A stretch of 64,000 nucleotides of DNA, taken from NCBI GenBank assembly GCA_026705465.1, contig JAPPAP010000033.1:62001-126000 (forward strand), written 5' to 3'. The position numbers were made by a program, and so were the translations under genes. This document shows, piece after piece, positions 1 through 64,000 of this stretch. This DNA comes from a bacterium. GTDB lineage: Bacteria; Actinomycetota; Acidimicrobiia; Acidimicrobiales; Bin134. How positions within the stretch are numbered: position 1 is the first letter of the stretch; each line of letters begins with the position of its first letter. The notes below the pieces were generated by a model. That model searched no databases, had not been told where the DNA came from, and was given only the letters and a program-made list of their open reading frames with translations.

Positions 1-210
1 CATAAACACCTCCGAACCCGCCATGGAGAAGGACTCGTTCGCCCAGTCGTTGCGGAACCACAGCGGACGGGAGCGGGCGTGGGGATCGGAACCAGGGCTG
101 TACCAGCCGCCCAGCACGGGGTACGGCGCCCCCTGGGCCAGCAGCTTGACAGCCGCCCCAACGTCGTCGAGCACCTCGGTGAGAAGGATCGGCGGACCGG
201 CCATGTCCAT
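1..210 (-). CDS. Putative 2OG-Fe(II) oxygenase-like protein, paralogue of the next gene (partial)
   Basis: Only the first 70 codons are in the window; the gene runs off the left edge. Translating from the ATG at 208-210 gives a protein that aligns without gaps to the N-terminus of the neighbour at 224-1183; I count about 50 identical residues out of 70. It lies 13 bp downstream of that neighbour on the same strand, so the two are a tandem duplicate and probably co-transcribed. The part visible here precedes any metal-binding residues, so function is taken from the neighbour only. A start at the internal ATG (205) is possible, but 210 aligns with the paralogue's start. Confidence 0.75.
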   Translation of the reverse strand, partial: MDMAGPPILLTEVLDDVGAAVKLLAQGAPYPVLGGWYSPGSDPHARSRPLWFRNDWANESFSMAGSEVFM

Positions 211-223
211 CGGCCGAAACCGT

Positions 224-1183
224 TCAGTAATCGAAGACTGAGGGCAGCGCGTCGACGGGCCGGGCCTCGGGGTAGTGCTCGGCGATCATGGCCGCGTGGT
301 CGGGATCGTCGTCGATGCGGTTGGGATCGAAGCGAGCGTCGATCCCCCGCTCAGCTAGATCGGCGTTGAACCGGGCGGCGATGTCGTCGCGGCTCAGAGG
401 ATTAGCGGCCAGCCGGGCCTTGTGGTCGGCGTCAATGTACACATCGGCCTTCCACAGCACGCTGATCCGGACATCGGCCAACGGCGTGCGGTACACCTCC
501 TCGCCGTGGTCGGTCACCACCCAGTCCCCATCGGGGCTGCCCGCCGGGGCGAATTGGGCCATGGGCGTGACCATCGGCGTGCCGATGTCGAATGGGCCGA
601 TGGAGTTGACCTGGTGGAACATGCCGTGGTTGTCGCCCATCAGCGCAGTGTTGGCCATGTTGCCGACGTGTTCTTCGGGCGGCTGGTCAGGCCCATAGGG
701 CCAGTAGCGAATCCCGCCGCCCTCCACGTCGTTGAGCCACCAGATGGCGGTGGCCTGGGGGAAAGACAGGTCGTCGAACAGGCCCGACCACAGCATGGCC
801 CGCAGCAGCCACATCGGGGTGTTGGTGCGGTCGCGGCCCGCAAACCGGGGGTTGTCGGTATGGGCCGGACCGGCTTGGGGAATGGCCATCATCTGGTTCA
901 CGTACACGCTGTGGGGCTCGACGATCTCGGCGCGGTAGTAGGCCTTGGCCGAGTCGATGTAGGCCTGATTGTCCAGAAACACCTCTGAACCGGGCACAGA
1001 GATGGTCTCGTTCACCCAGTCGTCCCGGAACCACAGCGGACGGGTGCGGGCATGGGGATCGGCGCCGGGGTTGTACCAACCCCCCAGCGGCGCGTACGGG
1101 GCCTCTTGAGCCAGCAGCTTGACCACAGCCCCAACATCGTCAATCACATCGGTAAGCAAGATGGGCGGATCGGACACATGCAT
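224..1183 (-). CDS. Putative 2OG-Fe(II) dioxygenase-like protein
   Basis: 319 residues. The order of motifs resembles the prolyl-4-hydroxylase-type double-stranded beta-helix: H108-T-D110 as the HxD iron motif, a GGGIRYWPYG strand around 156-165, H190 in FHQV as the distal iron ligand, and R239-I-S241 as the RxS motif that would bind the 2-oxoglutarate carboxylate. The 49-residue gap between H190 and R239 is longer than usual, so an insertion must be assumed. No signal peptide, hence cytosolic. Substrate unknown. It is followed at once by a close paralogue. Upstream, TACGGT sits 8 nt before the ATG and could be a -10 element. The oxygenase assignment is inference from motif pattern and could be wrong; the open frame itself is secure. 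Confidence 0.6.
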   Translation of the reverse strand: MHVSDPPILLTDVIDDVGAVVKLLAQEAPYAPLGGWYNPGADPHARTRPLWFRDDWVNETISVPGSEVFLDNQAYIDSAKAYYRAEIVEPHSVYVNQMMAIPQAGPAHTDNPRFAGRDRTNTPMWLLRAMLWSGLFDDLSFPQATAIWWLNDVEGGGIRYWPYGPDQPPEEHVGNMANTALMGDNHGMFHQVNSIGPFDIGTPMVTPMAQFAPAGSPDGDWVVTDHGEEVYRTPLADVRISVLWKADVYIDADHKARLAANPLSRDDIAARFNADLAERGIDARFDPNRIDDDPDHAAMIAEHYPEARPVDALPSVFDY

Positions 1184-1279
1184 CGCCTCTGACCGTACCA
1201 GAGGATCGGATCACTATTTCAGACCGCCACAGCCCACAATGGGAATGATGCGGTCGGTCTTAGCGGCCTGGTCCCGGAC

Positions 1280-2722
1280 TCACGACGACGAAGATGGCCG
1301 GGCCGGCCACATGGCGGCCGTCGACCACGGAGCCGCCTCCTCCAGCTGCCGTGACACGGCCAACACCAGGTCTTCGCGACCGAACGGCGCCGCGACCTGT
1401 ACGCCAAGGGGCACACCGGCCTCGTCATAGCCCATGGGCACCGACGCCGCCGGCTGCCCGCCGACATTGAACACCGAAGTCTCGCTCGCGAGCGTCCCGG
1501 CGATCGGCAGCAACTCTTCGACGTTGCTCGTGTCATACACGCCGAGCTCCGGAAAAACCGTTCTGGTGGTAGGCGACAAGAAGATGTCAAACCGCGAGAA
1601 GTAGGTTGCCGTTCTACGGCCGATCAGCTCAGCGGCCTGAAGTCCTCGGATGACATCAGTGCCACCGAATCCAGCCCCGAGGTCGTAGAGGTAGCGAGTG
1701 AACGGTTCGATGTCGTCGTCTTGGAGCCCGCGGCCAAGCTCTGCGAGCCGGTCGTCGATCATCACTTTGGCGGCGGTGGCCATCAACGCGCCCATAGTGA
1801 CCATCACCCCGGGCTCCACCGGAAGGTCTGCCACCTCCAAGTGGTGACCAATCCCCTCAAGGCATCCGGCTGCACGCTCGAGGGCTTCAGCGCACATCGG
1901 GTCGAATGCAGGCCCTTCTATCGAGCGACCGGCAACGCCGATCCGCAGCGGACCAGTCTCCGTCGCAAGCGACGACAGCCAAGACGCCGTCGGCGAGGAG
2001 ATCTCATAGGGGTCACCCGGAACCGGCCCTGCCGTCAGGTCGAGTACATGGGCCGAATCCCGAACGGAGCGGGTCAATACATGGTCAATGCCCATCGGAT
2101 ACGACATCATTGTGGGCGCAGGATGTCCCGTCACTCGACCCCTGCTCGGCTTCAACCCAAATAGACCGCATGCGGCCGACGGCACCCGTATCGACCCGCC
2201 ACCATCGTTGCCATGCCCGATAGGCACCATGCCCGACGCCACCGCGGCAGCTGTGCCACCCGACGACCCACCCGACGACTTGCCGAGATCGTACGGGTTG
2301 TGAGTCGGGCCATAGGCGGCCGGCTCAGTCGTGGCCATCTTGCCCATCTCCGGCATGTTGGTAACGCCGAGAATCACGAACCCTGCGGCCCGATAACGCT
2401 TGGCCAACTCACTGTCCTCGTCACGAACAACGCCTGCCATCAGTTTCGAGCCCCAAGTCTCGGGAACACCGGCAAGTTGTACTCGACAGTCCTTCACCAC
2501 AAACGGGACGCCAGCGAACGGCGCATCCCGATCCACGTTGCGGGCGCTGTCCAGCGCAGCGTCGAAGCACGTGGCAATCACCGCGTTGATCTCTGGATTT
2601 CGCTCCTCGATTCGTCCAATCGCATCCTCTGCCAATTCAACCGGGTCCGCAGCTCCGCTCCTGACGGCCGCCGCAATCTCCGTGGCATCAGCTGAATCAA
2701 GCAGAACCCCAATATCTGTCAT
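1280..2722 (-). CDS. Amidase (amidase signature family)
   Basis: 480 residues from the ATG at 2722. It has the amidase-signature Ser-cisSer-Lys machinery: K77 in VVKD, a GGSSGGT block at 151-157 and the nucleophile S177 in GGGSIR. The family hydrolyses amide bonds of small or aryl amides; the acyl substrate cannot be told from sequence. An upstream ATG at 2770 would add 16 residues that match nothing in the family, so the later start is preferred. There is no signal peptide, so it acts in the cytoplasm. It diverges from the solute-binding-protein gene at 2783 with 60 bp between them, so the two may share a control region, and the amidase may process what that system imports (inference). Confidence 0.88.
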   Translation of the reverse strand: MTDIGVLLDSADATEIAAAVRSGAADPVELAEDAIGRIEERNPEINAVIATCFDAALDSARNVDRDAPFAGVPFVVKDCRVQLAGVPETWGSKLMAGVVRDEDSELAKRYRAAGFVILGVTNMPEMGKMATTEPAAYGPTHNPYDLGKSSGGSSGGTAAAVASGMVPIGHGNDGGGSIRVPSAACGLFGLKPSRGRVTGHPAPTMMSYPMGIDHVLTRSVRDSAHVLDLTAGPVPGDPYEISSPTASWLSSLATETGPLRIGVAGRSIEGPAFDPMCAEALERAAGCLEGIGHHLEVADLPVEPGVMVTMGALMATAAKVMIDDRLAELGRGLQDDDIEPFTRYLYDLGAGFGGTDVIRGLQAAELIGRRTATYFSRFDIFLSPTTRTVFPELGVYDTSNVEELLPIAGTLASETSVFNVGGQPAASVPMGYDEAGVPLGVQVAAPFGREDLVLAVSRQLEEAAPWSTAAMWPARPSSSS

Positions 2723-2782
2723 CACCAAACCCATCCGATCTCTAGCAAACACGAACTGTACGCTGTTCAACGAGGGGGAGGC

Positions 2783-4315
2783 ATGAAGAGGCGGCTCACT
2801 TTCTTCGCAGTTTTCGCACTACTCGTTGCCGCCTGCGGAGGCGGAGATTCCGGCAATGAAGATGGGGCCTCACCGGACACACCTCCGCCGACCCAAGCTT
2901 CCGGTGTCCCCGCGCCCGAAGACACCGGCGTGGCCCAAGACACAGCCGTCAGCGATAGCGAAGATGAACCGGAACCCACGGTGGACGGCGCAGAGGACGA
3001 AGCCCCTGAGGACAGTGCCAGCCCAGAGCCTTCGGACGACACGATGTCGGACGAGGAGGTGGCGGCCCTCTCCGACCCCATCTTCCAACCCACGTGCCGG
3101 GGAGAAGGCGAGCTCAGCGCCACCGCCACCGGAGTCACCGCGGACACAATCAAGGTCGGTGCCCCTCAGATCGATTATGCGGAACTGGGCAGTCTGGGCC
3201 TCGTTCAGGCCGACCGAGGCGACAATGCGGTCATTCTCCAGGCGCTGGCCCAGGAATTGAACGACAACGGAGGGATCTGCGGCCGCATGGTGGAGACCGT
3301 GACGTATAAGTTCCTTCCCTTCGGCACCGGTACCTCGCTAGCGGGCTGCGTCTACTTCACAGAAGACGAAAAGGTCTTCGCGGTCTTGGGCAGCTTCATC
3401 AGAGTGCCGGCCGGGAACATCTGCGTGACCGAGACCCACGCCACTGCGCTCATCGGCGCCCCGTTTACAGTCGAAGATCGGGCCCGGGCCAATGCTCCCT
3501 GGGTAAACCTGGAAATCGCCACCGACCGGGCTTTGGAGGTGTTTGTGACCGCATTAGACAAAGCTGGACTGCTCACCGATCTCGGTAACGTGGCCGTACA
3601 CTCCGGCGCCGGACGCGCCGAGTTGGTCGACAACGTGCTCGTCCCCACCCTTGAAGCGGCTGGGGTGGAAATCGCCGAGCGGACCGTGATCGATGTGCCA
3701 GCCGGCGACACCCAAGCCGGGGCGGCGGTGTGGAGAACGTTCGCGGAGATCTACCGGAACGCCGACATCAACACCGTTTTCATCGATGGCGACAACATCT
3801 TCGGAGTAGAGCAGCTCATCCAGAATGGCCTCGAGGTCAAGCTGTTCAACGCAGAACGGGCCACGTTCACCTTTGGGTTGCAAGACTCCAGCGACCCCAG
3901 CTATTTCGAGGCCTACACGCTCGGCTCGCCATACGCCGGCAATGACAACAACCAGCGGATGGAAGACTGCATTGACGCCTTCGAGCGCCAGTCGGGAATT
4001 GAGGTGATCCCCACCGAGCAGTTGCCGGAAGACGAGACCGACTGGTTTATCCCGGTACGCGGATTCTGCCGGGTATTCGACCTCTTCGTGCAGTTGGCGG
4101 CCGCGGCCGGCCCGAACCTCTCCAACGAGTCTCTTCAGGCGGCGATCGACAGCTTCGGACCTATCGAACTGCCCAACGAGGCGTTCGCCTCGCTTGGCGC
4201 CGGCAAGTACGACGCCCGCGATGGCGTTGTGCTCATGAAGTGGGATCCCGAAGCCGGCGATGACGACAGAGGCGACTTCGTCGTTATCTCCGATTTGATC
4301 GACACCGGGGGCTGA
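2783..4315 (+). CDS. Liv-type ABC transporter solute-binding lipoprotein (module A)
   Basis: 510 residues. A signal peptide ends in a lipobox (LVAAC, lipidated C18), so the protein is anchored outside the cytoplasmic membrane. Residues about 20-100 are an acidic, proline-rich tether; the rest is a periplasmic-binding fold of the branched-chain amino acid/amide type. A strong Shine-Dalgarno (GGGGGAGG) precedes the ATG. It heads the run of permease/ATPase fusions downstream, and its paralogue at 19435-20931 sits in the second module, so it is the capture component of a Liv-type importer. Family members bind amino acids, amides, aromatic acids and other small organic acids; the ligand here is unknown. 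It is longer than the usual ~380-400 residues because of the tether. Confidence 0.85.
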   Translation: MKRRLTFFAVFALLVAACGGGDSGNEDGASPDTPPPTQASGVPAPEDTGVAQDTAVSDSEDEPEPTVDGAEDEAPEDSASPEPSDDTMSDEEVAALSDPIFQPTCRGEGELSATATGVTADTIKVGAPQIDYAELGSLGLVQADRGDNAVILQALAQELNDNGGICGRMVETVTYKFLPFGTGTSLAGCVYFTEDEKVFAVLGSFIRVPAGNICVTETHATALIGAPFTVEDRARANAPWVNLEIATDRALEVFVTALDKAGLLTDLGNVAVHSGAGRAELVDNVLVPTLEAAGVEIAERTVIDVPAGDTQAGAAVWRTFAEIYRNADINTVFIDGDNIFGVEQLIQNGLEVKLFNAERATFTFGLQDSSDPSYFEAYTLGSPYAGNDNNQRMEDCIDAFERQSGIEVIPTEQLPEDETDWFIPVRGFCRVFDLFVQLAAAAGPNLSNESLQAAIDSFGPIELPNEAFASLGAGKYDARDGVVLMKWDPEAGDDDRGDFVVISDLIDTGG

Positions 4316-4359
4316 CGGCCAGCCAACCCAAGCACCCGGCCCACGACCACTGGGTCCGA

Positions 4360-4393
4360 CATGCTTGACAGCGAGCATGAACAAGATCAAGTT
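4360..4393 (+). promoter_or_regulatory. Candidate internal promoter with overlapping inverted repeat
   Basis: The 86 bp between the binding-protein gene and the MFS-LivF fusion contain a perfect -35 hexamer TTGACA (4365-4370), a 17-bp spacer and a weak -10 CAAGTT (4388-4393), with the ATG at 4402 close to the expected start of transcription. The -35 is flanked by the inverted repeat CATGCT-N8-AGCATG (4360-4365, 4374-4379), which could be an operator. This would let the transporter genes be transcribed apart from the binding protein. Read from sequence only; the -10 match is poor. Confidence 0.35.
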
Positions 4394-4401
4394 TGATCAC
4401 G

Positions 4402-6645
4402 ATGAGCGACCCTTTCGGGGGGAGACCTTCTGACGCCGGCGCCCTCAGCGACCAGATCTTGGCCGCAGAATCCGAGCGCCAGGCTGTGCTGGCTGCGGAG
4501 CCGGTGATCCTCGACGACGACCAGCTTCCCGGCGTCGGCGCCAAAGAACTCTCGCTGCGAGAGGCCATCTCGATCGGGGGCGTGTCCACCATCGTCCTGC
4601 TGGGAGCCCTCGATGCCACCGACGCTCTGGGAATCGGCGCAATGGGGCTCCTCGGGCCCGACATCCAAGAGTCGCTGGGGGTCAGCGACGCCGTGCTGGG
4701 CACCATCACCGCCGGGGGCAATGTCTTCATCGTGGCCGGCGGCCTGCTGCTGTCCCGGATCGCCGACAACAGCAACCGGGCCAGGCTGGTGGCCCTGGCC
4801 ACCATCTTCTGGTCGGCCATGACCCTTTTACTCGGATTCGTGCAAACCGCGTTCTGGTTCTTCATCGTCAATTGCGCCATCGCGTTCGGCCGATCGCAGA
4901 CCCATCCGGTGCAGGGCGCCATCATGGCCGACAGCTATCCCATCGAGGCCCGAGCCCGGGTCTACGCCGCCAAAGACATGGCCGGGCGATCGGGTGCTTT
5001 CCTCGCGCCGCTGGCCGTGGGCGGGTTGGTCTCGCTGATCGGGGGGGACGACGCCTGGCGCTGGGGGTTCATCGCGGCGTCGATCCCCACGCTGATCGTC
5101 GGCGCAACCATCTTTTTCCTCACCGACCCGCCGCGGGGGCAGTTCGAGCAGCGTTCCACCATCGGCGAGGCGCTCACCGACATGAAGCCCGGCCCCATAT
5201 CGCTGGGCGCCGCCTTCCAGCGGCTGTTCAAGGTGCGGACGATGAAATGGGCGTTGATGGCCGCGGTGGCCCTCGGCTTCAGCCTGATATCCGACGGTCT
5301 CTTCCTCAATCTGTACCTCGACGAGCGCTTCGACCTCGGCCCGTTTGAGCGGGCCCTGGCCAACAGCACCCCCGGGGTGATTGCCCTGTTCACGATTCCG
5401 TTCGTGGCCAAGTGGTACGACGGCTTCTACCGCCGCACCCCGCCGCAGGCCATGGCCTTGCTGGGATCGCTTTTCTTCCCAATGGCGCTCTTCACCGTGC
5501 TTCAGCTGCTGATGCCATCACCGGCGACCTTCGCGGTGATGGCTGGGCTCAAGGCGCTGTTCGCCGCCCCGGCCCTCTCGCTGCTGGGGCCGACTCTGGC
5601 CAACATCAACCCCTACCGCATGCGGGCGCTGGGTTCGGCCATCGGGATGTCGCTGGTGTTCGGGGTTGGCGGTCTCGGCGGGGCCATCCTGATGGGCCTC
5701 ATCTCCGATGCCACTTCGCCTCGTACTGCTCTGTTGGCCGTAGTTCCCGGAGCCATGATCATCGGCGGCCTGTTGACCATCAACGGCTCCCGACACATCC
5801 GGGCCGATCTCACCCTGGTGGTCGAGGAGATTAGAGAGGAGAAGGCCGAGAGCGACCGGATGAGGGCTGATCCCAGCGATATCCCGGTGCTTCAGCTCCA
5901 CAACATCGACTTCTCCTACGGACCGGTGCAAGTCCTGTTCGATGTCGACCTCGAAGTGGCCCGGGGTGAGACTCTGGCCCTGCTGGGAACCAACGGAGCG
6001 GGCAAGTCCACGGCCCTGCGGGTTGCCGCTGGCCTGGGCATTCCCTCCCGGGGCGTGGTGCGCCTCAATGGCCGCAATATGACTTTGGCGTCGCCCGAGC
6101 AGCGAGTGAGAGAGGGCATCTTCTTGCTGCCGGGCGGCCAAGGGGTTTTTCCCCACTTGTCGGTGCGAGAGAATCTCGAAACGTCGGCGGCCATTGTCCG
6201 CAGCGGCGCCGGCACCAAGCCCGATATCGCCGGGCGACTTGATCGGGCCTTCGAGCTGTTCCCGGTTCTGAGCCAGCGGCCCAAGACGCTGGCCCACGAC
6301 CTCAGCGGCGGGCAGAAGCAGATGCTGGCGCTGGCCCGGGTGATCATGCACGACCCGGAAGTGCTCTTCATCGACGAGCTGTCCCTTGGCCTTGCCCCTG
6401 TCGTCGTCCAAGACCTGCTGGCCGTGGCCGGACGTCTCCGCGACGCCGGACAGACGATGATCATCGTGGAGCAGTCCCTCAATGTCGCCCTGACACTGGC
6501 TGACCGTGCGGTCTTCATGGAGAAGGGCCACGTGCGGTTCACCGGGTCAGCCCAAAGTCTGTTGGAGCGCGACGACTTGGCCCGCGCCGTGTTCTTGGGC
6601 CGTGACGCCACCGCCGACCCGCAGGTTGATCTGGACGAGAGCTGA
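4402..6645 (+). CDS. MFS-type permease fused to LivF-type ABC ATPase (module A)
   Basis: 747 residues. Residues about 45-470 form a 12-helix major-facilitator-like membrane domain; a charged linker (about 472-492) joins a LivF-type nucleotide-binding domain with Walker A GTNGAGKST (529-537), signature LSGGQ (634-638) and Walker B FIDEL (656-660). In ordinary Liv systems LivF is a free soluble ATPase paired with LivG; here it is tied to a permease of a different superfamily. The stop overlaps the next start by 1 nt (TGATG), implying translational coupling with the LivH-LivM-LivG fusion, which lacks only LivF. A TTG at 4393 is an alternative start. The paralogue at 22640-24841 has the same architecture, so the fusion is not an assembly artefact. 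Whether the MFS part transports anything is unknown. Confidence 0.88.
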   Translation: MSDPFGGRPSDAGALSDQILAAESERQAVLAAEPVILDDDQLPGVGAKELSLREAISIGGVSTIVLLGALDATDALGIGAMGLLGPDIQESLGVSDAVLGTITAGGNVFIVAGGLLLSRIADNSNRARLVALATIFWSAMTLLLGFVQTAFWFFIVNCAIAFGRSQTHPVQGAIMADSYPIEARARVYAAKDMAGRSGAFLAPLAVGGLVSLIGGDDAWRWGFIAASIPTLIVGATIFFLTDPPRGQFEQRSTIGEALTDMKPGPISLGAAFQRLFKVRTMKWALMAAVALGFSLISDGLFLNLYLDERFDLGPFERALANSTPGVIALFTIPFVAKWYDGFYRRTPPQAMALLGSLFFPMALFTVLQLLMPSPATFAVMAGLKALFAAPALSLLGPTLANINPYRMRALGSAIGMSLVFGVGGLGGAILMGLISDATSPRTALLAVVPGAMIIGGLLTINGSRHIRADLTLVVEEIREEKAESDRMRADPSDIPVLQLHNIDFSYGPVQVLFDVDLEVARGETLALLGTNGAGKSTALRVAAGLGIPSRGVVRLNGRNMTLASPEQRVREGIFLLPGGQGVFPHLSVRENLETSAAIVRSGAGTKPDIAGRLDRAFELFPVLSQRPKTLAHDLSGGQKQMLALARVIMHDPEVLFIDELSLGLAPVVVQDLLAVAGRLRDAGQTMIIVEQSLNVALTLADRAVFMEKGHVRFTGSAQSLLERDDLARAVFLGRDATADPQVDLDES

Positions 6646-9494
6646 TGCTGGCCTTCACCCTCACCAGCCAGATCGTGTACCTCGGGGTGATAGACGGCTT
6701 GCTGGTCGGCTTGCTGGCCTTGGGCATTGTGCTGATCTACCGGGCCAGCGGGGTCATCAACTTCGCGGTGGGATCGCTCGGCGTGCTGTCGGCCAGCCTT
6801 CTGGCCTTGCTGGTGCTCACCTACGACTGGCCCTTCTGGCCCGCCGCCATCGTTGCGGTGATAGCAGGCGGCCTCGTGGCCGCCGCCTCGGAACTCACCG
6901 TGATCACCCGGTTGTTCCGAGCCCCCAGGGTCATCTTGCTGGTGGCAACAATCGGCATCGCCCAGCTCTGCGAGCTGCTCCAAGTGGCCCTGCCCGACAT
7001 AGAGACGACCATGGCTGTGAGATACCCGGTGGCGTTCTCCGGCCAGTGGGAGATTCTCGGTCTCCGGGTACGGGGTCCCGAGCTGATCGTGATCATCGTC
7101 GTTCCCGTCCTCACCGTGGCCCTCACCTACTACCTCCAGCGCACAGCACAGGGACGGGCGATTCGGGCCGCGGCCTCCAATCCCGACCTGGCCCGGCTCA
7201 CCGCCATCAACCCCAAGATCATCTCGACCGTCACCTGGATCATCGCGGGCCTGCTGGCGGCGGTGGCTCTGATATTGGTGGCGGGAATCAATGGCCAGCC
7301 CAGCGGCTTCCGGTCGCTAGGACCGGCCACCCTTGTCCAGGTTCTGGCCGCGGCCCTGATCGGGCGACTTCGCAACTTCCCGATGGCGATGATTGCCGGA
7401 GCGGCCCTCGGATTGCTCCGATCGCTGCTGGTCTTCAACTGGCCGACCACCGCGGGGCTCTACGACGGCTCGCTATTTTTGATCGTCATCGCCACCACGC
7501 TGGTGGCCAGCCGGCGGCTCACCGGCAGCGACGAGTCGTTCTCGTTCGTGCCCACCACCCGCCCGCTTCCCCACGCGGTGGCCCGCCTCTGGTGGGTCCG
7601 CCACTCGTCTCGCATCGGCATGGGGCTGCTCCTCGCCGCTGCGGCGATCCTCCCCTTCCTGATCACCCTGGCCTCGCGCCAACTCCTGTTCAGCGAGGTG
7701 TTGCTCTTCGCCCTGATCGGGATCTCGTTGGTGGTGCTCTCTGGGTGGACCGGTCAGATCTCACTGGGACAGGCCGCGCTGGCCGGCATCGGGGGATTGA
7801 CCACCGCGGCCTTGGTCGCCGGACGCGACATCGGGATCGGCCTGGGCGGAGCGTGGTTCACCCTCCCCCTTCCCGACATTCACTTCTTGTTGGCCGTGCT
7901 GGTGGGCGCGGCAGCCACTGGTGCCATCGCAGCAGTCATCGGGGTGGGGGCATTGCGGATTCGGGGCTTTCACCTGGCCATCGCCACTTTGGCGTTGGCT
8001 CTGCTGGGGCAGCAGTTTCTCTGGCGGCGGCCGTTCCTGTCCGGGGGCACCAATATCATCTCTCTCCCCCGAGCCACAGGGCCTGTCGATCTGGCCGATC
8101 AGCGCACCTACTACTTCTTCTCGCTGATTGCCCTGGTGGCGGTGATCGTTCTGGTGGCCAGGATGCGAGCCACCGGGGTAGGGCGCCGATGGCTGGCGGT
8201 GCGAGACAACAGCGCGGCGGCCTCGGCATTCACAATCTCGCCCTCCCGGGCCGGAATCCAAGCGTTCGTGGTGTCCGGGGTGATCGCCGGGCTCGGCGGC
8301 GGTCTGTTGGCCGGGCTGTACGTCTCCTTCGGGCTGACCGAGGAGTTCCAGATCCAAGATTCCATCGTGGTTGTCGCCATCGCGGTGATCGGCGGCGCCG
8401 GCACCGTGGTCGGTCCGATTCTCGGCGCCCTGTGGATCGTGGGCCTCCCCGCGATCTGGCCGGCCAACAACTTGGTGCCGCTTCTGACTTCCTCGATCGG
8501 GCTGCTGGTTTTGTTGATGTACTTTCCCGGCGGATTCGCCCAAGTGGTGCTCACCGGCCGCGATCGCTTCCTGGCCTGGTATGCGGGCCGGCTTCCCCAA
8601 CCCGAACCGGCGCCGAGACGAGAAGTGGCCAGCGTGGTTTCCCGATCGGAGGCCGCTTCTTCCCCTACTGGGCCAGTGCTGGTTGCCGACGAGGTGACGG
8701 TGGTTTTCGGAGGCCTGACAGCAGTCGACAACGCCTCTATCCGAGTCCGCTCCGGAGAGGTGGTGGGCCTCATCGGTACCAACGGGGCGGGCAAGACCAC
8801 GCTGATGAATGCCATCAGTGGATTCGTCCCGTGCTCCGGTCGAATCGAGTTCGAAGGCCGTCCCATCCAGAAGATGGCCGCCGACCAGCGAGCGGCGCTC
8901 GGTTTGGGACGGTCGTTTCAGCAGTCGCGGCTGTTTCCCGACTTGACCGTGCTCGAGACCCTGGCGGTGGCGGCGGAATCTCGCCAGCGAACCTCGTTCA
9001 CCGCCGCGGTCGGCTTCTTACCCAACGGCTATCGCCGCGACCGGGCACAAAGGGCCCACGCCCAAGACATCGTCGACTTCCTCGGCCTCGGCCCCTACGC
9101 CGACAAGTTCAACTCCGAGCTCTCAACCGGCACCCGTCGCATTGTGGAGCTTGGCTGCCTCTTGGCATTGGAGGCCCGTGTGCTGTGCCTCGACGAGCCC
9201 ACTGGAGGGGTCGCCCAGCGCGAGGTTGAGGCGTTTGCCCCCTTGCTGTTGTCGATCAAAGACGAACTCGGGGCCGCCATGTTGGTGATCGAACACGACA
9301 TGCCCATGATCATGCAGATCAGCGACCGGATCTGCTGTCTGGAAGCAGGCCGGGTGATCGCTGCGGGCTCGCCCGCCGAAATTCGCACCGATCCCGCCGT
9401 CATCGCCTCCTACCTCGGTACCGACGAACGGGCCATCCGCCGGTCGGGGACAATTGATCCAGGCGAGGAAGCCCATTTCCCAACGCCGACCTAG
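6645..9494 (+). CDS. LivH-LivM-LivG fusion: two permease domains and an ATPase (module A)
   Basis: 949 residues combine three subunits of a branched-chain amino acid-type ABC importer. LivH-like permease occupies about 1-290, LivM-like permease about 330-645, and a LivG-like ATPase about 688-930 with Walker A GTNGAGKTT (711-719), an LSTG signature variant (826-829) and Walker B ending DEP (850-852). With the LivF domain supplied by the preceding gene, the two polypeptides contain every Liv membrane and ATPase part. The start ATG overlaps the preceding stop by one base. Expected in the cytoplasmic membrane, driving uptake of the ligand of the 2783-4315 binding protein. The substrate class cannot be inferred. 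Confidence 0.9.
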   Translation: MLAFTLTSQIVYLGVIDGLLVGLLALGIVLIYRASGVINFAVGSLGVLSASLLALLVLTYDWPFWPAAIVAVIAGGLVAAASELTVITRLFRAPRVILLVATIGIAQLCELLQVALPDIETTMAVRYPVAFSGQWEILGLRVRGPELIVIIVVPVLTVALTYYLQRTAQGRAIRAAASNPDLARLTAINPKIISTVTWIIAGLLAAVALILVAGINGQPSGFRSLGPATLVQVLAAALIGRLRNFPMAMIAGAALGLLRSLLVFNWPTTAGLYDGSLFLIVIATTLVASRRLTGSDESFSFVPTTRPLPHAVARLWWVRHSSRIGMGLLLAAAAILPFLITLASRQLLFSEVLLFALIGISLVVLSGWTGQISLGQAALAGIGGLTTAALVAGRDIGIGLGGAWFTLPLPDIHFLLAVLVGAAATGAIAAVIGVGALRIRGFHLAIATLALALLGQQFLWRRPFLSGGTNIISLPRATGPVDLADQRTYYFFSLIALVAVIVLVARMRATGVGRRWLAVRDNSAAASAFTISPSRAGIQAFVVSGVIAGLGGGLLAGLYVSFGLTEEFQIQDSIVVVAIAVIGGAGTVVGPILGALWIVGLPAIWPANNLVPLLTSSIGLLVLLMYFPGGFAQVVLTGRDRFLAWYAGRLPQPEPAPRREVASVVSRSEAASSPTGPVLVADEVTVVFGGLTAVDNASIRVRSGEVVGLIGTNGAGKTTLMNAISGFVPCSGRIEFEGRPIQKMAADQRAALGLGRSFQQSRLFPDLTVLETLAVAAESRQRTSFTAAVGFLPNGYRRDRAQRAHAQDIVDFLGLGPYADKFNSELSTGTRRIVELGCLLALEARVLCLDEPTGGVAQREVEAFAPLLLSIKDELGAAMLVIEHDMPMIMQISDRICCLEAGRVIAAGSPAEIRTDPAVIASYLGTDERAIRRSGTIDPGEEAHFPTPT

Positions 9495-9523
9495 TCGAAT
9501 AGTTGACCCATACTGGAGAGGCC

Positions 9524-11047
9524 ATGCGGATCCTGTACATCGACATCGACACCCTTCGGGCCGATCACTTGGGGTGCGCGGGATACCACCGCAACACCAC
9601 GCCGAACATCGACGCGCTAGCCGCTGAGGGGGTGCGGTTTTCCAACGTCTATGCGTCCGACGTGCCCTGCCTGCCCAGCCGTACCGCGCTGATCACCGGG
9701 ATGTTCGGGATTCGCAACGGGGTGGCCAACCACGGGGGCATGGCGGCCGACCTGCGGCCCCAAGGGCCAGATCGCAGCTTCTTCTCCACCATCGCGGCCA
9801 GCTCTTGGGCGTCGCGCTTCTACTGGTCGGGCTACCACACCGCCTCGATTTCCAGCTTTCCATTCCGCCACTCGGCCACGTGGTGGAACAGCGGTTTCAT
9901 GGAGTCGATGAACCTGATGCGCGGCTTTGGCGGCGAGCGGGCCGACCAGGTGCTGCCCGGCGCTTTGCGCTGGCTCAGCGACAACGCCGAGGCCGAAGAC
10001 TGGTTCCTCCACGTCCACTTATGGGATCCCCACACCCCCTATAACGCCCCGGCCGACTACGGAAACCCGTTCGAAAGCGATCCCCCGCCGGCCTGGCACA
10101 CCGAGGAAGTGCGGGCCCGCAACTGGCCGTTGGCCGGACCGCATTCGGCCCAAGAGCCCTGGGGGTTCAAACCCGACGAGTGGGGCCCTCCTCCGCCTCG
10201 CCATCCGTGGAACCTGTCGAACATGGACGAGGTCAAGCAGACCTTTGACGGCTACGACACCGGCATCCGCTACGCCGACGACGCGGTGGGGACGCTGGCC
10301 GACAAACTGGCCGGTCACGGCGTGCTGGACGAGACCGCCATCCTGGTCTCCTCCGACCACGGCGAGGCGTTCGGCGAACTGGGGGTGTACGCCGACCACC
10401 AGGCCGCCGACGAGGCCACCTGCCATATCCCCTCGGTGCTGCGCTGGCCGGGGATCGAACCCCAGGTCCACGAGGGGCTGCTCTATCACCTGGACGTGGG
10501 CGCCACCATCGTCGATCTGGCCGACATCGACATCCCCTTCCACTGGGACGGCATGTCGGTGGCCGACGACATTCGCACCGGCGACCACCGAGGGCGGGAG
10601 TCCTTGGTGCTGTCTCAGGGGGCGTGGTCAGTACAGCGGGGCGTGCGCTGGGGAGACCACCTCTACCTGCGGACCTGGCATGACGGCTATCACGCGGCCT
10701 GGAACGAGGAGATGCTGTTCGACATCGCCTCCGACCCCCACGAAACCACCGACCTGGCCGATCAAGCCCCATCGGGGCTGGCCGAAGGCCGGGACATGCT
10801 CCAGTCTTGGACCGACGAACAGATGACCCGCAGCTACTCCCCCGTCGACCCTCTCAAGATCGTGCTAGCCGAGGGCGGCCCCTTCCATTGCAAGGGGCAC
10901 CTGCCCGAGTACCTGGAGCGCCTCGAAGCGACCGGCCGAACCGAAGCCGCGGCGGTTCTTCGCCAACGCCATCCCATCGACGACGCATCCACCGGCTTGT
11001 CGGGGATCCCCAAAGACGTGCTCGAGAGCCTCGGAATCGACGTTTGA
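9524..11047 (+). CDS. Type I sulfatase, cytosolic (module A)
   Basis: 507 residues from an ATG preceded by GGAGAG; a TTG at 9503 would add seven residues. The alkaline-phosphatase-fold sulfatase signature is clear: metal ligands in the first strand (D7, D9) and C49-L-P-S-R53 followed by T-A-L-I-T-G, the site where Cys is converted to formylglycine. Late in the protein SSDHG supplies further metal ligands. No signal peptide, so hydrolysis of sulfate esters (or phosphonate/phosphate esters in some relatives) occurs inside the cell. It follows the importer genes after 29 nt and overlaps the next gene by 1 nt, consistent with desulfation of an imported sulfated compound (inference). A second sulfatase sits in module B. 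Confidence 0.88.
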   Translation: MRILYIDIDTLRADHLGCAGYHRNTTPNIDALAAEGVRFSNVYASDVPCLPSRTALITGMFGIRNGVANHGGMAADLRPQGPDRSFFSTIAASSWASRFYWSGYHTASISSFPFRHSATWWNSGFMESMNLMRGFGGERADQVLPGALRWLSDNAEAEDWFLHVHLWDPHTPYNAPADYGNPFESDPPPAWHTEEVRARNWPLAGPHSAQEPWGFKPDEWGPPPPRHPWNLSNMDEVKQTFDGYDTGIRYADDAVGTLADKLAGHGVLDETAILVSSDHGEAFGELGVYADHQAADEATCHIPSVLRWPGIEPQVHEGLLYHLDVGATIVDLADIDIPFHWDGMSVADDIRTGDHRGRESLVLSQGAWSVQRGVRWGDHLYLRTWHDGYHAAWNEEMLFDIASDPHETTDLADQAPSGLAEGRDMLQSWTDEQMTRSYSPVDPLKIVLAEGGPFHCKGHLPEYLERLEATGRTEAAAVLRQRHPIDDASTGLSGIPKDVLESLGIDV

Positions 11048-11970
11048 TGCAGGTTCTGCCCGGTCGGATCATCACCGGGATGTCGGCGATCCTGTTGCCC
11101 CATCTCGATTCGACCACGGTGGACTGGGCTTCGCTGGACGCTCACATCGCCCGCACCCACGAGGCCGGACTCACCCCGGCGGTGAACATGGACACTGGCT
11201 TTGTCCAGCTGCTCGATGCCGACACTCGCACGCAGGTACTCGACCGGGCCAAGGCCATCACCGGCGGCGACTTCGCAGCCGGAGCGTTCGTGGCCGACGA
11301 CCTGGGGGCGGAATTCGACCTCGACGCCTACCTGCGGGCAGCAGAAGAGATCATCGCCAGAGGTGGCCTGCCCGTGATCTTCCCGTCGCACGGGCTGAAC
11401 GACCACGGCGATGCCGCCTGGCTTGACGCCCATGGCCAGCTAGCTGGCCACATCGAACGATTCATCGGGTTCGAACTGGGCCCTATGTTCGTGCCCTACG
11501 GCCGAATTGTGTCGCTGGACACCTACCGGGGCCTGCTGGAAATTCCCCAGTGCATCGGGGCCAAGCACTCGTCGCTGAATCGGCAACTGGAGTGGGATCG
11601 GCTGGCGCTGCGCAACGAGGTCCGCCCGGACTTCATGGTGCTGACTGGCAACGACCTGGCCATCGACATGGTGATGTACGGCTCCGACTACCTGCTGGGA
11701 CTCTCCACGTTCGCGCCCGACAAATTCGCCGAGCGCGATCGCCTATGGGCTAGAGATGACCCCGGCTTCTACCAACTCAACGACGTTCTCCAGTACCTAG
11801 GGCACTTCACGTTCCGCCCGCCGGTACCGGCCTATCGCCACAGCGCGGCCATGTTCTTGCAGATGCGGGGCTGGGCCGAAAGCGACGCCACCCCCGTTGG
11901 GGCACCAACTCGCCCCGACAGCGACCGGGAGATACTGCGCGACATCGGCGAGCAGCTGGAAGTGCTCTAG
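11047..11970 (+). CDS. Dihydrodipicolinate synthase/N-acetylneuraminate lyase-family protein
   Basis: 307 residues from the ATG that overlaps the sulfatase stop by one base. It reads as a class I aldolase-type TIM barrel of the DapA/NanA superfamily, with the Schiff-base lysine K173 in IGAKHSS. Members condense or cleave pyruvate-type adducts of aldehydes and keto-acids. The C-terminal third is atypical, so it is unlikely to be the lysine-pathway DapA. Coupling to the sulfatase and the Old Yellow Enzyme suggests a role in breaking down the imported substrate (inference). Upstream in-frame codons exist but overlap the sulfatase and show no family-like sequence. Confidence 0.72.
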   Translation: MQVLPGRIITGMSAILLPHLDSTTVDWASLDAHIARTHEAGLTPAVNMDTGFVQLLDADTRTQVLDRAKAITGGDFAAGAFVADDLGAEFDLDAYLRAAEEIIARGGLPVIFPSHGLNDHGDAAWLDAHGQLAGHIERFIGFELGPMFVPYGRIVSLDTYRGLLEIPQCIGAKHSSLNRQLEWDRLALRNEVRPDFMVLTGNDLAIDMVMYGSDYLLGLSTFAPDKFAERDRLWARDDPGFYQLNDVLQYLGHFTFRPPVPAYRHSAAMFLQMRGWAESDATPVGAPTRPDSDREILRDIGEQLEVL

Positions 11971-11973
11971 TCC

Positions 11974-13386
11974 ATGGCTCGCATCAAGCAAGTCAAGAAT
12001 TTGACCAGCATCGCCGCGCTGCGCAGCCATCTGGAGGGCCTCGGCGTGGACATCCCCCTCGACGACAAGGTGGACCCCGCGGGCGCACTGGCCCAATCCC
12101 TCACCATCACCGACGGGTCGGCTGGCACCATGGCTGCCCCCAACCGCTGGGCCGTGCTGCCCATGGAAGGCTGGGACGGGGAGGAAGAAGGGCGGCCGTC
12201 CGACTTGGTCCGTCGCCGGTGGGATCGGTTTGCGGCCAGCGGGGCCGGGTTGGTGTGGGGCGAGGCCACCGCGGTGCGGCCTGATGGCCGGGCCAACCCC
12301 CGCCAGCTGGTACTGGACGAAACCACCGTGGACGACTTCGCCGCGCTGCGAGCCCGTCTCGACCCATCACAGGTCACCGGACTCCAGCTCACCCACTCGG
12401 GTCGCTATGCCCGGCCCACCACCGCCGGACCGACCCCCAAGACGGTGTATGAACATCCGCTCTTGGACGCCCGAGTGGGGTCGGGTGCCGCCGAGGTGCT
12501 CACCGACGACGAGCTCGACGAGCTGGTCGAACACTTCGTCGACCGGGCGATGCTGACCCACCAAGCCGGATTCGACTTTGTGGACATCAAGGCGTGCCAC
12601 GGCTACTTGGGCCACGAATTCCTGTCAGCCATCGACCGACCTGGGCCCTACGGCGGCGACCTGAACGGCCGCACCCGCTTCCTGCGGACGGTCATCAAGG
12701 GGATTCGCCAGCAAGCCCCCAGCCTGAGAGTGGCTGTACGCCTGTCGCTGTTCGACTTCGTCCCCCACACCGTTGGGCAAAATGGCGTGGGGATCCCCGA
12801 GACTCCCGGCCCCTACCGACTGGCTTTCGGGGGCGACGGGTCCGGGGTGGGTATAGATCTCACCGAGACCCATCAAATAGTGGACATGCTGGAAGATCTA
12901 GGAGTCGGTCTGGTGTGCGCCTCGGCGGGCAGTCCGTACTACGTGCCCCACATCCAGCGGCCCGCCTATTTCCCCCCCTCCGACGGCTACCAGCCGCCCG
13001 AGGACCCCTTGGTCGGCGTGGCCCGGCTGATCGCCGCCACCGGGGAGATAGCCCGCCAGCATCCCAATATCACGGTGGTGGCCGCCGGCCTGTCCTACCT
13101 CCAGGAGTGGCTACCCAACGTTGGTCAAGCCCTCGTGGCCAGGGGCATGGCCGATGCCGTGGGACTGGGGCGCATGATCTTGTCGTATCCGCAGATGCCC
13201 GCCGACGTGTTGGCCGGACGAGAGCTCGACCGGCGATTCATCTGCCGCACGTTCTCCGACTGCACCACCGCTCCTCGCAGTGGCTTGATCTCGGGGTGCT
13301 ATCCGCTGGACGACTTCTACAACCAGCGAGAAGAGCGCATTCAACTCGCAGCGTTCAAGAAAGCGGCCAAGGCCCGGCTGCGCTGA
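11974..13386 (+). CDS. NADH:flavin oxidoreductase, Old Yellow Enzyme family
   Basis: 470 residues, a TIM-barrel FMN enzyme. Family features are the catalytic His region in ACHGYLGHEFLS, the following R-T-R-F segment and the phosphate-binding C-terminal strands. Such enzymes reduce activated C=C bonds, for example enoates and enones. It lacks the C-terminal FAD/NAD domain of 2,4-dienoyl-CoA reductases, but near the C-terminus has C-x5-C-x10-C (ICRTFSDC...SGC), which resembles a degenerate iron-sulfur cluster site; whether a cluster forms is unclear. It starts 3 nt after the DapA-like gene and ends the module A operon, converging on the TetR gene with 14 bp between stops. Confidence 0.85.
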   Translation: MARIKQVKNLTSIAALRSHLEGLGVDIPLDDKVDPAGALAQSLTITDGSAGTMAAPNRWAVLPMEGWDGEEEGRPSDLVRRRWDRFAASGAGLVWGEATAVRPDGRANPRQLVLDETTVDDFAALRARLDPSQVTGLQLTHSGRYARPTTAGPTPKTVYEHPLLDARVGSGAAEVLTDDELDELVEHFVDRAMLTHQAGFDFVDIKACHGYLGHEFLSAIDRPGPYGGDLNGRTRFLRTVIKGIRQQAPSLRVAVRLSLFDFVPHTVGQNGVGIPETPGPYRLAFGGDGSGVGIDLTETHQIVDMLEDLGVGLVCASAGSPYYVPHIQRPAYFPPSDGYQPPEDPLVGVARLIAATGEIARQHPNITVVAAGLSYLQEWLPNVGQALVARGMADAVGLGRMILSYPQMPADVLAGRELDRRFICRTFSDCTTAPRSGLISGCYPLDDFYNQREERIQLAAFKKAAKARLR

Positions 13387-13400
13387 AGAATCGACCCCAG

Positions 13401-14144
13401 CTATCCCTTTAGGGGAGGGCGAAGCGCCCCGAGACAGAAGGCCCAGAGCGGGTCGAACCGGGCGTGAGTTGAGCCCACTCGACCAAGCGCGAAGAGATGA
13501 GCGGCCAGCGAGACGTCGAAGAAGAGATCCGACAGCTCCTCCACCTCGATGTCCGATCGGATCGACCCGTCGGCTGCCCCCTCAGCAATGATGCCGGAAA
13601 TGAGCTGTCGTAAGGGATCCCAGGCCAGCCGAAGACCTTCGGGCCGTGCGGCTGCCAATTGGTTGTGGAGTGCGGCCATGGTGCGGACGATCTTGGCCGG
13701 CGGTGCATCCTCACCTCTCACGAAGTCCCAGAATGTGCGGACACAAATCTCAAGTCGGTCCAGCGGAGGGGCGCCGGCTTGAACGGTGTCAGGGATGTGC
13801 TCAACAAGCTGGGTGATCAACTCCTCGAATAGGGCCAAGACGAGATCATCCTTGGAGGAAAAGAGCTGATAGAAGCGCCGGAGAGAGCCTCCTGAGCGCT
13901 GCACCACGTCTTGCACGGTGAACTCGACCGACCCCTCCTCTTCGAGCAGGGCCAACGCGGCGTGGACAAACTCGCCGCTGCGAGCCAGGGCTTGAACTCG
14001 AGCACTGTCCAATGACCGCTCGAGCATGCGCTGCTCCCAAGAGCTGAGGTCCGACAAGTCGCTACTGGCGTTCTCACCGATGGTTTCGGTGTTCTCACCA
14101 TCGGTTCCTATGTTCTCAGTGTCGATATTTAAGTTCTCAGGCAT
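13401..14144 (-). CDS. TetR-family transcriptional regulator
   Basis: 247 residues. A TetR helix-turn-helix lies at about 50-100 (TVQDVVQRSGGSLRRFYQLF), followed by an all-helical ligand-binding domain. The first 30 residues are a low-complexity tail in which Glu-Asn recurs every seven residues (3-4, 10-11, 17-18, 24-25); this arises because a 21-bp DNA repeat overlaps the coding sequence. An alternative ATG at 14027 (Met40), preceded by GGGAG, would leave the whole repeat array upstream of the gene. It diverges from the P450 gene at 14220, so it most likely controls that gene and itself (inference). Effector unknown. Confidence 0.85.
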   Translation of the reverse strand: MPENLNIDTENIGTDGENTETIGENASSDLSDLSSWEQRMLERSLDSARVQALARSGEFVHAALALLEEEGSVEFTVQDVVQRSGGSLRRFYQLFSSKDDLVLALFEELITQLVEHIPDTVQAGAPPLDRLEICVRTFWDFVRGEDAPPAKIVRTMAALHNQLAAARPEGLRLAWDPLRQLISGIIAEGAADGSIRSDIEVEELSDLFFDVSLAAHLFALGRVGSTHARFDPLWAFCLGALRPPLKG

Positions 14145-14202
14145 GGCTCTCTTGTTCTCATTGTTGATATTTTAGTTCTCGCGTGTAAGAATGGCATTCT
14201 CA
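14070..14202. repeat. Seven GTTCTCA iterons at exact 21-bp spacing (candidate operator)
   Basis: GTTCTCA occurs at 14070, 14091, 14112, 14133 and 14154, then GTTCTCG at 14175 and ATTCTCA at 14196, each start exactly 21 bp after the last. All are in the same orientation. 21 bp is two helical turns, so all boxes face the same side of the DNA. Units 3 and 5 also share GATATTT in their second half. Four boxes lie within the annotated 5' end of the TetR gene and three between it and the P450 start. The pattern continues across an in-frame stop upstream of the TetR start, arguing that it is conserved as DNA, not protein. Confidence 0.85.
14161..14192 (+). promoter_or_regulatory. Candidate P450 promoter inside the iteron array
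   Basis: TTGTTG (14161-14166) and TAAGAAT (14186-14192) are separated by 19 bp and end 27 bp before the P450 ATG, which has AAGGAG (14205-14210) as ribosome-binding site. Iteron boxes 5, 6 and 7 flank or overlap these elements, as expected for repression. On the other strand TAAAAT (about 14168-14173) could serve the TetR gene. Spacing is slightly long, so the call is tentative. Confidence 0.35.
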
Positions 14203-14219
14203 GCAAGGAGAAGCGGGTT

Positions 14220-15503
14220 ATGTCTCCCTCAACACTAGCCACAGCGATCGACCTGACCGACATGGACATGTTCGCAGAACGCGAACCCTACGAGGTGTAC
14301 GACGAACTGCGAGTCCACTCCCCCATCTGGCGCCATCCCGAGACCCCCGGCCATGACGAGCCCTTCTGGCTGGTCACCTCCCACGAACTCATTACCAAGG
14401 CCCACCGGTTGGGCCCGGTGCTCTCCCATCAGACTGGTCCGGGCCGCAACGGCACCGGTGGGATCACCATTGCTGACGTGGAGACGGGCCCCGGAATCAT
14501 GATGATCATGACCGATCCACCCGACCACACCCGGTACCGGAAGCTGGTCAGCAGGGGGTTCACACCCCGGATGGTGCGCAAGCTGGAGGATTGGCTCCGC
14601 ACCCTCAGCAATCTCATCATCGACTCGGTGGACGGTCGCACCGAGGGCGACTTCGTGGTCGATCTCGCCTCCGAGCTTCCGCTGATGGTCATCGCCGAAA
14701 TCGTGGGCGTCCCCCAAGAGGACCGCCACCAACTATTCGAGTGGACCAACTCGGCCATTGGGCGCCACGACCCCGAGTTTCAGGACCACGACGATCCCTA
14801 CGCGCCGATAAACGCGCCGATGGACGCCTTCAACATGACCATGTACGCCCATGAACTCGTCGAGGAGAAGCGCCGCTGTCCCCGCGACGACCTGATGACC
14901 AAGCTGGCGCATGCCAAGGTGACCATGGCCGATGGGACGGTAACCGAGCTCAACGACTTGGAGCTCTCGCTGTTCTTCACCCTCCTCGTAGTTGCTGGCA
15001 ACGAAACCACCCGCAATGCCATCACCCACGGCCTACTCGCCTTCCACGAGTTCCCCGACCAGTGGGACTTGCTGCGCCGCCATCCCGAGCTGATGCCCAG
15101 CGCAGTAGACGAGATTCTGCGATATAGCTCGCCGGTGCGGTACTTCCGTCGTACCGCAACCGAAGACCTCGAACTCGGCGGGGCGCACATTGCCGCCGGC
15201 GAGAAGGTCGCCTTGTGGTACACCGCAGGCAACCGCGACCCCAAGGTATTCGACGACCCCCACCGCCTCGACATCACTCGCACGCCCAACCCCCACATCG
15301 CATTTGGTGGCGGCGGGGCCCACTATTGCCTCGGTGCCAACCTGGCCAAGCTGGAGTTGGAGGTCTTTTTCGAAGCGTTGACGAAGCGCCTGCCGGAATT
15401 CGAGGTGGTCGGCCCGCCCGTGCGACTACGAGACCTCCAGGTACACGGCATCAAACACCTGCCGGTGCGCTACGGCCCAGTGGCCGACGCCGCCGCGGCA
15501 TAG
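14220..15503 (+). CDS. Cytochrome P450
   Basis: 427 residues, soluble actinobacterial type. The I-helix oxygen-activation motif is AGNETT (259-264), the K-helix ExxR is E298-I-L-R301, and the heme-ligating loop FGGGGAHYCLG places the thiolate at C370. The HTRYRKLVSRGFTPRMV region (103-119) is typical of steroid/fatty-acid omega-hydroxylating groups such as CYP124/125/142, but subfamily cannot be fixed by eye. It needs a ferredoxin and reductase not seen in this window. A good Shine-Dalgarno (AAGGAG) precedes the ATG. Its promoter region carries the 21-bp iterons of the divergent TetR gene. The crotonase gene follows after 72 nt and may be co-transcribed. Confidence 0.93.
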   Translation: MSPSTLATAIDLTDMDMFAEREPYEVYDELRVHSPIWRHPETPGHDEPFWLVTSHELITKAHRLGPVLSHQTGPGRNGTGGITIADVETGPGIMMIMTDPPDHTRYRKLVSRGFTPRMVRKLEDWLRTLSNLIIDSVDGRTEGDFVVDLASELPLMVIAEIVGVPQEDRHQLFEWTNSAIGRHDPEFQDHDDPYAPINAPMDAFNMTMYAHELVEEKRRCPRDDLMTKLAHAKVTMADGTVTELNDLELSLFFTLLVVAGNETTRNAITHGLLAFHEFPDQWDLLRRHPELMPSAVDEILRYSSPVRYFRRTATEDLELGGAHIAAGEKVALWYTAGNRDPKVFDDPHRLDITRTPNPHIAFGGGGAHYCLGANLAKLELEVFFEALTKRLPEFEVVGPPVRLRDLQVHGIKHLPVRYGPVADAAAA

Positions 15504-15575
15504 AGCGGCCTAGCCTTCGGCACATCCGCCCCCGATACTGTGGGGGCCGAACTCAGCAGCGAAAGCAGGCGAGCA

Positions 15576-16355
15576 GTGTCCGACCTCCACGTAGAAAAGC
15601 GCGACCACATCGTCACCGTCACCATCGACCGCCCTCCGGTCAATGCCGTCACCACCGCCACGATGGCTGAGATCCGCGACGTGTTCTCCACTCTGGGCGA
15701 CGACCGGGACGTACGGGTTGCCATCTTCACCGGGGCCGGCGACAAGGCGTTCGTCGCCGGCGTCGATCTGAAAACCTCCGGGAACGAGCCCCGCGACCAG
15801 CGTCCGCCTACGGAGCTGACCGACCCCGGCTTGGTAGCCCGGGAGGCCATGTGGGCCATCATCGACTGCGCCGTACCGGTGATCGGGGCCATCAACGGCT
15901 ACGCGCTGGGCGCGGGCCTGGCCTACGCCGCTTGCTGCGACATGCTGGTGGCCTCGGAGAACGCCACCTTCAGTACACCAGAAATCAACGTCGGGCTCCT
16001 CGGGGCCAGCGCCCACCTCTCGTTGATGATGGGCCGTCACAAGGCCCGGGAGATGTTCCTCACCGGCGAGCAGGTCTCCGCCCAAGAGATGTACCGCATC
16101 GGCGCGGTTCGCACGGTGACCCCTCCCGACAAGCTCATGGAGACTGCGTTGGAGCTGGCCCAAGAGCTGGCCACCAAGAGCCCGATCGCCATGCGGATGG
16201 CCAAGGAGTCGATGAACAGGATCGAGAACCTGTCGCTGCGGGAGGCCTACCGAACCGAACAGGACTACACCACCCGCCTGATGCGCTTCGACGACTCCCG
16301 CGAGGCCCGCCGCGCCTTTCGCGAAAAACGCGAACCCGACTACAAGTGGCAGTAG
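15576..16355 (+). CDS. Enoyl-CoA hydratase/isomerase (crotonase) family protein
   Basis: 259 residues from a GTG that begins exactly where crotonases start; a GTG at 15540 would add 12 residues and has no ribosome-binding site. The oxyanion-hole segments (around GAGDKAFVAGVDL and INGYALGAG) are present. Of the two catalytic glutamates of rat crotonase, the second is kept (E136 in TPEINVG), while the position of the first, normally in GGxxEL, reads GAGLAYAACC and has no acid. The reaction may therefore be isomerisation or another crotonase-fold chemistry instead of hydration. Substrate is an acyl-CoA. It probably belongs to the same catabolic unit as the P450. Confidence 0.85.
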   Translation: MSDLHVEKRDHIVTVTIDRPPVNAVTTATMAEIRDVFSTLGDDRDVRVAIFTGAGDKAFVAGVDLKTSGNEPRDQRPPTELTDPGLVAREAMWAIIDCAVPVIGAINGYALGAGLAYAACCDMLVASENATFSTPEINVGLLGASAHLSLMMGRHKAREMFLTGEQVSAQEMYRIGAVRTVTPPDKLMETALELAQELATKSPIAMRMAKESMNRIENLSLREAYRTEQDYTTRLMRFDDSREARRAFREKREPDYKWQ

Positions 16356-16367
16356 GAACCAACAGCC

Positions 16368-16838
16368 TCAGAGCAGCTTGCTGTTGTCCCAGTTGAGCAT
16401 CTTGCCTACGGGAGTTAGCTCGATGGTGGCGTTGAGGTTCTTCTGGTAGTAGTCCCGCGTCTGCTCGGGCATCACATCCCGGGCAGTGCGGTACGGGGCG
16501 TATTTCTCATCGAGGGCCTGGGCGATCTGTTGGGCCAACTCCTCTGTGGGCTCGATGATCCGGCCCACGCACTCCACGTGGACTGCCCGTAGCTCGGCCC
16601 ACCGATCCCCTGCTTCCACCAAGAAAGAGCAGCGCTGGTCGTTGCGGAGCCGCATCACCTTCTTGCCCCGGGTGACCATGTAGATCTTCTGATCCAGCAC
16701 CACGTACCACACTGGCAAAGCGATGGGCTGGCCATTGGCCCGCAGCGTGGTGAACACGCCGTTCACCGACGTCTCCAGCATCTCCCAGCACTCCTCGGGC
16801 GACATCCGCACCGTGGGCTTGTTCTTCTTCTCAGCCAT
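16368..16838 (-). CDS. PPOX-class (pyridoxamine 5'-phosphate oxidase-fold) flavin/F420-binding protein
   Basis: 156 residues with the split-barrel fold pattern of the PPOX family: N-terminal helix, then strands around NGVFTTLRANGQPIALPVWY and the GKKVMRLRNDQRCSFLVEAG region that binds the cofactor phosphate. Actinobacterial members commonly use F420 or FMN for reduction of small molecules; which one applies here is not visible. Its ATG lies inside the last codons of the acyl-CoA ligase gene (8-nt overlap), so it is the last gene of the sulfatase-binding protein-Sec protein-ligase operon. It converges with the crotonase gene, with 12 bp between stops. Confidence 0.75.
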   Translation of the reverse strand: MAEKKNKPTVRMSPEECWEMLETSVNGVFTTLRANGQPIALPVWYVVLDQKIYMVTRGKKVMRLRNDQRCSFLVEAGDRWAELRAVHVECVGRIIEPTEELAQQIAQALDEKYAPYRTARDVMPEQTRDYYQKNLNATIELTPVGKMLNWDNSKLL

Positions 16839-18393
16839 CGATCAGCTCCCTGAGCTCGCGGCGAAGGATTTTTCCCGAAGCCGACTTGGGGATGGCATCG
16901 GTGAACCGCACGCCCCCGAGGTGTTTGTAAGTGGCCATGTGTTCGGCTACATAGGCCTTCACCGCCTGCTCATCAAGCCCTGAGTCGGGAGAGGGAACCA
17001 CAAAGGCCAGCGGCACCTCCCCGCTCTCCTCATCGGGGCGGCCGATCACCGCGGCATCGGTGATCTGAGGATGCTCCACCAGCAATGCCTCCAGCTCGGC
17101 CGGGGCCACTTGGAAGCCCTTGACCTTGATGAGCTCCTTCAGCCGGTCGACGATGTAGACGTGACCGTCGCCGTCGATCCGGGCGATGTCGCCGGTGTGG
17201 AGCCAGCCGTCCTCGTCGACGGTCTCGGCGGTGGCCTCCGGGTTGTTGAGGTATCCCTTCATCACCTGGGGGCCGCGAATCCACAGTTCGCCCTCCACGT
17301 CGATGGGCAGGTCCTCCCCCGAGTCGGAGTCCACGATCCTGATCTCGGTGTTGGCCACCGTCAGTCCCACCGACCCGGCCTTAGAGTTGCCCGGTGGAGT
17401 GGCGTGGGAAATCGGGCTGAGCTCGGTCATCCCGTAACCCTGCACCACTTCGCAGCCGATCCGCGTCGATGCCTCAGCTGCCACTTCAGCCCCCAGCGGG
17501 GCTGCCCCCGAGAGCACCTGGCGCAGCGACGAGAGGTCGTAGTCGACCACCGCGGGGTGCTTGGCCAGCGCCAGCACGATGGGAGGCACCGCGAAGAAAC
17601 GAGTCACCTGATGGCGTTCGATGAGCGACAGCGCCTGGGCCAAGTCGAAGCGGGGCATCGTCACCAGCGTTGCCCCGTGATGAAGCTGGTCGTTCATGAG
17701 CACCTGCATTCCGTAGATGTGGAAGAAGGGCAGCACGGCCAGCACCACATCGCTGGGCTGGGATGCGACCGACGAGGCACCCTGCTCGATGTTGTTGACC
17801 AGGTTGGCGTGGGTGAGCATGACCCCCTTGGGCAATCCGGTAGTACCCGACGAGTAAGGCAGGACCACTACGTCGTCGTGGGGGTCGACCTCCACCTGGG
17901 CGATCGGGTCGCCCATCAGCGACCGCATGGCAATGCCCGCCGACGGGCTGTCGGAGTCGATCACCACTACATCGCCCGCCACTCCGGATTGGCCCATGGC
18001 CTCCTGGGCTTGAGCTGCAAACCCCTCGGCGGCGAACACCATCGTGGCCTGCGAGTCGGTGAGCTGGTAGGCGATCTCATCTGCACCGTAAGTGGGGTTG
18101 ACCGTGGTGACCGCGCCCCCCGCCACCGCCACCGCGTGAAACACCACCGGGTACCACGGGGAATTGGGGGCGACCAGCGCAGCCACATCGCCCCGCTGAA
18201 ACCCTGCGGCGACCAATCCGCCAGCTAGGGAGCGCACCTCCTGCTCGAGCTGCCCAAAGGTGAGCGCCCACTCCCCCGGCCCGTCGATCACCGCCGGTTG
18301 ATCGGCCAGTTCTCCGGCTCGCTGAAGCACGAACCCGGTGACTGGCTGCGAGCTGAGGAGCTCGTCTGGCAGCAGGCTGGCGTGGACGATCAC
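16831..18393 (-). CDS. AMP-dependent acyl-CoA synthetase (4-coumarate/medium-chain ligase-like)
   Basis: 520 residues, full length for the ANL superfamily. The phosphate-binding P-loop SSGTTGLPKG, the adenine motif YGMTELSP, the hinge motif GWLHTGD and the catalytic C-terminal lysine in SASGKILRREL are all present, so it should activate a carboxylic acid to its acyl-adenylate and then CoA thioester. It has a GTG start that overlaps the TGA of the upstream Sec-protein gene (GTGA), a sign of translational coupling. In the context of module B it probably activates the imported acid (inference). Substrate specificity cannot be read reliably. Confidence 0.92.
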   Translation of the reverse strand: MIVHASLLPDELLSSQPVTGFVLQRAGELADQPAVIDGPGEWALTFGQLEQEVRSLAGGLVAAGFQRGDVAALVAPNSPWYPVVFHAVAVAGGAVTTVNPTYGADEIAYQLTDSQATMVFAAEGFAAQAQEAMGQSGVAGDVVVIDSDSPSAGIAMRSLMGDPIAQVEVDPHDDVVVLPYSSGTTGLPKGVMLTHANLVNNIEQGASSVASQPSDVVLAVLPFFHIYGMQVLMNDQLHHGATLVTMPRFDLAQALSLIERHQVTRFFAVPPIVLALAKHPAVVDYDLSSLRQVLSGAAPLGAEVAAEASTRIGCEVVQGYGMTELSPISHATPPGNSKAGSVGLTVANTEIRIVDSDSGEDLPIDVEGELWIRGPQVMKGYLNNPEATAETVDEDGWLHTGDIARIDGDGHVYIVDRLKELIKVKGFQVAPAELEALLVEHPQITDAAVIGRPDEESGEVPLAFVVPSPDSGLDEQAVKAYVAEHMATYKHLGGVRFTDAIPKSASGKILRRELRELIDG

Positions 18394-19421
18394 TGGGCGC
18401 TTGGGACCGGCGTGATTCCGTGGAACGGACTGCCGGCTTCCTGATACTCCTCGAGCAACTTGAAGAACTCCTCGCCAAACGGGCTTTCGCCCCGAAGGGG
18501 CATTGCCGCCCGGACAACGGTGAAGTCCAACGGCGCCAACCGCGCGGCGGCGTCGAAGTGGTGAGCCGCCCCTGCCTCGTCACCAGCGCGCCGCAGATGG
18601 GCGGCGAGGCGGAAGTGCAATCGGGCAGCCAACTCGTCTTCGTCCAGGTCGGCGATCTCGCTGCTGGCGTCATCGGGAACAACACCCTGGTGAACCCAGG
18701 CGCGGATCTGGTCGAAGTGCCCCTCGCGAGTGCGGCCGGTGAATTCGCTGAACATGTCGGTCCCGAACTCATTGGCGTTGGGACGGGCGATGCGACCGTT
18801 TTCGTCGATCCACACCACCGCAGGCACATTGCTGATGGCGTACAACTCGGTGAGAAGGTGGTCGGGATCCATGAGCACCGGATAAGTGATGCCATCAGCC
18901 AGCACCCGCACCTCATCAGTGGCTTCGTCAATGGCCACCGCAATCACCTGGAAGTCGTCATCGGCCAGCTCATCTTGCAATTCCTGCCACCCGGGCAGGT
19001 CGAAGGCGCATCCTCACCAACTAGAAAAGGCAACCAAGAGCCGCCTTTTGCCGGCATAGTCGGACAGGCTCCGGTCCACGCCATCGAGATCGGCAAGTGT
19101 GAAGTCCGGCGCTTGGCGGTCGAGCAGGGCGGCCCGGCGAGTGGCGTTGGGCTGGCCCACCACAACAGTGTTCGTGTCGGGATCCACCAGGGTGGGTCGG
19201 TCCAAGCCACTGGCGGCAGCCGCTACATCGACCTTGTCGCCCACCTCGATGACCGAGCGGTCTCTCACCGGGACACACTGATCATCGCGGCAAAGGCCCT
19301 CAGGCTTGAGCGTCCACCCGATCGCGGCTGGTAGTCCCTCCGGCTCGATCAGCGGGCGCCCATCGACCCATTCTCCTGAAGCAGTGGCTACCTCGTCGCC
19401 GAGGACGGTGATGCTCGTCAT
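18390..19421 (-). CDS. Candidate selenoprotein: thioredoxin-fold (redoxin/ResA-like) protein with TGA at the active site
   Basis: 343 residues if the TGA at 19014-19016 is read as selenocysteine (residue 136). The frame is otherwise uninterrupted from the ATG at 19421 (ribosome-binding site AAAGGAG) to 18390. Residues about 85-230 form a redoxin domain, with the start of the fold (APDFTLADLDG) before the TGA and the rest (FDLPGWQELQDEL, then the VPAVVWID cis-proline loop) after it. The TGA falls where the first active-site Cys belongs, giving FSSW-Sec-G-Cys138. A C-terminal helical tail of about 100 residues looks TPR-like. No signal peptide. It follows the binding-protein gene by 13 nt and its stop overlaps the ligase start. 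If TGA is a true stop the gene is split, but loss at exactly this codon would be a coincidence. Confidence 0.8.
18983..19013 (-). other. SECIS-like hairpin just downstream of the in-frame TGA
   Basis: On the coding strand, 14 nt after the TGA, CCTGCC (18999-18994) and GGCAGG (18988-18983) form a perfect 6-bp stem around the 5-nt loop CGGGT. A TT/AA pair can extend the stem across a small bulge. Bacterial SECIS elements lie directly 3' of the UGA, with an apical loop roughly 16-37 nt away that has a G in its first two positions; here the loop begins 20 nt after the TGA and has G second. The hairpin sits in coding sequence, so its persistence would be constrained by both roles. Confidence 0.6.
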
Positions 19422-19434
19422 GTTGGATACTCCT

Positions 19435-20931
19435 TTACTCGACGGGTTCGAATGGAATTGAATCGCCGACCGGCAGCCAAGTCCTCTCTTCGGAGTCGAA
19501 CTCGTAACGCTGCACATGTGAGCCAGCTGAGTGCTTGTCGGGCGACAGGCTGGCGCCGGCCATGGCGGGAAGGTCAAACGTTCCCATGCGCTCGCCCGCC
19601 GCTATGAAAGTCTCCGGGGTGATGTTGCCTCCGGCCTCCTCCAGAATCCTGACGGTCAGCACAAAAGCCCGACAATGGGTGGTTATGCCGAGGACCACCT
19701 CGCTGTCGTCCAAATCCAGCGGCTCATCGCCGAACCGCTCCTCATAGGCGCCAATGCACTGCTGCACGCCGGGATCGGCGATGGCCTGCTCAGGTGAGGG
19801 TTTGTGGGTGGTCACCGCGAAAGTCCGAGCCAGCGACTCGTTGGTGAGCGACAAGTCATCGCTGATCGTTGTGCGGTCGGCGGCCTGCCCGTTGGTCAGG
19901 GCGATGGGGACATCCCAGCCGAGCCGTTGCGTCGACTGGATGATGCCGTGCACATTGGACAGGTTGAGGATCAGATCAACCCCGTCGGCTTCCATTCGAT
20001 AGGAAATATTGTCGGTCGTCGGTTGGTCGGCCACCGCGTCTCCGGTAGGAGCGCCCCTCGGGTAGACCCCGACGACATTTATGCCTGCGTCCTCCAGTAA
20101 CGGCCGTATCGCATCGGCGTACTCTTTGTCAGGAGGAGCCTCGTAGTAGATGCCCACGTTGTGGCCGTCGAGGTCGCCGGCCCGGATCATCTCGATGACC
20201 CCTCCCACCCGCATGTGGGTCTGGTTCATCTCGGCGGCGAAGAACAGGCCGTTGGAACGGGCCTGGCGCTCAGTGTTCTCGCCAAAGTGACCGACATAGG
20301 GATGTCCGTGAGTCTCGGTAATGCACAAGGCATAGTCCTCAAGGAACTGGCCGATGACCACAAACACTTTCCTGTCCTCCATCAACTCGACACAAACCGC
20401 CTCGTTGGCGGCGGCACCGAGAGGGAAGAACAAGCTGACGTGGACCACCACATCTCTACCATTGATCCCGCCCCGCTGGTTCAGGTCATCAACCAGCGCT
20501 GCGTAGAAGTTCTCCACCGGGAAGGGGCTGAGGTCGACGCCAATCGACGCCAGCATTTCGATGTCGATGGCAGCAATACCGATAGCGATCTCCGTTTCGG
20601 TTACACCCTGGTAGCTGGCGGTGAGCACAATCGGGGTTGGCTCCGGCGTTGGCTCATCGGGGGTCTTGGCCGGCTCGTCGGCAGGAGTTTCCGCGGACTC
20701 TTCGGGAGCTGTCTCGGCCGGCTCGTCGGCCGGTTCCTCAACTGGCTGATCGGATGGCTCATCGGATGGTTCATCAGCCGGAGCAGAGGTTTGCTCTTGG
20801 GCTGCGGATGGCTCCGAGGTGTCAGCACTGCCGTCATCGTCATTGCCGCCGCACGCTGCGGCCACGAGCGCCACGGCGATGAGCAACCACCACCATCTCC
20901 GTATGCCTCTTGAACCTCTGATTTCGGTCAC
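19435..20931 (-). CDS. Liv-type ABC transporter solute-binding lipoprotein (module B)
   Basis: 498 residues from a GTG with a strong Shine-Dalgarno (AGGGGAGGGA). The signal peptide ends in VAAAC (lipidated C27). Residues about 30-105 are a Pro/Glu/Asp-rich tether with DEP-type repeats, then the periplasmic-binding fold of the Liv/amide family. It is the counterpart of the protein at 2783-4315. It lies downstream of the module B sulfatase and upstream of the Sec protein, acyl-CoA ligase and PPOX genes on the minus strand, while its membrane partners (MFS-LivF and LivHMG fusions) are on the plus strand beginning at 22640. Ligand unknown. Confidence 0.85.
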   Translation of the reverse strand: MTEIRGSRGIRRWWWLLIAVALVAAACGGNDDDGSADTSEPSAAQEQTSAPADEPSDEPSDQPVEEPADEPAETAPEESAETPADEPAKTPDEPTPEPTPIVLTASYQGVTETEIAIGIAAIDIEMLASIGVDLSPFPVENFYAALVDDLNQRGGINGRDVVVHVSLFFPLGAAANEAVCVELMEDRKVFVVIGQFLEDYALCITETHGHPYVGHFGENTERQARSNGLFFAAEMNQTHMRVGGVIEMIRAGDLDGHNVGIYYEAPPDKEYADAIRPLLEDAGINVVGVYPRGAPTGDAVADQPTTDNISYRMEADGVDLILNLSNVHGIIQSTQRLGWDVPIALTNGQAADRTTISDDLSLTNESLARTFAVTTHKPSPEQAIADPGVQQCIGAYEERFGDEPLDLDDSEVVLGITTHCRAFVLTVRILEEAGGNITPETFIAAGERMGTFDLPAMAGASLSPDKHSAGSHVQRYEFDSEERTWLPVGDSIPFEPVE

Positions 20932-20965
20932 CGTGTCCCTCCCCTGGAACTGTGATCGGAGCCCC

Positions 20966-22540
20966 TCATTTCAGGCCTAGCCGAGCGTATTGGTCGTCGG
21001 GCGCTTGTACTTCGTTGAGCGCGGTGTGGAGCAGGTCGAGCATCTCATCGGCCAACGACTCACTGCTGCGGTTCTCCTGCTCGTTCGGGTCGACGTCGAG
21101 GTCGAACAGGAAGTGGCGGTCGTTGCAGGCGTTCACCGCCACCCACAGCGGGAGCGTGTCGCCCTGCTGGTAGGGCTGGCGGATCACCGGCACCTCCGAC
21201 CCTGGCATGTTGTCCAGCCAGGCTCGGTGGTCGGGCGGGGGCAATCCGGGCATACCGATATCGCCGAACGGCATGGTGGACCACCGGTTGGACCACATCG
21301 ACAGCGGGAAGTTGTCCCCGGTCGCGCCTCGGGCGTACTTGTGCTGGCCGTCGGTGACTTGTACCCAGCCCCCGAACACTCCGCCCAGCGCCCAGTCCCG
21401 GATGACGTCGACTTCGCCAGTTAGCAGCGGAGCCATGGAGCGGCCATGGGTGGTCTGCACCACCTCGGCATCGAAGACGTCGGCCACGGTGGCGAAGATG
21501 TCCACATTGGTGGTCAGCGCATCGCACTCTCCCCCACCGGGCTTCCCCGGCCAGGACACCAAAAGCGGCGTGTGGCCCAGAGGCTCGTACTGGGGCACTC
21601 CGGGCTTACCCCAGATATCACGCCCCTCCCGCTCGTCCCCCAGATAATGGCCGTGGTCGGTACACACGATCAGCGCGGTGTCGTCCCACAGGTTCTGCTC
21701 GTCGAATCGATCCAGAATCTTCCCAAACCAGTGGTCGATCATCGACAGCTTGGCCCCGTAGTTGGCCCGCACGTGGCGGCCTTCTTTCTCCGAGAGGTTG
21801 CCGGAGGCGATACCCCCGTCGACATAGGGCGGCCAGATGATCCACTCCTCATCCCACGCCTCGTCGAAATATCGGCCTGCCCACGGTGCCGGCGTGTCGA
21901 ACGGCTCGTGAGGATCGAACTCATCCACGAACATGAACCACCGGTCGTGGTGAGGCGTGGCCTCGGCCAAGAATTGCGCCGCCGCGCTCATCGTCTTCGG
22001 CCCGGGGTAATCCTCTTCCGAGCGGAAGAACGTCCGAGACCGGTCATAGCCCCGGTCCATTTCCTCAAGCCCCCACATCTTCGACCACCACCAGCCGCCC
22101 TTTCGGGCCGGCATTGTCGGAGTCCCGGCCCAGCTGGGGTCGTAGAAGGTGCGCCACGGATCGCCCTCGTGGCCCCGCAAATAGTCCCAGCAGTGGAAAT
22201 CGGTGTGGTAGTTCTCGCCGCCGGTCTCAAATAGATGGGGATGGTCGGTAAACAGTGCGGTGGTCACCCCGCTGCGGCGCAGTACTCGGGTAATGGTTTC
22301 CTCCCACAGCTCCACCGACCCCCACGGCTTCCACAGAAAATCCAGCGCCCCGCACAGGATGTCGTGGCGGGCCGGCATGCACGGCAGCGACCCCGTCACA
22401 TGGCGGGTGAACCGAGTGGCTCGCTCAGCGGCGAACCGGTCCAAGTTCGGCGTCTCGAACTCGGTGCCGCCGTAGCTCCCCAGCATGTGCCGATTCAGCG
22501 AATCCAACAAGATGACCGCAACATTCGACGGTGCGCTCAT
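20966..22540 (-). CDS. Type I sulfatase, cytosolic (module B)
   Basis: 524 residues from the ATG at 22540, which has a purine-rich ribosome-binding site; codons upstream of it are not sulfatase-like. The formylglycine motif is C54-M-P-A-R58 with the following D-I-L-C-G, metal ligands lie in the first strand (LLDSLN) and in CTDHGHYLGD. No signal peptide, so intracellular. It is the first gene of a five-gene minus-strand operon (sulfatase, binding protein, Sec protein, ligase, PPOX) and diverges over 99 bp from the MFS-LivF fusion. Sulfatase plus Liv-type importer is thus found in both modules. Distinguishing sulfate from phosphate ester substrates by sequence alone is not possible. Confidence 0.87.
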   Translation of the reverse strand: MSAPSNVAVILLDSLNRHMLGSYGGTEFETPNLDRFAAERATRFTRHVTGSLPCMPARHDILCGALDFLWKPWGSVELWEETITRVLRRSGVTTALFTDHPHLFETGGENYHTDFHCWDYLRGHEGDPWRTFYDPSWAGTPTMPARKGGWWWSKMWGLEEMDRGYDRSRTFFRSEEDYPGPKTMSAAAQFLAEATPHHDRWFMFVDEFDPHEPFDTPAPWAGRYFDEAWDEEWIIWPPYVDGGIASGNLSEKEGRHVRANYGAKLSMIDHWFGKILDRFDEQNLWDDTALIVCTDHGHYLGDEREGRDIWGKPGVPQYEPLGHTPLLVSWPGKPGGGECDALTTNVDIFATVADVFDAEVVQTTHGRSMAPLLTGEVDVIRDWALGGVFGGWVQVTDGQHKYARGATGDNFPLSMWSNRWSTMPFGDIGMPGLPPPDHRAWLDNMPGSEVPVIRQPYQQGDTLPLWVAVNACNDRHFLFDLDVDPNEQENRSSESLADEMLDLLHTALNEVQAPDDQYARLGLK

Positions 22541-22639
22541 GAACCCCCCTGCCCTGTCTTTGGCATCTCCTTGATCTTCTGACGCTACTCTCATGGGCCA
22601 GCACAGGCCGAATATGGCCGCCCGAGCTTGGGGGAGACG

Positions 22640-24841
22640 TTGGACAACGAGCAGACCCAAAGCGAGTCCATCGACGCGCTGGCCACCACGGTGTTGGAGG
22701 GGGAGGCGGCTCGGCGCGACGCCCAAAAGGCCGAGGTGTTGTTTCCCGACGACCTGCTGCCCGGTGTGGGCGGCGAGGAAACAACCCTCAAGGAGGGCTT
22801 ACTCAAGGGGGGTTACCGGACCTTTTTCATCCTGCTCGCGCTGAACAGCCTCGACGAACTGGAGAACAGCGCGGTGGCCATCTTGGGCCCCGACATCGGC
22901 GAGAGCTTCGGGGTGAGCGATGGGGCCATAACCGCCATCAGCACGGCATCGCTCATGTTCTTCGTGCTCGGGGCCGGGCCCATGGGGTGGCTGGCCGACC
23001 GTTTCCGGCGCGGCCCCATCGTCGGCGTTGCCAGTGGGGCCTTCGCCGCCTTCAGCGCTCTTTCCGGAGCGGCAGTGAACGCCTTGATGTTCTTCTTCAT
23101 GCGGTTCTTCGCCGGCATGTCCAAGGCCAACACCATCACTGTGCATCCCAGCATGCTGGCCGACACCTATCCGCTTCAGACCCGAGGCCGCATGTTTGCC
23201 ACCAACGCCGGGGTAGGGCGCATCTTCTCTGCTGTCAGCCCGATTCTGGCTGGGGGCATCGCAGTGTGGATCGGAGGCGACGACGGCTGGCGCTGGGCGT
23301 TCTACCTTCTGGGACTACCCACCGCCGCCTTGGCATTCTTGGCCTTCTTCTTGCGGGAGCCACCCCGGGGCCAATGGGAGCAGGAGCATGTGCTGGGCTC
23401 CGGCCTCAAACAGGACAACAAGATGCCGATTTCGGTGGAGGCTGCCTTCACCCGCATCTGGAACATCGACACCATCCGCAACATGACCATCGCGTTCGCG
23501 GCCATGGGTTTCGCCCTCTTCCCGGCCAGCTCGATCCAGTCGTTCTTCTTGAAGGAAGAGTTCGGCCTCGACGCCTTGGAGCGCGGGTTGGCGGTGGCCC
23601 CCGCGGGGGTCGGCCTGCTGGTGTTCCTTCCTTTTGTTGGGCGCCGGTTCGATGCCACCTTCCGAAGGGACCCCGATCGGGCGATGCGGCTCATCGGCAT
23701 CCTCCTGCTGCCGATCGGCGTGCTGGTACCGATCCAGTACGCCATGCCCAATCTCGGCTTATTCATGACTCTCTCCGCCATCAACTCCACCTTCCTGGGC
23801 GGGGCATTTGCCATGGTGCAGCCCGCCATTCAAGCGGTGTTCCCCTATCGACTGCGGGGCATGGGGACTGCATTCTTGACCTTCTTCATGGTCATGGTGG
23901 GCGGTGTGGGGGGCAGCATCATCGCCGGCTTCCTCCAAAACGAGCTCGGCGAACAGACCGCCATCACCGTCATCACCGCGGTCGCCATGCCCATCGGCGC
24001 CTACTTCGTGCTCCGAGGGGCCAGCCGGCTGCGTCGCGACCTCTCGCTGGTCGTCGGCGAGCTTCAAGAAGAACAAGAGGAAGAACGCCGTCAGGCCGAG
24101 ACCGATCCCGACAACATGCCCGCCATCCAGGTAGCCCATGTCGATTTCAGCTACGGGCAGGTGCAGGTGCTTTTCGATCTCGGCTTCGAAGTGCGCAAGC
24201 ACGAGACACTGGCCCTGCTGGGCACCAACGGTGCGGGCAAGTCCACCGCGCTCAAGGTGATCACCGGCCTGGCCATCCCCGAGCGGGGGGTGGTGCGCCT
24301 GCACGGCCAAACCATCACCTACGCCACGCCTGAGCAGCGGGCGGCTATGGGTCTGCACATGCTGCCGGGTGGGGCCGGGGTGTGGAGCGACCTGTCGATA
24401 CGCGACAACCTGCTCATGGGGGCCTACGCCTACCGGAGAGATCCCAGTGACCGGGACCGGCGCATCGAACAAGTGCTCGACATGTTTCCCGACCTCGGCA
24501 GACGACCCAGTGAGCGGGCCGGAAACCTTTCAGGCGGCCAGCAGCAGATGCTGGCTTTGGCCCGGGTGATGCTGCACGAGCCCGAGGTGCTGATGATCGA
24601 CGAGCTGTCGCTGGGACTGGCCCCGGTGGTGGTGCAATCGCTTTTGGAAACGATTGAGGAACTCAAGGAACAGGGCCAGACCATGATCATCGTGGAGCAG
24701 TCTCTGAACGTGGCGCTGGCCATCGCTGACCGGGCTGTTTTCTTGGAGAAGGGGCAAGTGCGCTTCGAAGGACCGGCCCAAGAGCTTGCTGAACGCGACG
24801 ACTTGGCCCGGGCGGTGTTCCTGGGCACCGAGGGCGGCTGA
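22640..24841 (+). CDS. MFS-type permease fused to LivF-type ABC ATPase (module B)
   Basis: 733 residues from a TTG preceded by GGGGGAG; another TTG lies at 22628. Architecture matches the 4402-6645 gene: N-terminal cytosolic segment, an MFS-like domain (about 40-465), a glutamate-rich linker (QEEQEEERRQ) and a LivF-type ATPase with Walker A GTNGAGKST (528-536), signature LSGGQ (630-634) and Walker B MIDEL. The stop and the next ATG share one base (TGATG), as in module A. The membrane part contains acidic and basic residues in the loop after helix 2 like true MFS proteins. Together with LivHMG it would complete a Liv importer; the purpose of the MFS part is unknown. Confidence 0.88.
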   Translation: MDNEQTQSESIDALATTVLEGEAARRDAQKAEVLFPDDLLPGVGGEETTLKEGLLKGGYRTFFILLALNSLDELENSAVAILGPDIGESFGVSDGAITAISTASLMFFVLGAGPMGWLADRFRRGPIVGVASGAFAAFSALSGAAVNALMFFFMRFFAGMSKANTITVHPSMLADTYPLQTRGRMFATNAGVGRIFSAVSPILAGGIAVWIGGDDGWRWAFYLLGLPTAALAFLAFFLREPPRGQWEQEHVLGSGLKQDNKMPISVEAAFTRIWNIDTIRNMTIAFAAMGFALFPASSIQSFFLKEEFGLDALERGLAVAPAGVGLLVFLPFVGRRFDATFRRDPDRAMRLIGILLLPIGVLVPIQYAMPNLGLFMTLSAINSTFLGGAFAMVQPAIQAVFPYRLRGMGTAFLTFFMVMVGGVGGSIIAGFLQNELGEQTAITVITAVAMPIGAYFVLRGASRLRRDLSLVVGELQEEQEEERRQAETDPDNMPAIQVAHVDFSYGQVQVLFDLGFEVRKHETLALLGTNGAGKSTALKVITGLAIPERGVVRLHGQTITYATPEQRAAMGLHMLPGGAGVWSDLSIRDNLLMGAYAYRRDPSDRDRRIEQVLDMFPDLGRRPSERAGNLSGGQQQMLALARVMLHEPEVLMIDELSLGLAPVVVQSLLETIEELKEQGQTMIIVEQSLNVALAIADRAVFLEKGQVRFEGPAQELAERDDLARAVFLGTEGG

Positions 24842-27729
24842 TGGAGATCGCTTCAGCCTCGGTCTTCGGTACCTGGATAACCCAGCAACTGGCCTTCAAT
24901 GGGGTGGTCAACGGCTTGGTGACCGGACTGGTGGCCATGGGAATCGTGCTGATCTACCGGTCCACCCGGGTCATCAACTTCGCGGTAGGCAACATGGGGA
25001 TCATCTCGGCCTCGATGATGGCGCTGCTGGTGCTGAACTACGGCTGGGGATTTTGGCTGGCTCTGCCCCTCTCACTGCTGCTGGGTGTTTTGTTTGCCGC
25101 CGCGGTGGAGCTGACCGTGATTCGCCGCTTGTTCAACTCTCCCCGAGTGATCGTGCTGGTGGCGACGGTTGGCATCGCCCAACTAGCCCAGCTGGTGATC
25201 TCCCAGCTTCCCGACATCGACGCCGCCGGCCAGAGATATCCGGTGATCGTCGGGTCAGTGTGGGAGGACGTCTGGTTCACCGAGATCCGAGTGCGCGGTC
25301 CGCAACTTGTCATTCTCATCGCGGTGCCGGTACTGGCCCTGCTGTTGGGCTGGTTCATGAACCGAACCTCATTCGGCAAGTCGGTGGCTGCATCGGCTAA
25401 CAACCCCGACCTCTCCCGCCTGTCAGGGATCAACCCCAAGACGGTATCCACCTTCGTATGGGTGATAGCCGGGTTGTTGGCCTCGTTGTCGATGATTTTG
25501 CTGTCGGGCTCAACCGGGCAGGTAACCGGCCTGTCCAATCTGGGACCGGAGACGCTGGGCAAGGCCATGGTGGCCGCGGTGCTGGCCTCTATGGTCTCAT
25601 TTCCCCGGGCCATGGTGGGCGGGATGTTAATCGGATTTTTCGGCGACCTATTCCGGTTCAACTTCCACGCCGAGACCGGCCTCATTGACTTCGTCATCTT
25701 CATAGCCGTGCTGGTGGCCGTGTACTTCCAGAGCCGCAGCCAGGGCGAAACCGGAGTCTTCTCTTTCGCGCCTAAAGTGCGCGCCATCCCTCAGCGGCTG
25801 CGCCAGGTGTGGTGGCTTCGGCACTTGTCCAAGATCGCGTTAGGCGCGCTGGCAGTGCTCGGCATCGTGCTGGTGCAGCTCCCCGGCATCGCCGACCTGC
25901 CCTCTCGCCAACTCCTGTACGCAACGGTGCTGTGCTTTGCGGTCTGCGGACTGTCGGTCACCATCATCACCGGCTGGGCCGGTCAGCTCTCCCTGGCTCA
26001 GATGACCTTCGCCGGCATGGGAGCCCTGTTCGCCGCCAGCCTCCGCAGGGGGCTGTCCATGGATTTCACGGTGGGGACTGGGTTTTTGCCTGGGGACGCA
26101 TTGTCGTACGACTTTTTCGACGTCCAATTCGAAAGCAGCGGCATCCCGTTCATGGTGGCCATTCCACTGGCCGCCTTGTTCTCCGCACTGGTTGCCGCAG
26201 TGATCGGGGTCGGGTCACTGCGAGTGCGCGGCCTCTATCTGGCGGTTACCACCTTTGTGTTTGCACTAGCCGCTCAGCAGTACCTCTATCGCAGGCCGTT
26301 CTTCACCGGGGGCAGCACATCTTCGGTCTCGTTCCGTCGGGGCGAGCTGTTTGGACTCGAACTTGAGCAAAAGGACTACTACTACGTTTGCCTGGCTTTC
26401 TTGCTGATCGCAATGATCATCGTAAATCGACTGCGTCGATCAGGGGTGGGCCGCTCCATCATCGCGGTGCGCGACAACAGCGATGCTGCCTCGGGCTACA
26501 CGGTCGGTCCGGTGCGCTCCAAGCTGTCGTCGTTCGCGTTGGCCGGAGGAATCGCTGGATTAGGCGGAGCGATGCTGGCCGGACTGGTACAGAACGTCCC
26601 GATCAGCGAACGGTTCTTCCAAGTGGAGCACTCGCTACAGCTTGTGGGCATGGTGGTCATCGGGGGTCTGGGCTCGTCGGTTGGCGCGGTGTTGGGAGCG
26701 ATTTGGATCTACGGGCTTCCCAATCTGTTCAACAACGATGAAACCGTGGCCTTGTTCTCCTCCAGCGTCGGGCTGTTGCTGGTACTCATGTATTTTCCGG
26801 GTGGGCTCATTCAGATCGGCTACAGCGCACGAAACGCCCTCATCGGCTTAGCCGAACGGCGTCTCGGACCCGATCCCGGCGGCAAAGCCATCCAAACCAC
26901 TCCCACCAGCCTGACCCGGCTTGACGATGCTCGGCCGGCCACCGATCCCATGCTGGCTGGACACGACATCAGCGTGCGGTTCGGCGGTGTGCACGCGGTT
27001 TCGGAGGCCACTGTGCTGGTCCATCCCGATGAGATTGTGGGTCTCATCGGGACCAACGGCGCCGGCAAGTCCACATTCATGAACGCGGTTGGCGGCTATG
27101 TCCCGTCCACCGGCCGGGTAGAGCTGCTCGGCACCGATATCACCAGGCTCACAGCACCTCGAAGAGCCCGAGCCGGTCTGGGCCGCACGTTCCAGGCCGC
27201 GGCCCTGTTCCCGGAGTTGACGGTTCGAGAGACGGTGCAAGTGGCCTTGGAGGCCCGGGGCCGAACACCACTCCTGAGCACCGCCCTGCACCTCCCCCAT
27301 ACATTCGCCCTAGAACGACGGCGTCGGACCGAGGCCGATGAACTGATCGACTACCTAGGACTGGGGCGCTACGCGGATTCCTATATCAGCGACCTGTCCA
27401 CTGGGACCCGGCGCATCGTGGAGATCACTGGTTTGCTGGCCTTGGACACCCGGGTGTTGTGCCTCGATGAGCCCACCGCCGGGGTGGCCCAGCGCGAGAC
27501 CGAGGCATTCGGTCCGCTCATCGTCAACATTCGCCGGGAGCTGGGGGCGGCCATGTTGATCATCGAGCACGACATGCCCCTGATCATGAGCATTAGCGAC
27601 CGGGTGTACTGCCTCGAGGCCGGAAAGGTCATCGCCGAGGGAACCCCTTCGGAGGTCCGAAACGACCCCTTGGTGATCGCCAGCTATCTCGGCACCGACG
27701 AACGGGCCATCGCCATTAGCGACGGCTGA
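24841..27729 (+). CDS. LivH-LivM-LivG fusion: two permease domains and an ATPase (module B)
   Basis: 962 residues with the same order as its module A paralogue: LivH-like permease (about 1-300), LivM-like permease (about 335-665) and LivG-like ATPase (about 700-955) with Walker A GTNGAGKST (737-745), an LSTG signature variant starting at 852 and a DEPTAGVAQRE Walker B/D-loop region. It is translationally coupled to the MFS-LivF gene. The two fusions are similar along their whole length, so the pair was duplicated as a unit (inference). Likely imports the ligand of the 19435-20931 lipoprotein. Confidence 0.9.
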   Translation: MEIASASVFGTWITQQLAFNGVVNGLVTGLVAMGIVLIYRSTRVINFAVGNMGIISASMMALLVLNYGWGFWLALPLSLLLGVLFAAAVELTVIRRLFNSPRVIVLVATVGIAQLAQLVISQLPDIDAAGQRYPVIVGSVWEDVWFTEIRVRGPQLVILIAVPVLALLLGWFMNRTSFGKSVAASANNPDLSRLSGINPKTVSTFVWVIAGLLASLSMILLSGSTGQVTGLSNLGPETLGKAMVAAVLASMVSFPRAMVGGMLIGFFGDLFRFNFHAETGLIDFVIFIAVLVAVYFQSRSQGETGVFSFAPKVRAIPQRLRQVWWLRHLSKIALGALAVLGIVLVQLPGIADLPSRQLLYATVLCFAVCGLSVTIITGWAGQLSLAQMTFAGMGALFAASLRRGLSMDFTVGTGFLPGDALSYDFFDVQFESSGIPFMVAIPLAALFSALVAAVIGVGSLRVRGLYLAVTTFVFALAAQQYLYRRPFFTGGSTSSVSFRRGELFGLELEQKDYYYVCLAFLLIAMIIVNRLRRSGVGRSIIAVRDNSDAASGYTVGPVRSKLSSFALAGGIAGLGGAMLAGLVQNVPISERFFQVEHSLQLVGMVVIGGLGSSVGAVLGAIWIYGLPNLFNNDETVALFSSSVGLLLVLMYFPGGLIQIGYSARNALIGLAERRLGPDPGGKAIQTTPTSLTRLDDARPATDPMLAGHDISVRFGGVHAVSEATVLVHPDEIVGLIGTNGAGKSTFMNAVGGYVPSTGRVELLGTDITRLTAPRRARAGLGRTFQAAALFPELTVRETVQVALEARGRTPLLSTALHLPHTFALERRRRTEADELIDYLGLGRYADSYISDLSTGTRRIVEITGLLALDTRVLCLDEPTAGVAQRETEAFGPLIVNIRRELGAAMLIIEHDMPLIMSISDRVYCLEAGKVIAEGTPSEVRNDPLVIASYLGTDERAIAISDG

Positions 27730-27756
27730 CCCCGTCTGACCAATAAGGGAGGGCAT

Positions 27757-28305
27757 TTGAAGATCGACCCCACTCGGAGCTGGGCGGCAGTTGAGGAGCG
27801 CTTGGCGGCCACCGACGACCCCCGGCAGCGCCAGCTTCTCCAGGTGCTGTTAGACCACCTCCAAGCCGAGGCCACCGGAGACTTCGAACGATTGGTGTCG
27901 ACTCTGTCCGACGATCCCCAGTACCACTTCTGGATCGCGGACTCTGGATTCGATGCCGGCCCCAAGGGCTTCGACTCAGTGACCGCCCACTACACCCAGC
28001 TCTATGAAGAAGGGCGAAACGTCTGCCAGTACGACATCGAGCGGATCGTGGTAGACGACTACTGCATCGTGACCGAGGGCGTCTTCCATCAGGTGTATCC
28101 CGGACGGGTTCTGGTAGCCCGGGGCATGGATGTGGACGATCCCGACAGCCCTTACGCCCTCTCCATGCGGCTGGTGCTGTTCTGGCCGTACGACGACGAC
28201 GGCAAGCTCACCGGTGAGGACAGCTATTCCGACGGGCTGATGTTCACCCCCGAGCGCATTACCAAGCTGAACCCCGAAGACTTGCCTGCCTCATACCCCG
28301 GCTAA
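27757..28305 (+). CDS. SnoaL/NTF2-like protein of unknown function
   Basis: 182 residues from a TTG with an excellent ribosome-binding site (AAGGGAGGG). The alternation of an N-terminal helix, ...ADSGFDAGPKGFDSV... helix and long C-terminal strands resembles the cone-shaped SnoaL/NTF2-like fold, which includes isomerases, cyclases and ligand-binding proteins. No clear catalytic residues can be named. It lies 27 nt after the module B permease and so may be part of that transcript. Fold assignment is by pattern only. Confidence 0.6.
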   Translation: MKIDPTRSWAAVEERLAATDDPRQRQLLQVLLDHLQAEATGDFERLVSTLSDDPQYHFWIADSGFDAGPKGFDSVTAHYTQLYEEGRNVCQYDIERIVVDDYCIVTEGVFHQVYPGRVLVARGMDVDDPDSPYALSMRLVLFWPYDDDGKLTGEDSYSDGLMFTPERITKLNPEDLPASYPG

Positions 28306-28334
28306 CCATCTTCGGGCAAGAACCCCGGGGCCTC

Positions 28335-29159
28335 TCAATATCGGGGGTTGCGGGGGCTGAAGAACAGGCGATCAGCGTTAGCGTAGAGGTACTTGTCGAG
28401 CACGCCGTCGCGCAGGTCCAGATCCCAGGCCTCGGTAATGCAGCGGCGCATATCCAAGGCGGGGTGGTCGGAGGCGAAGATCACCTTGTCTTGACCGCGG
28501 GTGTTCATGAAGTGGATGAAGTCGGCGGGGAGTCGTTTGGGGCTATAGGCCGAGGTCATCAAGTGGAGGTTCTTGTACTTGATCATCAAGCGCATGGCCA
28601 CCCCCCACCACGGGTCGGCGCCATGGGCCATGCACAGCTTCAGGTCGGGAAAGCGCAGGCAAATCCGGTCCAACAGCATCGGGTCTTGACCCTCACCCGG
28701 CATGGGCGGGCCGGGAATGCCGGTGTTGATCGACAGCGGCAGATCCAGCTCGGTGCACTTGGCGTAGAGCGGGTAATACACCGGATCGCTGGGCGCCACA
28801 TCCACCCCGAACGGCACCACCCGGGCCAGCGCCACCGGGTACTGCTTGATCATTTCCTCCAGCTTCCACAGCACCGGCATCATTCCCCGGGGGTCCAAGT
28901 GGGCAGCCAGGGCAAAACGCTCCGGGTAGCGCTCCACGAAGTCGAAGGCTCTGGGGTTCTCCTCCCCCACCGACACCTGGATAATGGCCTTCTCCACGCC
29001 GAGCTCGTCCATGAGCGGCAGCAGCTCCTCAGGGGTGAAGCTGCGGAAGAAATCGGCCCCTCCGTGGAAGTAATCCTCTTTCACCCTGACCAGGTACTCG
29101 GGGGGCTCGTAGTCGCCCATGTTCACGTTCACCCAGCAGTCGATGGCTCTCGGTGGCAT
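28335..29159 (-). CDS. Amidohydrolase-2 family protein with degenerate metal site
   Basis: 274 residues, a TIM barrel of the amidohydrolase-2 group (decarboxylases and lactone/amide hydrolases). The conserved H in CMAHGADPWW and D in FASDHPALD are present, but the N-terminal metal pair HxH is missing: the segment reads DCWVNVNMG, with Asn or Trp where His is expected. The protein may therefore bind metal differently or be non-hydrolytic. A TAGCGT -10 element ends 6 nt before the ATG, so the mRNA is probably leaderless. It diverges from the CoA-transferase gene at 29250. Confidence 0.78.
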   Translation of the reverse strand: MPPRAIDCWVNVNMGDYEPPEYLVRVKEDYFHGGADFFRSFTPEELLPLMDELGVEKAIIQVSVGEENPRAFDFVERYPERFALAAHLDPRGMMPVLWKLEEMIKQYPVALARVVPFGVDVAPSDPVYYPLYAKCTELDLPLSINTGIPGPPMPGEGQDPMLLDRICLRFPDLKLCMAHGADPWWGVAMRLMIKYKNLHLMTSAYSPKRLPADFIHFMNTRGQDKVIFASDHPALDMRRCITEAWDLDLRDGVLDKYLYANADRLFFSPRNPRY

Positions 29160-29165
29160 GGCGCG

Positions 29166-29171
29166 ACGCTA
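29166..29171 (-). promoter_or_regulatory. -10 element TAGCGT, 6 nt before start (leaderless)
   Basis: On the minus strand TAGCGT is followed by six bases and the ATG at 29159, placing the transcription start at or next to the start codon. No Shine-Dalgarno is present. Confidence 0.5.
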
Positions 29172-29249
29172 TCTCGGCGGGCGGCACAAGCTGCACACCG
29201 GTGAGGGCTCGGTTACCCCTCCGATGGCAGCAGGCACCAAAATCACAGC

Positions 29250-31565
29250 ATGGCCACCGCTTTGGAGGGGTTGCGGGTTCTTGAACTGGGATCAGGAGCG
29301 GCTGCGGGCATTGCTGGGATGGTGCTGGCCGAAAACGGGGCCGAGGTGGTCAAAGTCGAGGCTCCCCAAGGCGACCGAGATCGGGGGCGGCCCAGATTTG
29401 CCGTCTGGCACCGGGCCAAGAAGAGCGCAGTGCTGAATCTGGCGGATGCCAACGATCGTGACCGGTTCCTCGAGTTGGCCCGCCGAGCCGATGGAGTAAT
29501 CGAAGCTTTCCGGCCTTCGGTGGCCACGAGGTTCGGGGTGGACTACGACACCCTGAACCGGTTGAACGACCAACTGGTGTACGCCTCGGTCACCGGCTTC
29601 GGAGAGACTGGTCCGTGGCAGGATCTTCCCGGCTACGAGCAGATCGTGGCGGCCAAGAGCGGGCGGATGACCACCTACGAGGGGGTGCGCCCCGGACCTG
29701 TGTTCACCCCGGTGCCGATCGCCTCCTACGGGGCGGGCATGTTGGCCGCAGTAGGGCTCATGGCCGGGATTTGGGGCCGCCAACGCACCGGCAAGGGCCA
29801 GCGAGTTCATACCAGCCTGCTTCACGCCTTGAGCGTGTACGACATGACCAGCGGACACGGGAACCGCACCCACCTGCCGCCGGAACCGGGCCGGGTGTAC
29901 GGCGTCATGCGGGTGCCGTTTATGACCGCGCCCACCAAAGACGGCCGCTTTATCCAGATGTGCAGCCGCCAAGCCCACCACTACCACCGGTGGCTGGCAG
30001 AGCTGAGGCTTGAGGCGCTATTGGATGACCCCGAGCTGGCCAATGCCCCCGATCTGTGGCCCAGCGAGGAGCGACTGGCCGAGACCATCGAGGCCATCCA
30101 GGCCGGAATGGAGGAGCGCACTGCTGAGGAGTGGATGGACGTCTTCTCGGCCAAAGACATCGGAGGCGATCCGTTCTTGACCCCTCAGGAGTTCTTGGAC
30201 CATCCCCAGTGCACCGACAATGACCGCCGCCAAGAAATTCTCGACCTCGAATTCGGTGAGACGGTGCAGATCGGCCCGCTCGGGTTGTACTCCAACGCGC
30301 CATCGGTGGTCGGTCCCCCCGCCCCCCGCCTCGGCGAGCACACGGACGAGGTACTGACCAGCTGGCTGTCGACGCCGTGCCTGATTGGCCCTGCTGAACG
30401 AACCGTTCCCACCGCTGAACTGCCTCTGGCCGATGTCACCATCTTGGACGTCGGCTACTTCTACGCGTGTCCGTTCGCGGCCACGCTGCTGGCCGAGGCC
30501 GGCGCTCGGGTGATCAAAGTGGAGCCCCCAACTGGTGATCCTGGACGGCGAAACTGGATCACCGACTACGTGAAATCCCAGGTGGGCAAGGAGTCCATCG
30601 TCTTGGACCTCAAGACTCCTGAGGGCCTCGACATCCTCTACCGGCTGGTGGACCAGGCTGATGTGTTCCTGCACAACTTCCGGCCGGGAACCCCCGAGCG
30701 ACTGGGCATCGACGCCGACACCGTGCTGGCCCGCAACCCCGCACTGCTTTATGTGTATGCATCATGTTTCGGCAGCCGAGGACCATGGGCCCACAAGGCC
30801 GGATTCCACTCGTCGCCCAACGCCATCGCCGGGGCTGGAGTGGTTGAGTCGGGCGATCAGAACCCACCCCGCAACCGCACCTACGGCGACCCCACCGCCG
30901 CCCTGGCCACCGCGGCGGCCATCATGGCTGGCGTCTTGGCCTGTCGACGCACTGGCCGGGGCCAGAAGCTGGAGACCACCATGCTCACCGCCACCGCCTA
31001 CGCGGTGGCCGAGTGGGGGATCCAGCACAAGGGCGCCGAGGCGCCGGTGGTGGATGCCGGGCAATTTGGCTACCACGCCTATCAGCGCCTGTATGAGACC
31101 AATGACGGGTGGCTGGTATTGGATGTGCATCGTGACCAGGAACGCCAAGCCCTAGGCGCGGTGCTGGATGCCGAGCTTCCCCAGAAGCCAACCCCAGAGG
31201 TTGCAACCAAACTGGCCGAAATCTTGGCGGGGGACTCGGCTGAGGCCTGGGAAACCCGGCTACTGGCCGCCGGAGTGCCCGCAACCCAAGCCGACCGGGG
31301 CGACTTCCTGAATAACATGCTGCACGAGGACCACATGAGACTTTGCGGTGTAGCAGTGGAAGCCTCCCAAGACGGTCTGGGCAGGTATTGGCGGGCCGGG
31401 CCGACGATGCAGTTTTCCTCGGGGCCTACTCCGTTGGCTCCTGCGCTCTCGCTCGGCTGGGCTACAGCGAGCATTCTGAGCGAGCTTGGTATGGATGACC
31501 GAGAGATTGCCCGTCTGCATGACACCGGCGTGACCAGGCCCATCGGCCACGGCCTCCCCAGCTAA
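29250..31565 (+). CDS. Double-domain family III (CaiB/BaiF) CoA-transferase
   Basis: 771 residues: two complete family III CoA-transferase domains in tandem, about 1-375 and 390-771, each starting with the typical strand-turn (LELGSGAAAGIAGMVLAENGAEVVKVE and its second copy VTILDVGYFYACPFAATLLAE in split form). Family members move CoA between acyl-CoA and an acid. At the position where formyl-CoA transferase has its catalytic Asp, domain 1 reads TSLLHAL and domain 2 TTMLTAT, so neither keeps the acid in my alignment, which may be imperfect. Such double proteins are usual in actinobacterial steroid and terpenoid regions. CAAAAT lies 6 nt before the ATG and no ribosome-binding site is visible, suggesting a leaderless message. 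Confidence 0.9.
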   Translation: MATALEGLRVLELGSGAAAGIAGMVLAENGAEVVKVEAPQGDRDRGRPRFAVWHRAKKSAVLNLADANDRDRFLELARRADGVIEAFRPSVATRFGVDYDTLNRLNDQLVYASVTGFGETGPWQDLPGYEQIVAAKSGRMTTYEGVRPGPVFTPVPIASYGAGMLAAVGLMAGIWGRQRTGKGQRVHTSLLHALSVYDMTSGHGNRTHLPPEPGRVYGVMRVPFMTAPTKDGRFIQMCSRQAHHYHRWLAELRLEALLDDPELANAPDLWPSEERLAETIEAIQAGMEERTAEEWMDVFSAKDIGGDPFLTPQEFLDHPQCTDNDRRQEILDLEFGETVQIGPLGLYSNAPSVVGPPAPRLGEHTDEVLTSWLSTPCLIGPAERTVPTAELPLADVTILDVGYFYACPFAATLLAEAGARVIKVEPPTGDPGRRNWITDYVKSQVGKESIVLDLKTPEGLDILYRLVDQADVFLHNFRPGTPERLGIDADTVLARNPALLYVYASCFGSRGPWAHKAGFHSSPNAIAGAGVVESGDQNPPRNRTYGDPTAALATAAAIMAGVLACRRTGRGQKLETTMLTATAYAVAEWGIQHKGAEAPVVDAGQFGYHAYQRLYETNDGWLVLDVHRDQERQALGAVLDAELPQKPTPEVATKLAEILAGDSAEAWETRLLAAGVPATQADRGDFLNNMLHEDHMRLCGVAVEASQDGLGRYWRAGPTMQFSSGPTPLAPALSLGWATASILSELGMDDREIARLHDTGVTRPIGHGLPS

Positions 31566-31569
31566 TCGC

Positions 31570-32403
31570 CTACTTCAAGACCATCGGAAGCATCTCGTCT
31601 CCGGCAATACTTGCGGACGATTCGCTCATCGACGACACAATCGCCCCCCGGTTGTGGGGAGTGAGGATGAATTCACTGGCAACCCGGTTGTGCTCACCGA
31701 CGACATAGGTTGGCCCATTGCGGAGGTTGGCAAGGGCTTCGTCGGCAACATCCGAGGCGTCCATCGGGCTGTGGGCGCTCAAGTCGGCCCCCATCCGACG
31801 ATGGGAAGGGGTATCGGTGGCCCCAATGACCATGGCGATGGCGTCTACCCCGTAGATGCCGAGCTCCCGCCACAGCCCTTCGGCAAAGACCCAGTCGTAG
31901 GCCTTCGAGGCGTTGTAGACCGATTGGTGGGTGGAGCCGGCGAATCCGGCGACCGAACCGACCAACACGAACCCTCCCCCTCCCCGCTCGATCAACCGAG
32001 GAGCAAACCGGTGGGCAAACAGCGTTGTGGTGCGACAGTTCATGTTCACCAACGCCAGAAGGTCCTCTTCGGGCCAATCGGTGAAGTAGTTGAACCGAAT
32101 CGTGGCTCCCGCGTTGAAGATAACCAGGCCAATATCGAGGTCTTCGGTCAGTTCGGCCGCAATGGACGCGGCATCCGCATCGCCAAGATCCACCGAGGCA
32201 GTTCGAACTTCGACGTTATGCTCGGCTCGGACATCGGCAGCCAGGCTGTCGAGCGGAGCTTGGCGACGAGCAAGCAGCACCAAGTTGATCCCTTCGGCGG
32301 CAAGGCGCCGGGCGAAGGCTTCCCCAGTTCCCTCTGATCCTCCAGCGATCAAAGCCCACGGGCCATAGCGATCGGAAAAATCTGCTGGAAGTTCCCAATT
32401 CAT
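31570..32403 (-). CDS. Short-chain dehydrogenase/reductase
   Basis: 277 residues, classical-type SDR. Cofactor loop AGGSEGTGEA (about 20-29), NAG motif in FNAGATI, catalytic Ser in VLVGSVAGF and the Y-x-x-x-K in YNASK. The C-terminal 30 residues extend past the usual end. An arginine after strand 2 (LARRQAP) suggests NADP(H) (inference). Converges with the CoA-transferase, leaving 4 bp between stops. TAGTCT ends 6 nt before the ATG and no Shine-Dalgarno is seen. Substrate unknown. Confidence 0.9.
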   Translation of the reverse strand: MNWELPADFSDRYGPWALIAGGSEGTGEAFARRLAAEGINLVLLARRQAPLDSLAADVRAEHNVEVRTASVDLGDADAASIAAELTEDLDIGLVIFNAGATIRFNYFTDWPEEDLLALVNMNCRTTTLFAHRFAPRLIERGGGGFVLVGSVAGFAGSTHQSVYNASKAYDWVFAEGLWRELGIYGVDAIAMVIGATDTPSHRRMGADLSAHSPMDASDVADEALANLRNGPTYVVGEHNRVASEFILTPHNRGAIVSSMSESSASIAGDEMLPMVLK

Positions 32404-32409
32404 GGCCGC

Positions 32410-32415
32410 AGACTA
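32410..32415 (-). promoter_or_regulatory. -10 element TAGTCT, 6 nt before start (leaderless)
   Basis: TAGTCT on the minus strand is separated from the ATG at 32403 by GCGGCC, the spacing expected when transcription starts at the initiation codon. Confidence 0.5.
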
Positions 32416-32473
32416 CTCACGGGGCTGCGTCTGCCCTTCATGGCACGGCGCATTGATTGGAGCGAATGGCCAC

Positions 32474-32479
32474 TAACCT
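32474..32479 (+). promoter_or_regulatory. -10 element TAACCT, 6 nt before start (leaderless)
   Basis: TAACCT followed by six bases and the GTG at 32486; no ribosome-binding site. The divergent SDR promoter lies 60 bp away. Confidence 0.45.
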
Positions 32480-32485
32480 CGCCCC

Positions 32486-33229
32486 GTGGATTTAGGAATC
32501 AGCGGACGACGGGCGCTGGTGGCCGCCTCATCGGCCGGTCTGGGACTGGCCACCGCGGTGGCACTGGCCGAAGAGGGATGCCGAGTGGTGATGAACGGGC
32601 GCGACCCCGACCGCCTTAACGAAGCGGCGAACAGCGTACCTGGCGCCATCCCCATCGTTGGTGATGTGTCCGACGCCGCCGGTGCCACCGCCCTCGTAGG
32701 GGCCGCTACCGAGGAACTGGGCGGCATCGACATATTGGTGACGAATGCCGGCGGGCCGCCGGGAGGCAACTGGGCTGACACCGACACCAGCCTTTATGCG
32801 GCGGCGCTCGAGCTGAACCTCATTTCTGTAGTGGCCATGACCAAGGCGGCGGTGCCCGCCATGCAGGCCCAAGGCTGGGGCCGGGTCCTCGCCATCACCT
32901 CGGTGTCGGTTCGCCAGCCGCTGAACATGCTCATCCTGTCCAATACCGCTCGCGCCGGTGTCACCGGCTACCTCAAGACCATGGCCAACCAGGTGGCGGC
33001 CGATGGGGTAACTGTCAACTCCCTTCAACCCGGATACCACACCACCGACCGACTTCGACAGCTGTTCGGGGATCGGATTGCCGACCTGGAATCGAGCGCC
33101 GCCTCCCGCTCGGTGGGCGATCCCGCTGACTTCGGCCGGGTGGCCGCCTTCCTGTGCTCTGAACACGCTCGATTCATTACCGGCACCGCCCTTCCGGTGG
33201 ATGGCGGTCTCTACGCCGGACTGCAATAG
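32486..33229 (+). CDS. SDR-family oxidoreductase lacking the catalytic Tyr
   Basis: 247 residues from a GTG. The SDR core is complete (ASSAGLGLATA cofactor loop, TNAGG, ITSVS with the catalytic Ser), but the usual Y-x-x-x-K segment reads SNTARAGVTGYLK: the Tyr position is Asn/Arg-like and a Lys follows later. This is the pattern of a known FabG-like subgroup of SDRs annotated as 3-oxoacyl-ACP reductases whose mechanism is uncertain. Followed after 15 nt by the Dabb-protein gene, probably in one transcript. Confidence 0.85.
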   Translation: MDLGISGRRALVAASSAGLGLATAVALAEEGCRVVMNGRDPDRLNEAANSVPGAIPIVGDVSDAAGATALVGAATEELGGIDILVTNAGGPPGGNWADTDTSLYAAALELNLISVVAMTKAAVPAMQAQGWGRVLAITSVSVRQPLNMLILSNTARAGVTGYLKTMANQVAADGVTVNSLQPGYHTTDRLRQLFGDRIADLESSAASRSVGDPADFGRVAAFLCSEHARFITGTALPVDGGLYAGLQ

Positions 33230-33244
33230 GCAATAGGAGGAGTC

Positions 33245-33541
33245 ATGATCCGACATGTCGTGATGTTCCGCTTCCGGGACGACGCCGACGAGGCTCAGCG
33301 CCAGGCTGTGCACGACGCCATAGCCACCATGCCTGAGGCAACCGGCGTGACCGAGTCCTACGCCATCGGGCCTGATCTCGGTCTGGCCGAGGGCAATTTC
33401 GACTTCGCCGTCGTCGGGGACTTCGCCGATCAGGACGCTTACTTGACCTACCGCGACCACCCTGAGCACGAGCGAATCGTCTTCGACGTCATCCGCCCGG
33501 CCATCGCCGACCGAGCCGCCATCCAATTCGAAATCCCCTAG
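33245..33541 (+). CDS. Dabb-domain (stress-responsive A/B barrel) protein
   Basis: 98 residues with the dimeric alpha/beta-barrel (Dabb) pattern: MIRHVVMFRFRDDA strand with the conserved HVV, helix rich in Ala/Gln, and the late DHPEHERIVFDVIRP segment. Members are small dimers that bind or cyclise hydrophobic ligands, or protect against stress. A perfect AGGAGG precedes the ATG at normal spacing. It is in the same run as the SDR at 32486. Converges with the SDR at 33548. Confidence 0.85.
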   Translation: MIRHVVMFRFRDDADEAQRQAVHDAIATMPEATGVTESYAIGPDLGLAEGNFDFAVVGDFADQDAYLTYRDHPEHERIVFDVIRPAIADRAAIQFEIP

Positions 33542-33547
33542 CGGCTC

Positions 33548-34333
33548 CTACGTGGGCATGATCCCCGGAGAGGGGTATCCGGCAGTGAAGCCGCCGTCGG
33601 ATACGAATTCCGACCCGGTGGAATAGGAGCTTTCGTCGGAGGCCAGGAACAGAGCCAGGCGAGAGATGTCCTCGGGAACTCCAGCCCGGCCCATGGGGGC
33701 CATACGGGCTGAGTAGGCCTCCAGATTCTTGTGCACCTCCTCGGGGGTCCTCTCTTCAGTGGATCCCATGTGGGTGAGAATGAAGCCGGGATGGATGGAG
33801 TTCACCCGGATGCCCAGCGGGGCCAACTCCATGGCCGCGGTCTTGGTCATCCCTCGCACCGCCCACTTGCTGGCAATGTACGAGGTGAGGTTGTTCATGC
33901 CGATGAGCCCGTCGATGGAGGAGATGTTGATTATCGACCCGCCCCCCGACTCGGTCATCGGCCGTACTGCGGCTCGCATCCCCAAGAACACGCCGGTCTG
34001 GTTGACCTCGGTAACCCGGCGATAGCTCTCCAGCGTCATATCTGCCAGTGGGGCCACCTCGGCGATCCCGGCGTTGTTCACCAACACGTCCAACCGCCCG
34101 AAGGTGTCCATCACCATGTTCACGGCCGCATCCCACTGGTCCTCGCTGGTCACATCCAAGTGCTGGTACACCGCATTCGGCCCGATTTCGGCGGCCACCG
34201 CGGCGCCCTCGTCGTCGAGTATGTCGGCCACCATCACCTTGGCCCCTTCGGCGGCAAACAGCCGGCAATGGGACTGTCCCATCCCTCGAGCACCGCCAGA
34301 AACGAGCGCAACCTTGTTGTTCAGGCGTCCCAT
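33548..34333 (-). CDS. Short-chain dehydrogenase/reductase (3-alpha-HSD/glucose 1-dehydrogenase-like)
   Basis: 261 residues. Classical SDR motifs: GGARGMGQS cofactor loop, NNAG, the ISSIDG catalytic Ser loop, Y-I-A-S-K, and a C-terminal FVSDGGFTAGY. The Asp after strand 2 (VADILDD) favours NAD(H). The sequence is close in style to the SDR at 40590-41363, both having ISSIDG and NSIHPG, suggesting paralogues. GGAGA lies 5 nt before the ATG. Diverges from the Rieske oxygenase gene at 34388. Confidence 0.92.
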   Translation of the reverse strand: MGRLNNKVALVSGGARGMGQSHCRLFAAEGAKVMVADILDDEGAAVAAEIGPNAVYQHLDVTSEDQWDAAVNMVMDTFGRLDVLVNNAGIAEVAPLADMTLESYRRVTEVNQTGVFLGMRAAVRPMTESGGGSIINISSIDGLIGMNNLTSYIASKWAVRGMTKTAAMELAPLGIRVNSIHPGFILTHMGSTEERTPEEVHKNLEAYSARMAPMGRAGVPEDISRLALFLASDESSYSTGSEFVSDGGFTAGYPSPGIMPT

Positions 34334-34387
34334 GTATTTCTCCGTTTTCTAACGACAGCGGCTCCGAGGGTAGCTTTTCTGAGCTAT

Positions 34388-35419
34388 ATGACGGCAACAG
34401 CGAACGACCCGCTGCCCTCCCCGTTTCCCGAGGGCTGGTATTTCGTCGCAAGCCGCCAGTCCCTCACGAATGACAAGCCCATCAAGAGGACTTGGATGGG
34501 CGAGGACATAATCGTTTGGTGCGACGAGAACGGCAGCGTCTGCGTCGCTGAGGCCTATTGCCCGCATCTGGGGGCCGATCTGGGGCCCGAGGTAGGAGGG
34601 TGTGTTCGCGACGGCCGGCTCGTCTGTCCGTTCCATGGTTTCGAATACGAGGCCGATGGCCAGTGCGTTGCCACCCCCTTCGGTCCCCCACCGAAGGCGG
34701 CGCGGCTGCGGACCTTCGAGACCCGGGAAATCGTCGGACTGATCTTCGCCTGGTGGGGTATTGGAGGGCGACCACCGCAATGGCACCTGCCCGCCGAGGA
34801 GCCAGACCAAACCGGCTGGAGCAGCCTTCATGTCTGGACCTCCCGCTTTCCCGGCCATCCCCAGGAGACCACCGAGAACTCAGTAGACCTGACCCACCTT
34901 CAGCACGTCCACGGCTACGACAGCGTGACTCGCGTCGAGCCGGTTTCAGTGGACGGGGCCCATTTCAGAAGCCGCTTCGACTTTGCCCGGACCCGGCAGA
35001 TCGCCAAAGTCGCCAGGTTGAAGCTTGACGTTGCCGCCAACACCCTCATTTATGGGCTGGGCTACTCCTACGTGGAAGTGCGCGAGCGCACAATCGGCCT
35101 GGACACGCGTCTGTGGATCCTGGCGACGCCCGTCGACGGCGAGCTGATCGATCTGTCCGTGGTGTCGCAGACGGGAGAACTCCGCAACCCGAGTCGCAAG
35201 ATTGCCGGACTGGGATTCCTCCCTGTGAGACTGCGGGCCCCCATCATCAACAAGATCATGGCCGCATTCGAAAAACAGGACGTGCTCCAAGACATACCGA
35301 TCTGGAGCACGAAGCAGTACCGGTCTCGCCCCCGCCTGTCTCGCGCCGACGGTGAGATCATGCAGTTCCGCTCCTACTGCGCCCAGTTCTATCCCGACCC
35401 GGCGACAAACGACAGGTAG
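34388..35419 (+). CDS. Rieske non-heme iron oxygenase (KshA/sterol-type)
   Basis: 343 residues from the ATG at 34388. The Rieske [2Fe-2S] ligands are C58-x-H60 and C80-x2-H83; the mononuclear iron site follows the N-x2-D-x2-H-x4-H pattern at N164, D167, H170 and H175. Size and layout match single-component oxygenases acting on steroids such as 3-ketosteroid 9-alpha-hydroxylase and the DAF-36/Neverland group. It needs a reductase partner not seen here. It is followed after 12 nt by an FAD oxidoreductase and then, convergently, by a P450 fusion, suggesting a tailoring or degradation unit for a polycyclic or isoprenoid substrate (inference). An in-frame upstream extension to 33731 is antisense to the SDR and rejected. 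Confidence 0.9.
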   Translation: MTATANDPLPSPFPEGWYFVASRQSLTNDKPIKRTWMGEDIIVWCDENGSVCVAEAYCPHLGADLGPEVGGCVRDGRLVCPFHGFEYEADGQCVATPFGPPPKAARLRTFETREIVGLIFAWWGIGGRPPQWHLPAEEPDQTGWSSLHVWTSRFPGHPQETTENSVDLTHLQHVHGYDSVTRVEPVSVDGAHFRSRFDFARTRQIAKVARLKLDVAANTLIYGLGYSYVEVRERTIGLDTRLWILATPVDGELIDLSVVSQTGELRNPSRKIAGLGFLPVRLRAPIINKIMAAFEKQDVLQDIPIWSTKQYRSRPRLSRADGEIMQFRSYCAQFYPDPATNDR

Positions 35420-35431
35420 GAATAGCAGGCA

Positions 35432-36820
35432 ATGGCAAAGGACAAGGCTCAGGATCCGCCGCGCAGAATCGCCATCGTTGGCGGCGGCGTCTCGGGGCTG
35501 GGTGCCGCGTGGACCCTGCACCACCAACCGGACCGCTTCGATTTCCGGTTGTACGAAGCAGAGGAGCTGCTCGGCGGCAATGCGATCACCGTCGACATGC
35601 CCCAGGACGATGGCGGTTCGATTCCCTTCGACATCTCAGTTACCGCTTTGATCCCATCGGTCTATGAGCACATCTTGCTGTTGATGAAGCAGTTTGGCAT
35701 CGAGAGAATCGACACGAAGTTCAGCTACAGCGTGAAGTACGCCGGACAGATCTACGCCCACGATTTCGATTCCGACATCAGGGAGCAACTGCAATCGGAG
35801 ATTGCCAAGTTCCAACGAATCTTGCGACGAATACAGCGGGTGGGCTGGCTGAGCCGTACCCAGTCGAAGGCCCTGAACTTCTTGAACCCGTTCAACTACA
35901 TCACCATGGGAACGATCCTGAACCTGGGCGGATTCTCCGGCGACTTCAGGTACAAGATCCTCAAGCCCATGTTCGTGAACTTCCTCATGGCCACCAATGT
36001 GTTCGATATGCCCACCGCCCTATTCGCGCGGTATCTCGAGTTCTTCGACATCGAGTCGGCCACGCCCATGCAGACCTGGGACCAGGGCTCGCAGCGCATC
36101 TACGAGCATCTGGCAGCCGACTTCCAAGACAAGATCTACCTGAACCGCCCGGTGCAGCGGGTGTACCGGTCGAAGTCCGGGGTCGAGGTCGAAGACGCCG
36201 ACGGCGTGCGGGAATGGTTCGACGACGTGATCTTCGCCTGCAACGCGAACCAAACCTTGATGATGATCGACGAGCCGACCAACCTCGAGCGCTACCTGCT
36301 CTCATCGATCCGCTACGAGAGCGAACTCCACAACCACACCGTGGTCCACTACGACTCCTCGGTGCTTCCCGACAACGAGGCGAAGCCCCTGACCACCCGC
36401 AGCAACCACATCGCACAGTACGGCGCCCGACCCGACAACTACGAGATCACCTACATCATGCACAACCAGCAACCGTGGGTGAGCCGGTCCGACAAGCCCT
36501 GCCTGGTGACCTATAACGCGATCAGCCCGATCGAAGAAGAGAAGATCGTCAAGAAGTGGTGGTTCCAGCACGTCGTGCACGACGTGCGTCACGTGGCCCT
36601 GCTCGTCAACTTGTTCCGCTTCATCCAGGGCAAGCGGCGGACATGGCACTGCGGAGCCCACACGCTGATCAACAGCCAGGAGACCTGCTTCATCACCGGC
36701 ATGGCCGCGGCCCGGCAAATGGGGGCGGCCTACCCCTTCAACGACCCCGCGGCAAGACGGACTTTCAACTACTACGGGAGCATCATGTACGGCTGGCGGT
36801 TCAAGAAGGCGAGGCGCTGA
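35432..36820 (+). CDS. FAD-dependent oxidoreductase (amine-oxidase/desaturase-like)
   Basis: 462 residues. An N-terminal dinucleotide-binding fold is obvious (IAIVGGGVSGLGAAW at 13-27, acidic YEAEE ending strand 2, then LLGGNA), as in the NAD/FAD-binding amine-oxidase superfamily. The C-terminus (TWHCGAH...FITGMAAARQMG) is the FAD-closing motif. The group includes desaturases and uncharacterised enzymes tied to fatty-acid cyclopropanation. Some basic patches suggest membrane association, but no transmembrane helix is seen. Starts 12 nt after the Rieske oxygenase stop, so the two are likely co-transcribed. Reaction unknown. Confidence 0.85.
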   Translation: MAKDKAQDPPRRIAIVGGGVSGLGAAWTLHHQPDRFDFRLYEAEELLGGNAITVDMPQDDGGSIPFDISVTALIPSVYEHILLLMKQFGIERIDTKFSYSVKYAGQIYAHDFDSDIREQLQSEIAKFQRILRRIQRVGWLSRTQSKALNFLNPFNYITMGTILNLGGFSGDFRYKILKPMFVNFLMATNVFDMPTALFARYLEFFDIESATPMQTWDQGSQRIYEHLAADFQDKIYLNRPVQRVYRSKSGVEVEDADGVREWFDDVIFACNANQTLMMIDEPTNLERYLLSSIRYESELHNHTVVHYDSSVLPDNEAKPLTTRSNHIAQYGARPDNYEITYIMHNQQPWVSRSDKPCLVTYNAISPIEEEKIVKKWWFQHVVHDVRHVALLVNLFRFIQGKRRTWHCGAHTLINSQETCFITGMAAARQMGAAYPFNDPAARRTFNYYGSIMYGWRFKKARR

Positions 36821-36853
36821 CCGCCGAAATCTCTTCTGCCCAGAGGCGTTGCG

Positions 36854-38881
36854 TCAGACGGGCAGTTCGCGGCGCTTTTTGGCTACGAGGAACTTCAGCT
36901 TCTTGTTCGGAGACATCGACGGGAACGGGCTGATCTTGAGCTTGTACCTCTTGGGGGCAATCTCAAGCTCGTAGTAATGCACCATCATCAGCAGGTTGAT
37001 GGCCAGCTGAAGTTCCGTCCAGCGGATGCCCAAACAGGTGTGCGTGCCCAGCCCGTAGGGGGCGTAGGTGGAGCCAATGTGCTCTTTGCGCGGCGCCTCA
37101 TAGCGGCTGATGTCAAACGTGAAGGGATCGGGGAAGTGATCGCTCATGTAGTGCGTTGCCGTCTGGGCGATGAAGACTCGCGCCCCTTCCGGCAGTTCGT
37201 AACCCTCGACCACGCACTGATTCATCACGTTTCGCACCGACATCGGGACGATCGGATACATGCGCAGGCACTCCATGATGAAGCGGCGAGTGACATCGAT
37301 CGCTGGCCCGGTGAGCGTTTCTCGGTCCGGATCGCCGTCGCCGAACAAGGCATCGGCCTCCTCGCGGATCTTCTCGAGGTATTCCGGCTGCGCCAGCATG
37401 GCGTAGGCAATGAAGGAAAGCTGATCGCCCACGTACATGCTGGCAATCAACGGTGCCGAGAGCACGAATCGCAGGTTCGACTCGGGGAGGAACTGCCGAT
37501 CGCTGGCGTGCATATTCAGCAGCTCGTCGGCCAGATCCCGAGGACATCCCGCACGCTGGGCAGGCGTGTGGACCCGCAAAACCCGATCCACCACGTCGTC
37601 GATCAGCTTCGCCCGACGCCTCATCGAGGGGGTGTGCAGCATGAACTTGGGCAGGGTCTTGGCCAGGTGCGTCTTGAGCGCCCGTTCCTTGAACTTGTGC
37701 ATGTCGTCGGAAACGTCGTTCGAGTCAATGCCGATAGTCAGCGGCGACAACTCCGAGTTGATCAAATTCCGGCACATGGTCACCGCAATGCCCGATTCTC
37801 CAACTTTCCAAGTGGCCAAGTTCTCCCGCGCCTTGGAAAACACCATGTCGAGCTGTTCTTCCAGTCTCCCGCGGGCATAACCCGGCTGAATGGACTTCCG
37901 ATATCGGAAGTGATCGGCACCGTCGAGGGCCGGCAACAGCCCCACCCCGCCGTAGACCTTCTCAAAGTCCTCCAGGTAGTCTCTGGCTCGCAGGTGCATG
38001 CGGCCATGGCGGTGTACCCAGTGATTCGTCTCGGGCCCAGCCAGAAAGATCATGCGACCCTGGAAGGGCACCTTGATGTCGAACACCGGGCCGTACTCCT
38101 CGTAGAGCTCGGCCATGAATGCGGGCACGTTGCCCTTGCGGAGGTGCTTGCTCCTCAGCGCCTTGCGCAGTTTGAGTCGGGGAACCGCCCTGGTCAGGGC
38201 GGTTCTCTGGAACAACGACACGGCAATGTTCTCGCTGACCGCATCGGCGATGGAGCGACCGATCAGGTCCATCTTGCAGATCTGCTCGACGCGCGCTTCC
38301 GACTCCTCGTCGAGTTCGAAGATGTAGCGCAAAACATCACAGGTGTCGATGAGACAGATGATGATGACGTCTCTCGGGCCTGGAATCTCGTTGTTGAATA
38401 TCGCCCGGCTGATGCGGGTCTTCACGAACTCGACAGCAGTGCCCACTTCGGAGCTCGTGTGAAATCCCGATTTCCAGGCCCCTTGAGCCAGCGACCAGAA
38501 ATCCCCTTCGTGGTGTTGCAGGATCTTCAGATCGACCAAGCGCGCCAGTGTCTCATCGATAACCGAATCCGCTTTCGGAGCGAGCCGCTCAATCCAATAC
38601 TGGGCGTTGCGCTGAACCGGCTCCTTGGCGATCTCGGAGAGAATCGGGTCGAGACAAGGATCGCCCGTTCTGGTCTGATCCAGAAGGATCAAGGACTCCA
38701 TATCAGTGTCGATGCGATAGATGAGCGACAACTCCGCGAGTGCCGCCCCCACGACGGCGCAGTTCAGGTTCCAGCCGGGAACCTGGCGAAAGTAGCCGCT
38801 CTCCTCGTTTAGGAGCGTCAGGACAAGCTCGTCCAGCAGCGTCAGCTGGGTGGCGGTCGCGTCATTTTCGGTAACCGTCAT
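36854..38881 (-). CDS. GPP34-like domain fused to a cytochrome P450
   Basis: 675 residues, about 250 more than a standalone bacterial P450. Residues about 12-210 resemble the GPP34 (GOLPH3/Vps74) family: TLLDELVLTLLNEESG start, ALAELSLIYRI helix, GDPCLDPILSEI and a DETLARLVDLKIL helix. In eukaryotes GPP34 binds phosphatidylinositol-4-phosphate on membranes; bacterial members are poorly understood. Residues about 255-675 are a P450 with E-x-x-R (MECLRMYP) and heme loop YGLGTHTCLG (C616). The I-helix lacks the usual AGxET and reads ASMYVGDQLS, so oxygen activation may differ. The frame has no stop across the junction. Converges with the FAD oxidoreductase gene over 33 bp. Confidence 0.82.
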   Translation of the reverse strand: MTVTENDATATQLTLLDELVLTLLNEESGYFRQVPGWNLNCAVVGAALAELSLIYRIDTDMESLILLDQTRTGDPCLDPILSEIAKEPVQRNAQYWIERLAPKADSVIDETLARLVDLKILQHHEGDFWSLAQGAWKSGFHTSSEVGTAVEFVKTRISRAIFNNEIPGPRDVIIICLIDTCDVLRYIFELDEESEARVEQICKMDLIGRSIADAVSENIAVSLFQRTALTRAVPRLKLRKALRSKHLRKGNVPAFMAELYEEYGPVFDIKVPFQGRMIFLAGPETNHWVHRHGRMHLRARDYLEDFEKVYGGVGLLPALDGADHFRYRKSIQPGYARGRLEEQLDMVFSKARENLATWKVGESGIAVTMCRNLINSELSPLTIGIDSNDVSDDMHKFKERALKTHLAKTLPKFMLHTPSMRRRAKLIDDVVDRVLRVHTPAQRAGCPRDLADELLNMHASDRQFLPESNLRFVLSAPLIASMYVGDQLSFIAYAMLAQPEYLEKIREEADALFGDGDPDRETLTGPAIDVTRRFIMECLRMYPIVPMSVRNVMNQCVVEGYELPEGARVFIAQTATHYMSDHFPDPFTFDISRYEAPRKEHIGSTYAPYGLGTHTCLGIRWTELQLAINLLMMVHYYELEIAPKRYKLKISPFPSMSPNKKLKFLVAKKRRELPV

Positions 38882-39047
38882 AAGCGTTTTTCTGCCTCTC
38901 CCACGCTACGGACTCTAACCATTGGCACTTTCCACAACAACAACTCAACCCTTTTCCCAAGGCACTTGCCACGCCCGATGTCTTCTCCGTATTCCAACCC
39001 CAGCGGGCACGAGGGTAGCGTTTTCCGGACGCACACAAGGGGTGGAC

Positions 39048-40541
39048 ATGAGCACACAGCAAGCTGAAGCAATTGGTGGCAACGGGGAGCGAGACCTGCG
39101 AATCGCCATCATCGGAGCCGGACCAGGCGGTTTGTGCGCCGCCATCCGGCTCCGCCAGTCGGGCTTCGAGAACTTCACCGTGTTGGAGAAGGGCAGCGGC
39201 GTGGGCGGCACGTGGTATCACAACCGCTACCCGGGCTGCGCCTGCGATATCCAGTCGGAGCTCTACTCGTTTTCATTCGAGGTCAACACCGAGTGGACCC
39301 GCCCCTATGCCCGCCAGCCTGAGATTTTGCGCTACATGGAGCACTGCGCCGACAAGTACGGGGTACTCCCCCACTGCCGCTTCAACGATGCCGTGACTTC
39401 GGCCCGATGGGACGACGACGATGCCACCTGGACGCTCACCACCGAGTCGGGCGCCGAGGTCACTGCCGACGTGGTGATCAGCGCACTGGGCATGTTCAAC
39501 GACGTTCCCCTACCCGACATCGAGGGCTTGGGCTCGTTCGAGGGTAAGACCATCCACTCGGCCCGGTGGGACTGGGACCACGACCTCACCGGTGAGACCG
39601 TCGGAGTGATCGGCTCCGCGGCCAGCGCAGTGCAGCTCGTCCCCGAAGTCGCCCTGGAAGTGGGCCAGCTCTACGTGTTCCAGCGCACTGCCAACTGGGT
39701 GCTGCCCAAAGAAGACGATCCCTACACTCCCGAGGAGATGGCCGCCCGCCAGACCGACCCCAGCATTGTGGCGGCCCGCCGCGACGAGTTGTTCGAGCAG
39801 GTGGACACCGGCATGGCATTCAAAGACCCCAAGCGGCAGGCCGAGATGGAAGCCATCGGCCGGCAAGCCCTTGAGGCGGTGGTCGATCCCGAATTGCGGG
39901 CCAAGCTCACCCCCACCCACATGTGGGGATGCAAGCGGCCGCTGTTCCACAACGAGTACTTCACCACCTACAACCGCTCAAACGTAGAGCTGGTGACCGA
40001 CGCCATCGAGCGGATCACCCCCAAGGGGGTCCTCACCGTCGACGGCACCGAGCGGGTGATGGACACCATGGTGCTGGCCACCGGATTCTCCACCACCAAG
40101 TACCTGTCGGCTATCGAAGTGATCGGCCGGGGCGGACTGCACATCGAGGACGCCTGGAACGACGGGGCCACCGCCTACATGGGCATCACCACCTCTGGGT
40201 TCCCCAACTTGTTCATGTTGTATGGCCCCAACACCAACAACGGCTCGATCATCACCATGATTGAGTACCAGGTTGACTACGCCCTGGCCCACATCCAGCG
40301 CCTGGCTGAACAGCGCCTGGCCTGGGTAGATGTCAGGGCCGACACCATGGCCGACTACAACGAGTGGGTCCAAGAGGGCATTTCCGAGATCAGGCCCTGG
40401 AACGCCAGCTGCAACGGCTACTACCGCAGCCCCAGCGGTCGAATCGTCACCCAGTGGCCTCACAACATGACCACGTTCAAGGACCAGACCGCCGCCATCG
40501 ACGAAGACGCTTACGAGGTGGCCTCGCGGTCGACAGACTGA
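39048..40541 (+). CDS. Flavin-containing Baeyer-Villiger-type monooxygenase
   Basis: 497 residues from the ATG at 39048, preceded by AAGGGG. FAD-binding GAGPGG (23-28), the BVMO fingerprint FxGxxxHxxxW(164-174), and a second NADPH-binding glycine motif starting at 189 are in order. Such enzymes insert oxygen next to ketones to form esters or lactones, in the cytoplasm. The 166-bp region from the divergent P450 start is gene-free and pyrimidine-rich; GAGGGTAGCGTTTTC at about 39010-39025 resembles GAGGGTAGCTTTTC upstream of the Rieske gene. The SDR at 40590 follows after 48 nt and may oxidise the alcohol precursor (inference). Confidence 0.92.
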   Translation: MSTQQAEAIGGNGERDLRIAIIGAGPGGLCAAIRLRQSGFENFTVLEKGSGVGGTWYHNRYPGCACDIQSELYSFSFEVNTEWTRPYARQPEILRYMEHCADKYGVLPHCRFNDAVTSARWDDDDATWTLTTESGAEVTADVVISALGMFNDVPLPDIEGLGSFEGKTIHSARWDWDHDLTGETVGVIGSAASAVQLVPEVALEVGQLYVFQRTANWVLPKEDDPYTPEEMAARQTDPSIVAARRDELFEQVDTGMAFKDPKRQAEMEAIGRQALEAVVDPELRAKLTPTHMWGCKRPLFHNEYFTTYNRSNVELVTDAIERITPKGVLTVDGTERVMDTMVLATGFSTTKYLSAIEVIGRGGLHIEDAWNDGATAYMGITTSGFPNLFMLYGPNTNNGSIITMIEYQVDYALAHIQRLAEQRLAWVDVRADTMADYNEWVQEGISEIRPWNASCNGYYRSPSGRIVTQWPHNMTTFKDQTAAIDEDAYEVASRSTD

Positions 40542-40589
40542 ATTCGATCTGAAAACGAGAGGTACCCGAACCAACAGGAGGCGATAGCA

Positions 40590-41363
40590 ATGACCGGAAG
40601 GCTGGAAGGCAAGGTGGCGCTCATTACCGGCAGCGCCCGGGGCCAAGGTGAGGCAGAGGCCCGCCGGTTCGTGGCCGAGGGAGCCAAAGTGGCCATCACC
40701 GACCTGCGGGATGTGCTGGGCGAGCAGCTGGCCGCCGAGCTGGGGCCCGACACCTTCTACCAGCAGCTGGACGTGACCCGGGAAGACGATTGGGATGCCG
40801 CGGTGGCCGCCACCGTGGAGCGGTTCGGCAAGCTCGACATCCTGGTGAACAACGCCGGCATTGGCGCTTTTGGAACCTTGGAGGGACTCGACCTGAAGAC
40901 CCACCACGAGATGATCGACATCAACCTCCACGGCGTGTACTTGGGGATGCGGGCGGCCAAGGCCGCTCTGGTAGCCACCGGCAACGGCGCCATCGTGAAC
41001 ATCTCCTCCATCGATGGCATCGTGGGCGTGCTGGGCATGACCAGCTACTCAGGCAGCAAGTTCGCGGTCACGGGCATGACCCGCTCGGCGGCCATCGAGC
41101 TGGGTCCGCTGGGGGTGCGGGTCAACTCCATCCACCCCGGGGTGATCAACAGCCCCATGGTGCAAGAGGCACCGCCTGAGACGCTGGGCCGTCTCAACCG
41201 GCTCATGGATATGCAACCCATCAAACGCATGGGCGAGCCCCACGAGATCGCCTCGCTGGCCCTGTTCTTGGCCAGCGACGAGGCCAGCTACATCACCGGT
41301 GCCCAGTTCGTGATCGACGGCGGTCATCTGGCCGGGCCGTGGCGGGAATCGTTCGAGGAGTAG
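40590..41363 (+). CDS. Short-chain dehydrogenase/reductase
   Basis: 257 residues. GSARGQGEA cofactor loop, DL at the end of strand 2 (NAD-type), NNAGIG, ISSIDG, Y-S-G-S-K and NSIHPGVI are all present. It closely resembles the 33548-34333 SDR. AGGAGG sits at normal distance before the ATG. Located between the BVMO and a P450 with 48 and 14 nt gaps, so the three probably form one oxidative operon. Substrate likely a hydroxyl or keto group of a hydrophobic compound (inference). Confidence 0.93.
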   Translation: MTGRLEGKVALITGSARGQGEAEARRFVAEGAKVAITDLRDVLGEQLAAELGPDTFYQQLDVTREDDWDAAVAATVERFGKLDILVNNAGIGAFGTLEGLDLKTHHEMIDINLHGVYLGMRAAKAALVATGNGAIVNISSIDGIVGVLGMTSYSGSKFAVTGMTRSAAIELGPLGVRVNSIHPGVINSPMVQEAPPETLGRLNRLMDMQPIKRMGEPHEIASLALFLASDEASYITGAQFVIDGGHLAGPWRESFEE

Positions 41364-41377
41364 GGAAGGACAGAGCC

Positions 41378-42568
41378 ATGACCGGCACCTTGCCCGCGTT
41401 CGACCCCCACAATCCTGAATACTTCGAAACCGGCCTGCCCTTCGACCTGTTGGCCGATCTGCGCCAACAAGGACCGGTAGCCAAGACCCCGCTGGGCTAC
41501 TACCTGACCCGCCGCCAAGAGGCCGACGAACTGCTGTACGCGGTGGACACCTACGGCTCCGACATGACCCCGGGCACCGGGCTTGGTGGTGTGGAAGAAG
41601 TACCCGAAGAGCAGCTGTTCCTTCCCGAGATCGACGAGCCAGTCCACGGGCAGATCCGCCGGCTCTACAACTCAGCCCTCGGTCCCCACCGCACCATGAG
41701 GATCCAGCCGTTTGTGCGAGAGACCTGCGAGAGGCTGCTCGACGCCTTGGCCCGTGAGGATCCCGCCGACCTGCACGCCGACTACGCCGTACCCATCCCC
41801 TGCGAGGTGATCGCCCACATCATCGGCTTGCCCGAGGGTGGAGCCGACAAGCTGAAAGTGTGGTCGTCGGACGGCTCGGTGATGTTCCGGGCCGTGTGTC
41901 CGCAGTACGCCCCCGACGGCCCGCCCATCACCGGCTACCTGAGGGACTTGGTGGCCGAGGAACGGTTGGCCGACGAGCCCAGCTCCCACACCTACAAGGT
42001 GTTCTTGGACGCCGAAATCGAAGGCGAGCCCCTCAGCGACACGGTGATAGCCCATCAGCTTCAAACCATGGTGCTGGGCGGAGTGCACACCACCCGTGGG
42101 CTGCTGGCCCACTCCATGCACCGGCTCATTGTCGAACCCGACGCGTTTGCCGCCCTAGAGGCCGACCGGGAGCTGATCCCGGTATTCGTCGAGGAGTCCC
42201 TGCGCCACGACTCCCCCGCCCCCCGGGTGGCCCGGCGCTGCCTCAAGGACACCCACTTGGGCGGGGTGGACATGAATCAAGGCGACTGGGTGGAGGTGGG
42301 TTTGGCCTCTGCCAATCGGGATGAGGAGCAGTACGACGACCCCGAAGACTTCCGGCTCGATCGTCCCGACCCCCTCAACCACGTGGCCTTCGGCGCCGGC
42401 GCCCACGTCTGCCCCGGTGCCAGTCTGGCCCGCCTCGAAGGAGTCACCGCCATCGAGACCCTGCTCGACCGGGTGGCCGCCCTAACCCCGGTGGCGGGCT
42501 TCGAGTACCCACCCTTGCCTGCCAACCTCGCCTACAGCGACCTCCCCGCCCACGTCACCTGGCGCTAG
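41378..42568 (+). CDS. Cytochrome P450 with atypical I-helix
   Basis: 396 residues from an ATG with GGGAAGGA before it. Heme loop FGAGAHVCPG gives C345 as thiolate ligand; ExxR is in VEESLRHDSP. The I-helix motif, normally A/G-G-x-D/E-T-T, reads GGVHTTR: the acidic residue that helps deliver protons to dioxygen is His. Apart from this all landmarks are normal, so the protein is unlikely to be decaying. It ends the BVMO-SDR-P450 run and converges with the nitroreductase gene (3 bp gap). Confidence 0.9.
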   Translation: MTGTLPAFDPHNPEYFETGLPFDLLADLRQQGPVAKTPLGYYLTRRQEADELLYAVDTYGSDMTPGTGLGGVEEVPEEQLFLPEIDEPVHGQIRRLYNSALGPHRTMRIQPFVRETCERLLDALAREDPADLHADYAVPIPCEVIAHIIGLPEGGADKLKVWSSDGSVMFRAVCPQYAPDGPPITGYLRDLVAEERLADEPSSHTYKVFLDAEIEGEPLSDTVIAHQLQTMVLGGVHTTRGLLAHSMHRLIVEPDAFAALEADRELIPVFVEESLRHDSPAPRVARRCLKDTHLGGVDMNQGDWVEVGLASANRDEEQYDDPEDFRLDRPDPLNHVAFGAGAHVCPGASLARLEGVTAIETLLDRVAALTPVAGFEYPPLPANLAYSDLPAHVTWR

Positions 42569-42571
42569 GCC

Positions 42572-43246
42572 TCAGTCCCAGTCCGGGTTCCAGCGGTTGT
42601 AGGCGGTTACCTCGGCGGCGGGGTGGCGAAGGGCGGGACGGAAGTCGGTGCCGAGGGTGTAGGCAATTGGGAAGAGGCCGGCTTGGATGTGGGTGTCATA
42701 GGGGATGCCCAGCAGGTCGGCCATCTCTTGCTCGCGGTGCAGGTGGATGGTGGTCCAGGCGCTGCCCATGCCCCGGCTGCGCAGGGCCAGCATGAAGCTC
42801 CACACTGAGGGGATGATCGATCCCCATTGGCTGGCGTGGTGGAATGCTTGGGCCCGATCGCTGCGCAGTACTCCAAACCGGTCGACCAGCACCGGAATGA
42901 GCATTGCGGGGAGGCGATGCATGTTGTCGCGCAGGTAGGCCACCGACTCCGACATCTGCTCGGCCCGCACGGTCTGGCGCTCGTATTGCTCCCGACCGGC
43001 GGCGATATCGGCTGAGTACTGGGCCATGGCCGCTCGGTAGATCTCCGACGCCTGGCCGATCACTTTGGGATCGTCGAGCACGATCCAGTGCCACCGCTGC
43101 TGGTTCGATCCGGTCGGCGCCTGCAAGGCCAAGTCCAGGCACTCCTCGATCACGGCCCGCTCTACAGGCCGCTCCAAATCCAGCCGCTTGCGCACCGCCC
43201 GGGTGGTGGTCAGCACCTCGTCAATGGTCAGATCAAGAACGGTCAT
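42572..43246 (-). CDS. Nitroreductase-family FMN oxidoreductase
   Basis: 224 residues from the ATG at 43246. N-terminal RAVRKRLD phosphate-binding arginines, QAPTGSNQQRWHW segment and the AGLFPIAYT strand match the FMN-dependent nitroreductase fold, which works as a dimer and reduces nitro groups, quinones or similar acceptors with NAD(P)H. Codons before 43246 are antisense to the divergent dehydrogenase and rejected. There is no Shine-Dalgarno; TACGAT ends 6 nt before the ATG. Only 23 bp separate it from the divergent start at 43270. Confidence 0.88.
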   Translation of the reverse strand: MTVLDLTIDEVLTTTRAVRKRLDLERPVERAVIEECLDLALQAPTGSNQQRWHWIVLDDPKVIGQASEIYRAAMAQYSADIAAGREQYERQTVRAEQMSESVAYLRDNMHRLPAMLIPVLVDRFGVLRSDRAQAFHHASQWGSIIPSVWSFMLALRSRGMGSAWTTIHLHREQEMADLLGIPYDTHIQAGLFPIAYTLGTDFRPALRHPAAEVTAYNRWNPDWD

Positions 43247-43252
43247 GGGTGC

Positions 43253-43258
43253 ATCGTA
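43253..43258 (-). promoter_or_regulatory. -10 element TACGAT, 6 nt before start (leaderless)
   Basis: Minus-strand TACGAT followed by GCACCC and the ATG at 43246. It overlaps the opposing -10 element at 43257-43262 by two bases. Confidence 0.5.
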
Positions 43259-43262
43259 GGAT
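43257..43262 (+). promoter_or_regulatory. -10 element TAGGAT, 7 nt before start (leaderless)
   Basis: TAGGAT then seven bases and the ATG at 43270. With the opposing element it forms a face-to-face promoter pair in which both messages would be leaderless. Confidence 0.5.
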
Positions 43263-43269
43263 CGATGAC

Positions 43270-44349
43270 ATGAGCAAAGGGATCCGGGCGATGGTTCAGG
43301 TAGGGCCGGAGCAGTTGGAGTTGCAGGAATTCGCGCGGCCACAGGTGGGCGAGGACGATGCCCTGCTACGGATCGAGGCATGCGGGATTTGCGGCACCGA
43401 CGTTGAGACCTATTCCGGCAGTTCGCTCATGAACTATCCGGTGATTCCCGGCCACGAGCCGGTGGGAATCATCGAAGAGATGGGCGAACGTTACGCAGCC
43501 CGGTGGGGCTTGAAGCCCGGCGACCGGGTGGTGGCCGAAGCCGCCTACGGGTGCGGACGCTGTCTGGCCTGCCTCGACCAGCAAATGTGCCGGGTGGCAC
43601 CGGGCAACCACGGTTTCACCCCCGCGGGGCGAGCGCCAGCGCTGTGGGGCGGGTACGCCGAGATGATGTATCTGGCCCCGGGATCGGTCCCCCACAAGAT
43701 CGACAATTCGATCCCGCCTCGTATTGCTGCGCTGTACAACCCGCTGGGGGCGGGGTTCGCCTGGGCGGTGTCGGCCCCCGGCCTGCGCTACGGCGACACC
43801 GTCGCCGTGCTCGGTCCCGGCCAGCGGGGCCTGGCCTGCGTGATCGCAGCTGCGGCCGCGGGAGCGTCGGCGATTTTCGTGACCGGCTTGGGGTCGCAGG
43901 ATGCCCACAAGCTGGCCTTGGCCGCCGACTTCGGAGCCGATGTGATCATCGATGTGGAGTCGGAAGACGCGGTGGAGCGAGTGCTGGCCGAAACCAACGG
44001 CCGGGGAACCGACATTGTGGTGGACACCACCCCGCACGCTACCCAGCCGGTGGTGGATGCGGTGTCTATGGCCTGCCTCGGAGGCACCATTGTCTTGGCC
44101 GGCCTGAAAGGCCAGGGTGTGGACGGCTTTCCGTCCGACGCCGTGGCCATGCGGTACCAAACCGTCGTCGGGGTGCGCACGGTGGACTTCCACAGCTATC
44201 GCCAGGCGGTGCGGCTCATCGAGTCGGGATCATTGCCGGTGGAGCGCCTCCACACCCACCATTTCCCATTGGAACAGGCCGCCGATGCCGTGCAGACCCT
44301 GGTCCAAGCAGGCATTCACAAAGCCGTCTCCATTACCGTTGAGCCCTAG
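43270..44349 (+). CDS. Zinc-dependent alcohol dehydrogenase (MDR family)
   Basis: 359 residues. Catalytic zinc ligands C41 and H62-E63, structural zinc ligands C95, C98, C101 and C107, and a Rossmann cofactor site (VLGPGQRG) identify a medium-chain dehydrogenase/reductase such as those oxidising threonine, polyols or alcohols. The cofactor loop GPGQRG departs slightly from GxGxxG, so preference for NAD is uncertain. Very short promoter region shared with the nitroreductase. Followed after 27 nt by the amidohydrolase gene. An earlier start (42904) would run antisense through the nitroreductase and is rejected. Confidence 0.92.
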   Translation: MSKGIRAMVQVGPEQLELQEFARPQVGEDDALLRIEACGICGTDVETYSGSSLMNYPVIPGHEPVGIIEEMGERYAARWGLKPGDRVVAEAAYGCGRCLACLDQQMCRVAPGNHGFTPAGRAPALWGGYAEMMYLAPGSVPHKIDNSIPPRIAALYNPLGAGFAWAVSAPGLRYGDTVAVLGPGQRGLACVIAAAAAGASAIFVTGLGSQDAHKLALAADFGADVIIDVESEDAVERVLAETNGRGTDIVVDTTPHATQPVVDAVSMACLGGTIVLAGLKGQGVDGFPSDAVAMRYQTVVGVRTVDFHSYRQAVRLIESGSLPVERLHTHHFPLEQAADAVQTLVQAGIHKAVSITVEP

Positions 44350-44376
44350 AGACTCTTCCAAACCCGGAGTATTGCT

Positions 44377-45660
44377 GTGAACCCCGACGAACTCATTTTG
44401 ATCAGCGTTGACGACCACATCGCCGAACCGGCCAACATGTTCGAAGCCCACGTGCCTGAGAAATACAAGGAGCACGCCCCCAAGGTGGTCACCGACGAGA
44501 ACGGGCGAGAGCAGTGGTACTACGGCAAGCTGCCGGGACGGAACCTGGGATTGAATGCGGTGGCCGGCAAGCCCCGGGAGCACTACAACATCGATGCCAG
44601 CCGCTACGACGAAATGCGACCCGGCTGCTACGACGTGCACGAGCGGGTGCGGGACATGAACGCCGGCGGGCAGTTGGCCGGGCTGAACTTCCCCAACTGG
44701 ACCGGATTCTCCGGCCAAGTGCTCAACGAGGGGCCCGATCCCGACCTCAACGACATAATGATCAAGGCCTACAACGACTGGCACATAGACGAGTGGGTCG
44801 GCGCCTACCCCGATCGGTTCATCCCCTGTGGCATCCTGCCGCTGTTCGACATCGACCGCGCCGTGGCCGAGGTGAAGCGCCTCGCCGACAAGGGCTGCCA
44901 TGCGGTGACCTTCTCGGAGAATCCCGCGATGCTGGGCATGCCCTCGATCCACTCTGGGGAGTGGGATCCGCTGTTTGCGGCGTGCAGCGACCTGAACACC
45001 GTGCTGTGCTGCCACTTGGGATCGTCATCTCGGGCTGTGGGGGCTTCGCAAGACGCGCCTCCCAGCGTGCCGATGACCCTCTCGTCGGCCCTCACCATTT
45101 CCACGCTGGTGGAGTTGGTGTGGGCCGAGTTCTGGGACCGCTTCCCCGACCTCAAGTTCTCGCTCACCGAGGGCGACATCGGCTGGATCCCCTACTTCAT
45201 GTGGCGGTCCGAGCACGTGCAAGACCGCCACTCAGGCTGGACCAGGCACGAATTCGGCATCGACGGCAGCCCTACCGGCGTATTCAAGAAGCACATCCTG
45301 TGCTGCTTCATCAACGACCGCATCGGGGTGAAGCTGTTGGACGAGTTCAACGTGGACAATCTGTGCTGGGAGTCGGACTACCCCCACTCCGACGGCACTT
45401 GGCCCCAGTCCCCCGAGTACGTGGCCAAACTGCTCGGCCACCTGCCCGAGGACATCGTGGCCAAGATCACCCACCAAAACGCCATGCGCCACTACCAATT
45501 CGACCCATTCGCCCACCGGCCGCCGGAAAAGTGCACCGCCGCCGCGTTGCGGGCCGAGTCTCCCGACGTCGACGTGGTGACCCATGTCGGCCGTCCCGCT
45601 GATGAGCGCGACGCCGAGTTCTGGCACCGAATCCAGACTGGCGGCTGGAAGCGCGAGTAA
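44377..45660 (+). CDS. Amidohydrolase-2 family metalloenzyme
   Basis: 427 residues from a GTG with a GGAG-like ribosome-binding site. An SVDDHIAEP motif (10-18) supplies the N-terminal metal ligand, followed by TIM-barrel elements, the C-terminal ESDYPHSDGTW motif with conserved Asp, and an LGSSS strand. This larger amidohydrolase-2 subtype is common in actinobacterial degradation clusters and includes decarboxylases and hydrolases of aromatic or lactone substrates. It lies in a run with the zinc dehydrogenase. Unlike the 28335-29159 relative it keeps the metal-binding residues. Confidence 0.88.
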   Translation: MNPDELILISVDDHIAEPANMFEAHVPEKYKEHAPKVVTDENGREQWYYGKLPGRNLGLNAVAGKPREHYNIDASRYDEMRPGCYDVHERVRDMNAGGQLAGLNFPNWTGFSGQVLNEGPDPDLNDIMIKAYNDWHIDEWVGAYPDRFIPCGILPLFDIDRAVAEVKRLADKGCHAVTFSENPAMLGMPSIHSGEWDPLFAACSDLNTVLCCHLGSSSRAVGASQDAPPSVPMTLSSALTISTLVELVWAEFWDRFPDLKFSLTEGDIGWIPYFMWRSEHVQDRHSGWTRHEFGIDGSPTGVFKKHILCCFINDRIGVKLLDEFNVDNLCWESDYPHSDGTWPQSPEYVAKLLGHLPEDIVAKITHQNAMRHYQFDPFAHRPPEKCTAAALRAESPDVDVVTHVGRPADERDAEFWHRIQTGGWKRE

Positions 45661-45668
45661 TCGCGCCG

Positions 45669-46097
45669 CTAGCCGCGGCGGTAGTTGGCGATGGTCGCCG
45701 CCGCGGCAAACCGCAGATGGCACTGCAAGCGGATGTACTGGGCGGGCGCGGATCTTGATGAGCGGGCAGCTTGTCGGGCCTTTCGATCGAATACGTCGGC
45801 CTCAGCACGGATAGCGTCATCGGTGGGCGTGGTGTCGATCCGGTCGGCCAGCTTGCGCAGCCGGTCAACTTGGGTTCGGATGGCCTCTTTCGAGCACTCG
45901 CCAGCATCGTGGGCGGCCTGAATGGCCTCCCACAATCCTTCGTAAGTGTTGGCAATGTCGTCGAGCGCCTCGGGAGCCAAGCTTTGGGGAAAGGCCTGCA
46001 AATTGAGCTCTGGCGATAGCAGATCAGCCCAAGGTCGCCTCTTCCCGAGAGGATTGAAGAAAAGTCGGCCGATGGCTGTACTCCCTTGGGTGCTCAA
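45669..46097 (-). CDS. Small uncharacterised basic/helical protein
   Basis: 142 residues from a TTG whose bases overlap the TGA of the HlyIII-like gene (TTGA). The first 50 residues contain FNPLGKRRPW and an acidic SPELNLQAFP stretch; the rest is helical, alternating acidic and basic residues and ending in RFAAAATIANYRRG. No family recognised and no signal peptide or membrane segment. Codons farther upstream are antisense or shadow of the HlyIII gene, so the TTG is the best start. It may be co-translated with HlyIII. Confidence that it is a gene is moderate. Confidence 0.5.
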   Translation of the reverse strand: MSTQGSTAIGRLFFNPLGKRRPWADLLSPELNLQAFPQSLAPEALDDIANTYEGLWEAIQAAHDAGECSKEAIRTQVDRLRKLADRIDTTPTDDAIRAEADVFDRKARQAARSSRSAPAQYIRLQCHLRFAAAATIANYRRG

Positions 46098-46840
46098 GCC
46101 AGAGGAAGGGCGAAAAAGGCGATGGCCACGTAGTGGACCGCTACGGCGGCCACTACCAGTAGATGGAAGACCTCGTGGTAGCCAAACCAGCGCGGCCACG
46201 GGTTGGGACGCCGGACGGCATAGATGAGGGCACCCAGCGTGTACAAACCACCACCGATGAACAGAAGCGTCGAACCGGCGACCCCCATGCCGCGCCAGAC
46301 ATCTCCGATGACCAGTAGCGCGGCCCAGCCGACAACTGGATAGGGGGCGATGAGTACCCATCGGGGTGCGTCGAGCCACGCCACCCGCCCGACGACCCCG
46401 AGCAGGGCTCCGGACCACACCACGCTCAGCACGAGCCGGGCCGAGCTGGGGTCCAGTGCGAAAAAGCCAATCGGGGTATACGTAGCGGCAATGAACAGGA
46501 AGATCATGGAGTGGTCGAGGCGGCGAATCACCGCCTTGACCCGAGGCGTCCAGTCGAAGCGGTGGTAGGCCGCGCTAACCCCAAAGACACCTATGACCGC
46601 GATTGCATAGACCGAAACCACCGCCCGGTCGGCACCGCCGGGCCCCAGGGTGATGACAATGGGCGCGAGGGCAATGGCTGCAAGAGTCGCCAGGACGTGG
46701 GACCAGCCCCGGAATACCGGTTTGGGAAGAAGAAGGGGGCCGGCGACCGTCAGACTGCCAACCCTATCCGTGTGAAGTAGAAATGGGCGATAGCCCCTAT
46801 CAGCCCAGCTCGGCTGCTTCGTATTCCAACAGACGGCCAA
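46094..46840 (-). CDS. Hemolysin III family (PAQR-type) membrane protein
   Basis: 248 residues with seven predicted transmembrane helices. The family histidines are in place: SAAYHRFDW, LDHSMIFLF and YHEVFHLLVV...HY. The bacterial family (YqfA/TrhA) is tied to membrane lipid homeostasis, and zinc-dependent hydrolysis is suggested for relatives; the name hemolysin is historical. It overlaps the end of the sulfatase gene by 41 nt, and the first 30 residues are unlike the family, so the true start may be later, though no good codon is seen. Confidence 0.82.
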   Translation of the reverse strand: MAVCWNTKQPSWADRGYRPFLLHTDRVGSLTVAGPLLLPKPVFRGWSHVLATLAAIALAPIVITLGPGGADRAVVSVYAIAVIGVFGVSAAYHRFDWTPRVKAVIRRLDHSMIFLFIAATYTPIGFFALDPSSARLVLSVVWSGALLGVVGRVAWLDAPRWVLIAPYPVVGWAALLVIGDVWRGMGVAGSTLLFIGGGLYTLGALIYAVRRPNPWPRWFGYHEVFHLLVVAAVAVHYVAIAFFALPLA

Positions 46841-48290
46841 ACAGGTCCCGCAGCTCCGAGCGCCGGGAGCGGTCGTTGGCCAGGTTCACCAACTCGTGGG
46901 GGTCGTCATTGAGGGAGTACCACTCGTGGTCGTGGTCGTCGAATTCAGCGTCGGTGTCGAACAGCTTCGGCTCGGGGGCCGGGTTGCCGGTGCGGTCGAT
47001 GCCGCCGCCCACGCCGTAGTAGCGGGCGTACTTGGTCTCGCCGTCGAAAAATCCCCGCACCGCGTAGCGGCTGTGGCGGAGCAGCTCCGACTGGGCGCTG
47101 TCTTGGCTGAACAGCACGTAGTCCCGCACCGACGTCGACGGATCGGCCAGCGACGGGGTGAGATCCTTCCCCGACAGGGTGGGTGAGCTGTCGATATCCA
47201 CCCCGCCGAGCGCGGCGACGGTAGCGGCCAAGTCCACGTGGGTGGCCAGCGCATCGGTGGACGCTCCCTGCGGGGTGAGCCCAGGGGCCTTGACGATGAG
47301 CGGCACTCCCATGACCTCTTCGTAAACGCAGGGCAGCTTGGCCCGCAGCCCGTGCGAACCACAGGCGTCGCCATGGTCGGAGGTGTAGATGACCACGGTG
47401 TCGTCGTAAGCCCCGATGTCGTCGAGAGCCCCGAGGATCGAGGCGATGCTGTAGTCGAGCAGCTCGTGGAGCCAGGCGTAGTAGTCGAGTTGGCGCAGCC
47501 AGGAGTCGACGTCGTCGAGGGCCATGTGGCCCACCATGTGCTCCCGGTTTCGGACGTGCCGCCAGGCCCGCTGGACCTCGGGCTTGGTGTGGAGGTCGTC
47601 GTCGAAATTGTCGGGCAGCCGGGTGAAGCGGCGGGGGTAGATCTCCTCCAACGGTGCGAGATCGACCTTGCCGCCCAGCATGTGCTCGTGAAGGAAGTTG
47701 AACACGCCCATCAGGTCGGGGTTGGCCTCCTGAAATGACGGCTGATCGAGCGGGAACCACATCACGTCGTGGGGGTTCACCAGCGCCACGGTCAAGAACC
47801 ACGGGCCGACGGAGGGATCAGCACCGTGGGTTCGCAGCCAGTCCACCGCCTGGTCGGCGATCACCGGGTCGAAGTGCCGCCCAGTCCACGGGCCGCCGAT
47901 GTAGTGGCGGTCGTCACCCAGCCAGCCGCTGTAGCCGAAGGCCTCCATATCGGGCTGCGGCTCGTGGGTGAGGTGGTATTTGCCCAGGTAGGCCGATTCG
48001 TAGCCCACGTCTCGCATCAGCCGCCCCACGGTGGGGATGGCCGGGTCGAGCGCGGTGTGGGCCGGGAAGCTCACGTTGTCCACCACACCGTGCTCGGCCA
48101 GATAGCTGCCGGTGTACAGGCTGGCCCGCGACGGCGAGCACGGCGAGGAGTGGGTGTAGTAGCGGTTGAAGTCCAAGCCGTCGCGCCTCAGCCGGTCGTG
48201 GGCCGGCATGTCCACCACCCCGTCCAGCCAAGGGTTGCGCCGCTCCTCATCGGAAACGATCAGCAAGATGTTGGGTTGCTCTGAGGCCAT
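46800..48290 (-). CDS. Type I sulfatase
   Basis: 496 residues from the ATG at 48290. Formylglycine motif C51-S-P-S-R55, metal ligands S13-D14 in the first strand and YTSDHGD later. It has no signal peptide and so is cytosolic like the other two sulfatases in the window. Unlike them it is not next to a transporter; it follows an acyl-CoA ligase after 5 nt, which itself follows a VOC protein, forming a three-gene operon. DEERRNPW after the first strand resembles choline-sulfatase-type members, but substrate prediction is not safe. Confidence 0.88.
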   Translation of the reverse strand: MASEQPNILLIVSDEERRNPWLDGVVDMPAHDRLRRDGLDFNRYYTHSSPCSPSRASLYTGSYLAEHGVVDNVSFPAHTALDPAIPTVGRLMRDVGYESAYLGKYHLTHEPQPDMEAFGYSGWLGDDRHYIGGPWTGRHFDPVIADQAVDWLRTHGADPSVGPWFLTVALVNPHDVMWFPLDQPSFQEANPDLMGVFNFLHEHMLGGKVDLAPLEEIYPRRFTRLPDNFDDDLHTKPEVQRAWRHVRNREHMVGHMALDDVDSWLRQLDYYAWLHELLDYSIASILGALDDIGAYDDTVVIYTSDHGDACGSHGLRAKLPCVYEEVMGVPLIVKAPGLTPQGASTDALATHVDLAATVAALGGVDIDSSPTLSGKDLTPSLADPSTSVRDYVLFSQDSAQSELLRHSRYAVRGFFDGETKYARYYGVGGGIDRTGNPAPEPKLFDTDAEFDDHDHEWYSLNDDPHELVNLANDRSRRSELRDLFGRLLEYEAAELG

Positions 48291-48295
48291 GGCAT

Positions 48296-49804
48296 TTACC
48301 CTCCGTAGGTTTCCCGGAGCTGCTGTTTGAGCACCTTGCCCACCGGGTTGCGGGGCAGCTCGTCGACGATCTCCAGTTGCTCGGGGATCTTCTGGTTCAT
48401 CAGTCCGACTTCCTTGCAGTGCTCGACCATCTCCACGAAACCGAACGACTGCCCGGCCATGGGCGCCACCACCGCGCAGCACCGCTCCCCCGACACCGCA
48501 TCGGGCAAGCCGATGACCGCTACATCGGCCACATCGGGATGAGAGAACAGCACGTCCTCCACTTCTTTGGCCGAGATGTTCTCCCCCTTGCGGATGATCA
48601 CGTCTTTCTTCCGCCCGACGATGGTCACGAAGCCTTCGCCGTCGATCTCAGCTAGATCGCCGGTGAAGAAGAATCCCTCGTCGTCGAAGCCGGTCTCGTT
48701 CAGCGCATCGTCCAGATAGCCCCGGCACAGTGTCGGGCCCTTCAGCAGCAGTTCCCCGTCGATCAGCTTCCAGTCGGTGTCGTCCAGAATCCGGCCCTCG
48801 GTGGTGGCCAGCTTGTCGTCGGGATCGTCGAGGAAGCAATAGGTGACGATGGGGCATTCGGTAAGCCCGTAACTGGAGATGATGCCCACGCCGCCCATCT
48901 CGTTCTTGACCTCCATGTGCAACCCTGCCGGTTTGGGGGCGCCTCCGCCGATGGCGGCACGCATCTTGGGAAAGATCGGTTGGTTGGGGGTCTTGCGCTG
49001 CTCGGCCAGGAAAGCGATGAAGAACGGCGTGCCCGAGCCGGCCAGAGTCAGCCCGTGCTCTCGGAAGAACCGGGTGTCGGCTTCGGGGTTGAAGCTCTCC
49101 ACCATCAGCATGGGGGTGCCGCACACCAAAGTGGCGATGAGCAGGCTGATGCCCCCGATGTGGGTGAACGGAAAGGCCAGGGGCCATACGTCGTCGGCTT
49201 GCAGTTTGAGGTTCTCCCAGACATGGCGGGCTGCGGCAATCACCGAGTCGTCGCCGTGCATGGCTCCTTTGGGGTCGGCGGTGGTGCCCGAGGTGTAGTA
49301 GATCCACCGCACCGGGAGCCGGCCATCGTCCCCCAGGGGCGCCTCAAACGGGGCCAAGGTGCTGGGGTCTCCTTCGGGGAGGTCGCCGTCGCATACCAGC
49401 ACGTCGCAGTCATCGGTGGCGGCCACCACGGCTTCGGCCATGGCCGGGTAGTCGAATCCCCGCCAGACTGACGGAACCACCAGGAGCCGGGCCCCGGTTT
49501 GGCGAACCACGAAGCCCACCTCCCGCTCCCGGTAGATGGGGATGATCGGGTTCTGGACTGCCCCTAAGCGGGCCAACGCGGCCGACAAGATGAGCGAGGC
49601 CCGGCCGTTTGGCAGCTGCCACGACACCCGAGCGTCGGCGGCTACTCCCATGGCGGCCAAGCCGGCAGCAGCCCGCTCGGCGGCGTCTCGGAATCCGGCG
49701 AAGGTCATCACCGTGCCGTCGGGCTCAATGGTGAGCGGCGCGTCGGGAGTGGCGTCGGCCCGCGCTTCTATAGCCTCCCAATAAGTTCTCGGGTTTCCTA
49801 TCAC
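48296..49804 (-). CDS. AMP-dependent acyl-CoA synthetase
   Basis: 502 residues from a GTG. ANL-superfamily motifs: YYTSGTTADPKG P-loop, SYGLTECPI adenine-binding motif, FFFTGD hinge region, RKKDVIIRKGENIS and the catalytic Lys in NPVGKVLKQ. Acts on a carboxylic acid using ATP and CoA. It begins 4 nt after the VOC-protein stop and ends 5 nt before the sulfatase, so the three are one transcript. Similar to cyclohexanecarboxylate/fatty-acid ligases in style, but not assignable. Confidence 0.92.
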   Translation of the reverse strand: MIGNPRTYWEAIEARADATPDAPLTIEPDGTVMTFAGFRDAAERAAAGLAAMGVAADARVSWQLPNGRASLILSAALARLGAVQNPIIPIYREREVGFVVRQTGARLLVVPSVWRGFDYPAMAEAVVAATDDCDVLVCDGDLPEGDPSTLAPFEAPLGDDGRLPVRWIYYTSGTTADPKGAMHGDDSVIAAARHVWENLKLQADDVWPLAFPFTHIGGISLLIATLVCGTPMLMVESFNPEADTRFFREHGLTLAGSGTPFFIAFLAEQRKTPNQPIFPKMRAAIGGGAPKPAGLHMEVKNEMGGVGIISSYGLTECPIVTYCFLDDPDDKLATTEGRILDDTDWKLIDGELLLKGPTLCRGYLDDALNETGFDDEGFFFTGDLAEIDGEGFVTIVGRKKDVIIRKGENISAKEVEDVLFSHPDVADVAVIGLPDAVSGERCCAVVAPMAGQSFGFVEMVEHCKEVGLMNQKIPEQLEIVDELPRNPVGKVLKQQLRETYGG

Positions 49805-49808
49805 CGGG

Positions 49809-50252
49809 TCAGTCTTCCAGGTCGGTCGTCGGTGTCTGAAAGCCCACCAGCAGTTCCACCAGCTGGCCGGCCGGGGTGCGGATCATCACCGCTACATCCC
49901 ACAGGCGGGTGTCGTCCAGCACCTCGCCGCCATGGGCTCTCACCCGCTCGAGAGCCGCATCCATGTTGGGGACATTCAGCGAGAGGTGGGTGAGGCCGGG
50001 CTCGTTCACCACTCGGGCCGGTCGATCTACCAGCCCGGCGCCGCGGAACTGCAACAGTTCGAGCACAAACTCCCCTTTGCGCAGATACACCGCCCGCAAA
50101 CCGGGCCGCTCCAAGCGCAAGAGCTGGCCGGTCGACGCGTCTTCGGCATCCAGCGCCCCGACTCGCTCGAAATCCAGCGCCCCGGTCCAGAAATCAACTT
50201 CGGCGTCTAAGTCGGCCACTGCCAGCCCGACGTGGTTGACCTTCTCGCTCAT
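49809..50252 (-). CDS. VOC-superfamily (glyoxalase/epimerase-like) metal-binding protein
   Basis: 147 residues made of two beta-alpha-beta-beta-beta units. The four metal ligands expected for glyoxalase I or methylmalonyl-CoA epimerase are present: H7, E65, H89 and E133. Could be an epimerase, an extradiol-type or a lactoylglutathione-like enzyme. AAGGGGGTGA precedes the ATG. It is the first gene of the VOC-ligase-sulfatase operon and diverges from the P450 at 50296 over 43 bp. Confidence 0.85.
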   Translation of the reverse strand: MSEKVNHVGLAVADLDAEVDFWTGALDFERVGALDAEDASTGQLLRLERPGLRAVYLRKGEFVLELLQFRGAGLVDRPARVVNEPGLTHLSLNVPNMDAALERVRAHGGEVLDDTRLWDVAVMIRTPAGQLVELLVGFQTPTTDLED

Positions 50253-50283
50253 CGAGGCTCACCCCCTTGTCGGCCATGCAGCG

Positions 50284-50289
50284 TAGGCT
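50284..50289 (+). promoter_or_regulatory. -10 element TAGGCT, 6 nt before start (leaderless)
   Basis: TAGGCT, then GCCGCC and the ATG at 50296. Nearly identical to the region before the dioxygenase gene at 52361 (TAGGCT-GCGGCC-ATG). Confidence 0.55.
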
Positions 50290-50295
50290 GCCGCC

Positions 50296-51501
50296 ATGTC
50301 GGCTGCCGAAGCGCCCCATCCCGAGGACTACAACCCGTTCGACCCTGCCCATGTAGACGACCACTTCGCCACGCTGGCTGCCCTACGGGAGTCGGTTCGG
50401 GTACACCAGCCGATGCCCGGCGTGCATTACGTGCCCCGGTACGACGACATCGTGGAGGTGTGCCGCCGTTTCGAGGAATTTGGCCAGGGGGGATTTGAGC
50501 CGTTGGAGGCCGACTCCCGCCCTCCCGAGCTGATTCAACTGGGCGAATCCGACCCGCCCGAGCACACCAAAGTGCGGCGAATCTTGGCCGCTGCGCTGTC
50601 GCCGCCCCGCATGCGGGCCTACGAGCCGATCGTGAACGAGATCTGCGGAGAGATCGTGGATCGTTTCGCCGACCAGGGCCAGGCCGACTTGATTGAGGAC
50701 CTGGGAGCGCCGCTGCCCGCCCAGGTCATCGGCCGCTTGGCCGGAATTCCCGTCGGGATGCGAGGGCGACTGCGGCCCTACTCCGACGACTTGATCGGCG
50801 CTCGGGCTCTGCCCGACCCCGATGAGGCCCGTCGCTGCCAGCAGCGAGTGAACAACTTCGACCAAGAGCTGCGAGCGGTGATCGCAGACCGCCAACAGTC
50901 AGGCGAACGGCCCGACGACCTGATGACCCAGCTCATCGAATACCGGGACGATAACGGCCAACCCCTGCACGACGAGAAGATCCTGGCCACGCTGTCCAAA
51001 GACATAGTCGTCGGCGGCATCGAGACCACCACCCACCTGATTGGCAACCTGTTCTATCTGCTGTTGTCAGAACCGGGCCTGTACGAGCGGGTGCGGGCCG
51101 ACCGCAGTCTGGTTCCCCTGGCGGTTGAGGAGACCTTGCGGCATCACAACCCGGTGCAGGTGTTGTTTCGCCGAGCCCGCACCGACGTTGATTTGTTCGG
51201 CACTCCAGTAGCCGCAGGAGAAGTGGTGTGCCTGGGCTACTCGGCGGCGAACCGCGACCCACGGGCATTCGATGATCCCGAGGCGTTCCGACTGGACCGC
51301 CCCGACCCCCGGCGCCACCTCGGCTTCGGTTGGGGTATCCATCTGTGCGTGGGCGCGCCCTTGGCCCGCCTGGAGGCAACGGCCGGCCTCAACGCCGTGC
51401 TCGATCGGATCGCCCACATGGAATTAGCCCCAGGAACCGACTACCAGCGGGTGCTGTTCTTCATGATGCGGGGCCCAACCCGCATGGACGTCGTCTTCTA
51501 G
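50296..51501 (+). CDS. Cytochrome P450
   Basis: 401 residues. I-helix GGIETT with the normal acid, ExxR in VEETLRHHNP, heme loop FGWGIHLCVG with C351. PPEHTKVRRILAAALSP is the conserved C-helix region. Soluble bacterial class I type requiring ferredoxin. It is transcribed alone, apparently leaderless, and its TAG overlaps the TAG of the convergent dioxygenase gene by 2-4 bases. Subfamily not assignable by eye. Confidence 0.93.
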   Translation: MSAAEAPHPEDYNPFDPAHVDDHFATLAALRESVRVHQPMPGVHYVPRYDDIVEVCRRFEEFGQGGFEPLEADSRPPELIQLGESDPPEHTKVRRILAAALSPPRMRAYEPIVNEICGEIVDRFADQGQADLIEDLGAPLPAQVIGRLAGIPVGMRGRLRPYSDDLIGARALPDPDEARRCQQRVNNFDQELRAVIADRQQSGERPDDLMTQLIEYRDDNGQPLHDEKILATLSKDIVVGGIETTTHLIGNLFYLLLSEPGLYERVRADRSLVPLAVEETLRHHNPVQVLFRRARTDVDLFGTPVAAGEVVCLGYSAANRDPRAFDDPEAFRLDRPDPRRHLGFGWGIHLCVGAPLARLEATAGLNAVLDRIAHMELAPGTDYQRVLFFMMRGPTRMDVVF

Positions 51502-52361
51502 TCGCGGTCGAGGCCGTAGGCGGCGGCGGAGACTCGCTCGTACTGATAGGGGGCCCACTGGGTGGTGTCGAACGCCGGCTCGGGGTTGTCGCCCAGGATG
51601 GTGACCCGACTGATGGCCCGATTGCCGTCGAAGTCGTTCACCGCGAAGTGCTGGGTGGCCCGATTGTCCCAAATGCCGATTGTTCCCTCGGTCCAGCTGT
51701 AGCGGCAGGTGAAATCGGTCTTGCAGGCGTGGGCGGTGAGCAAGTCCAACAGCGACTCCGACTCGTCCCGGCTGAGCTGGGGGATGCGTCGGGTGAACTG
51801 CTTGTTCACATACAGCGATGGGCGGCCGGTGCGGGGGTGGCGTCGCACCACCGGGTGCTCAGCCTTGTGGTCGGGCTGGCCGTAGTTGGCGGCCGTATGG
51901 ATGGCAGTGAGCCCGTTGATCATCTGCTTCATGGGCTCGGCCAGGGTCTCGTAGGCCTTGTACATGTTGGACCACATGGTGTCGCCGCCCGCCGGGGGCA
52001 TGACCATGGCGTTGAGCACCGAGCAGATGGGCGGAGAGTCTTCAAACGTGCAATCGGTGTGCCACACGTCGGCCACATAGCCCGACTCCCCCTTGAGCAC
52101 CACGATCTCAGGATGGTCTTCGTCGAGCTTGGGGATGTAAGGGTGGATCTCCGGCTCGCCGAAGCGAATCGCAAAGGCTCGATGCTCATCCGGGGTCAGG
52201 TGCTGGTCGGGGAAGAACAGCACCAAGTGCTCGTCCAGCATCTCTTGGATGAGGGCGAACTCCTGGTCGGAAACTGAAGCCAGCGACAGCCCCCGAACCT
52301 CGGCGCCCAGCGCCCCCGCTACCCGGCGAACGTCTAGATCAACAGCATCGATGACAGCCAT
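51498..52361 (-). CDS. TauD/TfdA-family 2OG-Fe(II) dioxygenase
   Basis: 287 residues. Iron ligands H101-x-D103 (in VWHTDCTF) and H238, and R252 for the 2-oxoglutarate carboxylate, all in family order. TauD-type enzymes hydroxylate sulfonates, alkyl sulfates, aryloxyacetates or quaternary amines. Given three sulfatases nearby, a sulfonate or sulfate ester substrate is a reasonable guess, but only a guess. TAGGCT ends 6 nt before the ATG. Diverges from the SnoaL-like genes at 52458. Confidence 0.92.
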   Translation of the reverse strand: MAVIDAVDLDVRRVAGALGAEVRGLSLASVSDQEFALIQEMLDEHLVLFFPDQHLTPDEHRAFAIRFGEPEIHPYIPKLDEDHPEIVVLKGESGYVADVWHTDCTFEDSPPICSVLNAMVMPPAGGDTMWSNMYKAYETLAEPMKQMINGLTAIHTAANYGQPDHKAEHPVVRRHPRTGRPSLYVNKQFTRRIPQLSRDESESLLDLLTAHACKTDFTCRYSWTEGTIGIWDNRATQHFAVNDFDGNRAISRVTILGDNPEPAFDTTQWAPYQYERVSAAAYGLDRD

Positions 52362-52367
52362 GGCCGC

Positions 52368-52373
52368 AGCCTA
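52368..52373 (-). promoter_or_regulatory. -10 element TAGGCT, 6 nt before start (leaderless)
   Basis: Minus-strand TAGGCT, GCGGCC, ATG at 52361, with no Shine-Dalgarno. Confidence 0.55.
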
Positions 52374-52457
52374 CTCTCTGGGTCACCGATTCATTAACGG
52401 AGAGAACGGCTGCGCTTACGAGTTTCCCTCAGAATTGGCGCGTGGCAAGGTGGGGCT

Positions 52458-52895
52458 ATGTCTGATCGAGATGCGCTGGCCGACCTTGCCGCTGACTATG
52501 CCCGCTGTGTGGATCGGGGAGATCCCGAGGGAGTGGCGGCCTGTTTCGCCCCCGACGGGGTGCTGCGCCGCGTCGACCTGCCCAGCGGGGGGACAATACT
52601 CAGCGAACGGACCGGCCGCGAGGAGATCACCCGGGCCATCTCCCGAATGAACTACAACGCCACCTTCCACTTCCTGGGCCAGCAGCAGACCGAGATCACC
52701 GGCGACACGGCTACGGGTGAGACCTACTGCATCGCCCACCACCTGACGGTTCCCGACGACGGGACCCCGGCCTCCGACTTCATCATGTTCATCCGCTATC
52801 ACGACCAGTTCGTCCGCCTCGACGAGGGCTGGCGCATTGCAGTCCGGGAGCTGCAAATCGACTGGACCGAGAACCGCCTGGCCGAAGGCGTGTAA
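52458..52895 (+). CDS. SnoaL-like (NTF2-fold) protein
   Basis: 145 residues with the typical opening DALADLAADYARCVDRGDPEGVAACFAPDG (a helix carrying A-x-Y-A then D and F-A-x-D-G) and TEITGDTATGETYC strand pair of SnoaL_4-type proteins, whose members include dehydratases, isomerases and hydroxysteroid-type dehydratases. CAAGGT lies 6 nt before the ATG, a possible weak leaderless -10. Followed after 6 nt by a second member, suggesting a heteromeric pair. Confidence 0.8.
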   Translation: MSDRDALADLAADYARCVDRGDPEGVAACFAPDGVLRRVDLPSGGTILSERTGREEITRAISRMNYNATFHFLGQQQTEITGDTATGETYCIAHHLTVPDDGTPASDFIMFIRYHDQFVRLDEGWRIAVRELQIDWTENRLAEGV

Positions 52896-52901
52896 CGGTC
52901 G

Positions 52902-53405
52902 ATGGACGACGTCGCCCGCTTGTTGGCCTACGAGGAGATCCGGCAATTGGCGGCCCGATATGCGGTGGCAGTGGACCGGCGAGACCTCGACGCCCTAGTC
53001 GAGCTGTTCATCGACGACGTGCGAGTGGGCCGGGATACCTACGGTCGCGATGCCCTGCGGGCCAACTTCAAGGAGTCGCTGGGGGCTATCGGGCCGTCAA
53101 TTCTGAACATCGGCACCCACCAGATCGACTTGATCGACGATGACCACGCCACCGGCCACGTGTACTGCAAGGGGGAGATCGCCGACGGCGACCGGTGGAT
53201 CCACCAGGCCATCCGCTACGACGACACCTACGAGCGCCGCGACGGTCGCTGGTACTTCGTGCGCCGCCTCCACAAGCTGTTCTACGGCGCCGAGGTGGGC
53301 GTGAACCCGCTGGGCCTGCCCCCGGCCAACTGGCCCGAGAACCACGATGGCCTCGGCACTCTCCCCTACGAAGAACCCACCTGGCAGGCCTTCAACGAGA
53401 GTTAG
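52902..53405 (+). CDS. SnoaL-like (NTF2-fold) protein, second of a pair
   Basis: 167 residues. EEIRQLAARYAVAVDRRDLDALVELFIDD is the family opening; the HQIDLIDDDHATGHVYCKGEI strands and YDDTYERRDGRWYFVRR end are typical. Similar to the preceding gene and separated from it by 6 nt, so the two may form a heterodimeric enzyme. Its stop overlaps the DUF35 gene end by 4 bp on the other strand. Substrate unknown; adjacency to the thiolase/DUF35 pair hints at acyl-CoA side-chain metabolism. Confidence 0.82.
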   Translation: MDDVARLLAYEEIRQLAARYAVAVDRRDLDALVELFIDDVRVGRDTYGRDALRANFKESLGAIGPSILNIGTHQIDLIDDDHATGHVYCKGEIADGDRWIHQAIRYDDTYERRDGRWYFVRRLHKLFYGAEVGVNPLGLPPANWPENHDGLGTLPYEEPTWQAFNES

Positions 53406-53815
53406 CCAGCAGGACGGAAGCCCAGAAGGGTGATGTCGTCAACGTCTTCGTAGGCAGCCTCCACGGCCATGCCGACGGTGACGTCGTCGACGTCGCAGTC
53501 CACCATGTTGCCCACCAGCCGGGGCCCCTCATCCAGGTCCACCAGGGCAATAGCAAACGGGATGCGGCTGGCCAGGGCCGGATCGTGGCCGGCACGGTCC
53601 ACGGTGAAGGAGTACACCGTTCCCCGGCCGCTCAGCTCTCCCCATTCCCAGTCGGCGCCCAGGCAGTGGGGACAGCGGCCCCGGGGGTAGAAGAAGTACC
53701 CGTGGCGGGGACAGCGCTGGAGAACCAGTCGATGCTCCCGCAAGCCGTCAAAATATGGCGCAGTGATCGGGGTGGGTGTGGGCAGGGGCCGTCCGTCGGC
53801 GGAGAAGTGGACCAT
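53402..53815 (-). CDS. DUF35 OB-fold/zinc-ribbon acyl-CoA-binding protein
   Basis: 137 residues. An N-terminal rubredoxin-like zinc ribbon has C35, H38, C48 and C51 (one Cys replaced by His) followed by an OB-fold (GTVYSFTVDR, PFAIALVDLDEG, GNMVDCD). DUF35 proteins partner with thiolase-like enzymes and bind the acyl-CoA. Here it overlaps the thiolase gene stop by 1 nt (TGATG), the standard arrangement, so the two surely work as a complex, as in steroid side-chain enzymes. Confidence 0.88.
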   Translation of the reverse strand: MVHFSADGRPLPTPTPITAPYFDGLREHRLVLQRCPRHGYFFYPRGRCPHCLGADWEWGELSGRGTVYSFTVDRAGHDPALASRIPFAIALVDLDEGPRLVGNMVDCDVDDVTVGMAVEAAYEDVDDITLLGFRPAG

Positions 53816-55014
53816 CAGGCCCCTTCCAAGATGAGGGCCACTTGCTCGGCCAGCATTCCGCCGGTGCCGTTGGCGTAGGCGATGTTGCAGTCGGGCACCT
53901 GACGCTCGCCAGCTCGGCCCTGCACCTGGCGCACCGCCTCGGTGATGTGGCTCATACCTCCGCCGAGCCCGGCTTGGCCCATGCCCAACTGGCCGCCATG
54001 GGTGTTGAGGGGCCAGTCACCGTCGTAGCGCAGGCTGTGCTCGTCGATGAACTGCCCGCCCTGCCCCTTGGGGCAGAACCCGGCGTCCTCGATGGTCAAC
54101 AGCACGGTGATGGTGTAGCAGTCGTACATTGAGGCCATATCCACTGCATCGCGCGATACCCCGGCCATGGCGAACGCCCGATCGGCGGCCAGCCGGATGG
54201 GGGTATCCACAATGTCGGGGGCATAGGTGATGCTCTTGTGGGTGAGGTGCTCGCCGTAGCCGCTCACATACACCGGGCGATGAGGGCACCGGGCGGCCCG
54301 CTCAGCCGAGGTCACCAGCACCGCCGAGCCGCCATAGCACGGCATGACGATCTCCAGCAGCTTCAGCGGGTCGGCCACGTAGCGCGAGCTCATCACGTCG
54401 TCGATGGTGATGGGCTTGCCGTAGAACACCGCCAAGGGGTTGGCCTGGGCGTTGTAGCGGGAATCCACCGCCACCTTGGCCAGGGTCTCTTCGCTTACTC
54501 CGTAGGCGGCCATGTAGCGCTGAGCAGCCATGGCGAAGCTGGGGGTGGCAGCCACCAGCCCCGCGGGGATCTCGAACTGCCCCTGGGGGGAGCCCCACAC
54601 CTCGCCGCCCATGTAGGCCCCCATCTTCATCTTCATCGGGCCGCCGTTTGCGCCCGGCTGAGGCGGCGCCGGGACCGATGGGGTGAACACCAGCACCGTC
54701 TCGCAAATTCCCACTTCGATGGCCGCGGCCGCCCGCCACACCATGCCTGCCGGAGTGGCTCCGCCGAGGTCGACCACCTCGTTGAAGTTGCTGCGAATGC
54801 CCAAGAACTCTGCCAGAGCCGAAGGGGCGAACAGCGGCGACTCCCGCAAGCCGTTGATCACCAGCCCGTCTACCTCGCCCTTGTCCACCTCGGCGTCGGC
54901 CAGCACTTCGGCGGCCAGCCGCGCACACGCCTCCATGGTGAACATGGGCTCGTCCCATACCCGCTTCGGAGCCCACTCCGTGAGCCCCACAATCGCCGCC
55001 GCTCTCTTTCCCAT
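53815..55014 (-). CDS. Thiolase-superfamily protein (SCP-x/lipid-transfer type)
   Basis: 399 residues from the ATG at 55014. It follows the fold of SCP-x-like thiolases (AAIVGLTEW opening, GGATPAGMVWRAAAAI, YDCYTITVLL, NTHGGQLGMGQAGLGGG). The canonical GHPxG near the C-terminus reads LGMGQAG, as in non-canonical thiolases and retro-aldolases that depend on a DUF35 partner. With the coupled DUF35 gene this suggests C-C cleavage or condensation of acyl-CoA side chains. TAGTGT lies 7 nt before the ATG and there is no ribosome-binding site. In-frame codons upstream lie antisense or inside the deacetylase region and are not family-like. Confidence 0.88.
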   Translation of the reverse strand: MGKRAAAIVGLTEWAPKRVWDEPMFTMEACARLAAEVLADAEVDKGEVDGLVINGLRESPLFAPSALAEFLGIRSNFNEVVDLGGATPAGMVWRAAAAIEVGICETVLVFTPSVPAPPQPGANGGPMKMKMGAYMGGEVWGSPQGQFEIPAGLVAATPSFAMAAQRYMAAYGVSEETLAKVAVDSRYNAQANPLAVFYGKPITIDDVMSSRYVADPLKLLEIVMPCYGGSAVLVTSAERAARCPHRPVYVSGYGEHLTHKSITYAPDIVDTPIRLAADRAFAMAGVSRDAVDMASMYDCYTITVLLTIEDAGFCPKGQGGQFIDEHSLRYDGDWPLNTHGGQLGMGQAGLGGGMSHITEAVRQVQGRAGERQVPDCNIAYANGTGGMLAEQVALILEGA

Positions 55015-55021
55015 GCGGCTC

Positions 55022-55027
55022 ACACTA
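55022..55027 (-). promoter_or_regulatory. -10 element TAGTGT, 7 nt before start (leaderless)
   Basis: Minus-strand TAGTGT, seven bases, ATG at 55014. Confidence 0.45.
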
Positions 55028-55066
55028 TGCGGGCGGGCGCCAGGCAGCACCGTTGGCCCGGTGCGG

Positions 55067-56701
55067 TCAAGTACAGAGCGGTTCGAAGCGGAAACCCCGC
55101 TCGGACAACTCGCTGAGGGCGGCATCGAGGCCGAGCACGGTTTGGGCGCGATCGCCGCCACCGTCGTGCAACAGCACCACGGCGCCGTCGCGGGCATGGT
55201 CCACAATGTGTTGGGCAATCTCCGCCGCCGGAGGACGGCGCCAGTCGGCGGGGTCGACATCCCACAGGGTGACATCCAGGCCGTGTTTCGCCGCCCAGTC
55301 ACGGGTGAAGGCATCGATTGACCCGTAGGGCGGCCGCAGGCACGGCGTGGCCTGAGAGCCGAGCAATTCCTGGGTTCGACTTACAGTGTCGTCGAACTCC
55401 TCTTGAGGCAAACCGGCCAAGTTCTCGTGATTCCACGTGTGGTTGGCGACGGTGTGGCCCTGAGCATTGATGCGCTGGATGATGCCGGGGTATTGCTCAA
55501 CCAATGAGCCGATGACGAAAAACGTGCTTCGAGCTCCGTGGCGGGACAAGATCTCCAGCACTCGCGGCGTGTAAACGGGGTGGGGGCCGTCGTCGAAGGT
55601 CAAATACAAGACCGGGCCGGCACCGCTGTCGGGTTCGGACGGTACCGAGGTGGGCTCGGCGGGCCTTATGGGAGTGGGGACTGGGGCGGGACTGGCTCCC
55701 AGCGGTAGGGCTTCCACATAGAGCCGGTAGTCGACCTGCCCGGCGTGAGTGGAAACCACCGTCACCCTCCAAGGACCGGTGGCAGGCAGGTTGGCAGACA
55801 GCGACTGGAGCCGCTTGGAGCCCGAGGCCAGCACGCGATCGCCGAGTCTCACATCTAGCCACACCCCGATGGGGGCTTCCAGTATCGCAGTGAACGCCTG
55901 GCCCTCCGATAAGTTGGCCTTGTACGGCTGTCTCTGCTGGTAGTCGATCGACCCGGTCACTGTGTCGCCTACGGCACCCGTTTCGAACCGTATGTCGATC
56001 TCGGGTGCCTCGGGCTTAGGTAGCGGAAGGTCTTCCAACGCCATGGACTCGACCACCGACACCACGGGTTCTAGACCGGAGATGTCGATCTCCAGCGTCT
56101 GGCGCCGAGAGATGACGATGAAGGACTCGTCCGGCTCTCGATCCAGAAGCGTCACTTTTATGAGGCCGTCTCGCACTTCGATGCCCTCCATCACAATGCG
56201 ATCGCCCACCGACACCGGCTCTTTGGCCTCCCCGCCTCTCCCGTTGTCCATCACTGGTACAAGCAGGTGGAACACGCCCGTTCCCGCCGACCTCAGTATG
56301 ACGTGGGCTACCACGTCCTCGAACCCATCACCATCCAGATCTCCCTGTGCCACCCGGTTTTGGAGCACAAAGAGGTCGGTGGAAGCACCGCCGTAGGAGA
56401 TTTCGGCTCTGCCGCCATCAAGCTGAATGAGCTGACCGTCCAATTCGAAGGCGAGATTCTCAAGGTCTTCCCATTCGATGCTCCTCCGCTCGATGACCTC
56501 TGGTGCCGTTCCCGTGGGTTCTGGAACAGGTGATGCGGTCGGCAATGGCTCAGAACCGGTGGGAGCTGGCACCGCCGACTCCGGCGGAGAGACTGAGGGG
56601 GCAACTGCCGGCAAAGAGGCGTTATGCGGAGACGAGCTGTCTTGGCTGCATGAGGCGCAGATCACCGCCAAGACAAGAACGGGTGCCCAAATTCGGGCCA
56701 T
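55067..56701 (-). CDS. NodB-type polysaccharide deacetylase lipoprotein with calcium-loop region
   Basis: 544 residues. A signal peptide ends in ICASC (C18, a weak lipobox). Residues 20-70 are a Pro/Ser/Thr tether; D121-L-D-G-D-G-F-E-D129 is an FG-GAP/EF-hand-like calcium loop in a beta-rich middle region; a C-terminal NodB domain has TFDDGP (368-373), H421 and H425, RPPYG (456-460), D481-W487 and LLHDGG (510-514). The deacetylase motifs are complete, so it should be an active metal-dependent deacetylase of N- or O-acetyl groups on cell wall or extracellular polymers. TAGTAT lies 6 nt before the ATG. Located with two other lipoproteins. Confidence 0.9.
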   Translation of the reverse strand: MARIWAPVLVLAVICASCSQDSSSPHNASLPAVAPSVSPPESAVPAPTGSEPLPTASPVPEPTGTAPEVIERRSIEWEDLENLAFELDGQLIQLDGGRAEISYGGASTDLFVLQNRVAQGDLDGDGFEDVVAHVILRSAGTGVFHLLVPVMDNGRGGEAKEPVSVGDRIVMEGIEVRDGLIKVTLLDREPDESFIVISRRQTLEIDISGLEPVVSVVESMALEDLPLPKPEAPEIDIRFETGAVGDTVTGSIDYQQRQPYKANLSEGQAFTAILEAPIGVWLDVRLGDRVLASGSKRLQSLSANLPATGPWRVTVVSTHAGQVDYRLYVEALPLGASPAPVPTPIRPAEPTSVPSEPDSGAGPVLYLTFDDGPHPVYTPRVLEILSRHGARSTFFVIGSLVEQYPGIIQRINAQGHTVANHTWNHENLAGLPQEEFDDTVSRTQELLGSQATPCLRPPYGSIDAFTRDWAAKHGLDVTLWDVDPADWRRPPAAEIAQHIVDHARDGAVVLLHDGGGDRAQTVLGLDAALSELSERGFRFEPLCT

Positions 56702-56707
56702 GGGCGA

Positions 56708-56713
56708 ATACTA
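56708..56713 (-). promoter_or_regulatory. -10 element TAGTAT, 6 nt before start (leaderless)
   Basis: Minus-strand TAGTAT, six bases, ATG at 56701. Closest match in the window to the -10 consensus among the leaderless set. Confidence 0.55.
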
Positions 56714-56737
56714 CGGTCGCAACTGCTGAATTCCTGG

Positions 56738-57565
56738 TCAGTCGACGACCGCAAGTGGGGGGATCTTGCGCTCCAAAAGGGCGTCGTAGCGGACCTGGAT
56801 CTGGTTGGCGTAGCTGGGTTTGGTGGGGATGAGAAAGTCACCCGCCCTGATACCGGCCATGACCGGGCCGACCACATCGGCCGGCGAGATGCCGGTGGCG
56901 GTCATCTTGGACAGCGACTCCACCACGAAGGCGTTGTCCTCATTCTCATCGGTGCCGTAGCGCTCGCCGCGCACCCGGGCGGTGTGAGCAATGGCAGTGT
57001 CGATAGCACTGGGGGTGAGCACCGAGGCCTTGACCTTGGACCCCACGGCAGCTAGGTCGAGGGCCAGACACTCCGTAAGCGAGAAGGCGGCACACTTCGA
57101 CACCACGTATGGGCTGGAGAAGCCGCCGGCCACGAAGGCCGCCGCCGACGCGGTGTTCACAATGTGCCCCTCGGTGTCCTGGGCCATCATGCGAGGCACG
57201 AATGCAGCCACCCCGTTGATGATGCCGTACACGTTCACCCCGAGCACCCAGTCCCAGTCGGCTTGGCTGCGCTCCCACATGAGCCCGGCCTGGAACACCC
57301 CGGCGTTGTTGAACAGCAGATCCACTTGGCCGAAGGCGTCCCACGCGGCGTCGGCCAGCGCTTCGACCGATGCCCGGTCGGCGACGTCTACTTCGACTGC
57401 TATGGCCTCTCCACCAATGGCCTCGGCAGTAGCAGATGCCCCGGCAATGTCGATATCGGCCGCGACTACCTTCGCTCCATCGGCGCCGAACCCGGCCGCA
57501 AGAGCCGCCCCAATCCCACTGGCCGCCCCGGTTATCACTGCCACTTTGCCGTCGAAGTCCTGCAT
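56738..57565 (-). CDS. Short-chain dehydrogenase/reductase
   Basis: 275 residues. GAASGIGAA cofactor loop, ADIDIAG (NAD-type Asp), NNAGVF, NTASAAA with the catalytic Ser, Y-V-V-S-K. The extended C-terminus (IPTKPSYANQIQVRYDALLERK) is typical of the larger cis-dihydrodiol or hydroxysteroid-like SDRs. CAGCAT lies 6 nt before the ATG, a weak leaderless -10. It lies between lipoprotein genes and seems functionally unrelated to them. Confidence 0.9.
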   Translation of the reverse strand: MQDFDGKVAVITGAASGIGAALAAGFGADGAKVVAADIDIAGASATAEAIGGEAIAVEVDVADRASVEALADAAWDAFGQVDLLFNNAGVFQAGLMWERSQADWDWVLGVNVYGIINGVAAFVPRMMAQDTEGHIVNTASAAAFVAGGFSSPYVVSKCAAFSLTECLALDLAAVGSKVKASVLTPSAIDTAIAHTARVRGERYGTDENEDNAFVVESLSKMTATGISPADVVGPVMAGIRAGDFLIPTKPSYANQIQVRYDALLERKIPPLAVVD

Positions 57566-57618
57566 AGCACCATGCTGGCACGGGCCAGCCTCAGATGTCG
57601 GAGCGGAGAATACCGGGA

Positions 57619-58800
57619 CTACTGGATCCCAGTTCCCGCCTCGGGCCAGATCTCAGGGTCGTGGACGCCGTCTCCTTCCCGCACACATTCGAGGTCGGGG
57701 TCTTCGGCAATAAAGGCATAGATCCGACAAGAAGCCAGCGCCACCCATTGATTCGTGACGTCGTAGAACTCCCCCCGGGCGCTCAAGATTGCCAACGCAT
57801 ACCAGCTGTCGTCAGGAAGCACGATGACTCCAGCGTCGATCATCTGGCGGTATTCCGCGGGACAGCAATTCGGCCGAAGCCAACCCGCTTTGTGCAGCGA
57901 CGATTCAGCCACTTCCAGAGGCAGCCGATCCAGCAATATCCCGTCAAGGTCTCTCGGAGAATTCAGCGAATGGGAGGTATCCAGCAGCCACTGCTGGAGG
58001 GCTGCATTCTCGTCGGGACCCAGAAGCTCGCCCTTGTACAGACGGGCAAAGAAATGGGCCAGATCGGCCATGGTGGTGCGGTTGCCCAAGGGGTTTTCGG
58101 GCCGAAAGTCCTCGGCCACCCGATTGGGATCTTGGAAGCGCCAAGCCTCCAACCGGGTATCGGACAATTGGGCCACATTCCAGGTCCACGTGTTCACCGC
58201 ATCCACTCCCCCAGCCAGATCGATCAACCTCCCGCCGGCCAAGTTGTCAGACAGGATCAAGGCGGAATAAGCCTGCGATCTCACCGCCTCCAACCCAGCC
58301 GCTTCAAGGGCGGCTGCGGCCCACAGCGGCTTGACTGCGCTGGCCGAGATCCGAGACTCCGTAGCCTCGTATCCATGGAGTGTTTCGTCGGGAAGTACTA
58401 CTGCTATCGAAATCTGCCCATCGGGATTCCATTCCTCTGCGAGCTCGACCAAGGCCTCGAATTCTTCGGCCAGCACAAAGTGAAACTCACCGGCCAAGGA
58501 GTCCAAGAATTCTTGAGCGGAGCGATCAGGTGTGGGAGTCGGCTCTGGGGTAGCCGTAGCCGTTTCCTCCGACGTTGCCGCGGGCTCTGGCGCAATCGTT
58601 GGGCTCGCTGACGGAGCCGAGGGTGGCTGTGTGGCCATTGCCGCTGTCGGCTCCGGCGTCGGAGTGGTCTCACCCTCCTCAGGGCTTACTTGTAGCGTCA
58701 CCTGGGCACTTCCGCCGCAACCGGAAATCCCGGGAAGCAGCCCCAGGACCAGCAAGGCCGCGCCGAGCGGCGCGAGGCCGCCACGCAAACTCAGCCGCAC
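57619..58800 (-). CDS. Serine hydrolase lipoprotein, class A beta-lactamase fold
   Basis: 393 residues from a GTG inside the last codons of the upstream peptidase gene (10-nt overlap). A signal peptide ends in ISGC (C28), then a Thr/Pro/Glu-rich tether to about 92. The catalytic domain has S154-A-V-K157 (SxxK), S184-D-N186 (SDN) and K304-A-G306 (KTG-like), plus a TTMADLAHFFARLYKGELL segment like class A enzymes. A clear Glu166-type omega loop is not seen, so a DD-peptidase or other serine hydrolase is more likely than antibiotic resistance. Surface-anchored. Confidence 0.82.
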   Translation of the reverse strand: MRLSLRGGLAPLGAALLVLGLLPGISGCGGSAQVTLQVSPEEGETTPTPEPTAAMATQPPSAPSASPTIAPEPAATSEETATATPEPTPTPDRSAQEFLDSLAGEFHFVLAEEFEALVELAEEWNPDGQISIAVVLPDETLHGYEATESRISASAVKPLWAAAALEAAGLEAVRSQAYSALILSDNLAGGRLIDLAGGVDAVNTWTWNVAQLSDTRLEAWRFQDPNRVAEDFRPENPLGNRTTMADLAHFFARLYKGELLGPDENAALQQWLLDTSHSLNSPRDLDGILLDRLPLEVAESSLHKAGWLRPNCCPAEYRQMIDAGVIVLPDDSWYALAILSARGEFYDVTNQWVALASCRIYAFIAEDPDLECVREGDGVHDPEIWPEAGTGIQ

Positions 58801-60404
58801 TCGGTATCTTCTGGGGGTAGCACCAAGTCGATGAGATAGTTGTCCACCACCTCGTCCACGCACGGATGGTGGCCATAACTGGTGTGACCTGTGCCGTTGT
58901 AGGTGAGCAAGACACCGGTCTCCAGGGTCTCGGCCACCGCCACCGCCCACTCATAGGGCGTGGCGTTGTCGCCCCGGTTCCCGACCACCAACACGGGGGG
59001 CGCATCCGGTGCCCGGATCGGCTCGTGAGGGCGCGTCTCCGTGTCCTCCCAATACACGCACATACGGGCTTCGGCTGCTGCGGCTCGTCCGAAATCGCCG
59101 GCCTCATCAATCATCCGCTCGACAAGCCGGTCCAGGTCGCTGTCGCTCATTCGGCCGCCGTCGGTGCAGCTGATGCTGAAGAACGAACCGAGATCAGCGG
59201 CCCCCAGATAGAACTGGGCCAAGTCATGCAACCTCTGGCCGTCGCCCTCCCCCCAAGCCTGGGCGAATGCCTGATAAAACAACGGCCACACCTCGGCAGA
59301 GCTGTAAGAGATGATCACCAAAGCCAGCTGCGCCTCCCCCGGACCCGCCAGAACGTTGCCCTCGGCATCGAGCAGCGGATTGGTTTCTAGGCTGCGCATC
59401 AACTGGAGGTAGGCCGACCTGGGACTTCCGACAATTGGGCACGCCGCATCTGCTAGACATCCGTCGAACACCGCGTCGATCACTCGGGCGAAGCCCCTGA
59501 TCTGCTCCACCAAGACGTCCTCATGGGTCAACGACGTGTCCAGCACCCCGTCAATCACCACCGCCCGGGCGTTGACACCGTATTGATCGGCGTAGAACTG
59601 GCCCAGCACCGTGCCGTAGCTGTAGCCGAGGAAGCTGATCTGATCCTCCCCCAAAGCCTGGCGGATCAAATCCATGTCATGCACGGTTTGCACCGTGCTG
59701 ATGAGCTGGGCTCGGCCGTCCAAGCCAGCCAAACAGGCTTCGGCGGCCTGCTGGGCCGCTTCGGCGATCGCGGCCTCGTTCTCCGGGGTGTCGGACAGCG
59801 CACCCACCAACTGGAGGTTGTTGGCCTCGTCGCGGCAATTGGGGTTCAGGCTGGTGGTCACTCCCCGGGGATTCCAGCCCACCACGTCGAACCGGGCCAA
59901 CACTTGGTCGGACAGTCCTGCGCCATATTCCAGAAAGCCTTCCATCTCTCCGCCGGGGCCGCCGGGATTCACCAGCAGTACACCAATACGAAGATCCGGG
60001 TCGCCAGCGGGAAGCATTCCGAGTTCCAGAGTGATGGTTCCAGCGTCGGGGTTGTTATGGTCGGCAGGAACTTCTAGCTCAGCGCAGAGATACGCCTGCC
60101 CGCAGTCTTGGAAGATGGAGGTTTCGGGTTCCGGTTGAGCGTCGGTGGGCGCAGGCGCTTCGGTAGGCGCAGGGGTGGGCTCAGGCTCTTGAGCAGGTTC
60201 AGGTGCGATCGCGGTGGGCGCAGGCTCTTCGGTGGGGACAGGTGCTGTGGTCTCAGGCGGTGTTTCCGTCGCGGTTGCGGAGATTTCCGTGGGCTCAACA
60301 CTCGACGTTGAAGACCCGTCGCCGTCGGAACAGCCTCCGGCAACCAGGGCCAATGCCAACAGCACACCCGCTCCAACAACAATCGCCTTCGGCTGCCTTC
60401 TCAT
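58791..60404 (-). CDS. Alpha/beta-hydrolase lipoprotein, tripeptidyl aminopeptidase-like
   Basis: 537 residues from an ATG with a perfect AAGGAG. A signal peptide ends in VAGGC (C25); a Pro/Glu/Thr-rich tether (26-95) leads to an alpha/beta-hydrolase of the SCO/TAP (proline iminopeptidase-like) group with oxyanion VNPGGPGG (145-152), nucleophile S262 in GYSYG, D479 in GNRGDNATP and H507 in GTGHTSYG. Two or more disulfide-compatible cysteines (C101, C107) are visible. Exported and membrane-anchored; likely removes N-terminal peptides or cleaves esters. Co-transcribed with the SxxK hydrolase. Confidence 0.9.
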   Translation of the reverse strand: MRRQPKAIVVGAGVLLALALVAGGCSDGDGSSTSSVEPTEISATATETPPETTAPVPTEEPAPTAIAPEPAQEPEPTPAPTEAPAPTDAQPEPETSIFQDCGQAYLCAELEVPADHNNPDAGTITLELGMLPAGDPDLRIGVLLVNPGGPGGEMEGFLEYGAGLSDQVLARFDVVGWNPRGVTTSLNPNCRDEANNLQLVGALSDTPENEAAIAEAAQQAAEACLAGLDGRAQLISTVQTVHDMDLIRQALGEDQISFLGYSYGTVLGQFYADQYGVNARAVVIDGVLDTSLTHEDVLVEQIRGFARVIDAVFDGCLADAACPIVGSPRSAYLQLMRSLETNPLLDAEGNVLAGPGEAQLALVIISYSSAEVWPLFYQAFAQAWGEGDGQRLHDLAQFYLGAADLGSFFSISCTDGGRMSDSDLDRLVERMIDEAGDFGRAAAAEARMCVYWEDTETRPHEPIRAPDAPPVLVVGNRGDNATPYEWAVAVAETLETGVLLTYNGTGHTSYGHHPCVDEVVDNYLIDLVLPPEDTECG

Positions 60405-60503
60405 CAACACTCCTTGGAAGTGGCTTGGTCGCCTCAAGATATCCGGGCCCGACGACAGTTCCGCATCACCCATCACGTTCAGGAATTTCTCGCCCGATCC
60501 TGC

Positions 60504-61280
60504 TCAGCGGGTGTCGTTGACCCAAGTCATGTTGGTGGCTTCGCCAGCTTCCAGCAGAGGGCCGTCGTAGTTGGGAGAGATCATCACCGAGGCATCCCGG
60601 CGGTAGTTGATGAAGTGGACGCCGTCGTCGCCGCTGAAGAGCTTGTAACGGCGGTCGGCGGCCACCCACAGAGTGTCTCCCACACCGACAATTCGGCGCC
60701 CGACGCGGATCTCACCCCGCAGCACATGGATCAGCTCGTCTTGGGAGTGGCTATGGGCGGAGGATTCGAAGTACTGGGCACGGTCGGTGGCCAGCAGCCA
60801 TAGCCGGTTGGTAGGGGCCGAGGCGTCGGAGAAAAATCGAGTGCGCTGGGTATCGTCCACCGTGGCCCAGATCCCGTCAGAGCCGATCACCCTCACACCG
60901 CGGCCCTCGGACTCCGCTGGACCTCTCAACCCGGCTGTCGGCGGAGAAGAATCGGCCGGTCCGACGTGGACGATGCTGGTTTCGCCCTCCGCGATCGCGC
61001 TGGCAACCACCCCAGCCTCCACCACCACAGCCCCATCGGCGGGACAGACCCGCCCGTCGACGGCCAGGCTGCCAGAACGCACGTACACCGCCTCGTCGCC
61101 GTGCTCGGTCCCCCACCGCAGCTCGGTGCCCGCAGTCAGATCGGCGGCTACCAGCCACAATGAGGCTCCGTCAGGACTCACCTGCCGAGTAGCGACTTCG
61201 CCGATGACCTCGACCGTTGGCGTCGGATAGCTCGCCATCGCCTCGACCTCATTGGCATGGATGACATCGACCGCGTTCAC
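60504..61280 (-). CDS. Bicupin protein
   Basis: 258 residues from a GTG that overlaps the acyltransferase TGA (GTGA). Two cupin barrels are seen: an N-terminal one around WGTEHGDEAVYVRSGS without a full metal site, and a C-terminal one with H-S-H-x3-E (AHSHSQDELIHVLRG) matching cupin motif 1. Motif 2 is weaker. Bicupins include oxalate decarboxylases, dioxygenases and binding proteins. Last gene of the molybdenum hydroxylase-acyltransferase-bicupin operon. The 99 bp to the next minus-strand gene (60404) hold nothing recognisable beyond its ribosome-binding site. Confidence 0.75.
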   Translation of the reverse strand: MNAVDVIHANEVEAMASYPTPTVEVIGEVATRQVSPDGASLWLVAADLTAGTELRWGTEHGDEAVYVRSGSLAVDGRVCPADGAVVVEAGVVASAIAEGETSIVHVGPADSSPPTAGLRGPAESEGRGVRVIGSDGIWATVDDTQRTRFFSDASAPTNRLWLLATDRAQYFESSAHSHSQDELIHVLRGEIRVGRRIVGVGDTLWVAADRRYKLFSGDDGVHFINYRRDASVMISPNYDGPLLEAGEATNMTWVNDTR

Positions 61281-62008
61281 TGCACCCCATCTTCGCGCCG
61301 TCGGCGCCATCGAGCACGGCGGGTCGATGCCAATGCGACTGCTTCATCCATGGCCGACTGCATGGCCTCGCGCAAGCGGACGGTGAACTCATGGCGCTGG
61401 CGGGACGACAACCGCCCGTTGTCGATGTCGGGAGGCAGGATCGGCTCGCCGACCACGATGGACACCGGCACTCGCCGGAGGAATTTGGCCTTGGGCGGCA
61501 TGGCTTCCTCCGTGCCAGCAATACCCACTGGGAGGATCGGCACCCCCGTTCGAGCGGCCAGAAAAGCCGCTCCTCCAAAGATCTCTCCCACCTGACGACC
61601 CGAATGGCGAGTGCCCTCGGGGAACACCAGCAACGGCTCGCCCTGGTGCAGCAGCCCAATAGCCGCTTGCAGCGTCCGGCGGTCTCCCGCCCCCCGATGG
61701 ACGGGGAACGATCCAATCATGGCGCTGATCCAGGTGCCGACCCTCCCTTTGAACATCTCGATCTTGGCCAGCGACCGCACCATTCGGGGGCATCGGGAGT
61801 TCACCAAGGGACCATCGAGGTTGGATCGGTGAACGGGGGCGATGATGAACGCCCCTTCGATTTTCAGTCGATCGGCGCCGACCATTCTGGTGCGCAGATA
61901 AAGGCGGCCCACCACTCGGATAAACGCCCGCAACACCCAATAGAGAACTTGGGCCCGACGGGTCGCCCAAATGGCTAGCACCCGCTCTTCCAACTGCTTT
62001 TCAGACAT
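61277..62008 (-). CDS. 1-acyl-sn-glycerol-3-phosphate acyltransferase-like (PlsC family)
   Basis: 243 residues. H60-x4-D65 (HRSNLD), the FPEGTR glycerol-phosphate-binding motif (129-134) and a basic C-terminal tail (RRARWRRRRED) identify a PlsC-type acyltransferase acting at the membrane. It may acylate lysophosphatidate or another alcohol. It overlaps the upstream molybdenum hydroxylase gene by 8 nt and the downstream bicupin by 4 nt. The upstream association is unusual for lipid synthesis, so the true acceptor may be something else. Confidence 0.88.
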   Translation of the reverse strand: MSEKQLEERVLAIWATRRAQVLYWVLRAFIRVVGRLYLRTRMVGADRLKIEGAFIIAPVHRSNLDGPLVNSRCPRMVRSLAKIEMFKGRVGTWISAMIGSFPVHRGAGDRRTLQAAIGLLHQGEPLLVFPEGTRHSGRQVGEIFGGAAFLAARTGVPILPVGIAGTEEAMPPKAKFLRRVPVSIVVGEPILPPDIDNGRLSSRQRHEFTVRLREAMQSAMDEAVALASTRRARWRRRREDGVQ

Positions 62009-64000
62009 GGTTCCGTATGGCCTTCCACACTCGCTCAGGGGTCAACGGCATGTCCAGATGACGGACTCCAAAGTGACTCAGGGCATCAATCACCGCATTC
62101 TGCGCTGCGACGGTGGCTCCTACCGTGCCCGACTCGCCGACGCCCTTGGCCCCGAGCAGGTTTCGGTCGGTGGGGGTTTCAGATCGGACCAGCTCAAAAC
62201 TGGGCAGCTCAGCCGCCGAGATCACCAGGTAGTCGGCAAAGTTGGTAGTCAGCGGGTTGGCGTCGGCGTCGTAAGCCAGTTCCTCCATAAGGGCCTGCGC
62301 GATGCCGCCGGCGATTCCCCCGTGGATCTGGCCGTCGAAGATCAGGGGGTTCAACACGGTGCCGGCATCGTCCACCGCCACCAACCGCACCAACTCCGTG
62401 CCGCCGGTCTCGGCGTCCACCTCCACCACCGCCACATGAGCACCAAACGGGAACGTCTGGCCCCCAGACTCGAAATCCGATTCCACTGCCAGGGGTTCGC
62501 CCAGAGCAGCGGCCACCTCGGCCCAGCCCACCGATACCGCCGGGGTTCCGGCCACATGAAAGCACCCCTGCTGGGGATCGTGGACCACATCGGTGACCGC
62601 AGCCTCCAAGTGATCAGCCGCCATCGGCAGCACTTGCTCGATCAGCCGCTGAGACGCATCGACCAGCATCGATCCCACGATCTGGGCCGACCGTGATCCG
62701 CCGGTGACCTGTCCCCGGGGGGTGCAGTCGGTGTCGCCGCCGACCGCAACCACCTGATCCAATTCGATGCCGAGCACGTCGGCCACGATCATGGGCCACA
62801 CTGTCTCGTGGCCTTGCCCGTGAGGGGTGGAGCTGGTCACCGCCTTGACCTTCCCGTCGGTGCCCAACTCCACTGAGGCGAAGTCACCCGCCCCAGTAGT
62901 GGCGGTAACCTCCACATAGGTGGACAGGCCAATGCCCAGCAAAGTGTCCGACCCGTTGGCCCGGCGAGCGGCCTGCTCGGCCCGCAATTCTTCGTATCCG
63001 GCCGCCTCCAGTGCAAGATCCAGCGCCTTTCCGTAGTCGCCTGAGTCGTAGCTCAATCCCGACACCGTGGTGTGGGGAAATGCCTCCGGGTCGAGGAAGT
63101 TGCGGCGGCGCACCTCGGCGGGGTCCATCTCGATCTCCGCCGCGAATAAGTCCACCGCCCGTTCAATGGCCGAGGCCGCTTCGGGCCGACCGGCCCCTCG
63201 GAATGCCCCGTTGGGGGTAGTAGAAGTTGGCACGGAAACCGCTTGAAATCCGGCGCATGCGATGTCGTAAACACCGGTGAACATGGCCATGGTCATGCGG
63301 GGCAAGAACCCGGCTATGAGCGGATAGGCCCCGCTGTCTTGGATTACGTCAAGTTGGTAGGCGGTAATTCGCCCGTCCCGGCTGCCGCCTACGACCACAT
63401 CTTGGATCTGGCCCCGGCCACTGCCCAGCCCGGTCATCGACTGGGTGCGGGTCTCGGCCCAGGCGCACGGGCGGCCCAATCGGCGGGCCAGCCACCCCAG
63501 AAGAGCCTCCTCGGGATAGCAGCGAAACTTGGCCCCGAAGCTCCCGCCCACATCGGGGGTGATCACCAGTACCTGCTCGGGGCCCAGCCCATAGATACCC
63601 ATCAGCGCTGTCTTCACGTTGTGGCTGCCCTGGGTAGCGGTGTGATGGATCAGCCGGTCGCCCTCCCAGTAGGAGAAGCCGGTCCGGGCCTCGATTGGCG
63701 CCGCCGACATGCGTTGGTTGTGGAACCGGGCCCGCACCACCACCTCGCACTCGTCAATGTCGGGGGCCTCTCCCACCCCGCACCGGTACACCGTCTGGTC
63801 GTCGATGTCCTGAAACAGCACCACCTCACCCCGCAGCGAAGCTTCCAAGTCGACCAGCGGGGAGAGCCGCTCATAGTCCACGACCACCAAGTCAGCGGCG
63901 TCGGCTGCTCGAACGGGATCGTCGGCTACTACGACGACGACCGGCTCGCCCACGTATCGGACTACATCGCGAGCCAGCATGGTGCGGGCCATCTGGTCGT
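62001..64000 (-). CDS. Xanthine dehydrogenase-family molybdenum-binding subunit (partial, 5' end missing)
   Basis: At least 666 residues to the stop at 62001; the frame stays open to base 64000 and the sequence there matches residues about 90-100 of the family, so the start is outside the window and the Met at 63992 is internal. Domain content: the aldehyde oxidase/xanthine dehydrogenase a/b hammerhead remnant (RYVGEPVVVV), the GGSFGAKF Moco loop, active-site AFRGAGRPE near 63190, GQGHET, and the catalytic Glu in GVGES near 62135. The active-site loop is not the AYRCSFR of true CO dehydrogenase (CoxL form I), so this is a form II/XDH-like hydroxylase of unknown substrate. It requires small FAD and iron-sulfur subunits that should lie to the right of the window. 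Confidence 0.9.
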   Translation of the reverse strand, partial: DQMARTMLARDVVRYVGEPVVVVVADDPVRAADAADLVVVDYERLSPLVDLEASLRGEVVLFQDIDDQTVYRCGVGEAPDIDECEVVVRARFHNQRMSAAPIEARTGFSYWEGDRLIHHTATQGSHNVKTALMGIYGLGPEQVLVITPDVGGSFGAKFRCYPEEALLGWLARRLGRPCAWAETRTQSMTGLGSGRGQIQDVVVGGSRDGRITAYQLDVIQDSGAYPLIAGFLPRMTMAMFTGVYDIACAGFQAVSVPTSTTPNGAFRGAGRPEAASAIERAVDLFAAEIEMDPAEVRRRNFLDPEAFPHTTVSGLSYDSGDYGKALDLALEAAGYEELRAEQAARRANGSDTLLGIGLSTYVEVTATTGAGDFASVELGTDGKVKAVTSSTPHGQGHETVWPMIVADVLGIELDQVVAVGGDTDCTPRGQVTGGSRSAQIVGSMLVDASQRLIEQVLPMAADHLEAAVTDVVHDPQQGCFHVAGTPAVSVGWAEVAAALGEPLAVESDFESGGQTFPFGAHVAVVEVDAETGGTELVRLVAVDDAGTVLNPLIFDGQIHGGIAGGIAQALMEELAYDADANPLTTNFADYLVISAAELPSFELVRSETPTDRNLLGAKGVGESGTVGATVAAQNAVIDALSHFGVRHLDMPLTPERVWKAIRNHV

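Follow-up and report, generated by a model that had tools for sequence, protein, structure and literature searches.

Two transport machines that are normally apart seem to be built as one in many actinobacteria: a LivF-type ABC ATPase that carries a Spinster-like MFS carrier at its N terminus. Textbooks keep primary transporters, driven by ATP, apart from secondary ones, driven by gradients. In the window (the whole stretch of 64,000 nucleotides that was analysed), the fusion gene lies at 4393-6645 on the forward strand, in a single open frame that starts at TTG 4393 (750 aa) or ATG 4402 (747 aa) and stops at 6643-6645. Residues are numbered here from TTG 4393, residue n beginning at 4393+3(n-1); numbering from ATG 4402 is lower by 3. 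The initial annotation had described a 12-helix MFS region and a complete LivF-type ATPase with Walker A, LSGGQ and Walker B in one frame, and this was confirmed by Pfam, NCBIfam and motifs: MFS_1 matched residues 80-417 (E 3e-27), ABC_tran matched residues 516-662 (E 1.5e-25), and the top NCBIfam matches of the ATPase, over residues 499-736, were UrtE/LivF. The Spinster-like MFS domain spans 4570-5808 (+; residues 60-472) and the LivF-type nucleotide-binding domain 5887-6606 (+; residues 499-738), the latter with Walker A (GTNGAGKST) at 5986-6012, the LSGGQ signature at 6301-6315, Walker B and its Glu (IDE) at 6370-6378, a Q-loop in which PGG replaces P[EQ]G, and an H-loop EQ of the LivF type. 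Upstream of the carrier, the AlphaFold model and conservation point to an N-terminal cytoplasmic helix (4435-4494, +) that is kept in most A-type fusions; an LPGVG motif lies between it and TM1.

The fusion gene is accompanied by the remaining parts of an importer. Its stop codon overlaps by one base (TGATG) the start of a partner gene at 6645-9494 (+), a LivH-LivM-LivG fusion of 949 aa in which two BPD_transp_2 (PF02653) stretches correspond to the LivH and LivM permease domains. Walker A, signature and Walker B are present in both the LivG- and the LivF-type ATPase of this first system, and both score below the NCBIfam equivalog cut-offs, which marks a divergent subfamily. A substrate-binding protein gene precedes the fusion at 2783-4315 (+; Peripla_BP_6, E 1e-4, under the curated cut-off). 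The window holds a second system, at 22628-27729, which comprises another MFS-LivF fusion (22628-24841, +), placed on a separate branch of the family and sharing 35% identity with the first in the MFS and 62% in the ATPase, and its own LivH-LivM-LivG fusion (24841-27729, +), with a substrate-binding protein gene nearby at 19435-20931 (-). The partner gene, the second system and the Spinster likeness of the MFS half all go beyond the initial annotation. One sulfatase gene (9503-11047) lies 8 bases downstream of LivHMG of the first system, and another (20966-22726) is divergent from the second system; sulfatases adjoining both systems hint at sulfated substrates. In the other contexts searched, however, few sulfatases were matched, most of them next to fusions closely related to the first system, and the neighbours did not yield a substrate assignment. 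The intact frames 227-1183 (-), 10981-11967 (+) and 18420-19331 (+) had no Pfam match at E 1e-5. In its domain content, the system is a HAAT importer to which a Spns-like module has been added. Our preferred reading, tentative and a little short of an even chance, is that the gene is the LivF of a HAAT-type importer (substrate-binding protein, LivH-LivM-LivG and LivF) with a Spns-type carrier at its N terminus, and that the MFS is mechanically linked to the ATP cycle.

That an assembly or annotation artefact (a frameshift or a chimeric contig) lies behind the fusion has a negligible probability. The source genome is fragmented, in 40 contigs, which would favour an artefact, but 85 distinct MFS-LivF fusions were collected from many assemblies, including single-contig genomes and a complete plasmid sequence. 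A frameshift or joining error, raised in the initial annotation, was rejected, because the same genome holds three more full-length copies (four in all, two of them within the 64-kb window) and fusion copies 90-96% identical occur in 8 other MAG assemblies. A check of domain architecture in Actinobacteria agreed, MFS_1 and ABC_tran being matched together in 64/64 family members scanned. At class level, an MFS match at E <= 1e-20 was obtained in 57/247 genomes, with most frames of about 730-860 or 1000-1970 codons; a phylum-level profile search of 396 genomes gave 38 matches at E <= 1e-40, and some of the phylum matches, chiefly the weaker ones, are in frames of ~470-550 codons and represent unfused carriers. 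Beyond Actinobacteria, the search covered plasmids and one close-relative scan of genome contigs. The plasmid search returned one full-length fusion match, from Embleya sp. NBC_00888 (Streptomycetaceae), where a complete operon of MFS-LivF, LivHMG and substrate-binding protein (L117:8914-15384) is located on the 5.7 Mb linear plasmid NZ_CP108785.1, a complete plasmid sequence in whose record the operon carries no annotation; one alignment left out a row taken from a plasmid record. This copy provides a named genus for work on the fusion. No split operon, with an MFS gene adjoining a livF gene of its own, was seen, and the unfused MFS relatives that were checked lie away from Liv genes. Three candidates for unfused genes were rejected: the 504-aa MFS frame of L090 is shortened by masked bases (X in the translation) and is not a split gene, and in L108 and L109 the contigs end where an MFS-only gene had seemed to be.

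Both its sequence and its predicted fold liken the MFS half to the Spinster (Spns) carriers. The only PDB sequences that it matched were HnSpns (E 2e-10) and SPNS2 (E 4e-5). Since a fold search with the full-length protein was dominated by ATPase matches, the MFS half was modelled and searched separately (pLDDT 91.7), and Foldseek ranks 1-12 were then all Spns, followed by a D-galactonate:proton symporter. Residue roles are described for HnSpns, in which Asp41, the substrate residue Arg42, the charge relay Asp87-Arg91-Asp142 and the proton switch Glu129 stand out (PMC9440201, PMC13192786), and we compared these places across the family, all percentages referring to weighted sequences. The initial annotation had proposed to look at the motif A residues and at lost proton or substrate residues. 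The charge relay is kept: Asp125 and Arg129 of motif A (DNSNR, 4765-4779, +), which correspond to HnSpns Asp87 and Arg91, are conserved in 90% and 100% of the family, and Asp180, at the place of Asp142, in 100%; Arg187 is present in 97%. In TM1, Asp77-Ala78 (4621-4626, +) take the places of Asp41 and Arg42, a correspondence inferred from aligned motifs outside the phmmer-aligned stretch. The first of these places is D in 81% and E in 8% of the family (D/E 89%; D77 in the window copy); the second, the substrate Arg, is E in 65%, the window copy having A78 and thus no E78. In TM4 (Asn160, Arg167 and Asp180; 4870-4932, +), the place of the proton switch Glu129 is K in 41%, R in 19% and Q in 18% (K/R 60%; R167 in the window copy), and the place of HnSpns Arg122, in the RxxxG motif, is R in 65% (N160 in the window copy). 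As judged from these alignments, the Spns proton switch is lost and the cytoplasmic gating charges are kept in the MFS of the fusions.

The altered charges appear to be balanced. An acid at 78 is combined with a base at 167 in 15/31 representatives, which looks like a salt bridge reversed with respect to Spns, and the four-site cavity cluster is net neutral in 68% of the 31 representatives versus 41% in column shuffles, a shuffle that ignores kinship. Arg320 (5350-5352, +), where TM8 is predicted to begin on the periplasmic side, is invariant in the fusions and is A, T or G in most unfused relatives; a docking or latch site is a possible role. Among the unfused relatives that were checked, several have no Arg320 and retain E, D or Q at the switch place; L106, L137 and L096 have the same pattern as the fusions.

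The joint between the two halves is the next line of evidence. TM12 and the linker are predicted to form a single continuous helix (5719-5868, +; residues 443-492) that contains the invariant Asp472; in the full-length AlphaFold monomer model (pLDDT 92.3, pTM 0.89) it is helix 440-489 in ATG numbering. The spacing from Asp472 to the Walker A Lys, counted in the raw sequences with only Asp472 located by alignment, is 64-67 residues in 85/85 fusions, and the first 18 residues of this stretch show no indel in the alignment. Recent ancestry does not account for this constancy, because the median MFS identity among fusions is only 28%. The constant spacing argues for a rigid joint, whose geometry is a prediction from the monomer modelled without LivHMG. 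It bears on an alternative in which the MFS would simply be a secondary carrier of the usual kind, moving a related compound or one transported in exchange, the ATPase would serve LivHM alone, and the fusion would set only stoichiometry and proximity. Such independent carriers on a tether are consistent with the retained TM1 Asp (D77) and motif A network, but the length of a tether need not be constant, yet the spacing varies by 3 residues over 85 sequences, and Glu129, the Spns proton switch, is not retained. We regard this alternative as doubtful, although it stays a serious one for reasons of gene content given below.

The operons are arranged in several ways around the same joint. In layout A, [MFS-LivF][LivH-LivM-LivG], the reverse gene order occurs too; layout B is [LivH-LivM][MFS-LivF-LivG] and layout C [MFS-LivF][LivHM][LivG], the MFS-LivF joint being the constant element across all three. 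The triple fusion of B type, MFS-LivF-LivG beside a LivH-LivM fusion, was seen in L070, L071, L097, L099, L101-L105, L107, L110 and L114. Where 2.5 kb or more of sequence was available on both sides of a fusion, LivH/LivM adjoin on the same strand in 50/50, and the gap to the neighbour is -1 or -4 bases (overlaps) in 26 of the 50; several other gaps are strongly negative only through the use of longest-ORF starts. None of these 50 operons has a second LivF, the two genes flagged as 'other LivF' being on the opposite strand, and a substrate-binding-protein-like gene lies no more than 7 kb away in 22 of the 50 loci. Of the two options offered in the initial annotation, two transport paths that the ATPase would power or gate agree better with these data than a membrane anchor, through the near-fixed helical joint, the always adjoining LivHM and the lack of another LivF in the operon.

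By sequence comparison, the MFS-LivF fusion is an old one that arose once and was then kept. In a tree of the ATPases, those of the fusions group in a single clade (100/98), from which the conventional LivFs of the same genome are excluded. The main groups recur in the MFS tree, and MFS and ATPase distances are correlated (r = 0.85, the maximum in 999 label permutations being 0.21). The Q-loop has GG (mostly PGG) in the fused ATPases and P[EQ]x in the conventional LivFs of this genome. The same genome also has a LivH-LivM-LivF fusion of conventional type (L119:774, +; 1003 aa), which lies outside the MFS clade. Within the fused clade are two rows that had been labelled unfused. One is L090, a fusion broken by masked bases; the other, L005/L054, is probably a secondary loss of the MFS, because there is no room for an MFS and it is nested in layout B, where L054:7896-11750 (-) encodes a 1284-aa LivH-LivM-LivF-LivG protein. 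L054 thus probably lost its MFS module, and since it nests inside the fusion clade the importer can lose it. Conversely, MFS-only genes of B-type-like sequence, with no ATPase and away from Liv genes (L106:1958-3403, -, and L137:5644-8559, -), suggest that the MFS module is able to act alone. Because of these unfused genes and of the MFS-less relative, which retains LivHMFG, the tethered, independently working carrier has to be taken seriously.

The same data weigh against the other option of the initial annotation, the membrane anchor, taken here more widely as an MFS that would only hold LivF passively at the membrane or serve as a scaffold for its assembly. LivF is otherwise soluble and the fusion would bring it to the membrane, but one helix would do for this and a 12-helix carrier has been kept across the phylum, with invariant charges inside it. 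In comparisons with seven close relatives (NG86), dN/dS is 0.07-0.11 for the MFS and 0.07-0.21 for LivH/LivM, with 0.05-0.08 for LivF and 0.15-0.23 for the binding protein; since purifying selection on the MFS is as strong as on the true permeases, a passive anchor is unlikely. Together with the gating charges, the charge-balanced cavity and the free type-B-like MFS genes, this leaves the anchor poorly supported and, in our estimate, highly improbable.

ABC importer ATPases with regulatory domains exist. Such precedents, and the MFS sensors Snf3/Rgt2 (PMC10876965), would suit an MFS that works like a transceptor, binding a ligand and gating the LivF ATPase without transport. The retained polar cavity and gates, the helical link of fixed length and the altered proton switch are all compatible with a sensor; however, the gate networks on the cytoplasmic side are still those of a functioning carrier, and the free MFS copies have nothing to gate. 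We consider a sensor improbable, if less so than an anchor.

In our preferred reading of an importer with a mechanically linked carrier, MFS-LivF and LivHMG would form one membrane complex, in which LivG and LivF would dimerise beneath LivHM, next to the MFS. As ATP closes the ATPases, the TM12-linker helix would shift, and this shift would bias the MFS, or drive it, between inward- and outward-facing states. The MFS would then offer a further transport path, tied to the cycle of the importer, and we would guess that its cargo is an amphipathic compound, either the imported substrate or its product. In its strongest form, an MFS carrier without a proton switch would be driven directly by an ABC ATPase shared with a second permease, one ATP cycle serving two unrelated pathways; we hold this to be rather unlikely, scarcely ahead of the tethered secondary carrier. 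A conserved and rigidly spaced fusion across many actinobacterial families makes the powering or gating of an MFS carrier by an ABC ATPase directly testable.

An earlier account of the architecture, which the initial annotation had named as a possible objection, did not turn up: no description of an MFS-ABC fusion was found in open-access PMC text, a scope outside which subscription papers and TCDB lie, and MFS-LivF may be listed in automatic domain databases. In the ArsA-ArsB arsenite pump, ArsA is not an ABC ATPase and ArsB is not an MFS protein; the two are separate chains, and their complex is not known to include a second permease. Its working principle is nevertheless a precedent by analogy, in that a gradient-capable carrier can be coupled to an ATPase and become a primary pump (PMC4435449). 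The known HAAT importers (LivFGHM-J, UrtABCDE) share with our systems the LivH, LivM, LivG and LivF domains, a nearby substrate-binding protein and complete ATPase motifs; they differ in that their LivF is a free soluble subunit, whereas here it carries a 12-helix carrier (85/85), LivH-LivM-LivG are joined in one chain and the Q-loop has PGG and not P[EQ]G. With the Spns carriers (HnSpns, MsSpns, SPNS2), the MFS half has in common the sequence and fold matches, the Asp in TM1 and the charge relay of motif A, but the fusions differ in having mostly Lys/Arg at the place of Glu129, mostly Glu at that of Arg42, an invariant Arg320 and an ABC ATPase joined to the C terminus.

Follow-up and report, generated by a model that had tools for sequence, protein, structure and literature searches.

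A probable selenocysteine-containing redoxin of Acidimicrobiia with a U-G-C site, compared with catalogued UGC-type redoxins

A C-x-x-C active site is the hallmark of ResA/TlpA proteins. UGC-containing selenoproteins of the redoxin type have also been catalogued, and the excerpts of the three sources available to us describe them as 'Prx-like (UGC-containing)' selenoproteins, with 46 sequences in the 2008 GOS survey (PMC2398784), as a 'UGC-containing Prx-like protein' in a later review (PMC9312934), and as a 'UGC-containing TlpA disulfide reductase family protein', cd02966, in the latest review (PMC13188914). Among the NCBIfam models, the best match to the protein described here was NF041054, WAxxUGC_long (ResA-like WAxxUGC motif-containing protein), with 193.5 bits and an E value of 6.3e-57. 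A literature search returned nothing on WAxxUGC, nothing on selenoproteins in connection with a UGC motif or ResA-like proteins, nothing on selenocysteine (Sec) or selenoproteins in Acidimicrobi- taxa and nothing on selenoproteins of the TlpA type in Actinobacteria, and the sponge-symbiont papers listed were, judged by their titles, on other subjects.

The gene and its in-frame UGA codon

The gene lies in a 64,000-nucleotide stretch of an Acidimicrobiales genome, which is referred to here as the window. The features of the gene itself are as follows.

18390..19421, minus strand: candidate redoxin selenoprotein gene with an ATG start, a single internal TGA and a terminal TGA; PF00578 and PF08534 over cut-off
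19430..19434, minus strand: AGGAG, probable ribosome-binding site upstream of the redoxin ATG, assigned from the sequence
19014..19016, minus strand: in-frame UGA, putative Sec codon 136; TGA in 17/17 genus loci, and 71 TGA plus 15 Cys codons among 86 homologues
19008..19010, minus strand: Cys138, probable resolving Cys of U-G-C; U/C-G-C in all 86 homologues examined

The initial annotation had described a frame from 19421 to 18390 interrupted only by the TGA at 19014-19016, with FSSW before it, G-C-A-F-D-L-P after it, and redoxin sequence continuing in the same frame on both sides. All of this was confirmed. The read-through product has 343 residues with Sec at position 136, the residues around the site are AFSSW-U-G-C-AFDLPGWQEL, and the matches to the AhpC-TSA profile (60 bits, cut-off 26) and the Redoxin profile (52.6 bits, cut-off 26.6) ran unbroken across the TGA.

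The first search covered 41 genomes, namely the own genome and 40 relatives, and 22 of the 41 belong to the genus. A close homologue with 78-100% identity was detected in 17 of the 22 genus genomes, and codon 136 was TGA in all 17 loci (L009-L025). When ten of the other 16 genus loci were compared with the window copy, dN/dS was low in all ten, at 0.12-0.21 upstream of the TGA and 0.03-0.20 downstream. In the order-wide search, 117 of 298 genomes contained matches at E <= 1e-22. The site codon was then read in 86 homologues across the order, a picked subset of the matches from the genus-level and order-level searches, and was TGA in 71 and a Cys codon in 15. The alignment of homologues, in which Cys at this position in close relatives was to count as support for Sec, thus revealed no codon type other than these two. 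The 86 included L156, a U-G-C protein with TGA that stood outside the codon-bias, hairpin, tree and C-x4-C counts, as well as G201 and G066, for which the site was Cys on reading although the order-wide search had listed TGA for both. Fifteen named relatives were found in public genomes, of which 13 carried Acidimicrobi- names, one was 'marine group bacterium Sva0996' and one was 'bacterium'. Plasmids and viral contigs were also searched for redoxin relatives, and none was found.

An ordinary list of open reading frames splits the gene into 19014-19577 and 18390-18980, as would be expected if translation really ended at the TGA, or if the TGA had arisen by pseudogene mutation or by an error in sequencing, leaving a truncated protein of 135 residues and a remainder that is dead or a separate gene. 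However, a sequencing error does not explain a TGA shared at codon 136 by 17 loci from 17 genomes, purifying selection was observed downstream of the TGA in 10/10 comparisons, and the site was TGA or a Cys codon in every one of the 86 homologues. This conservation in the genus and the order, together with the dN/dS values, led us to reject a sequencing error, a pseudogene and a plain stop, and we regard such a reading as extremely improbable. Because ordinary gene calling cuts genes of this kind in two, those of uncultured bacteria readily escape notice.

Selenocysteine machinery, Sec/Cys switches and a downstream hairpin

SelA (405.6 bits), SelB (271.2 bits) and SelD (356.1 bits) were all found over cut-off in the own genome (G000), with the SelA and SelB genes adjacent on contig C3 and SelD on contig C19. 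The SelD gene (L052, G000:C19:53941-54885) carries an in-frame UGA of its own, in the sequence AYSHGAGUAGK. The presence of selA, selB, selC and selD had been named beforehand as a check, and it held for selA, selB and selD, while selC was recovered as a 3' part only, at a contig edge. The genome search gave no tRNA-Sec over cut-off in G000, ARAGORN and Rfam did not find one around selA/selB (C3:8000-27000), and a pattern search indicated tRNA-Sec places in G006 and G014 and none of that kind in G000. A tRNA-Sec over cut-off was present in all nine other genus genomes searched. When the surroundings of the tRNA-Sec in the one-contig relative G006 were mapped to G000, they aligned from base 1 of C3 onward, and the first 51 nt of C3 (L096, G000:C3:1-51) equalled nt 42-92 of the G006 tRNA-Sec. 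The same 51 nt were identical in G014, G012 and G019, G016 and G027 showed one or two base differences, and the 5' part of the tRNA was not found in the G000 assembly. The tRNA-Sec therefore appears to be missing from G000 because contig C3 begins inside the gene, and selC was most likely cut by the assembly at the edge of C3, approximately 16 kb from selA. The contig break inside this gene is an example of how an assembly gap can mimic the absence of a trait.

The Sec/Cys state of the redoxin was compared with the occurrence of SelA. SelA was detected in 51 of 52 tested TGA genomes (23/24 and 28/28 in two genome sets) but in only 3 of 15 tested Cys genomes, which were G161, G300 and G066. In this tally, G189 was counted as having SelA from two pieces each under the cut-off, G225 (Cys, with a 19.7-bit SelA match) was scored as lacking it, the TGA copy of some of the 52 genomes belongs to the sister clade described below, and 15 genomes whose Sec copies were read are left out. 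The exception among the TGA genomes was G013, which gave no SelA match yet possesses a tRNA-Sec. Fisher's test gave p = 9e-10 uncorrected for relatedness, a value that overstates independence because the sequences are related. On a quick tree built from 85 proteins, at least six changes between Sec and Cys were counted, three of them forced by starred branches. Among three starred independent pairs, SelA agreed in direction with the Sec/Cys change in a mean of 2.5 and opposed it in none, and the sign test on these pairs (median p = 0.25) involved too few of them for significance. As the repeated switches mostly track SelA, the clade offers a useful natural test set for the retention of Sec.

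These data also bear on whether suppression or selenium-free recoding might insert Cys or Trp at the UGA. Cys is indeed the residue in 15 of the 86 homologues. In contrast, the genome holds SelA, SelB, SelD and part of a tRNA-Sec, and SelA over cut-off is missing from 12 of the 15 tested Cys genomes while nearly all tested TGA genomes possess it. UGA is moreover also a stop codon here, since the window gene and several of the genus copies end in TGA. Reading of UGA as another amino acid is unlikely given the presence of SelA, SelB and SelD and the association of SelA with TGA, and we assign it a minimal likelihood.

We consider it very probable that the gene encodes a selenoprotein in which UGA codon 136 specifies Sec. 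The initial annotation had proposed that Sec forms part of a redoxin active site of the U-x-C type, and this was upheld by the occurrence of TGA or Cys in 86/86 homologues and by selA, selB and selD, together with the 3' part of selC at the contig edge. The codon would be decoded by SelB and tRNA-Sec, and a short hairpin with its loop 20 nt downstream may guide the decoding.

18983..18999, minus strand: bSECIS-like hairpin CCUGCC-CGGGU-GGCAGG, loop 20 nt after the UGA, proposed from its pattern in Sec versus Cys sequences

With the U of UGA counted as 1, nt 18-23 would pair with nt 29-34 around the 5-nt loop CGGGU of the window. The bSECIS model, as given in the portion of the latest review available to us, has a stem of 4-16 bp and a loop of 3-9 nt located 16-37 nt from the UGA, with a G among the first two nucleotides of the loop and an MFE of -7.5 kcal/mol or lower (PMC13188914). 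The window hairpin falls within these limits with 6 bp, the loop CGGGU, a distance of 20 nt and -14 kcal/mol over 61 nt. This stability of the region after the UGA was no better than that of shuffled sequences (z = +1.19), and against synonymous recodings z ranged from -1.56 to +1.53 in 14 Sec sequences and was -2.20 in the Cys sequence L028.

Six pairs with a G[G/U] loop occurred in 36 of 41 Sec sequences versus 5 of 15 Cys sequences. The 41 set aside 16 of the 17 genus sequences, which were counted separately and all had the feature (16/16), as had 12 of 13 sequences grouped as paralogs; the latter group included L029 in the codon and hairpin counts, though the tree places it in the main clade. 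Among the five exceptions in the 41, four break the outermost pair and the fifth carries an internal A-C mismatch in its stem. The loop feature alone did not separate the two forms, being present in 13 of the 15 Cys sequences. Codon choice within the hairpin also differed: the Leu codon was CTG in 37/41 Sec sequences (29% elsewhere in these genes) and in 8/15 Cys sequences (40% elsewhere), the Gly codon was GGG in 26/37 Sec sequences (16% elsewhere) and in 0/6 Cys sequences (27% elsewhere), and CCC-GGG was used by 28 of 40 Sec and none of five Cys sequences encoding LPGWQ. Some Cys sequences differ from LPGWQ in the protein, which accounts for a share of this contrast in the hairpin. The codon bias extends beyond the hairpin, with codon +11 also strong in Sec sequences. 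The strongest bias in these sequences, exceeding that of the hairpin codons, was at Ser codon 134, two codons upstream of the UGA (window 19020-19022, minus strand), where AGT accounted for 25 of 39 Ser codons. The putative SECIS hairpin is supported by its pattern only.

Genomic neighbours, fold and proposed chemistry

The genes adjacent to the redoxin gene were compared in 13 genus loci, with flanks of at most 5 kb.

16831..18393, minus strand: acyl-CoA ligase (AMP-binding, PF00501), whose GTG start overlaps the redoxin stop; adjoins the redoxin gene in 13/13 genus loci
19435..20931, minus strand: Liv-type periplasmic binding protein (PF13458); 12/13 genus loci
20966..22726, minus strand: sulfatase (PF00884); 13/13 genus loci

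The initial annotation had taken an operon with a sulfatase, a Liv-type binding protein and an acyl-CoA ligase to be an unusual setting. The arrangement was indeed kept within the genus, but the neighbours differ in the examined loci of other genera. None of the three genes was found at L065 and L066, two extra-genus loci fetched in the same manner, and the Cys homologue L028 has an adjoining distant AMP-ligase of 32% identity. The neighbours in other genera include genes for acyl-CoA dehydrogenase, enoyl-CoA hydratase, thiolase-like proteins or FAD-oxidoreductase. Ten proteins from seven picked loci were scanned and eight neighbour proteins were sought in 30 loci. Enoyl-CoA hydratase, acyl-CoA dehydrogenase, thiolase-like protein and AMP-ligase recurred, varying by genus, and 14 of the 30 loci had none of the eight; these frequencies are uncorrected for a background rate, and we base no functional claim on them. 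As the loci of other genera have different neighbours, the sulfatase/Liv/ligase setting says little on function.

The surrounding DNA also contains fused transport genes. The 737-aa frame 22628-24841 (plus strand) contains both an MFS domain (80-342) and a LivF-type ABC ATPase (517-659), apparently an unusual fusion; it was matched in 11 of the 13 genus loci with 82-93% identity over 521-600 residues within the fetched flank. In two further plus-strand frames, 24841-27729 (962 aa) and 6645-9494 (949 aa), a Liv-type ATPase is joined to Liv permease domains. The window therefore holds two fused transport systems, and a sulfatase gene is located close to each of them (20966-22726 and 9503-11047, respectively).

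An AF2 model built with 11 sequences had a mean pLDDT of 77.1 and was poor from residue 301. Its best PDB matches were ResA, with 1su9 giving a TM score of 0.82 by target length and 0.34 by query length for the redoxin domain only, and among the 50 PDB matches listed ResA structures reached up to 0.83 by target length. On this model, the product is a predicted ResA/TlpA-fold redoxin with a Sec136-Gly-Cys138 site. The C-terminal part is helical, and TPR_2 scored 18 bits, under its cut-off of 27. No hydrophobic stretch, signal peptide or membrane anchor was seen by eye at the N-terminus, and the redoxin is therefore probably cytosolic. The N-terminal domain contains a second conserved cysteine pair.

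19275..19292, minus strand: Cys44-x4-Cys49; present in 85/85 aligned proteins (75 by strict pattern, 10 by eye)

In the proposed chemistry, the selenolate of Sec136 would attack a disulfide or peroxide, and Cys138 would resolve the intermediate as a selenenylsulfide. The reducing electrons might arrive via the Cys44-x4-Cys49 pair or from a separate reductase; a relay through the pair is a tentative proposal that we hold to be somewhat unlikely. A Sec protein in which C-x4-C is structural, as a metal site or a static disulfide with no electron relay, comes close to an even chance. Both the conservation of the pair in Sec as well as Cys forms and its position outside the redoxin domain suit a structural role, whereas the Pfam and NCBIfam matches included no metal-binding family, which is weak evidence against it. 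That the protein protects or regenerates oxidised thiols in the context of acyl-CoA metabolism is conjecture. The complete picture, a cytosolic Acidimicrobiia seleno-redoxin subfamily that would combine Sec-Gly-Cys and the invariant C-x4-C in a one-chain relay, serve the reduction of thiols, CoA-disulfides or peroxides alongside acyl-CoA metabolism, and switch to Cys upon loss of the Sec machinery, is speculative, and we think it improbable that all of its parts hold together.

Comparison with catalogued UGC-type redoxins

The likeness to NF041054 covers residues 26-219 against profile positions 9-202 of 354 and includes the U-G-C. The score is nevertheless under the curated cut-off of 300 bits, the W-A of the motif is replaced by F-S in the window protein, and the C-terminal part falls outside the best stretch. 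Seven relatives (five Sec, two Cys) scored 183.7-218.3, and three part-length sequences of another clade scored 265.2, 276.3 and 294.4, the last with 190 residues. Since none of the ten scored sequences reached 300, the identity of that other clade with NF041054 proper can only be inferred. The redoxin subfamily of the window passes no existing NCBIfam model. The quick tree split the window clade from the NF041054-like clade with an SH-aLRT of 99, long branches meeting there as a warning, and the window clade looks like a sister subfamily of the latter. A second, NF041054-like protein was present in three genus members (L155 in G013:C63, G017:C526 and G018:C53), each listed with one TGA; one of the three, that of G013, was examined, and its U-G-C site was confirmed.

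Regarding ResA/TlpA proteins, the modelled thioredoxin fold is of the ResA type. The window clade differs in having U-G-C, or C-G-C in its Cys forms, and the window protein adds an N-terminal domain with C-x4-C and a helical C-terminus, no membrane anchor being apparent by eye. It resembles the UGC-containing Prx-like proteins in its PF00578-type domain and in U-G-C at 136-138, a likeness drawn from their descriptions in the excerpts available to us. Published entries of the UGC type include MDE0950781.1 and MBL6689828.1. The claim of a new selenoprotein accordingly fails for the type, as redoxin selenoproteins of the UGC type are already catalogued in NF041054 and, as far as the excerpts go, in PMC2398784, PMC9312934 and PMC13188914, and what is new in the window protein lies at the level of a subfamily at most.
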